Assembly: GCA_016790425.1 (NCBI GenBank)
Contig: JAEUPF010000002.1
Location: 1-42,487, forward strand
Length of the DNA stretch: 42,487 bases
From: Rubrivivax sp.
GTDB lineage: Bacteria > Pseudomonadota > Gammaproteobacteria > Burkholderiales > Burkholderiaceae_C
Reading direction: 5' to 3'
In this document: positions 1-42,487 of the stretch, piece by piece
How the letters are laid out: each line of letters begins with the position of its first letter
How positions within the stretch are numbered: position 1 is the first letter of the stretch
The notes under the pieces: model-generated
What the model saw: only the letters and a program-made list of their open reading frames with translations
What the model was told of the DNA's origin: nothing
Database searches by the model: none
Made by a program: the position numbers and the translations under genes

Positions 1-2
1 TG

Positions 3-59
3 AAGGGCGCCCACTGCCGAAGCCAGCGCACGTTCTCCAACAGGATCGCCGACCCATGA
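3..59 (+). CDS. C-terminal end of an upstream gene (partial)
   Basis: Reading from base 3 gives 18 codons ending in TGA at 57-59. Nearly all of them end in G or C, as in the genuine genes of this window, while the other two frames lack that pattern. The stop overlaps the egtD start as ATGA, the same coupling seen elsewhere in the window. The residues (KGAHCRSQRTFSNRIADP) are too few to name a family. Because the next genes are egtD and selD, an EgtB/SenA-like sulfoxide or selenoneine synthase is a possible identity, but that is inference from context only. Confidence 0.5.
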   Translation, partial: KGAHCRSQRTFSNRIADP

Positions 60-1087
60 AGACGCCGCAGTTGATCGAACTCGACACGCTGTCCGAGGCC
101 ACTCTCGCGGCCGAAGCCGCGGCGGGCCTGCGCGCGAGCCCTGCGGCCGTGGCGCCCAAGTTCTTCTACGACGCGCTCGGCTCGCGCCTGTTCGACGCCA
201 TCACCGAGCTGCCGGAGTACTACCCCACGCGCACCGAGGCGGCGATCTTCGCCGCCAACGGCGCGGCCATTGCCGACGCGGCGCTCGCATGCAGCGGCGC
301 GGCACCGGTGCTGGTGGACCTGGGCGCGGGCAACTGCGCCAAGGCGGCGCGCCTGTTGCCGGTGCTGCAGCCGCGCCGCTACGTGGCGGTGGACATCTCG
401 GTGGCCTTCCTGCACCAGGCGCTTCAGCAACTGCAGCGCGAGCATCCGGCGCTGGAGCTGGCCGGTGTGGGCCAGGACTTCTCGGCGAAGCTGGCGTTGC
501 CGCCGCCGCTTCTCGCCGGCGGCGGCGTGCTCGTCTTCTATCCGGGGTCGAGCATCGGCAACTTCGCGCCCGCCGAGGCGCTGCGGCTGCTGCGCGAGGC
601 GCGTGCGTTGGCGCGCGGCGGCGCCGCAGGGGGTACGGCGGGGGGCACGGCAGGCAGCGGTGCGGGCGGCCTCATCGTCGGTGCCGACCTCGTGAAGGAC
701 GCTCGCGTGCTCGAAGCCGCCTACGACGATGCGCTCGGCGTCACGGCCGCCTTCGACCTCAACGTGCTGCGGCGGCTGAACGCGCTCATCGGCGCAGACT
801 TCGACCCGGCGCAGTGGCGGCACGTGGCGCGCTTCGACGCGGCGCATTCGCGCATCGAGATGCACCTGGAAGCGCGCGTCGCGCTTGCCGTGCGCTGGAG
901 CGGCCACGACGGCCGCGTCCCCGCCGGCGAACGCCGCTTCGAGCGCGGCGAACGCATCCACACCGAGAACTCGTACAAATGGCGGCCGCAGGATTTCGAG
1001 GCCTTGCTGCGCGAGGCGGGGTATGGCGCAGTCCGCCGCTTCAGCGACGCGCAGGGCTGGTTCGGCGTCTTCGTGGCTCGCGCCTGA
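56..1087 (+). CDS. egtD: L-histidine N-alpha-methyltransferase (EgtD)
   Basis: Predicted cytoplasmic SAM-dependent enzyme that trimethylates histidine to hercynine, the precursor of ergothioneine and selenoneine. The 343-residue length fits the family (about 320-340). Visible signatures are the N-terminal ELPEYYPTRTE block (51-61), the SAM-binding loop VDLGAGNCAK (87-96), FYPGSSIGNF (161-170), TAAFDLNVL (230-238) and IHTENSYKW (301-309), all typical of EgtD. A Gly/Ala/Thr-rich insertion (about 188-205) interrupts the core and looks like a repeat expansion in a surface loop. The start overlaps the stop of the preceding gene (ATGA), so the two are probably co-translated. selD follows after about 90 bp. 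Family assignment is firm. The final product depends on whether the upstream gene is of EgtB or SenA type. Confidence 0.93.
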   Translation: MKTPQLIELDTLSEATLAAEAAAGLRASPAAVAPKFFYDALGSRLFDAITELPEYYPTRTEAAIFAANGAAIADAALACSGAAPVLVDLGAGNCAKAARLLPVLQPRRYVAVDISVAFLHQALQQLQREHPALELAGVGQDFSAKLALPPPLLAGGGVLVFYPGSSIGNFAPAEALRLLREARALARGGAAGGTAGGTAGSGAGGLIVGADLVKDARVLEAAYDDALGVTAAFDLNVLRRLNALIGADFDPAQWRHVARFDAAHSRIEMHLEARVALAVRWSGHDGRVPAGERRFERGERIHTENSYKWRPQDFEALLREAGYGAVRRFSDAQGWFGVFVARA

Positions 1088-1177
1088 CGGCGGCCAGCCG
1101 GCGCGGCCACCGCCCGCGAGCGCCGGCGGCCGCGGCGCGGCTATGCTGCCGGCAGACCCGGCCCGATGGAGATCCCG

Positions 1178-2242
1178 ATGAATGCGCCCGAAGCCGCTGC
1201 CGAGCCGCGGCTGACCTCGCTCTCGCACGGCGGCGGCTGCGGCTGCAAGATCGCCCCCGGCGTGCTGTCCGAGATCCTGCGCGGGACGGCGGCGATGCCG
1301 GTGCCGGCCGAGCTGCTGGTGGGCATCGAGACGTCGGACGACGCCGCCGTCTATCGTCTCAACGACGAGCAGGCGCTGATCGCGACGACCGACTTCTTCA
1401 TGCCGATCGTCGACGATCCGTTCGACTTCGGCCGCATTGCCGCGACCAATGCGATCAGCGATGTCTACGCGATGGGCGGGCGGCCGATCCTGGCGCTGGC
1501 GATCGTCGGCATGCCGATCAACGTGCTGTCGACGGCGACGATCGGGCGCGTGCTCGAAGGCGGCGCGAGCGTGTGCCGCAGCGCGGGCATCCCGGTGGCC
1601 GGCGGGCACACGATCGACTCGGTCGAGCCGATCTACGGCCTCGTCGCGCTCGGGCTCGTGCACCCCGAACACGTCAAGCGCAACGCCGACGCGCGGGCTG
1701 GCGACCTCCTCGTGCTCGGCAAGCCGCTCGGCGTGGGCGTGCAGAGCGCGGCGCTGAAGAAGGGGCGGCTCGATGCGGCGGGCTATGCGCGGATGATCGC
1801 CACGACGACGCGGCTGAACGCGCCAGGGCCGGAGCTGGCGGCGCTGCCCGGCGTGCATGCGCTGACCGATGTCACCGGCTTCGGCCTGGCGGGGCACGCG
1901 CTCGAAATGGCGCGCGGCGGCCGCTGTGAGGTGCAGCTCGACTGGCCGGCGGTGCCGCTGCTGGAGGGCGTGCGTGCGCTGGCCGCCGAGGGGTTCGTCA
2001 CCGGCGCCTCCGGGCGCAACTGGGCCGGCTACGGCGCCGAGGTGGCGCTGCCGGCAGACTTCGCCGCCGAAGACCAGGCGCTGCTGACCGACCCGCAGAC
2101 CAGTGGCGGCCTGCTCGTGGCCTGTGCGCCGCAGGCGCTGGAGGCGGTGCTCGGCGTCTTCGCGCGCCACGGTTTCGAGGCCGCCGCCGCGGTCGGGCGC
2201 GTGCGCTCGTCGGCACGGCCGGCCTTGCGCGTGCTGGGATGA
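1178..2242 (+). CDS. selD: selenide, water dikinase (SelD/SenC)
   Basis: Makes selenophosphate from selenide and ATP for selenocysteine, selenouridine or selenoneine synthesis. The N-terminal SHGGGCGCK (16-24) matches the E. coli SelD region with catalytic Cys17 and Lys20. Here they are C21 and K24, so this is a cysteine form and not a selenoprotein. The AIR synthase-like ATP-binding segments (ETSDDAAVY, TTDFFMPIVDDP, GFGLAGHALEMA, LTDPQTSGG) are all present. I chose ATG 1178 because GGAG at 1168-1171 lies 6 bases upstream. An in-frame ATG at 1166 would add four residues. No selA, selB or selU is visible. The neighbour egtD makes a selenoneine role (SenC) plausible, but a general SelD role cannot be excluded. 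Confidence 0.92.
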   Translation: MNAPEAAAEPRLTSLSHGGGCGCKIAPGVLSEILRGTAAMPVPAELLVGIETSDDAAVYRLNDEQALIATTDFFMPIVDDPFDFGRIAATNAISDVYAMGGRPILALAIVGMPINVLSTATIGRVLEGGASVCRSAGIPVAGGHTIDSVEPIYGLVALGLVHPEHVKRNADARAGDLLVLGKPLGVGVQSAALKKGRLDAAGYARMIATTTRLNAPGPELAALPGVHALTDVTGFGLAGHALEMARGGRCEVQLDWPAVPLLEGVRALAAEGFVTGASGRNWAGYGAEVALPADFAAEDQALLTDPQTSGGLLVACAPQALEAVLGVFARHGFEAAAAVGRVRSSARPALRVLG

Positions 2243-2279
2243 CCGCACCGGGCGCGGCGAAAGCAGCGGGCTAAAGCCC

Positions 2280-3572
2280 TTGGAACAGCACGCGTTCGAA
2301 TTGCGCCACGGCCTGCGCCTGCTCGTGGGGCGGGCGCCGCACGCCGGCACCTGCTGCGTGGCGGTGTTCGTGCGCTGGGGCAGCGCCAACGAAAGCGCGC
2401 GCGGCAACGGCATCGGCCACGTGCTGGAGCACATGGCGTTCAAGGGCACCGAGGTCGCCGGCCCCGGCGGCCTGCCGCGCCTGCGCGACGCGCGCCAGGT
2501 GAACCTCGAAGCCGAGCGCCTGGGCGCCGAGGTCAACGCCCACACCGACAAGGACCACACCGCGTTCTACATGCGCGGCCTGCCCCAGCACGCCGAGCGC
2601 ATGCTGCGCATGCTGGCCGAGATCGTGCTGCACCCGAGCCTGCCCGCCGCCGAGCTGGAGCGCGAACGCCAGGTGCTGCTGCAGGAATTCGCCGAAGACG
2701 AGGACGACCCCGTCGCCACCGCCTTCAAGCTGCTGGACAAGGCTTCGTTCGGGCTGCACCCGGCAGCGCAGCCGGTGATGGGCACGCGGCGCAACCTCGA
2801 GCGCTTCACGCGCGAGGACCTGGTGGCGCACCGGGCCGCCGGCTACCTGGCGGGGCAGGTGGTCGTCGGCGTCACCGGCGACGTGGCGCCCGCCGCGATC
2901 GAGCGCGTCGTCGAGGACGCCTTCGCGGCGCTGCCGCCCGGCGCCGTGGCGCCGGTGCAGGAGCCTTCATGGCGCGGCGAGATCCTGACGCGATCGCTGG
3001 TGGGTTCGAGCCAGTCGCACCTGGCGCTCGCCTTTCCCGTGCCTTCGCGGCGCAGCGACGACCCTGTGGCCGCCGTGGCCGCGGCGGTGCTCGGCGAGGG
3101 CATGAGCTCGCCGCTGCTGCACCACGTGCGCGAGCAGCGCGGCCTGGCCTACTACACCGCCTGCTCGGCCGACGTGCTGGACATGTGCGGCCAGTTCGTC
3201 GTCGAGGCGAGCATGGCGCCGGCCGACGCCGAGCCGCTGGTGCGCGAGGTGATGGCGCTCATGCGCGAGCACGCGGAGCGGGCGGCGCCGCAGGAGCTGG
3301 AACGCGCCCGCTCGCAGCTGGCGGTGCGCGCGCTGCGCTCGCGCGAGCGCGGCTTGCGCTGGCTCGAGGACCTGGCGCTGGAGTGGCTGGCCACGGGAAG
3401 GCTGCGCGACGAGCAGCACCGCGTCGCGCGGGTTCAGGCCGTGAGTGCCGAGCAGGTGCGCTCGCTCTTCGAGCGCATGGTGCTTTCGCCGCCGGCGCTG
3501 GCGCTCACCGGCGCTGTCGGCCGCGGCATGCGCGACCGGCTGCGGCAGGCGCTGGCGGCAACGGGCCGGTAG
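2280..3572 (+). CDS. M16 family zinc metallopeptidase
   Basis: Single-domain-pair insulinase/pitrilysin-type peptidase of about 430 residues. The inverted zinc motif HVLEH is at residues 47-51 and the distal Glu ligand lies about 77 residues later in the ELERERQVLLQEF segment. The R/Y substrate-site region (HHVREQRGLAYYTACS) is also present, so it looks catalytically competent. The frame is open back to 2103, but that part overlaps selD and has non-coding-like composition. TTG 2280 (LEQHAFELRHG) is the most reasonable start, although its ribosome site is weak. I see no signal peptide, so it is either cytoplasmic or the start is further upstream. Many M16 peptidases occur as an active/inactive pair, and no partner is adjacent here. 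Its relation to egtD/selD is unknown. Confidence 0.85.
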   Translation: MEQHAFELRHGLRLLVGRAPHAGTCCVAVFVRWGSANESARGNGIGHVLEHMAFKGTEVAGPGGLPRLRDARQVNLEAERLGAEVNAHTDKDHTAFYMRGLPQHAERMLRMLAEIVLHPSLPAAELERERQVLLQEFAEDEDDPVATAFKLLDKASFGLHPAAQPVMGTRRNLERFTREDLVAHRAAGYLAGQVVVGVTGDVAPAAIERVVEDAFAALPPGAVAPVQEPSWRGEILTRSLVGSSQSHLALAFPVPSRRSDDPVAAVAAAVLGEGMSSPLLHHVREQRGLAYYTACSADVLDMCGQFVVEASMAPADAEPLVREVMALMREHAERAAPQELERARSQLAVRALRSRERGLRWLEDLALEWLATGRLRDEQHRVARVQAVSAEQVRSLFERMVLSPPALALTGAVGRGMRDRLRQALAATGR

Positions 3573-3582
3573 CGGCCGGCCC
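3563..3582. terminator. GC-rich hairpin between convergent genes
   Basis: A perfect 7-bp inverted repeat, gggccgg (3563-3569) and ccggccc (3576-3582), with a 6-base loop, spans the stop codon of the M16 peptidase gene just before the convergent luxR-type gene ends. There is no T-run on either side, so it is at best an atypical bidirectional terminator or a transcript 3'-end hairpin. Confidence 0.35.
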
Positions 3583-3593
3583 GCCCCGCGCCT

Positions 3594-4319
3594 TCAGCAG
3601 GCGTGCAGCAGGGCCACCAGCTGCGCCTGGCTGTGCGTGCCGGTCTTCTCGTACATCTCGCCCACGTGCGTGCGCACGGTGGAGATCTTCACGCCCAGTG
3701 CTTCGGCGGCGTTGGCCGGCCGCATGCCCTGGCAAAGCATCTCGGCCAGGCGGGCCTGCGTGCGCGTGAAGCGAAAGCGCCGGCGCATCGCGTCGGCGCG
3801 CGTCAGCACGACGCGCTCGATCGTCGCCAGTACCCAGGTGGCGCTGCCGAAGCCCGTGTCCTGCACGGTCATCGGCTTGAGCGTGATCTGCATCGCCGGG
3901 CCGTCGGCTTCGAGCGCCAGCGTGACGCTGCGGCCGGCCGCCAGCTCCGAATGCCACTTGCTGATGGGCACCCAGCGCCCACCCTGGCGTACCGCCAGGC
4001 GGCCGGCGGCGTCGAGCCACAGGCCTTCGCAATGCTCGATGCGGCGCGTCGCCGCGGGGTTCGATTCGAGCACGGTGCCGCTGGCGTCGGCCACGACGAG
4101 CGGCGTTTCGAGATGCTGCAACAGCGCATGACCCAGAGCCGCCAGGCGCAGCGAGCGCACGCCCGTGGCTGCCGGCGCGGGCGCCGCAGCGGCGCTGGCG
4201 CTGGCCGCGCGCCAGGCCGGGGCCGGCGCCTGCAGGCTGCGGGCAAGCGGCGGCATCGTGGGCATCGACTGCGCGGCGTGCGCAACGGCGGCAGGCTGGG
4301 GGATCGAAGTGAACTGCAT
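3594..4319 (-). CDS. LuxR-type (PAS + HTH) transcriptional regulator
   Basis: A 241-residue protein with an Ala/Pro-rich N-terminus, a central PAS-like segment (PLVVADASGTVLESNPAA) and a C-terminal LuxR/GerE helix-turn-helix (TRTQARLAEMLCQGMRPANAAEALGVKISTVRTHV..., last about 65 residues). It probably binds DNA and senses an unknown cue through the PAS domain. There is no phosphoreceiver domain. The open frame continues far upstream, but the start at 4319 is fixed by a consensus AGGAGG six bases before ATG and by the lack of coding signal further out. It is divergent from the diguanylate cyclase gene with a 222-bp shared spacer, so it may control that gene, itself, or both. Target and ligand are unknown. 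Confidence 0.85.
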   Translation of the reverse strand: MQFTSIPQPAAVAHAAQSMPTMPPLARSLQAPAPAWRAASASAAAAPAPAATGVRSLRLAALGHALLQHLETPLVVADASGTVLESNPAATRRIEHCEGLWLDAAGRLAVRQGGRWVPISKWHSELAAGRSVTLALEADGPAMQITLKPMTVQDTGFGSATWVLATIERVVLTRADAMRRRFRFTRTQARLAEMLCQGMRPANAAEALGVKISTVRTHVGEMYEKTGTHSQAQLVALLHAC

Positions 4320-4325
4320 GGCGAA

Positions 4326-4331
4326 CCTCCT
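4326..4331 (-). promoter_or_regulatory. consensus ribosome binding site for the LuxR-type gene
   Basis: The minus strand reads AGGAGG, six bases before the ATG at 4319. It is one of the few perfect Shine-Dalgarno sequences in the window and decides the start of a frame that otherwise stays open for another 1.2 kb. Confidence 0.8.
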
Positions 4332-4541
4332 GTGGCGATGCGTCGCATTGCACAGCACGAGGCCCCTCGCACTGAATGACACCAAGGTATCCCTCGCCGT
4401 GGGGAGTCCGTGGCAGGCTGCCGCGTGAGCGGCGATGACATCATCCGCCGCCTTTCGCCGCCGCCCCCGCCCCCGCCGGGGCGCGCCGCCGCCGCCTGAC
4501 GAACGCGCTGCATCGACGCTGCCTGCCCATCGCCCTCGCCC

Positions 4542-5696
4542 ATGAGCGCTCTCACCGATGTCCCCGCCGTGCTGTGGGTGGCGGGCTTCCAGATGGGGCT
4601 GTACGCGCTGATGTGGCTGCTCAGCCTGGCGCTGCTGCGCGAGTCGCGCGCGGCAGTGGCGCACTGGATGGCCTTCATGGCTTTGCTGGCGGTCGGCTTC
4701 CTGCTGGCGGCGCTGCGCGACGAGCCGCGCCAATGGCTCACCTACAACGGCGCCAACGCGGCCACGGTGCTCGGCTTCGCGCTGATGCGGCGCGGCAGCG
4801 AGCGCTTCATGGGCGTGCCGGCGCACGACCGCGAACAGCTGGCGGTGCTGCTGCCGGGCCTGGCGCTGTTCGCCTGGCTCGGCCCCGAGCGCGCCGACGC
4901 ACCGCTGCGGGTGGTGGCTGCCTATGGCTTGCAGACGCTGATCCTGGCGCGCACGCTGTGGACGATCCGCCCGGCGCTGGCGCGCGAGTTCGGGCGGCGC
5001 ACGATGCTGGGCGTCGTCGTTCCGGGCACGGCGCTGGTGGCGGTGCTGGCGGCGCTGATGCTGCGCCAGATCGTCGCCTGGCCGGAGGTGAGCGAGCTGC
5101 AGTCGCGCCAGCGCGTCAACGTCGGCCTGATGCTGACGTACCTGGCCGGCACGGCGCTGTTCAGCTTCGGCTTCCTGACGATGGTGACGCAGCGCCTCGT
5201 GGTGCGCCTGCGCGAGGCCTCGATGCGCGACGCGCTGACCGGCCTGTTCAACCGGCGCGCGATGAACGAGACGCTCACACGTGCCTGGCTGCGCCATCGG
5301 CGCACGCGTTCGCCGCTGGCGGCCTTCGTCATCGACCTCGACCACTTCAAGCGCATCAACGACAGCGCCGGGCACGCCGCCGGCGACGCGGTGCTGGTGC
5401 GCATGGCCGCGCTGCTGCAAAAGCAGTTGCGCGGCGAAGACGCCGTGGGCCGCGCCGGCGGCGAGGAGTTCTGGCTCGTGCTGCCGGACACACCGCGCGA
5501 ACACGCGCTGGCGCTGGCCGAGCGGCTGCGCCAGCAGGTGGCCGCCGCCGGGCTGGGCGTGACCTGCAGCATCGGCGTGGCGCTGGCGCAGGCGGGCGAT
5601 GCCGACGCCGGCCAGCTCATCGCCCGCGCCGACGCGGCGCTCTACCGCGCCAAGGAAGGCGGGCGTAACCGCGTCGAGAGCGACGGCGCGCCTTGA
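4542..5696 (+). CDS. membrane-bound diguanylate cyclase (GGDEF)
   Basis: Synthesises cyclic di-GMP from two GTP. The N-terminal 220 residues hold about six hydrophobic segments (near 10-32, 42-58, 70-82, 100-113, 155-175 and 195-215) forming a membrane sensor of no recognised named type. The C-terminal GGDEF domain starts near DALTGLFNRR (230-239), with metal-binding DLDHFK (265-270) and the active-site signature GGEEF (306-310). An allosteric inhibitory I-site RxxD (RGED, 297-300) sits exactly five residues before GGEEF, so product inhibition is expected. It is convergent with a pga-like operon whose synthase family is c-di-GMP-activated in E. coli, making it a plausible local activator. It is divergent from the LuxR-type gene. 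Confidence 0.92.
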   Translation: MSALTDVPAVLWVAGFQMGLYALMWLLSLALLRESRAAVAHWMAFMALLAVGFLLAALRDEPRQWLTYNGANAATVLGFALMRRGSERFMGVPAHDREQLAVLLPGLALFAWLGPERADAPLRVVAAYGLQTLILARTLWTIRPALAREFGRRTMLGVVVPGTALVAVLAALMLRQIVAWPEVSELQSRQRVNVGLMLTYLAGTALFSFGFLTMVTQRLVVRLREASMRDALTGLFNRRAMNETLTRAWLRHRRTRSPLAAFVIDLDHFKRINDSAGHAAGDAVLVRMAALLQKQLRGEDAVGRAGGEEFWLVLPDTPREHALALAERLRQQVAAAGLGVTCSIGVALAQAGDADAGQLIARADAALYRAKEGGRNRVESDGAP

Positions 5697-5730
5697 GCGG
5701 CGCGCAGGTGCGCAAGTGATGGCGCGCCGC
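5697..5730. terminator. inverted repeat between convergent genes
   Basis: A 9-bp perfect stem, gcggcgcgc (5697-5705) and gcgcgccgc (5722-5730), with a 16-base loop fills the 45-bp gap between the diguanylate cyclase gene and the pgaA-like gene. Its position between converging genes suggests a terminator, but no T-run follows. Confidence 0.3.
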
Positions 5731-5741
5731 GTCCCGAGCGT

Positions 5742-7355
5742 TCAGAACCAGCCGCTCAGGCCGAGGTTCGCCCAGCGCCGCCAGTACTTCGCGCCCGAAG
5801 CGCCGCCCGCGGCCAGGCCGAGCGCCTGACCCGAGCCGCCCGCCGACGCGCGCAGCCGCCAGGCCGGCGAAGGATCCCAGGCCAGTGCCAGCTCCCACAG
5901 GTGCGGCCCGCCGGTGCTGGCGTTGCCGGCGCCGTCGACTTCGCGCGAGCGGCCCAGGCCCAGGCGCGCCTGCAGCTCCCATGGCCGCCAGTCCCAGTGG
6001 GCGCCGGTGAAGGCGCGCGCTTCGTCGTAGCGGCGCGGGTTCCAGTAGCCGCGCGCGTCGGAGCCCGGGGCGCCCTCGCTCGTGCGCTGGAGGTGGCTGG
6101 CCTCGACGCCCGCCGTCCAGCGCGGGTTGCCGGTGAGGAGCGCCCATTCGCCGCGCGCCGCGAGGCGCTGCCGCGCCGTGCCGTCGTCGAAGCGCACGCG
6201 CGCCACGCTGCCGGCGAGGGCGAGGCGCTCGTCGCGCCGCCAGTCCGCGCCCAGCGAGGTGACCTCGGCGTGCACGCGGTTGGCCAGCGCCAGCGGCGTT
6301 TCGATCAGCTCGCGGGAATGCTCGGCGTCGACGCGCCAGCGGTCGGCCGGAACCCACTTGAGCCTGACGGTGGAAGTGAACGGATGCCATGAACCGGCGG
6401 CGCTGCCGACGCGGTGCGTGCGCAGCACGAGCTGCGGCCACCAGGTGCCGGCGGGCGATTCGGGCTCGCCCAGCCGGGTGCGCGCGGAGGCCTCGAAGGT
6501 GGTGACGCCGGCACTGCCGCCGGCATCGTCCAGCGTCGCGCGGCGGGTGCCCAGTTCGACGATGGTGCCGGCGAAGACGTTGCTGCCCACGCCGGCGGCG
6601 ACGCTCCTGCTGCGCAGCGTGTCGCGGTCCTCGGAGAGTTCGAGCGCTGCCCAGCCATAGGGCGCCACGTCGCGCGCCGAGCGGTAGTCGCGAAGCCACG
6701 CAGCTTCGGGTTCGCGCGCCTCGCGCAGCAGCGGCCAGGCGCGGTCCTCGTAGCCGGCCCAGCGCAAGGCGCGTGCGAGGTCCATCCGCTCGCGTTCGCT
6801 GGCCGCGGGCAACCAGCGGCCGAAGACGGCCAGCGCCTCGCGGTGGCGGCCGGCCGTGTTGAGGGCGTTGGCGAGCGCCCAGCCCAGCTCGCGGTTGCGC
6901 GGCTCGTGCGCGACGGCTTCTTCGAAAAGCGGCACGGCCGCGCCGGCGCCGGCCGACCACAGGGTCTGCCAGGCCAGAGAGGGCACGATGTCGCCGCGCC
7001 GCGCCGGCGCCGCGGCGAGCGCCTGCCGGTACAGCGCTGCCGAGCGGGCGTTGCGATCGGCCCAGCCGAAGACGCGCGCCGCCTCGATGAGCAGGTCGGC
7101 GTTGCCCGGCGCGCGCTGAACGAGGCGCTCGTACAGCGGCAGCGCGGCGGCAAAGTCGCGCCGGTCGGTGGTGGCGCGGGCCGCGGCGAGGTCGGCGGCA
7201 GCGGCATGCGTGGCGGCGCCGGCACCGGCGCCCTCGGCGACGCCCGACGGCTCGGCGTTGGCGGCCGGCGCGGGCTGTGCCGCCGGCGCCGCGGGCAGTG
7301 CGCCGAGCAGCAGCGCCAGCGCGACGGCGGCGCCCGGGCCGGTCCCGCTCGTCAT
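5742..7355 (-). CDS. TPR/beta-barrel outer-membrane protein, PgaA-like
   Basis: A 537-residue predicted outer-membrane polysaccharide export protein. It has a signal peptide (about 1-26), an Ala-rich linker, a TPR-type helical region (about 55-240, e.g. AAALPLYERLVQRAPGNADLL) and a C-terminal region (about 245-537) of alternating short strands ending in Phe (NLGLSGWF), as expected of an outer-membrane barrel. PgaA of E. coli has the same TPR-then-porin plan but is about 800 residues, so this is a shorter relative. Its ATG overlaps the stop of the pgaC-like gene (ATGA), which supports a shared function in exporting that polymer. The open frame extends upstream to 8582, but that part is antisense-type shadow over pgaC. 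The exact polymer is not determined. Confidence 0.8.
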   Translation of the reverse strand: MTSGTGPGAAVALALLLGALPAAPAAQPAPAANAEPSGVAEGAGAGAATHAAAADLAAARATTDRRDFAAALPLYERLVQRAPGNADLLIEAARVFGWADRNARSAALYRQALAAAPARRGDIVPSLAWQTLWSAGAGAAVPLFEEAVAHEPRNRELGWALANALNTAGRHREALAVFGRWLPAASERERMDLARALRWAGYEDRAWPLLREAREPEAAWLRDYRSARDVAPYGWAALELSEDRDTLRSRSVAAGVGSNVFAGTIVELGTRRATLDDAGGSAGVTTFEASARTRLGEPESPAGTWWPQLVLRTHRVGSAAGSWHPFTSTVRLKWVPADRWRVDAEHSRELIETPLALANRVHAEVTSLGADWRRDERLALAGSVARVRFDDGTARQRLAARGEWALLTGNPRWTAGVEASHLQRTSEGAPGSDARGYWNPRRYDEARAFTGAHWDWRPWELQARLGLGRSREVDGAGNASTGGPHLWELALAWDPSPAWRLRASAGGSGQALGLAAGGASGAKYWRRWANLGLSGWF

Positions 7356-8680
7356 GCGTGCTTCCCCGTGCGCGCCGTCTGCCAGCGCACCGACTGCGAA
7401 CGCGGCCGCTTGAACAGGTACGGCATCGCGATCACCGTCGTCAGCGCCAGCAGCGCCCAGTAGACGATCGGGTACCACACCGCATACGGCAGCAGGCGCA
7501 GCACCTCGGGGTCGTAGCGCTTGTCGATCAGCACGCCGGTGGTGAGCTGCGCCAGGCACAGCGTGGCGATCGACATGCCCCACAGGTTGGGGATCGGGCT
7601 GGCGCCCACCGGTGGCAGGCCCACCGCGTACGACAGCGTCCACAGCGCCGTGAGGAACACGAAGCACAGCGACCACAGGACCGACAGCGCCGACTCGACG
7701 AACACCGGCCACAGGCGGCGGCAGTTCCAGGTGACGAGCACGTCGCGGTGCTTGTGCAGCACCTGCGCCAGGCCGCGCGCCCAGCGCAGGCGCTGGCGGA
7801 AGTGACCGCGGTAGCCCTGCGGCACCGTCATCCAGCAGATGGCGCGCGGCTCGTAGCGCACGTCGTAGTGGCGCTTTTGCAGCTTCCAGGTGAGCTCGAT
7901 GTCCTCGGTGGGCATGTTGGGGCTGAAGCCGCCGACGTCGGCCACGGCGCTCTTGCGCAGCGCCGCCACGACACCGGAGACGGTGACGATGCGGCCCCAG
8001 ATGCGCTGCGCGCGCCGAAGCAGGCTGATGATCGAGGAGAACTCCACCGACTGCAGCCGCGCCAGGAAGGTGGTGGTGTTGGCCACGCGCGGGTTGCCGG
8101 TGACGGCGGCCACGCGCGGCGAATCGAAGTGCGGCACGATCCAGCGCAGCAGCTGCCGGTCGGGTTCGGCGTCGGCATCGAGCGCGAGCAGGATCTCGCC
8201 GCGCGCCAGCGGCAGCGCGTCGTTCATCGCCATCGCCTTGCCTTCGTTGGTGTCCTTGCGCACCAGGCGCAGGCGCTCGTCCGCCGCCAGCGGCGCCAGC
8301 GCCGCCAGCGTGCCGTCGCGCGAGCCGTCGTCGACGACGATGACTTCGAACGCCGGGTAGTCCAGCGCCAGCATCGCCGCCACCGAGCGCGCGATCACCG
8401 CTTCCTCGTCGTGCGCGGGCACGAGCAGGCTGACGAAGGGCCAGCGGCGCCCCGGCTGCGGCGCCGGCGTGGCGGCTGCGGCGCCATCGGTGGCCTGGCC
8501 ATCGGCGGCCGGCTGCTGCGGCGCCCCCGGCGGCGTCGCGTTCTCCCAGCGCCAGCGGAACAGCAGCGCGGTGATGATCCACATGATGCTGGTGACGATC
8601 GGATAGGCGGCGAAGAAGACCAGCACCAGCCAGTACGGCGGCGATTGCTGGATGGCCAGCAGCAGTGCCTCGATGGTCAT
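7352..8680 (-). CDS. pgaC: PgaC-like processive beta-glycosyltransferase (GT2)
   Basis: Inner-membrane GT2 synthase of 442 residues, related to poly-beta-1,6-N-acetylglucosamine synthase. One membrane region lies at about 17-41 and three more follow the catalytic domain. Catalytic signatures are VVDDGS (115-120), DAD (168-170), TED (258-260) and QRLRW (296-300), the full D,D,D,QxxRW set of a processive synthase. It starts at ATG 8680, overlapping the stop of the pgaD-like gene (ATGA), and ends overlapping the next start the same way. The residues between the first membrane segment and the GT2 domain (47-78) form a Pro/Ala/Gln-rich linker. The polymer is inferred from the PgaD-like and PgaA-like neighbours. 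Hyaluronan- or cellulose-like products are less likely. Confidence 0.88.
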   Translation of the reverse strand: MTIEALLLAIQQSPPYWLVLVFFAAYPIVTSIMWIITALLFRWRWENATPPGAPQQPAADGQATDGAAAATPAPQPGRRWPFVSLLVPAHDEEAVIARSVAAMLALDYPAFEVIVVDDGSRDGTLAALAPLAADERLRLVRKDTNEGKAMAMNDALPLARGEILLALDADAEPDRQLLRWIVPHFDSPRVAAVTGNPRVANTTTFLARLQSVEFSSIISLLRRAQRIWGRIVTVSGVVAALRKSAVADVGGFSPNMPTEDIELTWKLQKRHYDVRYEPRAICWMTVPQGYRGHFRQRLRWARGLAQVLHKHRDVLVTWNCRRLWPVFVESALSVLWSLCFVFLTALWTLSYAVGLPPVGASPIPNLWGMSIATLCLAQLTTGVLIDKRYDPEVLRLLPYAVWYPIVYWALLALTTVIAMPYLFKRPRSQSVRWQTARTGKHA

Positions 8681-9120
8681 GGCAGCGTGACGGGATCGGC
8701 CGATGACGCCGCCGTCGCCAGCGCCGGCGCCTCGCGGTACACCTTGCGTCCGCCGACGACGCAGATGTGCACCTGCCGCGCCTGCGCCAGCGCGGCGAAA
8801 TCGGCCACCACCGGCAGGCCGTGGAAGTCGGCGCCGTAGTCCAGCGTGGCAGCGCTCACGTGCCGACGCGGGCCCTTGCGGCGATGGATGCCGCGGTTGT
8901 GCAGGATCCACGACACCGTGACCACGGGCACGACGGTGGCCGCGCCGAGGATCAGCGCCCGCAGTTCGGAGAAGTCGGGGACAGCGGCCAGCACGCGCTG
9001 CCAGCCCCAGAAGAACAGGCCCCAGCCGGCGACGACGGCCAGCCCGTGGACCGCGAGGCGCCGCCAACCCAGCGCGGGGCCGGCGCCGCGCGGCGCACTC
9101 AGGCTCGGTGCCGCGTCCAC
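8677..9120 (-). CDS. pgaD: PgaD-like auxiliary membrane protein
   Basis: A 147-residue protein with two hydrophobic segments (about 26-46, containing WGLFFWGWQ, and 55-75) and a C-terminal cytoplasmic tail. E. coli PgaD is a 137-residue two-helix protein that joins PgaC and forms the c-di-GMP binding interface. Size, topology and adjacency to pgaC agree, though PgaD sequences are poorly conserved. GTG 9120 is the likeliest start. It lies 22 bp inside the 3' end of the PEP-CTERM gene, and earlier codons in the frame sit within that gene. The stop overlaps the pgaC start (ATGA). The tail contains the HICVVGGRKVYRE segment, whose role I cannot assign. Confidence 0.7.
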   Translation of the reverse strand: MDAAPSLSAPRGAGPALGWRRLAVHGLAVVAGWGLFFWGWQRVLAAVPDFSELRALILGAATVVPVVTVSWILHNRGIHRRKGPRRHVSAATLDYGADFHGLPVVADFAALAQARQVHICVVGGRKVYREAPALATAASSADPVTLP

Positions 9121-10076
9121 CTCGGGGTTCGGCGTCGCAGGGCCGCGGTCGCCAGCATCAGCAGCGCGAGCGCGCTCAGCACCAGCGGCAATGTCGGTGG
9201 CTCGGGAATGCGCGATGCGACCAGGTGCTCGGTGGGCACCAGCGTCCAGGCGCAATCGGTGGTGCAGTGGGAGGCCCAGCGCAGGTCGACGACGCCAGCG
9301 CCCAGGCGGTTCCAGGCGCCGAGCTCGAAGCCGTACAGGCCGGCGTCCAGTGCCAGGTTCTCGGCGAAGCCGACGCGGTCGCGCGGATTGAGGAAGTCGC
9401 GGCCGATGTCCACGGCGGCGCCACCGGCGCCGACCAGGCGGAAGAAGAACCCGTCGTCGTGCAGCACGCTGAAGTTGTATTCGCCGGGGTCGGTGATGCG
9501 GATGAAGCCGCTGTAGCGCGCGGTCCAGTTCTGCTGCTCGGCGGCACCGGCCTCGCCATTGTCGCAGTTGCCCAGGGCCGGGGCGGGCGTGAACAACGGC
9601 ACCAGCGTTGCCGGCCCCCAGGTGGCGCTGTAGCACTCGAGGTAGCGCGAATTGGCGTGGTTGATGGTCGGCAGGACGCCTTCGAAGCCTTGCACGAGGG
9701 CGCCGCTGGCTGCGCTCGCCTGGCCCGCGGCAGCCTGCTGCACCGCTTGCCAGTCGACCTGGCCCCAAAGGCCCGTCCCCCACGCGAACGTGCCGATCGG
9801 CGCGCCGCTGCCGTAGCGCCGGTTGGCCTCGTCCCACAGGACGGCGCTGCCGGCCCAGCTGTCGTCGATTCGGTAGAAGGCGGCATTCGCCCCTGCGCCG
9901 GCTTCGAAGGTGCCGGCGTACTGCGGCGCCAGCAGGTAGGCCGCAGCGGCGGGCTGGGCCAGCGCCACGGTGCTCAGCGCGGCGGCGGCCAGGCGCTGCG
10001 CGAGGCGACGCAGGCCGGCGCATGGCGGCATCGAGCGCGGCGAAGAGGCAGCATCAAGTGGCGAGTGGAACTTCAT
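9099..10076 (-). CDS. PEP-CTERM sorting-domain protein with PA14-like domain
   Basis: A 325-residue exported protein. The C-terminus carries the exosortase sorting signal: PEP at 291-293, a hydrophobic helix (about 294-313) and a basic RRR cluster (314-316), followed by an unusually long nine-residue tail. The N-terminus has a signal peptide ending near AAAA (43-46). An internal ATG at 10031 would give a more normal-length signal. The middle (about 180-275) has the GEYNFSVLHDDGFFFRL pattern of PA14-like carbohydrate-binding beta-barrels. XrtA, encoded at 33678, is the predicted processing enzyme. The gene overlaps the pgaD-like gene and appears to lead the pga-like operon, so it may act as a matrix protein for that polymer. 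The binding ligand is unknown. Confidence 0.9.
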   Translation of the reverse strand: MKFHSPLDAASSPRSMPPCAGLRRLAQRLAAAALSTVALAQPAAAAYLLAPQYAGTFEAGAGANAAFYRIDDSWAGSAVLWDEANRRYGSGAPIGTFAWGTGLWGQVDWQAVQQAAAGQASAASGALVQGFEGVLPTINHANSRYLECYSATWGPATLVPLFTPAPALGNCDNGEAGAAEQQNWTARYSGFIRITDPGEYNFSVLHDDGFFFRLVGAGGAAVDIGRDFLNPRDRVGFAENLALDAGLYGFELGAWNRLGAGVVDLRWASHCTTDCAWTLVPTEHLVASRIPEPPTLPLVLSALALLMLATAALRRRTPRWTRHRA

Positions 10077-10143
10077 GTCGGACCCGAGGGTTGGCAGCGC
10101 CCTGCGAGGTTAGCGGAGGAAGCGGCCACTCTCACCAGGAAAA

Positions 10144-10160
10144 GCGCGGTTGCCGTGCCG
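10144..10160 (-). promoter_or_regulatory. candidate sigma-54 promoter of the PEP-CTERM/pga operon
   Basis: The minus strand reads CGGCACG, four bases, then CCGCG. This keeps the invariant GG-N10-GC geometry and six of seven bases of the -24 element (consensus TGGCACG), with a poorer -12 element (consensus TTGCA). Initiation would fall about 55-60 bases before the ATG at 10076. PrsR in this window is a sigma-54 activator, which makes the site plausible. The match is by eye only. Confidence 0.4.
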
Positions 10161-10225
10161 TAGTCGCAGCCTTCGTTGTGGCACCGGGCCCCGGCGCCGG
10201 AGGGCGAATGCAACAATGACCGCCC

Positions 10226-11233
10226 ATGAAAATCCTCGTCACCGGCGCCGCCGGTTTCATCGGCAGCCACGCCGCCCTGCGCCTGCTGGCGCGCGGCGAC
10301 GAAGTGGTCGGCCTGGACAACCTGAACGACTACTACGACGTGCGGCTGAAGCAGGCGCGGCTGGCGAAGCTCGAGCCGCACGCGCGCTTTCGCTTCGCCA
10401 GGCTGGACGTGGCCGACCGCGCCGGCGTGGAGGCCTTGTTCGCGGCCGAACGGTTCGACCGCGTCATCCACCTGGCCGCCCAGGCCGGCGTGCGCTACTC
10501 GTTGCAGAACCCGCATGCGTACGTCGACAGCAATGTCGTGGGTTTTATGAACATTCTGGAGGGTTGCCGCCATGCCAAGGTCCGGCATCTCGTCTACGCC
10601 TCGAGCTCCAGCGTGTACGGCGGCAACACGCACATGCCCTTCTCCGAGCACGACAGCGTCGACCACCCGGTGAGCATGTACGCGGCCACGAAGAAGGCCA
10701 ACGAGCTGATGGCGCACACCTACAGCCACCTGTTCGGGCTGCCGACGACCGGGTTGCGCTTCTTCACCGTGTACGGGCCGTGGGGGCGGCCGGACATGGC
10801 GCTGTTCCTGTTCACCAAGGCCATCCTGGAAGGGCGGCCGATCGACGTCTTCAACCACGGCCGCATGCAGCGCGACTTCACCTACGTCGACGACATCGTC
10901 GAAGGCGTGCTGCGCGTGCTCGACAAGCCGGCGGTGCCGGACCCGGCCTACCGTGCCGAGGCGCCCGACCCGGCCACGAGCAACGCGCCGTTCCGCGTCT
11001 TCAACATCGGCAACCACAACCCGGTGCCGCTGCTGGATTTCATCGGCTGCATCGAGGAGGCGCTGGGCCGCAAGGCGCAGAAGAACATGCTGCCGCTGCA
11101 GGATGGCGACGTGCCGGCGACGTACGCCGATGTCGATTCGCTGCGCGACTGGGTCGGCTTCGTTCCGGCCACCGACATCCGCACCGGCATTGGCCGTTTC
11201 GTCGACTGGTACCGCGAGTACTACAAGGTCTGA
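10226..11233 (+). CDS. NAD-dependent nucleotide-sugar epimerase (UDP-glucuronate 4-epimerase type)
   Basis: A 335-residue extended short-chain dehydrogenase. It has the Rossmann motif [10 protein letters not shown] (6-15), the SSSSVYGG active-site segment (126-133) and catalytic Tyr152/Lys156 in MYAATKK. The [13 protein letters not shown] block (30-42) and the overall length resemble the CapI/LspL UDP-glucuronate 4-epimerase group, which gives UDP-galacturonate. Substrate specificity cannot be read with certainty, and UDP-glucose or UDP-GlcNAc-type epimerisation remains possible. It would act in the cytoplasm to supply precursors for the EPS, with the nucleotide-sugar dehydrogenase at 35256. 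It is monocistronic here, divergent from the PEP-CTERM gene and convergent with the protease gene. Confidence 0.88.
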
Positions 11234-11242
11234 ACCCGGGCG

Positions 11243-11258
11243 GCGGCGCTTCCGCCGC
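11243..11258. terminator. hairpin between convergent genes
   Basis: A 6-bp stem, gcggcg (11243-11248) and cgccgc (11253-11258), closed by a CTTC tetraloop, lies in the 48-bp gap after the epimerase gene and before the converging protease gene. More GC-rich arms flank it. There is no T-run, so termination is inferred mainly from position. Confidence 0.3.
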
Positions 11259-11281
11259 AACGCCGTTGCCGCCCGCTGCGG

Positions 11282-12133
11282 CTACCGCGGGGCCGAACGC
11301 GCCTCGTCCAGCAGCGCGCGCAGGCTGCGCAGCGCAATCGCGTAGGTGATGCCGGTGGGCGCCGACAGCGCCGTCTCGCGGCTGCCGCGCACGGCGACCA
11401 TGTTGACCACGCCGACGACGGCGCCGCTTTCGGCGTCCAGCACCGGGCCGCCGCTGTTGCCCGGGTAAGCCGTGGCGTCGAGCTGCAGCACTTCGATGTT
11501 GCCGGCGCGCAGGCGCGCCAGCGCGCGCGGGTCCAGTTGCGCCGCGGTGGGCGCGGGCAGGGCGATCGTCGTCACCGAGGCGACGATGCCGCGGTGCGTG
11601 ACCGGCGCGAAGCCGAGCGCGCCGCCGGCGGGAAAGCCCATCAGCGCGATCGGCTGCCCTTCGGCCACTCGTTCGGCCTCGCCCAGCGGCAGCGCCGGCA
11701 GCGCCGTGCCGTCCAGGCGCAGCACTGCCAGGTCGTGCGCGCGGTCCATCGCTGCCACCGTGGCAAAGCGCAGGTCGCCCGCCTCTCGCCCGGGCGCAGC
11801 CGTCAGGGCCAGCACGGCCAGGCGCTGCGAACCGTCGCCCTCGCCGGGTGCGGGCAGCACGTGCGCGTTGGTGACGAGCAGGTGGCCGTCGCCGACGACG
11901 AAACCGCTGCCGCGGAACGTGAAGCGCGGGCTCGCCGTGGCGCTGTAGGTGCCCACCGGCAGCACCGAAGGCCGGGCGCGCGCGATGAGGCTGCGAAGAT
12001 CGGGCACTCGCGCGTCGGCACCGGGCCTGGCGGGCTCCTGGCCAAGCGCGGCACCTCCGGTAAACACGATGGCGGCTGCTGCGGCAGCCGCCACCAGCCA
12101 GGCGCTGCGGTCGTGTACCGGCAGCGGTTGCAT
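11282..12133 (-). CDS. trypsin-like serine protease, exported
   Basis: A 283-residue S1C-type protease with an N-terminal signal peptide (about 1-31, ending in a GGAALGQ region). The catalytic triad is visible as His91 (TNAHVL), Asp134 (AHDLAV) and Ser227 (PGNSGGP). There is no PDZ domain after the protease domain, unlike DegP/DegS, so it is a short, single-domain enzyme. It follows prsT by 33 bp on the same strand and is probably cotranscribed. A periplasmic role in processing or quality control of the exported matrix is an inference, and the substrate is unknown. The ATG start has no strong ribosome site, consistent with translation following prsT. Confidence 0.87.
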   Translation of the reverse strand: MQPLPVHDRSAWLVAAAAAAAIVFTGGAALGQEPARPGADARVPDLRSLIARARPSVLPVGTYSATASPRFTFRGSGFVVGDGHLLVTNAHVLPAPGEGDGSQRLAVLALTAAPGREAGDLRFATVAAMDRAHDLAVLRLDGTALPALPLGEAERVAEGQPIALMGFPAGGALGFAPVTHRGIVASVTTIALPAPTAAQLDPRALARLRAGNIEVLQLDATAYPGNSGGPVLDAESGAVVGVVNMVAVRGSRETALSAPTGITYAIALRSLRALLDEARSAPR

Positions 12134-12166
12134 GCCGAAGCGAGAACGAAGCCGGACGCTCGGGCT

Positions 12167-14947
12167 TCAGCGCGCCAGGCGCATCAGCTCGGTCACCTCG
12201 GCCTGGCCCTTGAACTTCTCGCCGAGCCGGGCCAGGTCTTCGAGTTCGGCGCGTGCCTGCGGCTTCTCGCCCGCCTTCAGGTGCAGCCGGGCCAGGTTCA
12301 GGCGCAGGTTGGGGTCGCTGCGGTCGAGCTGCACGGCGCGCTTCTGGGTGTCCAGCGCGCGCTTCACGTCGCCTTCGGCCGCCAGCGTCGTGGCCAGCGT
12401 GTCGAGCAATTGCGGCCGGTTGGGCAGGATCTGGTTGGCCTGCTCGGCCAGCGGTACAGCGCCGGTCTTGCCCTGCTTGGCCATCAGCCAGGCGACGTTG
12501 TTCAGCGCCAGCGCGTTGCGCGGCTGCACGTCGAGCACGGCGCGGTAGTGCTTCTCGCCGGCCGGGAAGTCGGCGCGCGCCATGGCCAGGTCGCCCAGGT
12601 AGTAGCTGAAGCCGAAGTCCTTCGGGTTCTCCTTCTGCCAGTCGGCGGCCAGGCGGTCGGCATCGGGGCGCTGGCCGCCGGCGTACAGCGCCTGGTGCAG
12701 GCGGATCGCCGTGTCGGTGCTGCGCGCGATGGCGAAGGTCTTGCGGTAGGCGGCCACCGCGGCCGGCCAGTTGCGCTGCTGGCGCTCGACATCGCCTTCG
12801 AGCAGGTAGCCGCTGGCGTCCTTCGGGCGGCTCTTCTGCAGCTCGCGCGCGATGGTCCGCGCCTCGTCGGGCTTGTCCTGCTGCAGCGCCAGCGCCGCGA
12901 GGCTGCGCTTGGCGGCCAGCGAATCCGGCTCGATCTCGAGCGCCTTGCGCAAGGCCGCGCGCGCCGCGGCGAGGTCCTTGGCGGCCACGTGCGCCTCGGC
13001 CAGCCGCAGCTGGTGGATCGCCTCGTTCGGGTAGCGGTTGGCGAGCTGGCCGAAGGTGGCCGCGGCCTGGCGCGCGTCGCCCGCGGCGAGTTGCGCGCGG
13101 CCGAGCAGCGACTGCAGCTCGTTGTTCCCGGGCAGCGCCGCATTGCCGTCCTGCGCGGCGATCAGCGCCGACTGCGCGTCGCCCATGCGCAGCAGCTGCT
13201 CCACCTGCAGCAGCCGCGACTGCACCTGCGTCGGGTTGGCCTTGACGGCGGCGGCGAAGATCTGCGCCACCTCGGCGCCGGAGCCGCCGGTACGCGCCGT
13301 GGTCTCGGCCAGCGCGATGCGCGCCTGCACGCTGGTGGGATCGGCCGCGACGATGTCCTGCAGCCGCTTGCGCGCCGCCTCGTTGCGGTTGGCGGCGATG
13401 TCCAGTGCCGCCAGCGCCGAGGCGGCCGGCACGAACTTCGCGTCCTTCTTCAGCGCCGTCTCGAAGGCGGCGGTCGCGCCGGCCGTGTCCTGCTTGACCA
13501 GCAGCACGCGGCCGCGCAGCAGATCGGGCATCGCGCTTTGCGGCAGCTTCTTCTGCAGCGCGTCCACCGCCTTCAGCGCGCCGGCGATGTCGTTGCCGCG
13601 CAAACGCGCGGTGATCAGCGCCATGTCGGCGCGCGTGCCGGCGCCGTCCTCGGCGGCGATCGTCTCCAGCGCAGCCATCGCGCCTTGCGTCTCGCCGCGC
13701 GCGTACTGCGCCAGCGCGACGCTGGTGCGCACGCGGGCGTCGTTCGGCGAGGCCTTGGCGGCGGCCTGGAACATCGTGTCGGCGCGCCGGGTGTCGCCCA
13801 GCATCATGTGCGCCTCGCCGGCCAGCGCCAGCGTCGGCCCGTCGGCGTTGCCCTGCTCGATGCTCGGCGCCAACACTTCCAGCGCCTTGGCCGGCTGGTT
13901 GGTGCGCAGGTGGGTCTGCGCCAGCAACTGCCGCGTGGGCAGGTGCTGCGGCAGCGCGCGCAGCGCCCGCGCGAGGTTGGATTCGGCCTGATTGAACGCG
14001 CCCAGCCGGAAGTCGGCCGCGCCGGCCAGCATCTGCACGCGCGGGTTGTCGGGCATGCCGCGCAGCAGGCGGCTGGCCAGGTCGCGCGCCGTGCGTGCAT
14101 CGCCTGCCTGCAACGCGTGCTGCGCTTCGATGAAGAGCGTGTCGGGATGGTTCGGCGCCGCCTTCTTCAGCGCCTGGAACTGCGCCGTCGCCTCGGCGGT
14201 GCGGCCGGCCTCGTTGTGGATGCCGATCAGCGCCACGTGCGCGCCCACGGCGCCCGGCGCGGCGGCGACGGTCTTGTTCAGCGCCGCAAGCGCCGCCGCT
14301 TCGTCGCGCTTGCCGCGCCACAGCAACTCGCCCTTCAGCGTGCCGGCGCGCTCGTTGGCCGGGTCGTGCGCGAGCGCGTCGTCGAGCAGGCGCAGCGCGC
14401 CGTCCAGATCGCCTTCGCCGGCCTTCACGCGCGCTGCCACGACGATGGCCGGCACGTGCTGCGGGTGCACCTGCAGCGCGCGCGCGATCGTTTCCTTGGC
14501 CTTGTCGCCCTGCCCGGCCATCGCCTGCGCGATGGACACGCTCGTCAGCAGGTCGGCCTGCGCCGGCGCGGCGGTGAGCACGGTGCTGCCGAACTGCGAC
14601 AGCACGCCGGCGTGCTCGCCGGTGAGCAGCATCGCGCGCGCGAGGTCGGGTACGACCTTGTCGTCGGGCTGGCCCAGCTCACGCGCCTTGCGCAGCTCGA
14701 CCAACGCGCCGGGGGCGTCGCCGCTGTCCAGCAGCGCCTTGCCCAGCGCCTGGCGGGCGACCGCCGAGTTGGCGTTGCGCTGCAGGAGCGACTTGAGCTG
14801 GATGGTGGCGGACTTGTAGTCCCTCTTGGCGATGTACTCCTGCGCCGACTGCAGCAGCTTGTCTTCGGACTCCCTGTTGCAGCCGGCCAGCAAGGCCGCG
14901 GCCAACACGGCGGCGGCAAGGGCGATGGGCGGGCGGATGGTGCTCAC
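12167..14947 (-). CDS. prsT: XrtA/PEP-CTERM system TPR-repeat lipoprotein PrsT
   Basis: A 926-residue lipoprotein. It has a signal sequence with lipobox LAGC (Cys23), then near-continuous TPR repeats to the C-terminus (many units with A-x-Y/L-x-A and P-x8-L patterns). Size, lipobox and position next to prsK/prsR match the PrsT family that co-occurs with exosortase A. It probably acts as a periplasmic or outer-membrane scaffold for EPS assembly or protein sorting, but the molecular role in the family is not established. The start is GTG 14947 with a GGGAAG-like ribosome site. The frame is open further upstream without coding character. A 164-bp spacer separates it from prsR, so it may have its own promoter. 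Confidence 0.92.
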   Translation of the reverse strand: MSTIRPPIALAAAVLAAALLAGCNRESEDKLLQSAQEYIAKRDYKSATIQLKSLLQRNANSAVARQALGKALLDSGDAPGALVELRKARELGQPDDKVVPDLARAMLLTGEHAGVLSQFGSTVLTAAPAQADLLTSVSIAQAMAGQGDKAKETIARALQVHPQHVPAIVVAARVKAGEGDLDGALRLLDDALAHDPANERAGTLKGELLWRGKRDEAAALAALNKTVAAAPGAVGAHVALIGIHNEAGRTAEATAQFQALKKAAPNHPDTLFIEAQHALQAGDARTARDLASRLLRGMPDNPRVQMLAGAADFRLGAFNQAESNLARALRALPQHLPTRQLLAQTHLRTNQPAKALEVLAPSIEQGNADGPTLALAGEAHMMLGDTRRADTMFQAAAKASPNDARVRTSVALAQYARGETQGAMAALETIAAEDGAGTRADMALITARLRGNDIAGALKAVDALQKKLPQSAMPDLLRGRVLLVKQDTAGATAAFETALKKDAKFVPAASALAALDIAANRNEAARKRLQDIVAADPTSVQARIALAETTARTGGSGAEVAQIFAAAVKANPTQVQSRLLQVEQLLRMGDAQSALIAAQDGNAALPGNNELQSLLGRAQLAAGDARQAAATFGQLANRYPNEAIHQLRLAEAHVAAKDLAAARAALRKALEIEPDSLAAKRSLAALALQQDKPDEARTIARELQKSRPKDASGYLLEGDVERQQRNWPAAVAAYRKTFAIARSTDTAIRLHQALYAGGQRPDADRLAADWQKENPKDFGFSYYLGDLAMARADFPAGEKHYRAVLDVQPRNALALNNVAWLMAKQGKTGAVPLAEQANQILPNRPQLLDTLATTLAAEGDVKRALDTQKRAVQLDRSDPNLRLNLARLHLKAGEKPQARAELEDLARLGEKFKGQAEVTELMRLAR

Positions 14948-15048
14948 GGCGGTTCTTCCCTGTTTGAGCGTTAGGTCTGTCGGCGGGCAATGCGGGCGCC
15001 GATTCTCCGGTCGGGGCCTGCGCGGTGCCGCTGCAAGACGGGGGATGC

Positions 15049-15062
15049 GTGCCAGTTGGCAC
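15049..15062. promoter_or_regulatory. dyad upstream of prsT, possible operator
   Basis: GTGCCA (15049-15054) and TGGCAC (15057-15062) form a 6-bp inverted repeat with a 2-base centre in the prsR-prsT spacer, about 100 bases before the prsT start. TGGCAC resembles the -24 half of a sigma-54 promoter, but no GC sits at the right distance on either strand. An operator or activator half-sites are possible. Confidence 0.25.
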
Positions 15063-15111
15063 ACGAGGCGTTGCCGCCGTGGCTGCGGCCCGCGCGCTCG
15101 GTCTGCCACCG

Positions 15112-16536
15112 TCACGGCTTGATGCCCAGGCGTTTCATCAAATCGTAGATCGTCGGCCGGCTGACGCCCAGCAGCTCGGCGGCGCGGCCGATGTTGCCGT
15201 TGGTGCGGGCCAGCGCGGTGACGATGGCGGTGCGCTCGGCGTTGTCGCGGATGGTGCGCAGGTTGAGGTCCGAAGGCACCGCGCCGTTGCCCTGCGCGTC
15301 GTCGGCCACCGCCAGGCCCAGGTCGGCGGCGGCGAGCCGCTCGCCCTCGGCCATGATGACGGCGCGCTTGACGCAGTTGAGCAGCTCGCGCACGTTGCCG
15401 GGCCAATCGTGGTGCTCGATGGCCGCGATCGCCTCCTCGGCGAAGATCAGGCCGGGGCGGCGCTGCTCCTGGGCGAAGCGGCGCAGGAAGGCGTGCGCCA
15501 GCAGCACCGCGTCGCCGGTGCGCTCGCGCAGCGGCGGGATGTCGACGACGATCTCGGCCAGGCGGTAGTAGAGGTCCTCGCGGAAGCGGCCATCGCGGAT
15601 CTGGTTCTTCAGGTCCTGGTGCGTGGCGCAGACGACGCGCACGTCCACGGCGATCTCGTTGCGCCCGCCCAGGCGCTCGATCGTGCGCGTCTCGAGGAAG
15701 CGCAGCAGCTTGGCCTGCAGCGAGGCGGGCAGGTCGCCGATCTCGTCGAGCATCAGCGTGCCGTTGTGCGCCGTCTCGATCTTGCCCGGCGTCGTCTTGC
15801 TGGCGCCGGTGAAGGCGCCCTTCTCGTGACCGAAGAGTTCGCTTTCGAGCAGGTTCTCGGGAATCGCCGCGCAGTTGATGGCCACGAAGCGGCCGGCGCG
15901 CTTGCTGGCGTTGTGCAGGCCCTGCGCCAGCACCTCCTTGCCGGTGCCCGATTCGCCCAGCAGCAGCACCGTGGCGTTGCTGGAGGCCACGCGCTCGACG
16001 GTGCGCGCCACGCGCAGCATGCGCGCGTCGCGCGTCACCAGGCCGCCCAGCGCGTCGGTGCCCCCGGCGCTGCGCAGGCGGCGGTTCTCGGCCTGCAGCT
16101 CGGCCAGGCGCAGCGCGCGCTCGACGGTGAGCTTGAGGACGTCGGGCTCGAACGGCTTGGCCAGGAAGTCGTAGGCGCCCTGGGCCACGGCACGCAGCGC
16201 GTGCGCCTGCGCGTTCTGGCCCGTCAGCACGATGACCTTGACATTGGCGTCGATGTCGAGCAACTGCTGCAGCAGGCGGAAGCCCTCCGAGACCGAATCG
16301 GGGTCGGGTGGCAGGCCGAGGTCCATCGTCACCACCGGCGGTGCGTGACGGCGGAACTGCGCCAACGCCGACTCGCGGTCGGCGGCGGTGACGGCCGCGA
16401 AGCTGTCGAGCGACCAGCGGATCTGGCGCTGCAACGCGAGGTCGTCCTCGACGATCAGCAGCGCGGGCGCGCTGGCGGCGGCGCTTGCGGCGGAGGTGAC
16501 GGCGGAGGTGGCGGCGGAGGTGGTGGCCTGGCTCAT
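15112..16536 (-). CDS. prsR: sigma-54-dependent response regulator PrsR
   Basis: A 474-residue NtrC-like activator. The receiver domain (about 25-140) carries acidic residues E30-D32, phospho-acceptor Asp72 and Lys127. The AAA+ domain has Walker A GESGTGKE (194-201) and the sigma-54 contact loop GAFTGA (240-245). A Fis-type helix-turn-helix lies at the end (RAAELLGVSRPTIYDLMKRLG). It matches the PEP-CTERM-box response regulator PrsR, thought to turn on PEP-CTERM and EPS genes through RpoN. The first 24 residues are a Ser/Ala/Thr repeat outside the usual domain. Its ATG overlaps the prsK stop (ATGA), so kinase and regulator are a co-translated pair. Confidence 0.95.
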   Translation of the reverse strand: MSQATTSAATSAVTSAASAAASAPALLIVEDDLALQRQIRWSLDSFAAVTAADRESALAQFRRHAPPVVTMDLGLPPDPDSVSEGFRLLQQLLDIDANVKVIVLTGQNAQAHALRAVAQGAYDFLAKPFEPDVLKLTVERALRLAELQAENRRLRSAGGTDALGGLVTRDARMLRVARTVERVASSNATVLLLGESGTGKEVLAQGLHNASKRAGRFVAINCAAIPENLLESELFGHEKGAFTGASKTTPGKIETAHNGTLMLDEIGDLPASLQAKLLRFLETRTIERLGGRNEIAVDVRVVCATHQDLKNQIRDGRFREDLYYRLAEIVVDIPPLRERTGDAVLLAHAFLRRFAQEQRRPGLIFAEEAIAAIEHHDWPGNVRELLNCVKRAVIMAEGERLAAADLGLAVADDAQGNGAVPSDLNLRTIRDNAERTAIVTALARTNGNIGRAAELLGVSRPTIYDLMKRLGIKP

Positions 16537-18632
16537 CGGAAGTCCGGCGCCATCAGGTCGGAGTCGTGCTGCATCTCGAAGAACGGCAACTGCACCGTGA
16601 CGACGGTGCCTTGGCCGGGCTGGCTGGCAGCTTCGATGGTGCCGCCGAGCTCGCGCACGTACTGCGCGCTCTCGTAGGCGCCCACGCCCATGCCGCTTTC
16701 CTTGGTGCTGGCAAAGGGCTTGAAAAGGCGGGTCTGCACGAACTCCTCGGTCATTCCTGCTCCGGTGTCACCGACCTCGATGTGGACCTGGCCGCGGTCG
16801 CGCTGCACGCCGATCCACACGCGCCCGCCGGTGCCGGTGGCGTCGAGCGCGTTGTGCACGAGGTGCCCGAGCACGCGCTCGAGGCGCTCGGCGTGGCCGC
16901 GCGTGGCCACGCGTTCCAGGCACTGCACCTCGAGCTCGCGGCCGCGGCCGCGGGCCGCTGCCTGCAGCCGCTGCACGAGCGGCGTCAATGCCACCCCCGC
17001 GCTGGCGCCGGCGGCGGGGGCGCCTTCGCGCAATTGCAGCATCAGGCGCCGCATCTTGCCGAGCGAGCTCTCCACGGTGAGCAGCATGTCCTGCTGGAAT
17101 TCACGGTTGTCGCGCAGGCGCTCCGCATTCTTCAGCATCAGCGAAAGCTGGGTCACGATGTTCTTCAGGTCGTGCACGACGAACGCCGACATGCGGTTGA
17201 AGGCCTCGAACTTGCGCGCCTCCAGCAGCGCCTCGGTGGCCTGCATTTGCGCCAGGTGGCCGGCGGCCTGGCGGCTGGCAGTCTTGAGCAGGTCGAGCAC
17301 CTCCCAGTTGACGTCCACGCGCGTGCGCGGATGGGCCAGCAGCACGAAGCCGAGCAGGTCGTCGCCGGCCAGCAGCGGCACCACCAGCCAGGCGTCGCCC
17401 GCCGCGAGCAGCCACGTCGGCAGCACCAGCCCTTCGTAGACGCGCGGCGCCGTGCGCAGCTGGTCGAGGTCGATGACCCAGCCGGTGCGGCGCAAGTAGG
17501 CGCTGAAGGGGCTGTCCGCGGGCTCGCGGCCGGCGATCGGCGCGGCGTTCCAGCGCGCCGTCTGCTGCAGGGGGCCGTCGCGGTCGGCGCGCGTCCACAG
17601 GCTGCCGGCGGGGCACTCCACCATGTCGGCCAGGCCGCGCACGATGAGGTGGCCGATCTCGTGCGGCGAGCCGCGCGTGCCCAGCATCGCCGTGAAGCGC
17701 AGCCACTGCTCGCGATAGTCGAAGCGGTAGCTGAAGAAGTGCTTGCCGACGAAGACGCGCAGCCAGGAACGCAGCGAGCCGGAAACGGTGAAGGCCGCCA
17801 GGACCGCTGCGGCCGCGAAGAGCAGCGCCAGCTGCAGCCCCTGGCCCCAGGTGCCGCCGAAGAAGCGCACGTAGTAGCCGAGGCTGGAGACGAACAGCAG
17901 ATACAGGCCCGCCAGCACCAGCGTGGCCGAGTGGAACACCGCCGTGCGCGAAACCTGCAGGCGCACCAGCCAGTCGGCGCGGCGGCGTGCGGCCACCAGC
18001 AGGAACGGCACCGCGAGCATGTGCACCGCGCCGCGCGCGCCGAGCGTTTCGTCGTCGATGCGTCCGAAGAGGAACCCCTGCGACATCATGTAGATGTCGA
18101 ACGCGAAGACGACGGCCAGACCGATGCACACCGGCTTGGCAAACCAGCGTGCGTCCTCACCGAGGTTGCGGAAGAGCTGCTCCAGCAGCAGCAGGCCCAG
18201 CACCGGCAACGCCAGCAGCACCAGCAGCACGAGCCGCGAAGGCGCCTGGTCGATGACGCCGAGCACGATGCGCAGCCCCTGAAGCACCGCGGCGGCCAGC
18301 AGCGCCGTGGCGATGATCCAGCGCAGTGCCGACGGCGCGTGCCGCGAGCCGCCCTCGCGCATGGCGCGCACCAGGGTGTACAGGAACGCCAGCCACAGCG
18401 CGTAGCGCACCGGGTCGAGCAGCGCGGCGAGCGCCAGCACGGTGGCGTCGCCGCCATGGTGACCCAGTGCCTGCGCCGCGGCCCACAGCGCCGTGGCGAG
18501 CAGTGCACCGGCGAACAGGCCCGAACTGAGCGGGGTGCCGCGCGGCATTCGCCCCGTCCAGCCGAGAAAGGCCAGAAAGATCAGGTGGACGGCCGCGCTG
18601 AGCGCGTGGCCCGCCACCGCCATGTCATTCAC
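16533..18632 (-). CDS. prsK: membrane sensor histidine kinase PrsK
   Basis: A 699-residue inner-membrane kinase partner of PrsR. The N-terminal 300 residues hold about nine to ten hydrophobic helices, followed by a GAF-like region (about 315-460), a histidine phosphotransfer segment with His487 (FVVHDLKNIVTQLSLM) and an ATPase domain (NALDATG N-box, GDTGAGM G1 box, GMGVGAY G2 box). This is the architecture of PrsK kinases tied to exosortase A. The start at 18632 is GTG. An in-frame ATG at 18623 would remove three residues. Neither start has a strong ribosome site. The signal sensed is unknown. Confidence 0.94.
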   Translation of the reverse strand: MNDMAVAGHALSAAVHLIFLAFLGWTGRMPRGTPLSSGLFAGALLATALWAAAQALGHHGGDATVLALAALLDPVRYALWLAFLYTLVRAMREGGSRHAPSALRWIIATALLAAAVLQGLRIVLGVIDQAPSRLVLLVLLALPVLGLLLLEQLFRNLGEDARWFAKPVCIGLAVVFAFDIYMMSQGFLFGRIDDETLGARGAVHMLAVPFLLVAARRRADWLVRLQVSRTAVFHSATLVLAGLYLLFVSSLGYYVRFFGGTWGQGLQLALLFAAAAVLAAFTVSGSLRSWLRVFVGKHFFSYRFDYREQWLRFTAMLGTRGSPHEIGHLIVRGLADMVECPAGSLWTRADRDGPLQQTARWNAAPIAGREPADSPFSAYLRRTGWVIDLDQLRTAPRVYEGLVLPTWLLAAGDAWLVVPLLAGDDLLGFVLLAHPRTRVDVNWEVLDLLKTASRQAAGHLAQMQATEALLEARKFEAFNRMSAFVVHDLKNIVTQLSLMLKNAERLRDNREFQQDMLLTVESSLGKMRRLMLQLREGAPAAGASAGVALTPLVQRLQAAARGRGRELEVQCLERVATRGHAERLERVLGHLVHNALDATGTGGRVWIGVQRDRGQVHIEVGDTGAGMTEEFVQTRLFKPFASTKESGMGVGAYESAQYVRELGGTIEAASQPGQGTVVTVQLPFFEMQHDSDLMAPDFR

Positions 18633-18854
18633 GCTTGCGAGACCACTTCCGTTCGAACGGCCCGATCGGCGGCCGCCGCGGTGGCGGCGCTCGCGGCGCT
18701 TGGCCGGCCGGATCGTCGGCCGATTGTGGTCGGTGCCAGACCCTGGGCGGGGCTGGCGGCGCGCTCGGCTGCGCGCCCGAGTTCACGCTCGCGTCATCGC
18801 GCTGCGGACATGCTCCGGCCGGCGTGGCGATGCGGCCGCTCGGGGCCGATCAGC

Positions 18855-20237
18855 TCAGCGCGCGCCCTTGCCGGTGAGGACCACGCCGACTGTCTCGAGC
18901 AGCACGACGAGGTCGAGGAACAGCGTGTGGTTCTTCACGTAGTACAGGTCGAACTGCAGCTTCTCCTGCGAGTCCTCGACCGTGGCGCCGTAGGCGTAGC
19001 GCACCTGTGCCCAGCCGGTGACGCCGGGCTTGACGCTGTGGCGAACGGCGTAGAAGGGGATCTTCTGCGTCAGCTGTTCGACGAAATAGGGGCGTTCCGG
19101 GCGCGGGCCGACGAGGCTCATCTCGCCCTTGAGGACGTTGAAGATCTGGGGCAGCTCGTCGATGCGCAGGCGCCGGATGATCTGCCCGACGCGCGTGATG
19201 CGGTCGTCGTTGGCAGCGGCCCAGCGCGGCTTGCCGTCCTTCTCGGCGTCGGTGCGCATGCTGCGGAACTTGGTGACCAGGAACGAGCGGCCGTTCTGGC
19301 CCACGCGTTCCTGCCGATAGAACACCGGGCCGGCGCTCTCGAGGCGGATCAGCAACGCCGTGACCGCCATGATCGGCGCCGCGGCCAGCAGCAGCAGTGT
19401 TGCGCAGACGATGTCGAAGACCCGCTTGACGAAGGCGCGGAAGGCGCCCTGGTTGAAGCCGTCGCCGAAGATGAGCCAGCTCGCGTTCAGATAGTCGATC
19501 CGGATCTGGCCGAGCGTCTTCTCGAAGTGCGTGTTGAGGTCGTAGACCTTGACGCCCGAGAGCTTGCAGTCGAGCAGCTGGCGCAGTGGCATGCTGCCCG
19601 AGCGGCGTTCGGTGAGCGCGACGACGATCTCGTCGACGCCGAGGCTGGCGGCGGTTTCGGTCAGAGAGCCGCGGCTGGTGAGCAACTCCGCGGCCGGGAC
19701 GGCCGTCTCGGTCTCGTTCGGGCCCGGCACGAAGCCGACGATGACGGCGTTCGGGTCAGCCGAACGCAGCGTCGCGCCAACCACCTGCGCGGCCTGCCCG
19801 GCGCCGAAGATGAGGATGCGCGTGCGTCCGCGGGCGACGGCCGAGCGCTGCGACACGTAGACGCGGCGCAGCACCAGCGCCGAGACCCCGGCCATCACCG
19901 AGAACTGCACGGCTTCGCGGCTGCTGAACTGCGTGGGCAGCAAGCCGAAGATCGCGTAGGCCGCGGGCAGCACGATGAGCAGCACGAAGACGGCGCGCGC
20001 GCACGAGCGCGACAGCGACAGGGAGTTCTGCGGCTCGTACAGGCCCGAGGCGCTGTTGACGACGAAAAGCGCTGCCGCGAACGACACCAGCTGCCCACCG
20101 GCCAGCGGCACGGCCATGTCGAGGCCACCGACCTGATACGTCACCGCGCCCAGCGCCAGCAGCAAAGCCAGTGCCAGGTCGAAGAACATGCTTCGCAGCG
20201 AAGCGCGGTGTACGTAGTGGTGGAAGATTCTGATCAT
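18855..20237 (-). CDS. exopolysaccharide-initiating sugar phosphotransferase (XrtA-associated)
   Basis: A 460-residue polyprenyl glycosylphosphotransferase. It should transfer a sugar phosphate to the undecaprenyl lipid carrier to start the EPS repeat unit. Four to five N-terminal membrane helices (about 15-120) are followed by a nucleotide-binding-like region (LIFGAGQAAQVV, about 143-154). A further helix (about 275-300) leads into the conserved catalytic block (VTKFRSMRTDAE, RIDELPQIFNVLKGEMSLVGPRPERP, KPGVTGWAQVRYAYGA). It matches the TIGR03013-type sugar transferase of exosortase A loci. It is transcribed away from the main EPS array and alone, with 222 bp to prsK and 269 bp upstream containing a possible sigma-54 site. 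Confidence 0.94.
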   Translation of the reverse strand: MIRIFHHYVHRASLRSMFFDLALALLLALGAVTYQVGGLDMAVPLAGGQLVSFAAALFVVNSASGLYEPQNSLSLSRSCARAVFVLLIVLPAAYAIFGLLPTQFSSREAVQFSVMAGVSALVLRRVYVSQRSAVARGRTRILIFGAGQAAQVVGATLRSADPNAVIVGFVPGPNETETAVPAAELLTSRGSLTETAASLGVDEIVVALTERRSGSMPLRQLLDCKLSGVKVYDLNTHFEKTLGQIRIDYLNASWLIFGDGFNQGAFRAFVKRVFDIVCATLLLLAAAPIMAVTALLIRLESAGPVFYRQERVGQNGRSFLVTKFRSMRTDAEKDGKPRWAAANDDRITRVGQIIRRLRIDELPQIFNVLKGEMSLVGPRPERPYFVEQLTQKIPFYAVRHSVKPGVTGWAQVRYAYGATVEDSQEKLQFDLYYVKNHTLFLDLVVLLETVGVVLTGKGAR

Positions 20238-20321
20238 CGCTGTGGGCCGCTCGCCTGGCGAGCCTTCGAACCGGGCGCCTCGCTCCTCGAAGAATCCCCG
20301 CGGGCCGGTTACTTCCTGATG

Positions 20322-20338
20322 CCGCCTGATACGTGCCC
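20322..20338 (-). promoter_or_regulatory. candidate sigma-54 promoter of the sugar transferase gene
   Basis: The minus strand reads GGGCACG, four bases, then AGGCG, which keeps GG-N10-GC and six of seven consensus bases at -24. The -12 part is weak. Predicted initiation lies about 70-75 bases upstream of the ATG at 20237. It is supported by the presence of PrsR but not tested by any scan. Confidence 0.35.
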
Positions 20339-20506
20339 TGCCGAGGGGCAGCGCGGGTCAATTTAAGGAGCGCGCGGCGCAGGCAGCAACCCCCGCGATA
20401 AGGGGCGGGGAGTGCGGTCCATGCGTTCGGTGACTTGCTGCACGGTCGATCTGCGCGATTCGAGGGGGAGCAGGCGTGCGGGCCATCCGTGCGTACGAGA
20501 AGTTGC

Positions 20507-21634
20507 TCAGCCTTCGGTCGGGGCTGTTACAGATTCGGTGCCGCCGTCGCGCTCGCGCAGGCGCAGCGCCTTGACGGCAAGGTGGCGTGCGAGCAACAGC
20601 GGCGGCATGCGCAGCCAATGTCCTCGGAGATAGAGCGCGAACAAGGCCGCCCCGGTGCCGGCGGGCGCGGCTGCGGGGTGGCGGCTGCGCACGGCGCGGT
20701 GCCACAACGCTGCCATCGGTGCACGCAAAGGCCAACCGGGCCCGAACGCCTGGACGGCGCGTGCCACCTCCGCTGGCACCGGCGTGCCCAGCACGAGTGC
20801 CGCCTGGCCCAGGCCGTAGTGCAGCGGCCGGCGCAGGTCGAGTAGCGACGCGCGTTCGACAAGACTGTCCCAGAAGCCGGGCCGAGCCGCGAAGTGCCGC
20901 AGCAGCAGGTCCAGGTCGGACAGGTCGCGCAGCGCGTGGCTCATGTCGTCATTCATGAACAAGTGCGTCATCGCGTGCAGCACCATGTCGGGCGGTGCCA
21001 GGACGTGCAGGCCCGGCTGTCCGGGCAGCGGCCGCGCTGCCGAGACGAGGCGTGCGCCGTCGGGCTTCAGGCGAGCGGTGAGCGGCAGGATGTTGTGGTG
21101 CACGTCGAGCGTCGTGCCGCGCCGCATGTGCTGCATCGGCGGCAGTTCGTGCATCCACTGGCGGTAGTAGCGCTGGTCGTAGGCGTTGTCGTGTGTGCCG
21201 GCCCAGCCGTGCAGCATCAGCTGCGACTCGGCTTCTGCCACTGCGGCGCGCGGCACCAGGATGTCGATGTCGGAGAAGACGCGCGAGGCGGCCGGCGGCA
21301 GATCAGCGGCGTGATACGCGGCGCCCTTGAGCACGACGACGGGGCAGCCGATCGGTGCCAGTGCGCGCGCGATGTGCGCCAGCTCGCGGTCGACCTCGGC
21401 GCGCTGGGCGCGGATCAGCCGCCAAGCCGATTCGAAATGAGCTTGCAGTGGTGCCGGCCACGGCGTCGCTTCGCTGCCCCTGTACAACGAGCCAAGGCGC
21501 TGGCCCACGCGTGCCAGCAGGCCGGCGGCGCGCGCCTGTTGCAACAGGAGCGACCACTGCCCGGCGTCCCATCCCGTGAAGTGCGGCGCTGCGGCCGTGA
21601 GGGCCTGGACGACGAGGTCGCGCCGCTCAGGCAT
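20507..21634 (-). CDS. nucleotidyltransferase family protein (HPr-rel-A cassette)
   Basis: A 375-residue protein of the family of large nucleotidyltransferase-fold proteins found near polysaccharide and peptide-modification genes. The active-site pattern is visible: Lys103 in VVLKGAAY, followed by the metal-binding pair Asp122/Asp124 in FSDIDILVP, then a His-rich helical region (LDVHHNIL, VLHAMTHLF). A nucleotidyl or phosphoryl transfer is likely, but the substrate is unknown. The start overlaps the stop of the HprK-related gene by 8 bp, so it is coupled to that cassette. The last about 20 residues are charged and Thr/Glu-rich. The 3' end faces the 269-bp spacer before the sugar transferase gene. 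Confidence 0.8.
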   Translation of the reverse strand: MPERRDLVVQALTAAAPHFTGWDAGQWSLLLQQARAAGLLARVGQRLGSLYRGSEATPWPAPLQAHFESAWRLIRAQRAEVDRELAHIARALAPIGCPVVVLKGAAYHAADLPPAASRVFSDIDILVPRAAVAEAESQLMLHGWAGTHDNAYDQRYYRQWMHELPPMQHMRRGTTLDVHHNILPLTARLKPDGARLVSAARPLPGQPGLHVLAPPDMVLHAMTHLFMNDDMSHALRDLSDLDLLLRHFAARPGFWDSLVERASLLDLRRPLHYGLGQAALVLGTPVPAEVARAVQAFGPGWPLRAPMAALWHRAVRSRHPAAAPAGTGAALFALYLRGHWLRMPPLLLARHLAVKALRLRERDGGTESVTAPTEG

Positions 21635-22562
21635 GTTCGTCGCGCGCCAGGCGGTCGAACAGCGCCACCGCTTCGGCCAGGTCGCCGTATTCGAACGTGA
21701 AGCAGCGGCTGCGATCGACCAGCGTGCCGAGCATTTCGAAGCCCTCGGCGCCGAAGATGTCGTAGTTGAAGGCGTTCTCGATCAGCCGCATGAAGGTGCG
21801 CGCCCGCTCGAGCGGCACGAGCCGTGCCGGCGCCCCGGCCGCGAAGCGCGGGAAGACGATCCAGCCGGGCATCGCCGCCCGGTCGCTCGCGCGCACCGCT
21901 TCGGCCGGCGGCGCGAAATGGGCGACGACGCCCTTGGCGGTCTCCTGCACGCGCGAACCGAACTCGACCTGCGGCGCGAAGGCGCTGATCACGTCGATGG
22001 ACGCGTTCTTCAGGCTCACCGGCCGCGGCATCGGCAGCAGGGCGCCCGTGCCGGGCGCCAGCAGCGCCAGCTCGTCTGACAGCAGCCGCCAGCCGCTGAA
22101 CAGCAGCGCAGCGCACAACGTGCTCTTGCCTGATCCCGAGGGCGCCGGCAGCAGCAGCGCGCGGCCGTCGCGTTCCAGCACGGCCGCATGCATCGTGAGG
22201 TGCTGGTGGCACAGGCCGTAGACGCACCAGTTCAAGCCCCATTCCAGCAAGGGGAAGCCCTGGTCGCCGGGCAGCGGATTGAACGGCGCCTGGCCTTCGA
22301 ACTCGAAGACGACCTGCGGGCGCCACAAGGACCGCGGACCGAAGGGTCGCCGCACGGCGACGTCGAAGTCGACGAAGGCCGAATCGGGCGCGAGCGCGTG
22401 GTGCCGGTACAGGGACGACACAGCGCGCGCCACTTCGGGCAACGGCGAGCGCACGCGTGCGATGTAGGGACCGAGGCGCAGCCGAACACCTCCGGAGGCG
22501 CCCTTGCGCTTCAGCGTTGCCGCAACGTCATGCGTCGGGTTCTGGATCAGGGTAGGCGTCAC
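21627..22562 (-). CDS. HprK-related kinase A
   Basis: About 311 residues, related to the C-terminal kinase domain of HPr kinase/phosphorylase. The P-loop PAPSGSGKST is at 139-148, preceded by MHAAVLERDGRALLL (124-138) and followed by LLSDELALL (160-168), which mirrors the HprK ATP-site order. The N-terminal half (1-110) is unlike HprK and unrecognised. No HPr (ptsH) gene is present, so the phospho-acceptor is not a standard PTS protein as far as can be seen. GTG 22562 gives a start 35 bp inside the pqqD-like gene. The frame extends further upstream, but with shadow composition. Its neighbours fit the HPr-rel-A system, whose biochemistry is not established. Confidence 0.82.
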   Translation of the reverse strand: MTPTLIQNPTHDVAATLKRKGASGGVRLRLGPYIARVRSPLPEVARAVSSLYRHHALAPDSAFVDFDVAVRRPFGPRSLWRPQVVFEFEGQAPFNPLPGDQGFPLLEWGLNWCVYGLCHQHLTMHAAVLERDGRALLLPAPSGSGKSTLCAALLFSGWRLLSDELALLAPGTGALLPMPRPVSLKNASIDVISAFAPQVEFGSRVQETAKGVVAHFAPPAEAVRASDRAAMPGWIVFPRFAAGAPARLVPLERARTFMRLIENAFNYDIFGAEGFEMLGTLVDRSRCFTFEYGDLAEAVALFDRLARDEHA

Positions 22563-22857
22563 CGTGGGCCCGGCCAAGGAGACCGGAGTGCAGCAAACCC
22601 TTGATGATGCCCACCAGGCCCGCCTCGACCTCCGGGTCGTTCTCTTCGCCGAGGCCCACGGCGTGCGCAATCTCGCGCAGGGTCAGGCCGCGTGCGCTGT
22701 CGCCGCAAACGCCGATGATCGCTGCCGCTTCGGCGGCCAGCAGGTGCGTTGCCCCGCTGCCGGCCTGTCGGGCCACGGTGAGATCCTCGCCGGGCCAGCG
22801 CCGCAAGGCCAGGCCGCCCAACGCGCGATAACGCGAGCCCTCATCGAAAGGGCTCAT
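22528..22857 (-). CDS. PqqD-family peptide chaperone (HPr-rel-A system)
   Basis: A 109-residue PqqD-like winged-helix protein: LAAEAAAIIGVCGD followed by LTLREIAHAVG and a C-terminal helix (GIIKGLLHSGLL). In PQQ and other ribosomally made peptide pathways, PqqD domains bind the precursor leader and present it to modifying enzymes. No pqqA, pqqB, pqqC or pqqE is near, so this is not PQQ synthesis. ATG 22857 has AGGG eight bases upstream. It lies 37 bp after the Cys-rich protein gene and overlaps the kinase gene, so the three are probably one transcript. The C-terminus ends in an acidic Asp/Pro tail. Confidence 0.82.
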   Translation of the reverse strand: MSPFDEGSRYRALGGLALRRWPGEDLTVARQAGSGATHLLAAEAAAIIGVCGDSARGLTLREIAHAVGLGEENDPEVEAGLVGIIKGLLHSGLLGRAHGDAYPDPEPDA

Positions 22858-22894
22858 GCCGGCGGCCCTAGACGCCAGCCGCTAAACACCCGGG

Positions 22895-23503
22895 TCAGAC
22901 GATGATCGAGTAGTTCAGCTGGTAACGCAACCAAGCGATGAGCTGCGCTGAACTCCAGTCGATGCTGGACATCGGCAGCTTGTATCGCTTGCCGTTCGAG
23001 TTGTAGTTCTGCCAGATCGACTTGAGGTATGCAGTGCTCACGTTGCCGGCCGCTGCTCGCATGTAGTTCTGGGTCATGCACAGATTGAGCGCGATCAGAT
23101 GCTGTGCCACTCCCAGTTCAGTGTCCGTCAAGATGCCTGCGCCATCACACAGAACCTGGCGCAGCGTCTTGCCGTTGTACTTCGAAGAGGTCGAACCCAG
23201 GCAGGTAGAGACCAGCGGCTGGACGCAGGCGAGCGAGGAGTCCGCTTGACAGGCGCTGCGCCAGTCCTCGACGCGGCGAGTGGCGCAGTTGACCGAGGTC
23301 ACGCTCGGATTGCGGCTCTTGAACGTGGCCACCGAAACGAACGAGGAGGCGACCACGCAGCTGCTGGTGGCCGCCACCGGGTTGCTCACCAGCGTCAGCA
23401 GCACCGGCGACGCACCGGCACCCGCGCGCAGCAAAGCGCGGCGGTCGAGGCGGACTCCCGGCTTCGGGTTCGGGGGCGTCGCGGCTGCGTTCTTCTCGTT
23501 CAT
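22895..23503 (-). CDS. exported Cys-rich protein of unknown function
   Basis: I do not recognise this 202-residue protein. It begins with a charged, Pro-rich N-region, then RRALLRAG (21-28) and a hydrophobic stretch to about residue 45, giving a twin-arginine-like or Sec signal with probable cleavage near VAAT. The mature part has seven cysteines (49, 73, 85, 93, 101, 119, 142) and ends in an aromatic, Asn/Ser-rich tail (WLRYQLNYSIIV). GC in three sampled 60-base lines is 50-58%, against roughly 70% in flanking genes, suggesting a different history. It is first in the run with the PqqD-like, kinase and nucleotidyltransferase genes and is the best candidate substrate or effector of that system. 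That role is inference. Confidence 0.7.
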   Translation of the reverse strand: MNEKNAAATPPNPKPGVRLDRRALLRAGAGASPVLLTLVSNPVAATSSCVVASSFVSVATFKSRNPSVTSVNCATRRVEDWRSACQADSSLACVQPLVSTCLGSTSSKYNGKTLRQVLCDGAGILTDTELGVAQHLIALNLCMTQNYMRAAAGNVSTAYLKSIWQNYNSNGKRYKLPMSSIDWSSAQLIAWLRYQLNYSIIV

Positions 23504-23555
23504 GAGTGCTCCCGGGGGGCTCTTCTTGCCAGAGGTGAGGTTCGCTCGATTCTAT

Positions 23556-23572
23556 GGGCGGAGCCGGTGCCG
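23556..23572 (-). promoter_or_regulatory. weak candidate sigma-54 promoter of the Cys-rich cassette
   Basis: The minus strand reads CGGCACC, four bases, then CCGCC, keeping GG-N10-GC. Initiation would be about 40-45 bases before the ATG at 23503. The site overlaps a GC-rich hairpin, so chance similarity is quite possible. It is listed because the same geometry occurs before the PEP-CTERM and sugar transferase genes. Confidence 0.25.
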
Positions 23573-23745
23573 GAGCACCGAACCACTCTCCCCGCATTCG
23601 TGGGGCGGGTCCGTCCTGCTTCACCCGAACCGCCCCGCGGCGAAGGGGTGGGTAGCATCTCACACCGACGGCCCACGGGCGGCAATGTCGCCGTGAAATG
23701 TGCTCGCTCGCGCTGGCCGCCCCCCGGCGGCTGGCCCGGGCCGCC

Positions 23746-23772
23746 TTGTCCCCATGCGATCATCGTTATAAG
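23746..23772 (+). promoter_or_regulatory. candidate sigma-70 promoter of the EPS array
   Basis: TTGTCC (23746-23751) and TATAAG (23767-23772) are separated by 15 bp, slightly short of the preferred 17. It is the only clear AT-rich stretch in the spacer and sits about 140 bases upstream of the first EPS gene. The assignment is by eye. Confidence 0.3.
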
Positions 23773-23896
23773 GTCGCGCCGCACCGCACAATGCGTCTTC
23801 CGCAGTGCCCGCCGTGGTCGCGCGCGGCGCAACCACGCCTTCGGATGGGTCGGGGCTCCCGCGGACGCGCCGGGCGCGGATGCCCACCGAGAAGCT

Positions 23897-23902
23897 GAGG
23901 AG
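23897..23902 (+). promoter_or_regulatory. ribosome binding site deciding a TTG start
   Basis: GAGGAG lies eight bases before TTG 23911, an ideal spacing. It overlaps the in-frame GTG at 23902, which therefore has no usable ribosome site of its own. This favours TTG as the start of the export lipoprotein. Confidence 0.55.
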
Positions 23903-23910
23903 TGAACCCT

Positions 23911-24579
23911 TTGTCCAAGCTCGAACTGTTGTCGCCGATCCGGCCCGCTGGCCTGCGTCTTGCGGCGCTACGCCTGCTTCGGGCCTGTGCCATGGCCGTC
24001 GCTGGCACGGCTTTCGTAGCCGCCTGCAGCAGCCTGGGCAACCTGCCGCCCGCACCGGCCACGGCCAGCGCCACCGATTACAGCTATGTCATCGGCGCCG
24101 GCGACACGCTGTCGATCATCGTCTGGCGCAACCCGGAGCTGTCGCTGTCGGTTCCGGTGCGGCCGGACGGCAAGATCTCCGCGCCGCTGGTCGACGAGAT
24201 GGTGGCCCAGGGCAAGACCTCCACCGCGGTGGCGCGTGACATCGAAAAGCGCCTCGCCACCTTCGTCCGCGACCCCGTGGTCACGGTCATCGTGACCAGC
24301 TTCGTCGGCCCCTACAGCGAACAGATCCGCGTTGTCGGCGAAGCGGCGCGGCCGCAGTTCCTCCCCTTCCGCCAGAAGATGACGGTGCTCGACGTGATGA
24401 TCGCCGTCGGCGGCCTCACCGACTTCGCCGATGGCAACGGCGCGACGATCGTGCGCACTGCCGAGGGCAACAAGCAGTACTCGGTGCGGCTGAAGGACTT
24501 GGTGCGGCGAGGCGACGTGTCAGCCAACGTCGAAATGCGTCCGGGCGACATTCTCATCATCCCGCAGAGCTTCTTCTGA
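23911..24579 (+). CDS. polysaccharide export lipoprotein (XrtA-associated, Wza-like)
   Basis: About 222 residues, outer-membrane polysaccharide export family. A signal sequence leads to a lipobox-like FVAAC (Cys39), then a Poly_export domain (SYVIGAGDTLSIIVWRNPELS..., PVRPDGKISAPLVDE) and an SLBB-type domain (QIRVVGEAARPQFLPFRQKMTVLDVMIAVGG), ending VEMRPGDILIIPQSFF. This is the short form found in exosortase A loci, lacking the C-terminal helix of E. coli Wza. It should form the outer-membrane part of the EPS exporter with the chain-length protein encoded next. The GTG at 23902 is an alternative start adding three residues. Confidence 0.93.
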   Translation: MSKLELLSPIRPAGLRLAALRLLRACAMAVAGTAFVAACSSLGNLPPAPATASATDYSYVIGAGDTLSIIVWRNPELSLSVPVRPDGKISAPLVDEMVAQGKTSTAVARDIEKRLATFVRDPVVTVIVTSFVGPYSEQIRVVGEAARPQFLPFRQKMTVLDVMIAVGGLTDFADGNGATIVRTAEGNKQYSVRLKDLVRRGDVSANVEMRPGDILIIPQSFF

Positions 24580-24625
24580 AGCCGGCGCCGCCTCTCGCGC
24601 CTGGTGCTTCGCCGGCCTGAACGCC

Positions 24626-26260
24626 ATGCAAGACCTCCTGAAGCAAGTCCTCAACACGCTGCGCGGAATGTGGAAGTTCCGCTGGCAGGGGCTCATCGTG
24701 GCCTGGGTCGTGGCCGTCGTCGGCGTGGTCGTGGTGTGGCGCATTCCCGACCAGTTCGAGGCCTCGGCGCGCATCTACGTCGACACCGACAGCATCCTCA
24801 AGCCGCTGATGAGCGGCCTGGCAGTGCAGCCCAACGTCGAGCAGCAGATCACCATGCTCAGCCGCACGCTGATCAGCCGGCCGAACCTCGAAAAGCTCGT
24901 GCGCATGGCCGACCTGGACCTGAAGAACCAGTCGAAGCAGGACCAGGAGGCGTTGATCGAGCGGCTGCAGCGCGGCATCGTGATGCGCACGGCCGGCGGC
25001 GCGAACCTTTACGTCATGTCCTATCGCGATCCCGAGCCCGACAAGGCCAAGCGCGTCATCCAGTCGATGGTCTCGATCTTCGTCGAGTCGGGCATGGGAG
25101 CCACCCGGAAGGACACCGATTCGGCCAAATCGTTCTTGGCCGAGCAGATCAAGATCTACGAGACGCGCCTCGAGGAGGCCGAGGCGCGGCTGAAGGACTT
25201 CCGCCTGCGCAACATCGATCGCCAGGCGCTCGACGGCAAGGACGTCGCCAGCCGCATGGCCGAGATCGGCACGGCGCTGGAGGCTGCTCGCCTGCAGTTG
25301 CGTGAGGCCGAACGCTCGCGCGAAGCGGCCAGGCGCCAGCTCGCCGAAGCGCGCGGCCAGGCGCCGAGCACGGCGCTACCGAATCTGCTCGCCCCGGCAC
25401 CTGGCGCCGCCGCTATCCCGGCCGGCAACTTCGCGACGCCCGAAATCGATGCGCGCATCCAGGACCAGCGGCGCAATCTCGACGGCCTGCTGCAGCGCTA
25501 CACCGACCAGCACCCGGACGTGCTGAACGCCCGCCGCCTGATCGCTGAACTCGAGGAGCAAAAGCGCAGGGAAGTGGCCGAACTGCAGCGCCGCGCCCAG
25601 GCCGCTGCTGTTGCGGCCGCTGCAGCGGCGGCGAGCGCCCCGCGCGTGGCCACGACGCCGGGCGAGAGCTTGGCCGTTCAGGAGATGAGCCGCATGCTGG
25701 CCACCGCCGAAGTGCAGGTGGCCGCGATGCAGGCGCGCGTGGACGAATACGCCGGCCGCATGGCCCAGGTGCGCCAGCAGCTGAAGACGGCGCCGCAGAT
25801 CGAAGCCGAGGCGGCGCAGCTCAACCGCGACTACGCGATCATCAAGAAGAACTATGAGGACCTGGTCGCGCGCCGCCAGGCCGCTGTGATGTCCGGCGAA
25901 CTGGAATCGGCCGCCGGCGTGGCCGACTTCAAGCTCGTCGACCCGCCGCGGGTGGCGCCGCGGCCGGTGTCGCCGAACCGGCTGCTGCTGCTGCCGGGCG
26001 TGCTGTTCGCCGCCCTCGCGCTGGGGTTGGCATCGGCGTTGGCCGCAGTGCAGATCCGGCCCACCTTCGGTCGTGGCGACGAGCTGCGCCAGAAGACCGG
26101 CCTGCCGCTGCTGGGCGTCGTTTCGGCGCTCATCACCGACGCCGACCGCCGACGCGAGCGCGCCTCGATGTTCCGCTTCGTCACCGCTTCGGGCGGGCTG
26201 GTGGGCATCTTCGTGGCCGGGCTGATCGCGATGATCGTCATGAACCGGTACGGGGCCTGA
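24626..26260 (+). CDS. polysaccharide chain-length determinant (XrtA-associated, Wzz/GumC-like)
   Basis: A 544-residue inner-membrane co-polymerase. It has an N-terminal Wzz domain with a membrane helix (about 23-39), a long periplasmic coiled-coil region (about 185-430, rich in Ala, Arg, Glu and Gln, with an Ala-rich stretch near 325-345), a Pro-rich segment before the second helix (DPPRVAPRPVSPNRLLLLPG) and a last hydrophobic helix near 515-535. This is the length and plan of the exosortase A chain-length protein. It lacks a fused kinase domain, which is supplied by the next gene four bases downstream. It probably sets EPS length and joins the export lipoprotein to the kinase. Confidence 0.93.
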   Translation: MQDLLKQVLNTLRGMWKFRWQGLIVAWVVAVVGVVVVWRIPDQFEASARIYVDTDSILKPLMSGLAVQPNVEQQITMLSRTLISRPNLEKLVRMADLDLKNQSKQDQEALIERLQRGIVMRTAGGANLYVMSYRDPEPDKAKRVIQSMVSIFVESGMGATRKDTDSAKSFLAEQIKIYETRLEEAEARLKDFRLRNIDRQALDGKDVASRMAEIGTALEAARLQLREAERSREAARRQLAEARGQAPSTALPNLLAPAPGAAAIPAGNFATPEIDARIQDQRRNLDGLLQRYTDQHPDVLNARRLIAELEEQKRREVAELQRRAQAAAVAAAAAAASAPRVATTPGESLAVQEMSRMLATAEVQVAAMQARVDEYAGRMAQVRQQLKTAPQIEAEAAQLNRDYAIIKKNYEDLVARRQAAVMSGELESAAGVADFKLVDPPRVAPRPVSPNRLLLLPGVLFAALALGLASALAAVQIRPTFGRGDELRQKTGLPLLGVVSALITDADRRRERASMFRFVTASGGLVGIFVAGLIAMIVMNRYGA

Positions 26261-26264
26261 GAAC

Positions 26265-27410
26265 GTGAGCAGCCTGATCGAGCAAGCGGCCAAGCGCCTG
26301 GAGCAGTTGCGCCAGGCCGGCATCGAGGTGCCCGATGTGCCCACGCCTGCCGCCGCACCGGCGGTTGCGCAGGCACCGGCCCCCGTTGCGCTGGGCACGC
26401 GCGCGGCCGCCCTTGCCGCTGCGCCGGCCCCCGCGCCGGTGCCGGTGCCCGTGCCGGCTCCCGCCGCGGCGGCGCCCGCGCTCAGCGCAGCGGCGACGGC
26501 GGCGCTGGCCGCATCCATCGCCGAAGCGCGCCGTGCGGAACCGCAGCCGGCCTCGCGGCGCGTCGACCTCGACCTCGTGGCCATCGGCGCCTCGGGCATC
26601 GTGACGCCCAATGCGCCGCGCACGCGCATGGCCGACCAGTACCGCGTCATCAAGCGGCCGCTGATCGCCAACGTGATGGGCAAGGGCGCCGCGACGATCA
26701 AGCACGCCAACCTGATCATGGTCACCAGTGCGCTGGCCGGCGAGGGCAAGAGCTTCACCGCCATCAACCTGGCGATGAGCATCGCCGCCGAGCTCGACCG
26801 GACGGTGATGCTCGTCGACGCCGACGTGGCGCGGCCCTCGGTGCTGCGCGTGCTCGGGCTGCCGCCCGGCAGCGGCCTGCTCGAGCTGCTCGAAGGCAAG
26901 GCGCAGATGGCCGACGTGCTGCTGCGCACGAACGTCGACAAGCTGACGCTGCTGCCCAGCGGCTCGCCGCACCCGCGCGCCACCGAACTGCTGGCCAGCG
27001 ACGCGATGGTGCGCCTGCTCGACGACATGGCCACGCGCTACCCCGACCGCATCATCATCTTCGACTCGCCGCCGCTGCTGCTGACCACCGAGTCGCGCGT
27101 GCTGGCCGCGCACATGGGCCAGATCGTCGTCGTGGTGCGCGCCGACAGCACGCTGCAGGCCACCGTGCAGCAGGCGCTCGCGACGATCGAGGCCTGCCCG
27201 GTGAAGATGATGCTGCTCAACATGGTGCGGGCCGAGAACGAGGGCGGGTATGGATACGGCTATGGCTACGGCTATGGCTATGGCTACAACTACGCCTACG
27301 GCAGCGATTCCGGCGGCGGCGGGGTCAGCACTGTTGCCGCACCAGTGAACAGCGACGGCGGCGGCGAAGCCGGCGCCGGCCGGCGGCCGTCCGAGGCGAC
27401 CAGGGTCTGA
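26265..27410 (+). CDS. XrtA-associated tyrosine autokinase (BY-kinase)
   Basis: A 381-residue cytoplasmic bacterial tyrosine kinase that controls EPS polymerisation through autophosphorylation. After a coiled N-terminus (1-22) comes a very Ala/Pro-rich linker (about 25-90). The kinase domain follows: Walker A SALAGEGKS (155-163), Walker A' VMLVDADVA (181-189) and Walker B IIIFDSPPLLL (about 263-273). The C-terminus has a GY repeat with nine tyrosines (329-345, every second residue), the likely phosphorylation cluster, then a Gly-rich tail. The start is GTG 26265, four bases after the chain-length gene, so translation is probably coupled. The repeat is longer and more regular than tyrosine clusters I know from Wzc-type kinases. 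Confidence 0.93.
   Translation: MSSLIEQAAKRLEQLRQAGIEVPDVPTPAAAPAVAQAPAPVALGTRAAALAAAPAPAPVPVPVPAPAAAAPALSAAATAALAASIAEARRAEPQPASRRVDLDLVAIGASGIVTPNAPRTRMADQYRVIKRPLIANVMGKGAATIKHANLIMVTSALAGEGKSFTAINLAMSIAAELDRTVMLVDADVARPSVLRVLGLPPGSGLLELLEGKAQMADVLLRTNVDKLTLLPSGSPHPRATELLASDAMVRLLDDMATRYPDRIIIFDSPPLLLTTESRVLAAHMGQIVVVVRADSTLQATVQQALATIEACPVKMMLLNMVRAENEGGYGYGYGYGYGYGYNYAYGSDSGGGGVSTVAAPVNSDGGGEAGAGRRPSEATRV
27246..27287 (+). repeat. hexanucleotide repeat coding Gly-Tyr units
   Basis: Seven in-frame units of the pattern GG(N)TA(C/T) code seven Gly-Tyr pairs in the tyrosine kinase tail, followed by Asn-Tyr and Ala-Tyr. The third bases vary (tat/tac, ggc/gga/ggg), so the repeat is partly diverged yet still in frame, which argues for selection on the protein pattern. 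Confidence 0.85.
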
Positions 27411-27415
27411 TCCCG

Positions 27416-29026
27416 GTGCGTTCGCAACTGCCGCGAGCGATGCGCCGGCTTGGCGCATCGTGCGCAAACCGGGCAACGGCCGCGGCGGCTGCAGCCGGTG
27501 CGCTCGCGATCGTGACGGCAGCCATGCTGCCAGCGCCGGCAGCGGCGCAAGCGCCCGACACGACCGTCGGCCCTGCGGCGCCGACCGCGACGCCGCGCAC
27601 GACGACGCTCAGCACCGGCCTCACCCTCGAGGCCAATGCGCTGGACGTGCGCGCGCGCTCGGTCGGCAACGGCACCGAGGCGCTGGTTCGCGCCAGCCCC
27701 GCGTTGACGCTCACACACCAGGGGGCGCGCCTGCAAGGCTCGCTCGTCTATGGCGGAGCGCTCACCGCCCGCCGAGGCATCGATGACCGCGAAGACACCG
27801 ACTATGTCAACAGCCTGAGCACGACGTGGCTGCTCGAGGCGATCGAAGGCGTCGGCTTCATCGACGCGCGTGCCAGCGTCACGCAACAGGCCATCTACGT
27901 CGTCGGAACGCCGCTGGACGCGGCCGGCGCGGGCACCAACCGCACCGAAGTCATCACGGCTTCGCTGTCTCCGTACCTGCGCGGCACGCTGGGCCGCGCG
28001 GTGGAGTACGAGTTGCGCGCCACCGGCAGCGGCACCAAGGGCGACGACGCCGCCGGCACGAGTTCGAAGGCGGCGCAGGCCTCGTTCTTCCTGCGTTCGC
28101 CGCGCCGAGGCGCGGTACTCGGCTGGGGTCTGAGCGGCGCCAGGCAGAAGGTGAAGTTCTCGGCAGCGTCGTCGGCGACCACGACGGATCGCCTGGGCGC
28201 CGAACTGTCGGCGCAACCGGACCTCGATTGGCGCTTCGTGGTGACCGGCGGGCAAGAGCGCACCGACGTGGTCGGCGCCGTGCAGCGCGACTACGAGAAC
28301 TACGGCGTCGGCGCCGAATGGACGCCGTCGCCGCGCACCACCGTGTCGCTGCGAGGCGAGCAGCGCTACTTCGGCCATGGCCATCGCGTCAGCATCGAGC
28401 ACCGGCTGCAGCGCAGCACCTTCAGCTACGTCGACTCGCGCGACGTCACGGGCGGTGCCGACACGCTGGCGCCGGGCAATCCGGTGACGCTGTACGAACT
28501 GCTGTTCGCCGGCTTTGCCAGCCAGATCCCCGACCCGGCGCAACGCGACCAGTTCGTGCTCGCGTTCATCCAGGCGCTCGGGCGCAGCCGTGACGAAGTT
28601 GTCAGCGGCGGCCTCTTCGGCAACGTCGGTACGTCAGTCGTCCGACGTCGCGAGTTGGTCTGGACCTGGACCGGCCCGCGCCTCACCTGGGTGGCCTCGG
28701 CGTTCAAGCTCGATTCCGAGCGCGTCGACGCCGGCGGCTTCAGCCCACCCGGACTCAATGACAACGTGGCGCAGACGGGCTATGCTGCATCGATCGGCTG
28801 GCGGCTCACGCCGCTCACCTCGGTGAACGCGTCGGGCTCTCGCGCCATGAGCACGGACAAGACCACCTTCGCACACACCGACCTCAAGTCCGCCACGCTC
28901 GGGCTGACGAGCCGACTGGGCGTGCGCACGACCGGCGCGTTGGGTGTTCGGTACTCGGTGCTGAACGGCACCACCGATCCCCACCGCGAAACGGCCCTCA
29001 CCGGCTCGATCAGCCTGCGGTTCTGA
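27416..29026 (+). CDS. XrtA/PEP-CTERM system-associated outer-membrane beta-barrel protein
   Basis: A 536-residue exported protein with a long signal region (cleavage near PAPAAAQA, about 38-45), then a region rich in alternating beta strands to the end. It terminates in SISLRF, with the C-terminal Phe typical of outer-membrane barrels. Position between the autokinase and the ExeA-like ATPase, and the length, fit the uncharacterised PEP-CTERM system-associated barrel family (TIGR03016 type). It is a candidate EPS secretion pore or matrix anchor. GTG 27416 lies six bases past the preceding stop. No enzymatic motif is visible. Function is inferred from topology and context. Confidence 0.85.
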   Translation: MRSQLPRAMRRLGASCANRATAAAAAAGALAIVTAAMLPAPAAAQAPDTTVGPAAPTATPRTTTLSTGLTLEANALDVRARSVGNGTEALVRASPALTLTHQGARLQGSLVYGGALTARRGIDDREDTDYVNSLSTTWLLEAIEGVGFIDARASVTQQAIYVVGTPLDAAGAGTNRTEVITASLSPYLRGTLGRAVEYELRATGSGTKGDDAAGTSSKAAQASFFLRSPRRGAVLGWGLSGARQKVKFSAASSATTTDRLGAELSAQPDLDWRFVVTGGQERTDVVGAVQRDYENYGVGAEWTPSPRTTVSLRGEQRYFGHGHRVSIEHRLQRSTFSYVDSRDVTGGADTLAPGNPVTLYELLFAGFASQIPDPAQRDQFVLAFIQALGRSRDEVVSGGLFGNVGTSVVRRRELVWTWTGPRLTWVASAFKLDSERVDAGGFSPPGLNDNVAQTGYAASIGWRLTPLTSVNASGSRAMSTDKTTFAHTDLKSATLGLTSRLGVRTTGALGVRYSVLNGTTDPHRETALTGSISLRF

Positions 29027-29030
29027 AGCC

Positions 29031-30281
29031 ATGTACGAAGCGTTCTACGGGCTGAATGTCAAGCCATTCCAGCTCAACCCCGACCCGGCGTTCTACTTCG
29101 CGAGCAAGCAGCACCGGCGCGCCAAGGCGTACCTCGAGTACGGCGTGTCGCGCAACGAGGGCTTCATCGTCATCACCGGCGAGATCGGGGCCGGCAAGAC
29201 GATGGTGCTGCGCTCGCTGATCGAGGGCCTGCAAGGCAGCAACATCATCACCGGCCATCTGGTGACGACGCAGCTGGGCGCCGAGGACACGCTGCGCATG
29301 GTCGGCGCGGCCTTCGGCTTCCGCGTCAAGGACGTGCCCAAGAGCGAGCTCCTGATCACGCTGGAAGCGTTCCTCATCAGCCAGACGAGCAAGGGCAAGC
29401 GCTGCCTGCTCATCGTCGACGAAGCGCAGAACCTGACGCCGCGCGCGGTGGAAGAGCTGCGCATGCTCAGCAACTTCCAGTTCGGCAACCAAGCGCTGCT
29501 GCAAAGCTTCCTCGTCGGCCAGCCCGAGTTCCGCGAGATCCTGCAGCGCCCGGAGATGGAGCAGTTCCGCCAGCGCGTGGCCGCCACCTGCCACATCGGC
29601 CCGCTGGACAAGGAGGAGACGCGGCAGTACATGGAGCACCGCATCAAGTGCGCCGGCGGCACGGGCAAGCCCACCTTCGAGCCGGCGGTGTTCGACGAGA
29701 TGCACAAGGCCAGCGGCGGCATCCCGCGCCGCATCAACGGTCTTGCGGACCGGCTGCTGCTGGCCGGCTTCCTGGCCGAGCGCACGCAGCTGACGGTGGC
29801 CGACCTCGCCGAAGTCGTTCGCGAGGTGAACTCCGAGAACGAGGTGCCGCAGCGCAAGCAGACGGTGGCCGTTGCCCCCAGCGGCGAGCCGCTGATGCCC
29901 GGCGGCCTGGCCGGCGCCGTGCTCGACCTCGACCTGACGAACCTGAACCTGGCGCCCGAGAAGGCCGAGGACATGTCGCGCCAGCTCGCGCAGCTCACCG
30001 CCGAGCAGCGCGGCGACCAGTTCCAGCGGTTGGAGCGCAGCCTGCTGCGCCTGGAGCGCACCAACCTGCAGACGTTGGCCCTGATGCAAAAGCTCGTCGA
30101 GGCCCTGGGGGCCGCCGGCAAGCGCACCGAGCGGCCCGAGGCGCGCGCTGCTTCCGAACGCCCGGACAAGCCGGAGAAGGTCGACAAGACCGAGAAGATC
30201 GAGAAGGCCGACAAGAGCGACCGGCCCGACAGGCCGGAAAGGGTCGAACGGCCCGAGAAGCCTGACACCCGGAAAAAGTGA
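29031..30281 (+). CDS. XrtA-associated ATPase (ExeA/GspA-like)
   Basis: A 416-residue AAA+ ATPase. It starts with the ExeA-like MYEAFYGLNVKPFQLNPDP segment, then Walker A GEIGAGKT (50-57), Walker B CLLIVDEAQNL (125-135) and a sensor region ending with GGIPRRINGLADRLLLAG (about 235-252). The family is a conserved, uncharacterised member of exosortase A loci, possibly energising or positioning the secretion complex. After about residue 290 the sequence turns helical and charged. The last about 45 residues are a repetitive Lys/Glu/Asp/Pro/Arg tail (PDKPEKVDKTEKIEKADK and onward), likely disordered. It follows the barrel gene by four bases. Confidence 0.92.
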   Translation: MYEAFYGLNVKPFQLNPDPAFYFASKQHRRAKAYLEYGVSRNEGFIVITGEIGAGKTMVLRSLIEGLQGSNIITGHLVTTQLGAEDTLRMVGAAFGFRVKDVPKSELLITLEAFLISQTSKGKRCLLIVDEAQNLTPRAVEELRMLSNFQFGNQALLQSFLVGQPEFREILQRPEMEQFRQRVAATCHIGPLDKEETRQYMEHRIKCAGGTGKPTFEPAVFDEMHKASGGIPRRINGLADRLLLAGFLAERTQLTVADLAEVVREVNSENEVPQRKQTVAVAPSGEPLMPGGLAGAVLDLDLTNLNLAPEKAEDMSRQLAQLTAEQRGDQFQRLERSLLRLERTNLQTLALMQKLVEALGAAGKRTERPEARAASERPDKPEKVDKTEKIEKADKSDRPDRPERVERPEKPDTRKK

Positions 30282-30338
30282 CGCCATGCCCCGTGCCATG
30301 CCTCACGCGGCAGGCTGCGTCAGCTCGCTGAGCCGACG

Positions 30339-30378
30339 CCGCAGACGTTAAAAACAGGGCTCGCCGCACGGTCTGCGG
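30339..30378. other. inverted repeat between ATPase and deacetylase genes
   Basis: CCGCAGAC (30339-30346) and GTCTGCGG (30371-30378) form an 8-bp perfect inverted repeat around a 24-base loop that includes gttaaaaacagg. It is in the 187-bp gap between the ATPase gene and the deacetylase gene, the largest break in the first half of the array. It could be an attenuator, processing site or operator. No T-run follows. Confidence 0.35.
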
Positions 30379-30468
30379 ATCGTGCCGCGCCGGCGCCCGT
30401 GCAGGCGGCCGCCTTCACTCCCGCCGGCCTGCCATCTCACGGAGCCCACGGATCTTCCGCCGCGCCCC

Positions 30469-31332
30469 ATGCTCGCCCCCGCGATCACCAACGCCCTGAC
30501 GATCGACGTCGAAGACTACTTCCAGGTCTCGGCGTTTGCACCGTACATCCGGCGCGCCGATTGGGACAGCCGCGAGTGCCGTATCGAGCGCAACGTGCAC
30601 CGCATCCTCGATCTGCTCGCCGCGCGCGCCACCCGCGCCACGTTCTTCACGCTCGGTTGGGTGGCCGAGCGCTACCCGCAGGTGGTGAGGCGCATCGTCG
30701 CCGACGGGCACGAGGTGGCCAGCCACGGCTACGGCCATGAGCGCGCCAGCGACCTCGACGAGCGTGCCTTCACCGAAGACGTGACGCGCGCCAAGCGGCT
30801 GCTCGAGGACATCGGCGGCGCGCCGGTGCTCGGCTATCGCGCGCCGAGCTTCTCGATCGGCACCGGCAACCTGTGGGCGTTCGACGTGCTGGCCCGTTCC
30901 GGCCACCGCTACAGCAGCAGCATCTACCCGATCGCGCACGACCACTACGGCATGCCCGATTCGCCGCGCTTTGCCTACCGCGTTGGCAGTGGCCTGCTCG
31001 AGGTGCCCGTCACCACGGTGCGGCTGCTGAACCGCAACCTGCCCAGCAGCGGCGGTGGCTACTTCCGCCTGCTGCCCTATGCGATGAGCCGCTGGCTGAT
31101 CGGCCGCGTCAACGCCGCCGACCGCGAGCCGGCCGTCTTCTACTTCCACCCCTGGGAAATCGACCCCGGGCAGCCGCGCGTCGCAGGCATCGACGCCAAG
31201 ACGCGCTTCCGCCACTACGTGAACATCGCGGGCATGGAAGCGAAGCTGGCGCAGCTGCTCGGTGACTTCCGTTGGGGCCGCATGGACGAGGTGTTCGGGC
31301 AACGCTTGAACGCGGCCGGCGCGGCGGCCTGA
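30469..31332 (+). CDS. polysaccharide deacetylase (XrtA-associated, NodB-like)
   Basis: A 287-residue NodB-fold deacetylase of the exosortase A type (TIGR03006-like). The metal-binding motif reads LTIDVEDYFQV (Asp13, Asp16) and SHGYGHERASD (His86, His90), with the later GYRAPSFSIG and FYFHPWEID blocks. It probably removes acetyl groups from amino sugars of the EPS. There is no signal peptide, so it acts in the cytoplasm on lipid-linked units or is exported otherwise. I chose ATG 30469. The frame is open 87 bases upstream, but that stretch is Arg/Pro-rich and atypical. Confidence 0.93.
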   Translation: MLAPAITNALTIDVEDYFQVSAFAPYIRRADWDSRECRIERNVHRILDLLAARATRATFFTLGWVAERYPQVVRRIVADGHEVASHGYGHERASDLDERAFTEDVTRAKRLLEDIGGAPVLGYRAPSFSIGTGNLWAFDVLARSGHRYSSSIYPIAHDHYGMPDSPRFAYRVGSGLLEVPVTTVRLLNRNLPSSGGGYFRLLPYAMSRWLIGRVNAADREPAVFYFHPWEIDPGQPRVAGIDAKTRFRHYVNIAGMEAKLAQLLGDFRWGRMDEVFGQRLNAAGAAA

Positions 31333-31372
31333 CGAGCGCCAGACCCGCAACACACGGACCGCTTGCACCACT

Positions 31373-32410
31373 GTGCCGACGATCGAACGCTTGCACGCCG
31401 GCGACGCCCGCCAGGCCGCCGCCTGGGACGAGTTCGTCCTCGCCTGCCCGAAAGCGACCTTCTTCCACCGCAGCGGCTGGCAGCGCGTGCTGGAGCAGGT
31501 GTTCAGCCACCGCACGCACTACCTGTTCGCCACCGAGGGCGGCCGCATCACCGGCGTGCTGCCGCTGGCACACGTGAAGAGCCTGCTGTTCGGCAATGCG
31601 CTGACGAGCCTGCCGTTCGCCGTCTACGGCGGCGTGGCGGCGAATGACGAAGCCAGCGCCGCGGCGCTGGAGGCCGAGGCCGAGCGCCTGGCGCTGAGCC
31701 TGAAGGTGCAGCACCTGGAGCTGCGCCACACCGAACGCCGGCACCCGGACTGGCCGGCGCAGGACCTGTACGTCACCTTCCGCAAGCCCATCGTCGCCGA
31801 CGAGGAGGCCAACATGCTCGCCATCCCGCGCAAGCAGCGCGCGATGGTGCGCAAAGGCATCAAGAACGAGCTGAAGAGCGAGCTCGACGCCGGAGTCGAG
31901 CGCTTCTTCGCGCTCTATGCCGACAACGTGCACCGGCACGGCACGCCGGCGCTGCCGCGCCGCTACTTCGAGACGCTGCGGCGCGAGTTCGGCCCCGACT
32001 GCGAAGTGCTCACCGTCACCGGCAAGGACGGCCGGCTGCTCTCCAGCGTGCTGAGCTTCTACTTCCGCAACGAGGTGCTCCCGTACTACGCCGGCGACGA
32101 CTTCGCCGCGCGCGAACTCGCCGCCAACGACTTCAAGTACTGGGAGCTGATGCGCCGCGCCGGCGCGCGCGGCCTGACGCTGTTCGACTACGGCCGCAGC
32201 AAGCAGGGAACGGGGCCGTTCGCGTTCAAGAAGAACTGGGGCTTCGAGCCGCAGCCGCTGGCCTACGAGTACCGCCTGTACAAGCGCGACGCCGTGCCGC
32301 AGAACAACCCGGCCAACGCGAAGTACAAGCTGATGATCGAGGCGTGGCGGCGGCTGCCGCTCGGCTTCGCGAACTGGCTCGGGCCGTTCGTGGTGCGCTC
32401 GCTGGGCTGA
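31373..32410 (+). CDS. FemAB-family protein (XrtA-associated)
   Basis: A 345-residue GNAT-fold FemAB-like aminoacyl/acyltransferase. It has paired acetyltransferase-like halves with the typical YYAGDDFAARELAANDFKYW region and DYGRSKQGTGPFAFKKNWGF near the end. The family occurs in exosortase A loci and probably acylates or adds an amino acid to an EPS sugar, but the donor and acceptor are not known. The start is GTG 31373 (no better start is in frame). It overlaps nothing and has 40 bases after the deacetylase gene. Confidence 0.9.
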   Translation: MPTIERLHAGDARQAAAWDEFVLACPKATFFHRSGWQRVLEQVFSHRTHYLFATEGGRITGVLPLAHVKSLLFGNALTSLPFAVYGGVAANDEASAAALEAEAERLALSLKVQHLELRHTERRHPDWPAQDLYVTFRKPIVADEEANMLAIPRKQRAMVRKGIKNELKSELDAGVERFFALYADNVHRHGTPALPRRYFETLRREFGPDCEVLTVTGKDGRLLSSVLSFYFRNEVLPYYAGDDFAARELAANDFKYWELMRRAGARGLTLFDYGRSKQGTGPFAFKKNWGFEPQPLAYEYRLYKRDAVPQNNPANAKYKLMIEAWRRLPLGFANWLGPFVVRSLG

Positions 32411-32421
32411 GGCAGCCGGAC

Positions 32422-33681
32422 ATGGCAACGCTGCTCTTCCTGGCTCACCGGCTGCCCTATCCGCCGGACAAGGGCGACAAGGTGCGCTCGTGGAACCTTC
32501 TGCGTCACCTGGCGCAGCGGCACCGCGTCTTCTTGGCGACGTTCGTCGACGACCCCGCCGACCTGCGGCATGTCGAGACGGTGGCCGGGCAATGCGCCGG
32601 CTTGCACGCGAGCCGCCTGGTGCCGCAGCGCGCGCGCCTGGCAAGCATGGCCGGCCTGCTCGACGGGCAGGCGCTGACGGTGCACTACTACCGCGACAAG
32701 GCCCTGCAGCGCTGGGTCGATGCGACGCTCGCCCGCGAACGCATCGATGCCGCACTGGTGTTCTCGTCGTCGATGGCGCAGTACCTCGACCGTCATGCCG
32801 ACCTCCCGATGCTCGTCGACTTCGTCGATGTCGACTCGGCGAAGTGGGCTGCCTACGCCGGGCGCAAGCGCTGGCCGATGTCGTGGATCTATGCCCGCGA
32901 GGGCCGCACGCTGCTGGCCGAGGAGCGGCGCATCGCCGCCCGGGCCCGCGCCGGCTTCTTCGCCACCGGGAAGGAAGCGCAACTGTTCCGCTCGCTGGCG
33001 CCGGAGTCCGCCGCGCGCTGCTTTGCGCTGGACAACGGCGTCGATGCGGCGTTCTTCGCTCCTGCAATTCAGCGGTCCTCGCCTTTCGCCCCCGGGGAGG
33101 CGGCCGTGGTGTTCACCGGGGCGATGGACTACTGGCCCAACGAAGACGCGGTGCGCTGGTTCGCCGCCGAAGTGCTGCCGCAGCTGCGGGCAAGGCGGCC
33201 GGACGTGCGCTTCTACATCGTCGGTCGGAACCCGACCAGCGCCGTGTGCTCGCTCGCCGGCGACGGCGTGGTCGTGACGGGCACGGTGTCCGACGTGCGA
33301 CCCTATCTGCAGCACGCTGCGGTGGTCGTCGCGCCGCTGCGGCTGGCGCGCGGCGTGCAGAACAAGGTGCTCGAGGCGATGGCGATGCAGCGCGCCGTGG
33401 TCGCGGCCGCCGAATGCGTGAGCGCGTTGAATGTCAGGGTCGGAGCCGAGATCATTGCCGCTGAAACGGCGGTCGAGTACTCGCGCGAGGTGCTGGGCTT
33501 GCTCGATCGCGCCGCTGCTGCCGAGGCGATCGGCGCCGCGGCGCGGCGACGCGTGCTGCAGAGCTACTCATGGGAGGCGCACCTTGGCGTCCTGGATCGC
33601 CACCTGATGGCGCACGTGGAGCGCTCGCGCCAAAGCGCTTCCCCGCCGGCCGCTGCGGCGGTGGCCGAGGCCGGGGCATGA
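32422..33681 (+). CDS. glycosyltransferase, XrtA/PEP-CTERM-associated type 1 (GT4)
   Basis: A 419-residue GT4-fold glycosyltransferase of the exosortase A set (TIGR03087 type). The N-terminal LAHRLPYPPDKGDKVRSWNLL (7-27) is the family hallmark, and the C-terminal domain has VFTGAMDYWPNEDAVRWF and APLRLARGVQNKVLEAMAM. It should add one sugar to the lipid-linked repeat at the cytoplasmic face. ATG 32422 lies 11 bases after the FemAB stop. The stop overlaps the exosortase start (ATGA). The C-terminal tail is Ala/Pro-rich. The sugar cannot be read from sequence. Confidence 0.92.
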   Translation: MATLLFLAHRLPYPPDKGDKVRSWNLLRHLAQRHRVFLATFVDDPADLRHVETVAGQCAGLHASRLVPQRARLASMAGLLDGQALTVHYYRDKALQRWVDATLARERIDAALVFSSSMAQYLDRHADLPMLVDFVDVDSAKWAAYAGRKRWPMSWIYAREGRTLLAEERRIAARARAGFFATGKEAQLFRSLAPESAARCFALDNGVDAAFFAPAIQRSSPFAPGEAAVVFTGAMDYWPNEDAVRWFAAEVLPQLRARRPDVRFYIVGRNPTSAVCSLAGDGVVVTGTVSDVRPYLQHAAVVVAPLRLARGVQNKVLEAMAMQRAVVAAAECVSALNVRVGAEIIAAETAVEYSREVLGLLDRAAAAEAIGAAARRRVLQSYSWEAHLGVLDRHLMAHVERSRQSASPPAAAAVAEAGA

Positions 33682-35228
33682 GCGCGCCATTGGCGACCGC
33701 GTTCGCGCCTGACTGGCGGCGCGTGGGCCTGCTGTTGGTGCCGGTCGTGGGCCTGGTGGTACTGATGTACGGCAGCACCTTCGCTGCGATGAGCAACGTC
33801 TGGCTCAATTCGCAGGCGTTCGCCCACGGCTTGGTCGTGGGCCCGATCGCCGCGTGGCTTGTCTGGCGTCAGCGTGAACGGCTGCTTGCGCTGGCGCCGC
33901 GGCCAGCGCCGTGGCTGGCTCTGCCGATGCTGGGCGCGGCGGCCCTTTGGCTGCTGGCCGACATGGCAGGCGTCAACGCCGGCGCACAGATCGCAGCCAC
34001 GGCCATGGTCGTCATCGCGATCGTCATGCTGCTGGGAACGGCCATCGGTCGCGCCATTGCGTTTCCGCTGGGCTTCCTCTTCTTCATGGTGCCGTTCGGC
34101 GACTTCCTCGTGCCACAGCTGATGACGTGGACCGCGGACGTGACGGTGATGGCACTGCGCTCGCTGGGTGTGCCGGTGTACCGCGAGGGGCTGCAGTTCG
34201 TCGTGCCGACGGGCACCTGGTCGGTGATCGAGGCCTGCAGCGGCGTGCGCTACCTGACGGTCTCGGTCATGGTTGGCTTCCTGTTCGCTTACCTGAACTA
34301 CAGCTCCGTCGGCAAGCGCGCGGTCTTCATCGCCTGTGCGGTGCTCGTCTCGCTGGTAGCCAACTGGGTGCGCGCGATACTGCTGGTGATGGTCGGCCAT
34401 CTCTCGGAGAACCGCCTGGGAGCGGGCCCTGACCACTTCTTCTACGGCTGGGTGGTCTACGGCATCGTCATCGCCTTGATCTTCTGGATCGGAGGCCGGT
34501 TCGCTGATCCGGATGAAGCGCCGCGGCGTGCCGCGCCGCCGCAAGCGGGAGCGCCGGTTTCGACGTTCGCCTGGGTCGCGACCGCTGCGCTCGCACTGGC
34601 CGCCGCCGCGGCACCGACGCTGGCCCCGGCCACATCCCTCGGCGTCGAAGCCGGGCCCGTGCAGTTGCGATTGCCGGCGCTCGGCGAGGAGACGGTCGCT
34701 CCCGATCTACCGCGCCCGGAATTCATCGGTGCCGCAGCGTCGACTGAACGCGCCTACTTGATCCCTGGCGGCGAGGCGGCCTTGGTCCATGTCGCCTACT
34801 ATCGCCAGCAGCAGTACGGCAGGAAGCTGATCAGTTCGCAGAACGTCCTCGTCAAGTCCACCAGCCACGACTGGGCACTCGTAGCGGAGGGGCGTCGCGC
34901 CCTGGCGCTTGCCGGGCGGGGCGAGTTGGTGGTCCGCACGGCCGAGATGCGTGGTGGCACGCTGGCCGCAGGGCTCGATGCCCGCAGGGTCCAGGTACGG
35001 CAGGTCTACTGGGTCGATGGCGAATTGCTGGCCGACGATCGCCGGGCCGCCCTGCGCGGGCTGTGGGGCCGGCTGCTCGGCCGAGGCGACGATGCTGCGG
35101 CTGTCACGTTCTACCTGGCTTCCGCGGATCCGGATTCGCCGGCGCTCGATGGCTTCGTCGCGCAGCATCTCGGCGCGATCGTCGGCGTCCTCGAAGGCGT
35201 TCGGGCCGAGCGTCGCGATCCCTCCTGA
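33678..35228 (+). CDS. xrtA: exosortase A fused to EpsI domain
   Basis: A 516-residue inner-membrane protein. The exosortase part (about 1-275) has eight or so hydrophobic helices and the catalytic triad: Cys187 (EACSGVRYL), Arg232 (NWVRA) and His253 (DHFFYGW). It should cleave PEP-CTERM proteins at the PEP motif and attach or release them to the outside. After a linker and one helix (about 300-320) follows an EpsI-like domain (about 325-510) of unknown function, found fused to XrtA in many beta- and gammaproteobacteria. It is co-translated with the preceding glycosyltransferase. The substrate in this window is the PEP-CTERM protein at 9099-10076, and others must lie elsewhere. Confidence 0.96.
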   Translation: MSAPLATAFAPDWRRVGLLLVPVVGLVVLMYGSTFAAMSNVWLNSQAFAHGLVVGPIAAWLVWRQRERLLALAPRPAPWLALPMLGAAALWLLADMAGVNAGAQIAATAMVVIAIVMLLGTAIGRAIAFPLGFLFFMVPFGDFLVPQLMTWTADVTVMALRSLGVPVYREGLQFVVPTGTWSVIEACSGVRYLTVSVMVGFLFAYLNYSSVGKRAVFIACAVLVSLVANWVRAILLVMVGHLSENRLGAGPDHFFYGWVVYGIVIALIFWIGGRFADPDEAPRRAAPPQAGAPVSTFAWVATAALALAAAAAPTLAPATSLGVEAGPVQLRLPALGEETVAPDLPRPEFIGAAASTERAYLIPGGEAALVHVAYYRQQQYGRKLISSQNVLVKSTSHDWALVAEGRRALALAGRGELVVRTAEMRGGTLAAGLDARRVQVRQVYWVDGELLADDRRAALRGLWGRLLGRGDDAAAVTFYLASADPDSPALDGFVAQHLGAIVGVLEGVRAERRDPS

Positions 35229-35255
35229 TTGAAGAGAGCAGAGAAGGCAACAAGC

Positions 35256-36536
35256 ATGAATACTGTGGCAGTCGTGGGCCTGGGCTATGTCGGCCTGCCG
35301 CTGGTGGTCGAGTTCGGCAAGCAATTGCGCACCATCGGCTTCGACATCGCGCAGCACAAGGTCGATGCGTGCAAGGCGGGTACCGACCCGTCGCGCGAGC
35401 TCGCCGACGCCGACCTCGCCGCTGCGCGACACGCCGTCTACACCAGTGACGCGAAGCTGCTCGGCGAGGCCGACGCCATCATCGTTGCCGTTCCGACGCC
35501 GGTCGACGACGCGCACATCCCTGACTTCCGCCCGCTCGTGGGTGCCAGCGCCAGCGTGGGCCGCCACCTGAAGCGCGGTGCCGTCGTCGTGTACGAATCG
35601 ACCGTCTACCCCGGAGCCACCGAGGAGGTGTGCATTCCGGTGCTCGAGCGCGAGTCGGGCCTGAAGTGGAAGCAGGACTTCTTCGTCGGCTACAGCCCGG
35701 AGCGCATCAACCCCGGCGACCGCGAGCACACGCTGACGAAGATCCTGAAGATCGTTTCCGGCGACACGCCGGCCACGCTGGAGAAGGTGGCCGCCCTGTA
35801 CGAGAAGATCATCGTGCCGGGTGTGCACCGCGCCAGCAGCATCAAGGCGGCCGAGGCGGCCAAGGTGATCGAGAACACGCAGCGCGACCTGAACATTGCG
35901 TTGATGAACGAGCTGGCGATCATCTTCGACCGTGTCGGGCTGGACACCACCGAAGTGCTGGCCGCCGCGGGAACGAAATGGAACTTCCTCAAGTTCAAGC
36001 CCGGTCTGGTGGGCGGCCATTGCATCGGCGTGGACCCCTACTACCTCACGCACAAGGCCGAGATGCTCGGCTACCACCCGCAGGTCATCCTGGCGGGCCG
36101 GCGCATCAACGACGGCATGGGCAAGTTCATCGCCGAGCGCACGATCAAGGAAATGATCGCCGCCGGCAGCCACGTGAAGGGCGCGCGCGTCAACGTGCTC
36201 GGGCTGACGTTCAAGGAAGACTGCGGCGACCTGCGCAACAGCAAGGTCATCGACATCATCCGCGAGCTGCACAGCTACGGCGTGGATGTTCACGTCACCG
36301 ATCCGCTGGCCGACGTGCAGGAGGCCAGGCACGAGTACGGCGTGCGCCTCCAAACGTGGAACGACCTGCCGCGCGCCGACGCGATCGTGGCCGCCGTGGC
36401 GCACCGCGAATATGCCCGCCTGTCCCCGGCCGACCTGGCGACCAAGCTCACTCCCGGGGCGCCATTCGTCGACGTGAAAGCCGCCTTCGATGCCGCGGCG
36501 CTACGGGCGGCGGGGTTCCGCGTCTGGCGCCTGTGA
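35256..36536 (+). CDS. UDP-sugar 6-dehydrogenase (TviB/WbpA-like)
   Basis: A 426-residue NAD-dependent enzyme oxidising UDP-GlcNAc or UDP-GalNAc (possibly UDP-glucose) to its uronic acid. It has the NAD-binding VVGLGYVGLP (6-15), catalytic Cys256 in GGHCIGVDPYYL and the KWNFLKFKPG and TFKEDCGDLRNSK segments. Length and the SPERINPGD motif match the TviB subgroup best, pointing to an N-acetylhexosaminuronic acid in the EPS, though this is not proven. ATG 35256 has AGAAGG nine bases upstream. It ends overlapping the next glycosyltransferase start (GTGA). Confidence 0.92.
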   Translation: MNTVAVVGLGYVGLPLVVEFGKQLRTIGFDIAQHKVDACKAGTDPSRELADADLAAARHAVYTSDAKLLGEADAIIVAVPTPVDDAHIPDFRPLVGASASVGRHLKRGAVVVYESTVYPGATEEVCIPVLERESGLKWKQDFFVGYSPERINPGDREHTLTKILKIVSGDTPATLEKVAALYEKIIVPGVHRASSIKAAEAAKVIENTQRDLNIALMNELAIIFDRVGLDTTEVLAAAGTKWNFLKFKPGLVGGHCIGVDPYYLTHKAEMLGYHPQVILAGRRINDGMGKFIAERTIKEMIAAGSHVKGARVNVLGLTFKEDCGDLRNSKVIDIIRELHSYGVDVHVTDPLADVQEARHEYGVRLQTWNDLPRADAIVAAVAHREYARLSPADLATKLTPGAPFVDVKAAFDAAALRAAGFRVWRL

Positions 36537-37735
36537 CGAACGCGCAGGCCGCCCCGGCCATCGCCAGCGCCGCGGCCGACCGCCGCCCGCTCCTGTTGCA
36601 CCTGGTCCATCGGTTCTCGGTGGGCGGGCTCGAGAACGGCCTGGTCAACGTCGTGAACCGGCTCGCGGCGGAACGCTGGCGGCACGTCATCGTGGCGTTG
36701 ACGCAGGTGGACCCCGCCTTCGCGAAGCGGCTTCAGGCGCCTGGCGTGCAGTGCATCGCGCTGAACAAGCCGCCCGGGCCGGGGCTTTGGAACTACCGCC
36801 GCATGTACAAGCTGTTCCGCGACCTTCGGCCGGCGGTCGTCCACACGCGCAACCTTGGCACGTTGGAATACCAGTCGGTGGCCTGGGCGGCCGGCGTGCC
36901 TGGACGCGTGCACAGCGAACACGGCCGCGACACCGACGACCTGGGCGGCACGAATCGCCGACACATCGCCGAGCGGCGGTTGTACCGTCCGTTCGTGCAG
37001 CAGCAGATCGCGTTGGGCAGCGAACTCGAACGCTACTTGCGCACCAGGATCGGCGTCCCTGCCGATCGGCTGAGCGTCATCGTCAACGGGGTCGACGAGC
37101 AGCGTTTCAGGCCGGCGCCGGTGCGCCCGGCCATCACGGGCTGTCCGTTCCGCGACCCGCACCTGTTCATCGTCGGCACCGTGGGGCGCATGCAGCCGGT
37201 CAAGGCGCAGACATTCCTGGCCAAGGCATTCGCGGTGATGCTGACCGAGTTCCCGCATCTGCGCGCCAGCGCGCGGCTGGTGATGGTGGGCGAGGGCCCG
37301 CTGCGGGCCGAGTGCGAGGCGATCCTCGGCGCGGCCGGCCTCGGCGCCCTGGCCTGGTTCGGCGGTGAACGCGCCGACGTGCCGGATGTCATGCGCGGGC
37401 TCGATTGTTTCGTCCTGCCCTCCCTCGTCGAGGGCATCTCCAACACGGTACTGGAGGCCATGGCGAGCGGCCTGCCCGTCGTTGCCACCGATGTCGGCGG
37501 TACGCGCGACCTCGTTGCAGAAGGCAGCACCGGCACCCTGGTGCCCGCGGGCGATCCCGATGCCCTGGCGCACGCCATCGCGCATCTGGTCGCCGATGCA
37601 TCGCGCGCTCGCGCCATGGGTCGCGCCGCCAGGCTGGCGGTCGAACGACGGTTCGGCCTGGAAGGCATGGTGGCCGCCTACGGGCGCGTCTACGAATCCG
37701 TTCTCGAGCGCGCACCGGTCGTCGGCCGAGCGTGA
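36533..37735 (+). CDS. glycosyltransferase, XrtA/PEP-CTERM-associated type 2 (GT4)
   Basis: A 400-residue GT4 enzyme (TIGR03088 type). Signs are LLHLVHRFSVGGLENGLVN near the N-terminus, VHSEHGRDTDDLGG (about 125-138) and the C-terminal GT-B motif LPSLVEGISNTVLEAMASGLPVV with its E(x7)E pair. It acts on the cytoplasmic lipid-linked repeat. The GTG start at 36533 shares four bases with the dehydrogenase stop, so the two are translationally coupled. The same frame is open much further upstream, but that part is a shadow of the dehydrogenase gene. Donor sugar unknown. Confidence 0.92.
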   Translation: MTNAQAAPAIASAAADRRPLLLHLVHRFSVGGLENGLVNVVNRLAAERWRHVIVALTQVDPAFAKRLQAPGVQCIALNKPPGPGLWNYRRMYKLFRDLRPAVVHTRNLGTLEYQSVAWAAGVPGRVHSEHGRDTDDLGGTNRRHIAERRLYRPFVQQQIALGSELERYLRTRIGVPADRLSVIVNGVDEQRFRPAPVRPAITGCPFRDPHLFIVGTVGRMQPVKAQTFLAKAFAVMLTEFPHLRASARLVMVGEGPLRAECEAILGAAGLGALAWFGGERADVPDVMRGLDCFVLPSLVEGISNTVLEAMASGLPVVATDVGGTRDLVAEGSTGTLVPAGDPDALAHAIAHLVADASRARAMGRAARLAVERRFGLEGMVAAYGRVYESVLERAPVVGRA

Positions 37736-37740
37736 TCGGG

Positions 37741-37776
37741 ATGAAGCTGAAATCTTGCAAACAGGCGGGCTGCTGA
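37741..37776 (+). CDS. possible 11-codon leader ORF
   Basis: ATG 37741 to TGA 37774-37776 would give MKLKSCKQAGC, and its stop overlaps the methyltransferase ATG as TGATG. The stretch is less GC-rich than its surroundings. It may be a translational coupling leader or simply chance. There is no strong ribosome site, and no protein-level evidence can be seen. Confidence 0.2.
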   Translation: MKLKSCKQAGC

Positions 37777-38618
37777 TGGACACCTCGACCCACCCGGCGA
37801 GCGCCCCCGTGCCCGCAGGTTTCGATACGACGTCGCACGAGGACTTCTACCAGTACTACAAGGAACAGAGCCTGTCGCCGCGGACACTGCAGCGCTTCGG
37901 CGACATCGCTGCGCTGGTGCTGCGATTCATGAGCGCCGAGCGGCGGGCCGGTGCGTTTGACGTTCTCGACATCGGGTGCGGCGCCGGCACCCAGTCGCGC
38001 TTCTGGTCCGACGCCGGCCACCGCTACCACGGCGTGGACATCAACGAGCCGCTGATCCGCCTGGCGCGCGAACGGGCTGTCGAGCACGGGCGGCAGGCGG
38101 CTTTCGAGGTCGGCTCGGCCACCGCGCTGCCGTTCCCCGATGCATCCTTCGACATCAGCCTGATGCCCGAACTGCTCGAGCATGTCGAGGACTGGCAGCG
38201 CTGCGTCGACGAGGCCGTTCGCGTGCTGCGCCCGGGCGGGTTGCTGTTCCTTTCCACCAGCAGCCGCTTGTGCCCGAAGCAGCAGGAATTCAACCTGCCG
38301 GGCTACAGCTGGTACCCGGCATTCGTGAAGCGGTACGTCGTCCGCCGCGCGCTGTCGGACTGGCCGCGAGTGGCCAACTACGCCAAGTACCCCGCCGTGC
38401 ACTGGTTCAGCTTCTACCAGTTGCGCGCGTATCTGCGCGAACGCGGCTTCGAGTCGTTCGACCGCTTCGACATCATGCGGCTGGACAACAAGTCGCCGCT
38501 TGCGCGCGCCGTGGTGCATGCGATCCGCGTCTTGCCGCCGCTGCGCTTCGCCGGTCATGTGATGACCGAGGGCACGATGGTGCTGGCGCGCAAGCGGGGC
38601 GCGCCGGGCCCCCGCTGA
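37776..38618 (+). CDS. class I SAM-dependent methyltransferase
   Basis: A 280-residue methyltransferase with motif I VLDIGCGAG (63-71), the acidic VDINEP motif II (about 85-90), ALPFPDASFDISLMPELLEH (post-I/II region) and AVRVLRPGGLLFLST motif III. It probably methylates a sugar of the EPS, given its place between two glycosyltransferase genes, but a lipid or other substrate is possible. The ATG at 37776 follows a short possible leader and has a poor ribosome site of its own. Members at this position in exosortase A loci are common but not fixed. Confidence 0.88.
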   Translation: MDTSTHPASAPVPAGFDTTSHEDFYQYYKEQSLSPRTLQRFGDIAALVLRFMSAERRAGAFDVLDIGCGAGTQSRFWSDAGHRYHGVDINEPLIRLARERAVEHGRQAAFEVGSATALPFPDASFDISLMPELLEHVEDWQRCVDEAVRVLRPGGLLFLSTSSRLCPKQQEFNLPGYSWYPAFVKRYVVRRALSDWPRVANYAKYPAVHWFSFYQLRAYLRERGFESFDRFDIMRLDNKSPLARAVVHAIRVLPPLRFAGHVMTEGTMVLARKRGAPGPR

Positions 38619-38661
38619 GATGACCATCGGCCCGCGCGGCACGAGGCGCCGGAGCAAGACC

Positions 38662-39873
38662 ATGGCGAGCGGTGCGCCGATTCGCTCCCTGTTGTTCTCG
38701 ACGCTCTACCCGAGCTCGGCGCGCGCCGGCCACGGCCTGTTCGTGGAGACGCGCCTGCGCAAGTTGCTGGAGACGGGCGAGGTCGACACGCGGGTGGTCG
38801 CGCCGGTACCGTGGTTCCCGTCGACGAACCCTCGGTTCGGTCACTACGCCGCCTTCGCACGCACCCCGAGCGCCGAGCAGCGCCACGACATCGACGTGGT
38901 CCACCCGCGCTACTTCCTTCCTCCGCGTGTCGGCACCAACGTGGCGCCGTGGCTGCTGGCGCGTGGCGCCTGGCGCGCGGTGTGTCGGCTTCGTGCGCAA
39001 GGCTTCGACTTCGACCTCATCGATGCGCACTACGCTTATCCCGACGGCGTCGCCGCGGCCCTGCTTGCACGGTGGAGCAACCGCCCGTTCCTTGTCACCG
39101 CGCGCGGCAGCGACATCAACCTCATCGGGCGCTACCGTACGCCTGCGGCATGGATGCGCTGGGCGTTCAGCCGAGCCGCGGCATGCATCGCCGTCAGCGA
39201 AGCATTGGCCGCGCGCATGGTCGAGCAAGGCATCGCCAGGCGTCCGGTGCACGTGCTGCGCAATGGCGTGGACGGCGGCGCGTTCAGGCCGGTGGACGCC
39301 GCTCTCGCACGGGCCGAACTCGGGGTTGCCGGTGCCCCGGTGCTGCTGACGGTGGGCAACCTGGTGCCGGGGAAGCGGCAATCGATCGCTCTCGAAGTCC
39401 TGCGCGATTTGTCGGCCACGCATCCGCAGGCGCGCCTGATCGTGGTCGGTGACGGGCCGCAGCGCCCGCGGCTGCTGGCGCAGGCGCAGCAACTGGGCAT
39501 CGGGGAGCGCGTCGATTTCGCCGGCGCCGTGCCGCAGGCCCGCTTGCCGATCTACTACAGCGCGGCGGACGTGATGCTCCTTCCTTCGGAACGCGAAGGA
39601 TGGCCCAATGTCGTTCTCGAGTCGCTCGCGTGCGGCACGCCGGTGGTCGCGGCCAGGGTCGGGGGCGTGCCGGAGATCCTGTCACGCCCGTTCCTGGGCG
39701 CGATCATCGACTCGACCGCAAGCGCCGAGTACGCGCGGGCCGTGCGCGAAGTGCTTGCCCGGGCCGAGCCGGCCGACAAGCTGCGTGCCTATGCGCTGGA
39801 GATGGGCTGGCAGGGAACGAGCGAGGCGCAGGTGCGCCTGTTCCGCGAAGCGCTTGCGCCCGTGCGCCATTGA
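38662..39873 (+). CDS. glycosyltransferase, GT4 family
   Basis: About 403 residues, GT-B fold. N-terminal LFSTLYPSSARAGHGLFVETRL, central VTARGSDINLIGRYR, and C-terminal LLTVGNLVPGKRQ and LPSEREGWPNVVLESLACGTPVV with the GT4 E(x7)E motif. It should add a sugar to the EPS repeat. I chose ATG 38662 because GGAG lies seven bases upstream. An in-frame ATG at 38620 adds 14 residues with a weaker site and abuts the methyltransferase stop. Donor and linkage are unknown. Confidence 0.9.
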   Translation: MASGAPIRSLLFSTLYPSSARAGHGLFVETRLRKLLETGEVDTRVVAPVPWFPSTNPRFGHYAAFARTPSAEQRHDIDVVHPRYFLPPRVGTNVAPWLLARGAWRAVCRLRAQGFDFDLIDAHYAYPDGVAAALLARWSNRPFLVTARGSDINLIGRYRTPAAWMRWAFSRAAACIAVSEALAARMVEQGIARRPVHVLRNGVDGGAFRPVDAALARAELGVAGAPVLLTVGNLVPGKRQSIALEVLRDLSATHPQARLIVVGDGPQRPRLLAQAQQLGIGERVDFAGAVPQARLPIYYSAADVMLLPSEREGWPNVVLESLACGTPVVAARVGGVPEILSRPFLGAIIDSTASAEYARAVREVLARAEPADKLRAYALEMGWQGTSEAQVRLFREALAPVRH

Positions 39874-39891
39874 CACCCGGGGAGCCACCGC

Positions 39892-41256
39892 TTGCGCGAC
39901 ATCCTCCTCACCACGCTGTTCGGCGTGCTGCTGCTGGCGGTGTTCAAGCACCCGTACATCGGGCCCCTGCTGTGGGCCTGGATGTCGCTGATGAATCCGC
40001 ACCGGCTCACTTACGGGTTCGCCCAGGAGTTGCCCTTCGCGATGCTGACCGCCGTCGTGACGATGGTGGTCGCGCTGTCGACCCGGCAGCGACAGGCTGT
40101 CCCGATGACCCCACTGACGGTGGTCTGGCTTCTCTTCCTGCTGTGGATGTCGATCACGTCGCTGTTCGCGCTGAACCAGCCGGAGTACGTGTTCGAGCGC
40201 TGGCTGTTCGTGCTGAAGATCCAGGTCATGGTCGTCGTCACGATCATGCTGGTGCGCACCCGTGCGCAGGTCGACTGGCTGATCTGGGTGGTCGCGCTGT
40301 CGATCGCCTTCTACGGCATCAAGGGCGGCGTCTGGACCCTGGCCACTGGCGGTGCCCACCGCGTCTGGGGCCCGGCCGGGAGCATGGTGGAGGACAACAA
40401 CTCGCTGGCGGTGGCGCTGATCATGGTCGTGCCGTTCCTCTACTACCTCTACCAGGTCACCGAACGGCGGCTGCTGAGGGTCGGGCTGGTCTTCGCGATG
40501 ATCACCGTGTGCCTGGGCGTCCTCGGGTCGCAGTCCCGGGGGGCGTTGCTGGGCATCGTCGCGATGGCGACCCTGCTCGGCCTGAAGAGCCGCTACCCGC
40601 TGCGCATCAGCCTGGGCATCGCGCTGCTGCTGGCCATCGGCTTCATGTTCATGCCCGACAGCTGGACAGAGCGCATGAACACGATGAAGGAGTACAAGGC
40701 CGACGAGTCGGCGATGTCGCGCCTCTATACGTGGCACACCCTGTGGAACCTGGCGCTCGACCGACCGTTCGTGGGCGGCGGCTTCCGCTCGGACTTTGCC
40801 GCGATCTTCCAGAAGTACGCGCCGACCGGGCCCGAGTACGAGGTCTTCCAGGGCATGTACTGGGTCGCGCACAGCATCTACTTCCAGGTGCTCGGCGAGC
40901 ACGGTTTCGTCGCCTTCGGGCTGTTCGTGGCGATCGGGCTGCTTACATGGCGGCGGGCGGGCCAGTTGGCGGTGGCGACGCGCGGTGACCCAGAGTTCGG
41001 TGCCTGGGTTCCCAAGCTGATGCCGATGGTCCAGGCAGCGCTGATCGGCTACGCCATCGGCGGGGCCTTCCTGAGCCTGGCGTACTTCGATCTGCCGTAC
41101 TACCTGGTGGCGCTCGTGCTCATCGTCGAAGCCATGCTGCGCGAATCGAGGTTACGCGGCACGGTGCCTGCGCCGTCGAATGCCGCGCCTGACCGGCCGG
41201 TAGCGCCTGCCGATGCCCGGCCTGCTGCGGTGTCCAGTGCACAGCGGCGAAGGTGA
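39892..41256 (+). CDS. O-antigen ligase/polymerase-like membrane protein (XrtA-associated)
   Basis: A 454-residue integral membrane protein with about ten to eleven hydrophobic helices and a large periplasmic loop (about 250-340) containing MNTMKEYKADESAMSRL. It matches the putative O-glycosylation ligase of exosortase A loci (TIGR03097 type), which shares the O-antigen ligase fold. It could polymerise the EPS or transfer it to PEP-CTERM proteins. The start is TTG 39892 with GGAG (39881-39884) seven bases upstream. The C-terminus ends in an Ala/Pro-rich cytoplasmic tail. Confidence 0.92.
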   Translation: MRDILLTTLFGVLLLAVFKHPYIGPLLWAWMSLMNPHRLTYGFAQELPFAMLTAVVTMVVALSTRQRQAVPMTPLTVVWLLFLLWMSITSLFALNQPEYVFERWLFVLKIQVMVVVTIMLVRTRAQVDWLIWVVALSIAFYGIKGGVWTLATGGAHRVWGPAGSMVEDNNSLAVALIMVVPFLYYLYQVTERRLLRVGLVFAMITVCLGVLGSQSRGALLGIVAMATLLGLKSRYPLRISLGIALLLAIGFMFMPDSWTERMNTMKEYKADESAMSRLYTWHTLWNLALDRPFVGGGFRSDFAAIFQKYAPTGPEYEVFQGMYWVAHSIYFQVLGEHGFVAFGLFVAIGLLTWRRAGQLAVATRGDPEFGAWVPKLMPMVQAALIGYAIGGAFLSLAYFDLPYYLVALVLIVEAMLRESRLRGTVPAPSNAAPDRPVAPADARPAAVSSAQRRR

Positions 41257-41272
41257 TAGCTGCGACGACACG

Positions 41273-42298
41273 ATGAACCTCGACCTGGTACTGGCATCGC
41301 GGGCAAGCCGCCTGGCCTTCGGCATCAGCGAGTCGCTGGGCGGGGCGCGCCTGTCGATCCTCATCTTCCATCGCGTGCTGGCGCTGCCGGACCCGCTGTT
41401 GCCCGGCGAGGTCGACGCGAAGCAGTTCGACCGCCTGATGCGGCTGGTCGCCCGGGCGTTCAACGTCTTGACGCTCGGAGAAGCCATCGCGCATCTGGTG
41501 CGCGGGTGCCTGCCGCCGCGCTCGTTGGTCATCACCTTCGACGACGGCTACGCCGACAACGCCCGCGTCGCCTTGCCGATCCTTCGGCAGCATGGTTTGA
41601 AGGCGACGTTGTTCGTGTCGACGGGCTTCTTGAACGGCGGGCGGATGTGGAACGACACGGTCATCGAGGCGCTGCGCAACGCCACCGTATCGCACGCCGA
41701 CCTTGGCGAGTTCGGGCTCGAAAGCCAGTCGCTGGCTACGCTGGCCGATCGGCGCGCAGCGATGAACGCCTTGCTGCCGCGCATCAAGTATCGGCCGCTG
41801 GCCGAGCGCGAGACGGCGCTGCGAACGCTGATTGCGCGGCTGAAGCCGTCGTCCCTGCCCGACGACCTCATGATGAGCAGTGACCAGGTGCGGCAGCTCC
41901 GGGGTGCGGGCATGGAAATCGGCGCGCACACCGTCAATCACCCCATCTTGACCTCGCTGCCTGCGGCCCAAGCCTGGAACGAGATCGTCCAGGGGCGCGA
42001 GCAACTCGCGGCCACGATCGACCATCCCGTCGATGTCATGGCGTACCCGAACGGAGTGCCGGGCCGGGATTTCGACGCCACCCACGTCGAGATGCTCAAG
42101 CGCATGGGGTTCAGGGGAGCCGTCACCACGGCTCCAGGGGTCGCCCGTGTCGGTGACGACCCTTTCCAGTTGCCACGCTTCAGTCCGTGGGATCGTCCGT
42201 TGTGGCGCTGGGCGGCGCGGCTGCTCTTGAACCAGCGTCGCATCCACTTCGACAGCGTGCGCGCCGGGGAGGCTTCCGGGCTGGCGCCGGGAGACTGA
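41273..42298 (+). CDS. polysaccharide deacetylase (second, NodB-like)
   Basis: A 341-residue NodB-fold protein. The catalytic motif is ITFDDGYADN (87-96, Asp90/Asp91) and the His pair appears in IGAHTVNHPIL. An N-terminal SILIFHRVLALPD segment is typical of this deacetylase group. It differs in order and length from the deacetylase at 30469, so it is not a duplicate. Probably another EPS-modifying enzyme. No signal peptide is obvious. I chose ATG 41273. The alternative ATG 41213 lies inside the ligase gene and adds a Cys-rich, atypical stretch. The ribosome site is weak. Confidence 0.87.
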   Translation: MNLDLVLASRASRLAFGISESLGGARLSILIFHRVLALPDPLLPGEVDAKQFDRLMRLVARAFNVLTLGEAIAHLVRGCLPPRSLVITFDDGYADNARVALPILRQHGLKATLFVSTGFLNGGRMWNDTVIEALRNATVSHADLGEFGLESQSLATLADRRAAMNALLPRIKYRPLAERETALRTLIARLKPSSLPDDLMMSSDQVRQLRGAGMEIGAHTVNHPILTSLPAAQAWNEIVQGREQLAATIDHPVDVMAYPNGVPGRDFDATHVEMLKRMGFRGAVTTAPGVARVGDDPFQLPRFSPWDRPLWRWAARLLLNQRRIHFDSVRAGEASGLAPGD

Positions 42299-42331
42299 GG
42301 TGCGCCGCCGGCGCTGGCGCGCCCGGTGGCG

Positions 42332-42487
42332 TCAGGTGAAGGCGCGGGGCCTGATGGCCTGAGCGGGGAGGTTGCTGTTGTCGGAGAAGACGAAGCTGGA
42401 GATGGCTGGGGCGTAGCGCAGGCGGCCCATGAGGGTTTTGTCCTGCACGGTGGAGACGGTGTTGGCGCGCAGGGCGAGGGTTTCGCC
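42332..42487 (-). CDS. 3' end of an unknown gene (partial, runs off the window)
   Basis: From the window edge, 51 codons are open on the minus strand to a TGA at 42332-42334, with the GC-ending codon pattern of real genes. The residues begin GETLALRANTVSTVQDK and end NLPAQAIRPRAFT. I do not recognise a family. It converges with the deacetylase gene, so the EPS array on the plus strand stops here or is interrupted. Start and N-terminus lie outside the window. Confidence 0.5.
   Translation of the reverse strand, partial: GETLALRANTVSTVQDKTLMGRLRYAPAISSFVFSDNSNLPAQAIRPRAFT

Follow-up and report, generated by a model that had tools for sequence, protein, structure and literature searches.

In a 2026 paper (PMC13381572), the linear polyphosphorylated peptides (LPPs) of Bacillota are described as products of a unit consisting of an RRE, an HprK-like kinase and an NTP transferase. 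The kinase LppK polyphosphorylates core Ser3, located 15 residues after a leader Pro, and the units, with precursors of 35-200 aa and variable C-termini, occur in capsule loci (PMC13381572). The NTP transferase of the unit, LppN, had no effect in the published host (PMC13381572), which speaks against the reading favored below. For lasso peptides, a second source describes the phosphorylation of the C-terminal Ser by PadeK and the requirement of PsmN for hexoses on phosphoserine (PMC9266682). HPr-rel-A is a named orphan system in the NCBI annotation, whose NCBIfam names give neither a substrate nor a product. The SynChlorMet cassette also holds a PqqD-like and HprK-like pair (ScmC/ScmD), its other parts being radical SAM enzymes. 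Searches of the open-licence literature yielded no paper on HPr-rel-A by name, for which absence from print is thus unproven, and none combining twin-arginine, RiPP recognition element and kinase.

The window, a stretch of 42,487 nucleotides of Rubrivivax sp. DNA, carries a cassette of four minus-strand genes at 20507-23503 (Table 1). The cassette shares with LPP units a discrete lasso-related RRE, an HprK-like kinase, an NTP transferase (PF14907 here, in 115/125 loci, likened at the level of enzyme type), a (here putative) precursor with conserved N-terminus and variable C-terminus, the occurrence in polysaccharide loci and the placing of a Ser at leader Pro+15 (Ser3 in LPPs, Ser48 in the window, where its modification is hypothetical). 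LPPs differ by a SipW-like peptidase, an MsbA-like exporter and a leader with the YxxP motif. In the cassette the proposed leader is an RR (Tat-type) signal; moreover, the cassette is proteobacterial and its Cys-bearing product is often near or above 200 aa. No TIGR02228 match for a SipW/archaeal-type signal peptidase I was obtained in the genome of the window (82% complete), and no MsbA-like exporter is found among the four cassette genes. With the tailoring parts of paeninodin and pseudomycoidin (PadeK, ThcoK, PsmK, PsmN), the cassette has in common a B1-type RRE, a His-Lys-Asp HprK-like kinase and an NTP transferase. However, it is without B2 peptidase or cyclase, its kinase carries Asp-Glu instead of Asp-Asp, and its candidate serines lie behind the signal, not at the C-terminus as in those peptides.

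Table 1. Features of the window, with positions counted from its first nucleotide.
Feature	Position	Strand	Basis or remark
PrsK histidine kinase and PEP-CTERM response regulator (PrsR)	15112..18632	-	TIGR02916 776 bits, TIGR02915 704 bits
XrtA/PEP-CTERM system glycosyltransferase EpsB_2	18855..20237	-	TIGR03013 517 bits
PF14907 nucleotidyltransferase	20507..21634	-	PF14907, 183 bits
HprK-related kinase A	21627..22562	-	TIGR04352; start taken at GTG 22562
PqqD-like peptide chaperone (RRE)	22528..22857	-	TIGR04353 match below cut-off
Exported protein, 202 aa, candidate substrate (precursor)	22895..23503	-	ORF and loci of relatives
Cluster of Ser53, Ser57 and Ser63 behind Cys49, second region with candidate acceptors	23315..23347	-	type-A conservation
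Candidate acceptor of phosphate: Ser48, at P33+15 and three residues past A45	23360..23362	-	conservation and LPP offset
N-terminal residues 1-45 with the twin-arginine signal	23369..23503	-	Tat signal, proposed to act also as leader
XrtA-system polysaccharide export and chain-length proteins	23902..26260	+	TIGR03027 239 bits, TIGR03007 505 bits
Exosortase A	33576..35228	+	TIGR03109 308 bits, cut-off 208

The cassette enzymes and their distribution

All four genes were found in the sequence in the order given by a preliminary description, which had also stated overlaps or gaps of at most 37 bp. A gap of 37 bp separates the genes for the exported and the PqqD-like protein, a kinase start possible at GTG 22562 creates an overlap of 35 bp with the latter, and the kinase and nucleotidyltransferase genes overlap by 8 bp. 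As the unit recurs in many genomes, this arrangement is not due to chance.

The kinase exceeded the TIGR04352 cut-off of 200 by far (385 bits), and its profile matched HprK structures (E 4e-4). Its His, P-loop Lys, Asp and Glu were invariant in 125/125 loci; the Asp-Glu at the place of the Asp-Asp of HprK counts against the favored reading. A second HPr(Ser) kinase is encoded elsewhere in the genome (G000:C63, 329 bits), the cassette kinase is therefore not its sole HprK. For the PqqD-like protein TIGR04353 was the only family match, but with 26-27 bits below the cut-off of 35, and 29/29 sampled relatives matched it at E <= 0.01. Cross-matches to the SynChlorMet pair were weak, with scores far below cut-off. 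The PqqD profile matched the lasso B1 RREs TfuB1 (2e-7) and TbiB1 (3e-5), the top score belonging to a designed protein. The nucleotidyltransferase (PF14907 cut-off 31.2) conserves R118, D122, D124, H179 and further residues in 115 relatives. Its AlphaFold2 model (pLDDT 78) gave weak Foldseek matches, several of them to nucleotidyltransferases (best E 0.018), and a sequence search of the PDB gave no match. In 10/125 loci (L085, L088, L090, L093, L096, L097, L102-L104, L106) the PF14907 enzyme was not found, a further point against the favored reading. In 12 loci a TPR-sulfotransferase-like gene, named from a GMPRSGTT motif read by eye while NCBIfam matched just the TPR part, follows the kinase. 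The exported proteins of these loci carry Tyr-Tyr before an SCWxSF end in 12/12 cases versus 4/29 other motif-bearing proteins; as the 12 loci fall into three lineages of the kinase tree, we regard this link as a lead and not as evidence.

A small exported twin-arginine protein was present in 118/125 kinase loci, from the family of the window to other classes of its phylum, 108 of them detected by iterated HMM (weakest matches 35-43 bits) and 10 (L115-L124) by visual inspection of ORF lists. The window copy (L001) was excluded from every count, start codons were picked by a script rule, and the phylum matches over cut-off in G270, G325, G420 and G436 lie outside the locus set. Just upstream of the kinase and on the same strand were 117/120 copies. 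The preliminary description had taken absence of the Cys-rich gene from most cassettes as a refutation; an exported RR protein was present in most of them, and its Cys content varied. Where such a protein was present and the PqqD HMM gave no match, the PqqD place was taken in 8/8 loci by an ORF measuring 73-109 codons between stops.

Three types of exported protein (A, with 79 proteins, B and C) were distinguished, whose mature parts differ wholly while the enzymes stay alike. On the kinase tree the type (A versus B/C) changed only 2 times when the 7 protein-less loci were left aside (118/125 rows). Including these, 3 changes for A and 6 for B/C were counted (shuffled means 38.3 and 34.7), and 0/500 shuffles were as low as the observed values. 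The best relative of the mature part had a median rank of 2 among the kinase neighbours for the 116/118 proteins with any match (none for L099 and L112; L021 and L041, with two tandem copies each, entered with the first), and was within the 3 nearest kinases in 75 and within the 10 nearest in 101 of these 116. In 3/3 two-cassette genomes each exported protein sorted with its own kinase, its best relative belonging to the locus of the first or second nearest kinase in 6/6 proteins, and the two exported proteins of one such genome showed no mutual blastp match at E <= 1. Furthermore, a paralogous minimal system was observed, in which the kinase/PqqD/PF14907 trio stands beside a short RR peptide. 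The mature peptide contained a single Ser and neither Thr nor Cys in 3/5 cases; there was no Cys after the signal in 5/5, and YxxP was present in 5/5. Such a peptide with a lone Ser is hard to read except as a precursor.

The exported protein, its signal and its serines

Neither the exported protein of the window nor any of 46 representative relatives was covered by a Pfam or NCBIfam family. Its AlphaFold2 model, computed from 7 sequences, had a mean pLDDT of 62.7, was poor over the signal and exceeded a ten-residue mean of 80 just in the segments 101-140 and 161-190. A Foldseek search with this model gave no match in the PDB (best E 3.1), the profile of the 46 relatives found nothing credible in the PDB (best E 0.062), and a plasmid search with the protein gave no match. 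A module homologous to the mature domain of type A occurs twice in an adhesin-like SdrD_B-type protein with 1907 aa from genome G168 (L133:5876-11596, TPGFWKNH-type module), encoded about 265 kb from the cassette of that genome. The domain can therefore exist without the unit. However, the adhesin matches start at profile position 68, after the signal and the Cys/Ser segment. For the GFWKNH/GYWKNH motif no paper was found in the open-licence literature.

R21, R22, P33, T37, L38 and A45 are invariant in the window and L002-L007, and the signal is likely cleaved after A45. Using a fixed pattern, RR plus a hydrophobic stretch was found in 102/120 relatives, compared to a mean of 1.65 in shuffles and 17/261 other genes. 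A first count had given RR in 120/120, partly by construction, since the anchor rule favored RR. TatC is encoded in the genome of the window. Pattern and TatC together indicate a Tat-type signal, and export by Tat would be expected. Several observations on the signal go against the favored reading: the Tyr/Trp of the RRE-binding motif YxxP was absent in 120/120 cassette proteins, a less strict pattern for the signal, P-x-[LVIAFMTS]-x-[TSAL]-[LIVM], was present in 68/120, and the leader Pro was missing in type C and in 5/79 type-A proteins. The score of the profile matches to type B (roughly 35-76 bits) is due largely to the signal.

At leader Pro+15, Ser was found in the window and L002-L006, in 27/32 type B and in 9/9 type C proteins, the last counted with mostly Ser in the place of Pro. 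Type A as a whole, in which five proteins lack a usable Pro for this scoring, did not conserve the position (16% Ser), unlike the clade of the window and types B and C. The columns of Ser53, Ser57 and Ser63 were the only ones with Ser in at least 90% of the 79 type-A proteins, and 72/79 had Ser or Thr at all three. The spacing C-x(2,3)-[ST]-x3-S-x3-S was observed in 39/79 (shuffles 1.0); the window departs from it by a two-residue shift, which does not favor our reading. The protein of the window contains exactly seven Cys, as the preliminary description had it (49, 73, 85, 93, 101, 119 and 142), and ends with SIIV, without a C-terminal Ser. Among its relatives the number of Cys ranged from 0 to 11, the first Cys being conserved in 95% of the 79 type A, 31/31 type B and 10/10 type C proteins. 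The constant traits are thus the RR signal, a first Cys and serines that follow this signal. Because the number of Cys is variable and the RR signal with its near serines is constant, serine chemistry is likelier than cysteine chemistry and is the better bet for the cassette. As for the serine itself, we would guess at Ser48 as first and at Ser53/57/63 as second choice.

Exosortase context

The cassette had been described as embedded in an exosortase locus. In the window it is, with EpsB_2, PrsK, PrsR, export genes and exosortase A, while in the other genomes an EPS/XrtA-type marker was near the cassette in 58/125 loci (mostly 6 kb either side), so that a constant location in such loci was rejected. 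An earlier count with window-protein queries and a narrower marker set had given 29/125. The recurrent neighbours of the 125 loci were clustered and in part named. Among them, an asparagine-synthase-like neighbour was noticed in 21 other loci, a representative of which (L083) scores as XrtA amidotransferase. In the family of the window, exosortase A was found in 59/62 kinase-positive genomes versus 7/188, with at most 9 candidates scored per genome, so that matches may be missed. Phylum-wide the link was weaker, to the disadvantage of our reading, with 25/61 kinase-positive versus 10/337 negative genomes (at most 6 candidates per genome, with the same consequence). We are aware of the fact that the Fisher tests applied ignore the relatedness of genomes. 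The link of kinase and exosortase A in the family of the window is real at the genome level, and adjacency is not required. The open-licence literature yielded no paper joining exosortase with PqqD, or PEP-CTERM/exosortase with kinase and nucleotidyltransferase.

Proposed serine tailoring and its alternatives

From the observed gene order, conservation, co-inheritance, catalytic residues, RR signal and genome-level exosortase A link, we consider it reasonably probable that the cassette is a RiPP-like serine-tailoring module for one exported protein, a Tat-coupled variant of the LPP system linked to exopolysaccharide. By analogy to the published systems, the PqqD-like RRE of lasso-B1 type would bind the exported protein by its signal/leader while it is still in the cytoplasm. 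A serine just behind this region would receive one or perhaps several phosphates from the HprK-related kinase, and the PF14907 enzyme would then add a nucleotidyl or sugar moiety to the phosphate, as cap or extension. The trio probably modifies the protein before export. The finished protein might leave the cell most likely by Tat, its signal then being cut off, and could act outside alongside the XrtA/exopolysaccharide system, conceivably in the matrix. The preliminary idea of a modification pathway for the adjacent exported protein is supported by its presence in 118/125 loci, its co-inheritance with the kinase and the published relatives that modify a precursor; its Cys-rich nature, in contrast, is not a defining trait.

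Alternatively, the exported protein may be a partner and not the substrate, carrying, sensing or receiving outside the cell another molecule modified by the trio, e.g., an EPS component or a peptide encoded elsewhere. The repeated type-A-like module in the distant adhesin and the wholly different mature parts beside similar enzymes would fit. However, it is the signal and the nearby Ser that are conserved, behind which the adhesin matches begin, and the RR peptide of the minimal system looks precursor-like, making this explanation rather unlikely. The seven Cys of the window and the conserved first Cys could point to modified cysteines, as crosslinks or a metal site prepared by the trio. We rejected this as main idea on account of the unconserved Cys number. 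The minimal-system peptides do without Cys after the signal, none of the three enzyme families does Cys chemistry, and the Cys could be accounted for by disulfide formation following export, with no need of the trio; the idea is very improbable.

About as improbable, if marginally less so, is a kinase that regulates EPS synthesis by acting on HPr or another regulator like classical HprK. Homology to HprK and the regulated EPS locus with PrsK/PrsR agree with it, but the kinase accompanies the exported protein and not the EPS locus (67/125 loci had no nearby EPS marker), and the separate HPr(Ser) kinase in the genome led us to reject classical HprK as the simplest reading. Least probable, with a negligible chance, is a lasso-peptide cluster, although B1-like RREs, HprK-like kinases and NTP transferases do occur there. 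No Transglut_core3 match (B2-type, PF13471) was found in the 82% complete assembly, no cyclase is among the four genes, and a precursor that has 202 aa, a signal peptide and an SIIV end does not fit, which rules it out for the window unless the missing parts reside in the unassembled 18%.

Going beyond the serine-tailoring reading, we tentatively offer a more specific and clearly less probable version. The cassette may represent an unreported proteobacterial class, in which the Tat signal would serve as RiPP leader, a lasso-type RRE would bind within this signal, the HprK-like kinase would build a phosphate chain on a Ser at the future N-terminus, PF14907 would cap or glycosylate it, and the product exported by Tat would offer the XrtA/PEP-CTERM exopolysaccharide matrix a point of attachment or a structural partner. 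With an exchangeable mature part, one modified end would serve many unrelated proteins.

For the orphan HPr-rel-A system, the analysis provides a substrate candidate co-inherited with the kinase, specific candidate serines and exosortase A as a genomic partner at the family level. If the serine-tailoring reading is true, tailoring by RRE, HprK-like kinase and NTP transferase would reach proteobacterial Tat-type secreted proteins, beyond lasso peptides and the linear peptides of Bacillota, and there would be a direct handle on the extracellular partners of the PEP-CTERM/exopolysaccharide system.

Organization and recurrence of the cassette

Four consecutive minus-strand genes, encoding an exported protein, a PqqD-like protein, an HprK-related kinase and a nucleotidyltransferase-fold protein, had been proposed in this order by the preliminary description, and gene coordinates and family scores bear this out (table). 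With 26 bits the PqqD-like protein is not a formal TIGR04353 member. The cassette sits in an exosortase A (XrtA)/exopolysaccharide locus. Its nearest named relatives, Rubrivivax and Burkholderiales MAGs, suggest that the organism is a betaproteobacterium.

Features of the window and of other loci (L-numbers) fetched around kinase relatives
Feature	Position	Strand	Remarks
Exported protein	window 23503-22895	-	202 aa, seven Cys; matches no family
PqqD-like protein	window 22857-22528	-	TIGR04353 26 bits, cut-off 35
HprK-related kinase A	window about 22562-21627	-	TIGR04352 385 bits, cut-off 200
PF14907 nucleotidyltransferase	window 21634-20507	-	PF14907 183 bits, cut-off 31.2
Exosortase A	window 33576-35228		family match
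XrtA-system neighbours (EpsB_2, PrsK, PrsR, export, chain length genes)	window		family matches
Trypsin/HtrA-like serine protease	window 11282-12133	-	~9 kb from nucleotidyltransferase
Tandemly duplicated exported-protein gene	L021:4227-5624; L041:4254-5557		upstream of one PqqD-kinase set
Minimal systems	L132:4354-7070; L135:4099-6942; L136:1398-4204; L138:6097-8648		weak HprK relative; window's family
Minimal-system-type peptide	L134:5861-6133		no kinase match in L134
SdrD_B/DUF11 adhesin-like protein	L133:5876-11596	-	1907 aa; two type-A mature modules, TPGFWKNH... LLRHSAAALLNA

Applying the TIGR04352 cut-off gave a kinase in 62 of the 250 genomes from the window's family and in 61 of 398 sampled across the phylum. 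A total of 125 loci were compared (118 stretches around kinases, 6 named genome-scan records and the window); four phylum matches lie outside this set. Profiles grown from the window's own proteins matched an exported protein in 108 loci, PqqD in 111 and the nucleotidyltransferase in 115, the last not being found in the other 10. Of the 17 loci lacking an exported-protein match, ten (L115-L124; families f45 and f78, other classes of the phylum) carry a different short RR-signal protein directly upstream of PqqD. The earlier proposal was to check whether a Cys-rich exported protein always accompanies the kinase and PqqD genes; an exported protein is present in 118 of 125 loci. The search gave none in L087, L101, L110, L113 and L125; L071 is truncated at a contig end and L088 consists of the kinase alone. 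The gene lies upstream of the kinase on the same strand in 117 of 120 cases; it follows the nucleotidyltransferase in L027 and L031 and is inverted in L085. In all 8 loci with an exported protein and without a PqqD match, the position of PqqD is taken by an ORF of 73-109 codons. A trypsin/HtrA-like protease gene occurs near the cassette in 18 loci (including L016, L018, L019, L038, L054 and L061), in several directly behind the nucleotidyltransferase.

The exported protein and its co-inheritance with the kinase

Comparing 46 representatives with NCBIfam and Pfam, no family was found at E < 0.001; four single-member stray matches appeared at E 0.003-0.004, two of them to Tat-signal models. Of the 120 exported proteins, 102 fit a fixed twin-arginine pattern (shuffled mean 1.65, maximum 6), and 17 of 261 neighbouring genes carry such a signal under a laxer test. 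TatC is encoded in the window's genome. By C-terminal motif the proteins were assigned to type A (79, window-like), type B (31-32, short, SCWxSF) and type C (9-10, TC[FY]ASLQ). Between the window and L007, another cassette locus, identity is 50% in the signal, 19% in the mature part, 31% in PqqD, 44% in the kinase and 46% in the nucleotidyltransferase; enzymes and signal are thus kept while the body changes fast. A module homologous to type-A bodies occurs twice in an adhesin-like protein encoded in a different genome (genome search, E 1e-9 and 4e-8); no Pfam model covers this module among the best stretches listed. The homology suggests that the type-A body is an extracellular structural module.

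Mapped onto the kinase tree, the labels A and B/C require 2 changes among the 118 rows with an exported protein. With the other 7 rows added, A requires 3 and B/C 6 changes, compared to means of 38.3 and 34.7 for shuffled labels (0 of 500 as low). Searching with the mature part, 116 of 118 proteins gave a match, and the locus of the best match had a median rank of 2 among the kinase neighbours (within the top 3 for 75 proteins and within the top 10 for 101). Common ancestry of the genomes could lie behind part of this agreement. However, three genomes carry two cassettes each; in 6 of 6 cases the exported protein has its best match at the locus of the first or second nearest kinase, and the two exported proteins of such a genome gave no blastp match (E <= 1). 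The same holds for the two sampled congeners of the window (L063, L067), whose kinases are distant and whose exported proteins differ.

Enzymes, candidate serines and putative chemistry

All 125 loci share the kinase residues His113, Lys134, Asp151 and Glu152 (numbering starts at codon 22526). The match between the kinase profile and HprK crystal structures spans the His-P-loop-Asp part, HprK having Asp-Asp in place of Asp-Glu. The best natural matches of the PqqD profile were the lasso RREs (RiPP recognition elements) TfuB1 (2e-7) and TbiB1 (3e-5); designed helical proteins matched as well, and the top score overall went to one of these. Conserved residues of the nucleotidyltransferase include R118, D122, D124, H179 and H180. 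Structural matches of its AF2 model were weak, with nucleotidyltransferases such as ANT(2'') among them several times. Five of the 10 loci in which this enzyme was not found (L096, L097, L102-L104) carry a sulfotransferase-like gene. Such a TPR-sulfotransferase-like gene stands behind the kinase in 12 loci of only three lineages (also L075, L082-L084, L092, L095, L100), and Tyr-Tyr precedes SCWxSF in 12 of 12 of their exported proteins versus 4 of 29 other motif-bearing proteins; this could represent a Tyr-sulfation branch.

The review PMC9266682 describes HprK-like kinases with a His-Lys-Asp-Asp motif (PadeK, ThcoK, SyanK) that place one or more phosphates on the C-terminal Ser of lasso precursors, and hexoses on phosphoserine that need the nucleotidyltransferase homologue PsmN. 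The linear polyphosphorylated peptides (LPPs) of Bacillota, as described in PMC13381572 (2026), involve an RRE, an HprK-like kinase, an NTP transferase, a SipW-like peptidase and an MsbA-like exporter, in units first seen in capsule loci. Their precursors (35-200 aa) have a conserved N-terminus, a variable C-terminus and the leader motif YxxPxVLxHQxIxFETxxS, with phosphate on core Ser3. From the numbering there (V-11, L-10) the leader Pro is at -13 and Ser3 at Pro+15, and the motif gives the identical distance of 15.

In the exported proteins of the cassettes, Ser occupies Pro+15, counted from the conserved Pro of the signal, in 27 of 32 type-B and in 9 of 9 type-C proteins, the Pro itself being mostly Ser in the latter. 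It is also found in L002-L006 and the window (Ser48, third residue after Ala45), whereas the position is not conserved across all type A (16% Ser). Only three type-A columns reach at least 90% Ser; they follow the first Cys closely (window 53, 57, 63), and 72 of 79 proteins have S/T at all three. An unaligned fixed-spacing Ser pattern fits 39 of 79 (shuffles 1.0), the window not among them.

Of six weaker kinase relatives, four (L132, L135, L136, L138) belong to a paralogous minimal system of PqqD, a short RR peptide (ORF 69-105 codons), kinase and an opposite-strand PF14907-type gene; L137 and L139 yielded no such peptide. The peptides have the signal YVAPAILTLAAAPxFAKAGS or close, containing YVAPAILTL, i.e. 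YxxPxI, and a tail mostly rich in G/K/P/N/D. Ser stands at Pro+16 in 5 of 5 and is the sole Ser/Thr of the mature part in L132, L135 and L136.

The cassette is not classed as an LPP unit because no archaeal-type (SipW-like) signal peptidase was found in the window's genome assembly (82% complete) and the YxxP motif is absent from all 120 exported proteins. It nevertheless probably works like one. We read cassettes and minimal system as sharing one mechanism, in which the RRE would bind the signal, a phosphate would be placed on the serine behind it, the PF14907 enzyme would cap this phosphate, and the modified protein would leave by Tat export to act, presumably, outside the cell. Gene arrangement, conservation and co-inheritance are observed directly, whereas the chemistry in this reading is deduced from the relatives.

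Link to polysaccharide systems

Exosortase A was found above cut-off in 59 of 62 kinase-positive versus 7 of 188 kinase-negative family genomes (Fisher p 2e-45, a test that ignores genome relatedness). Over the phylum the numbers are 25 of 61 versus 10 of 337, with 7 further kinase-positive genomes showing a weaker exosortase match only. Many type-B genomes are devoid of exosortase A, although many type-B cassettes adjoin glycosyltransferases and members of a gene cluster represented by a match to the XrtA amidotransferase. An exopolysaccharide/XrtA-type marker is present in the examined stretch of only 58 of 125 loci. A polysaccharide system is therefore the more likely partner than exosortase itself. 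A gene from a cluster represented by a pssA match (CDP-diacylglycerol-serine phosphatidyltransferase) lies near the cassette in 18 loci of different kinase clades, on the same strand (L008, L011, L013, L020, L023, L030, L032, L033, L039, L049, L051, L055, L069) or the opposite one (L040, L053, L056, L057, L066), reflecting either insertion at a common site or a functional lipid link.

HPr-rel-A is known from NCBIfam names; no paper under this name was found in the open-licence literature, and the main text of PMC13381572 names no Pseudomonadota, Proteobacteria, twin-arginine, exosortase or TIGR04352. New here are a candidate family of Tat-type substrates, the finding that it is inherited together with the kinase, and its tie to exosortase A.
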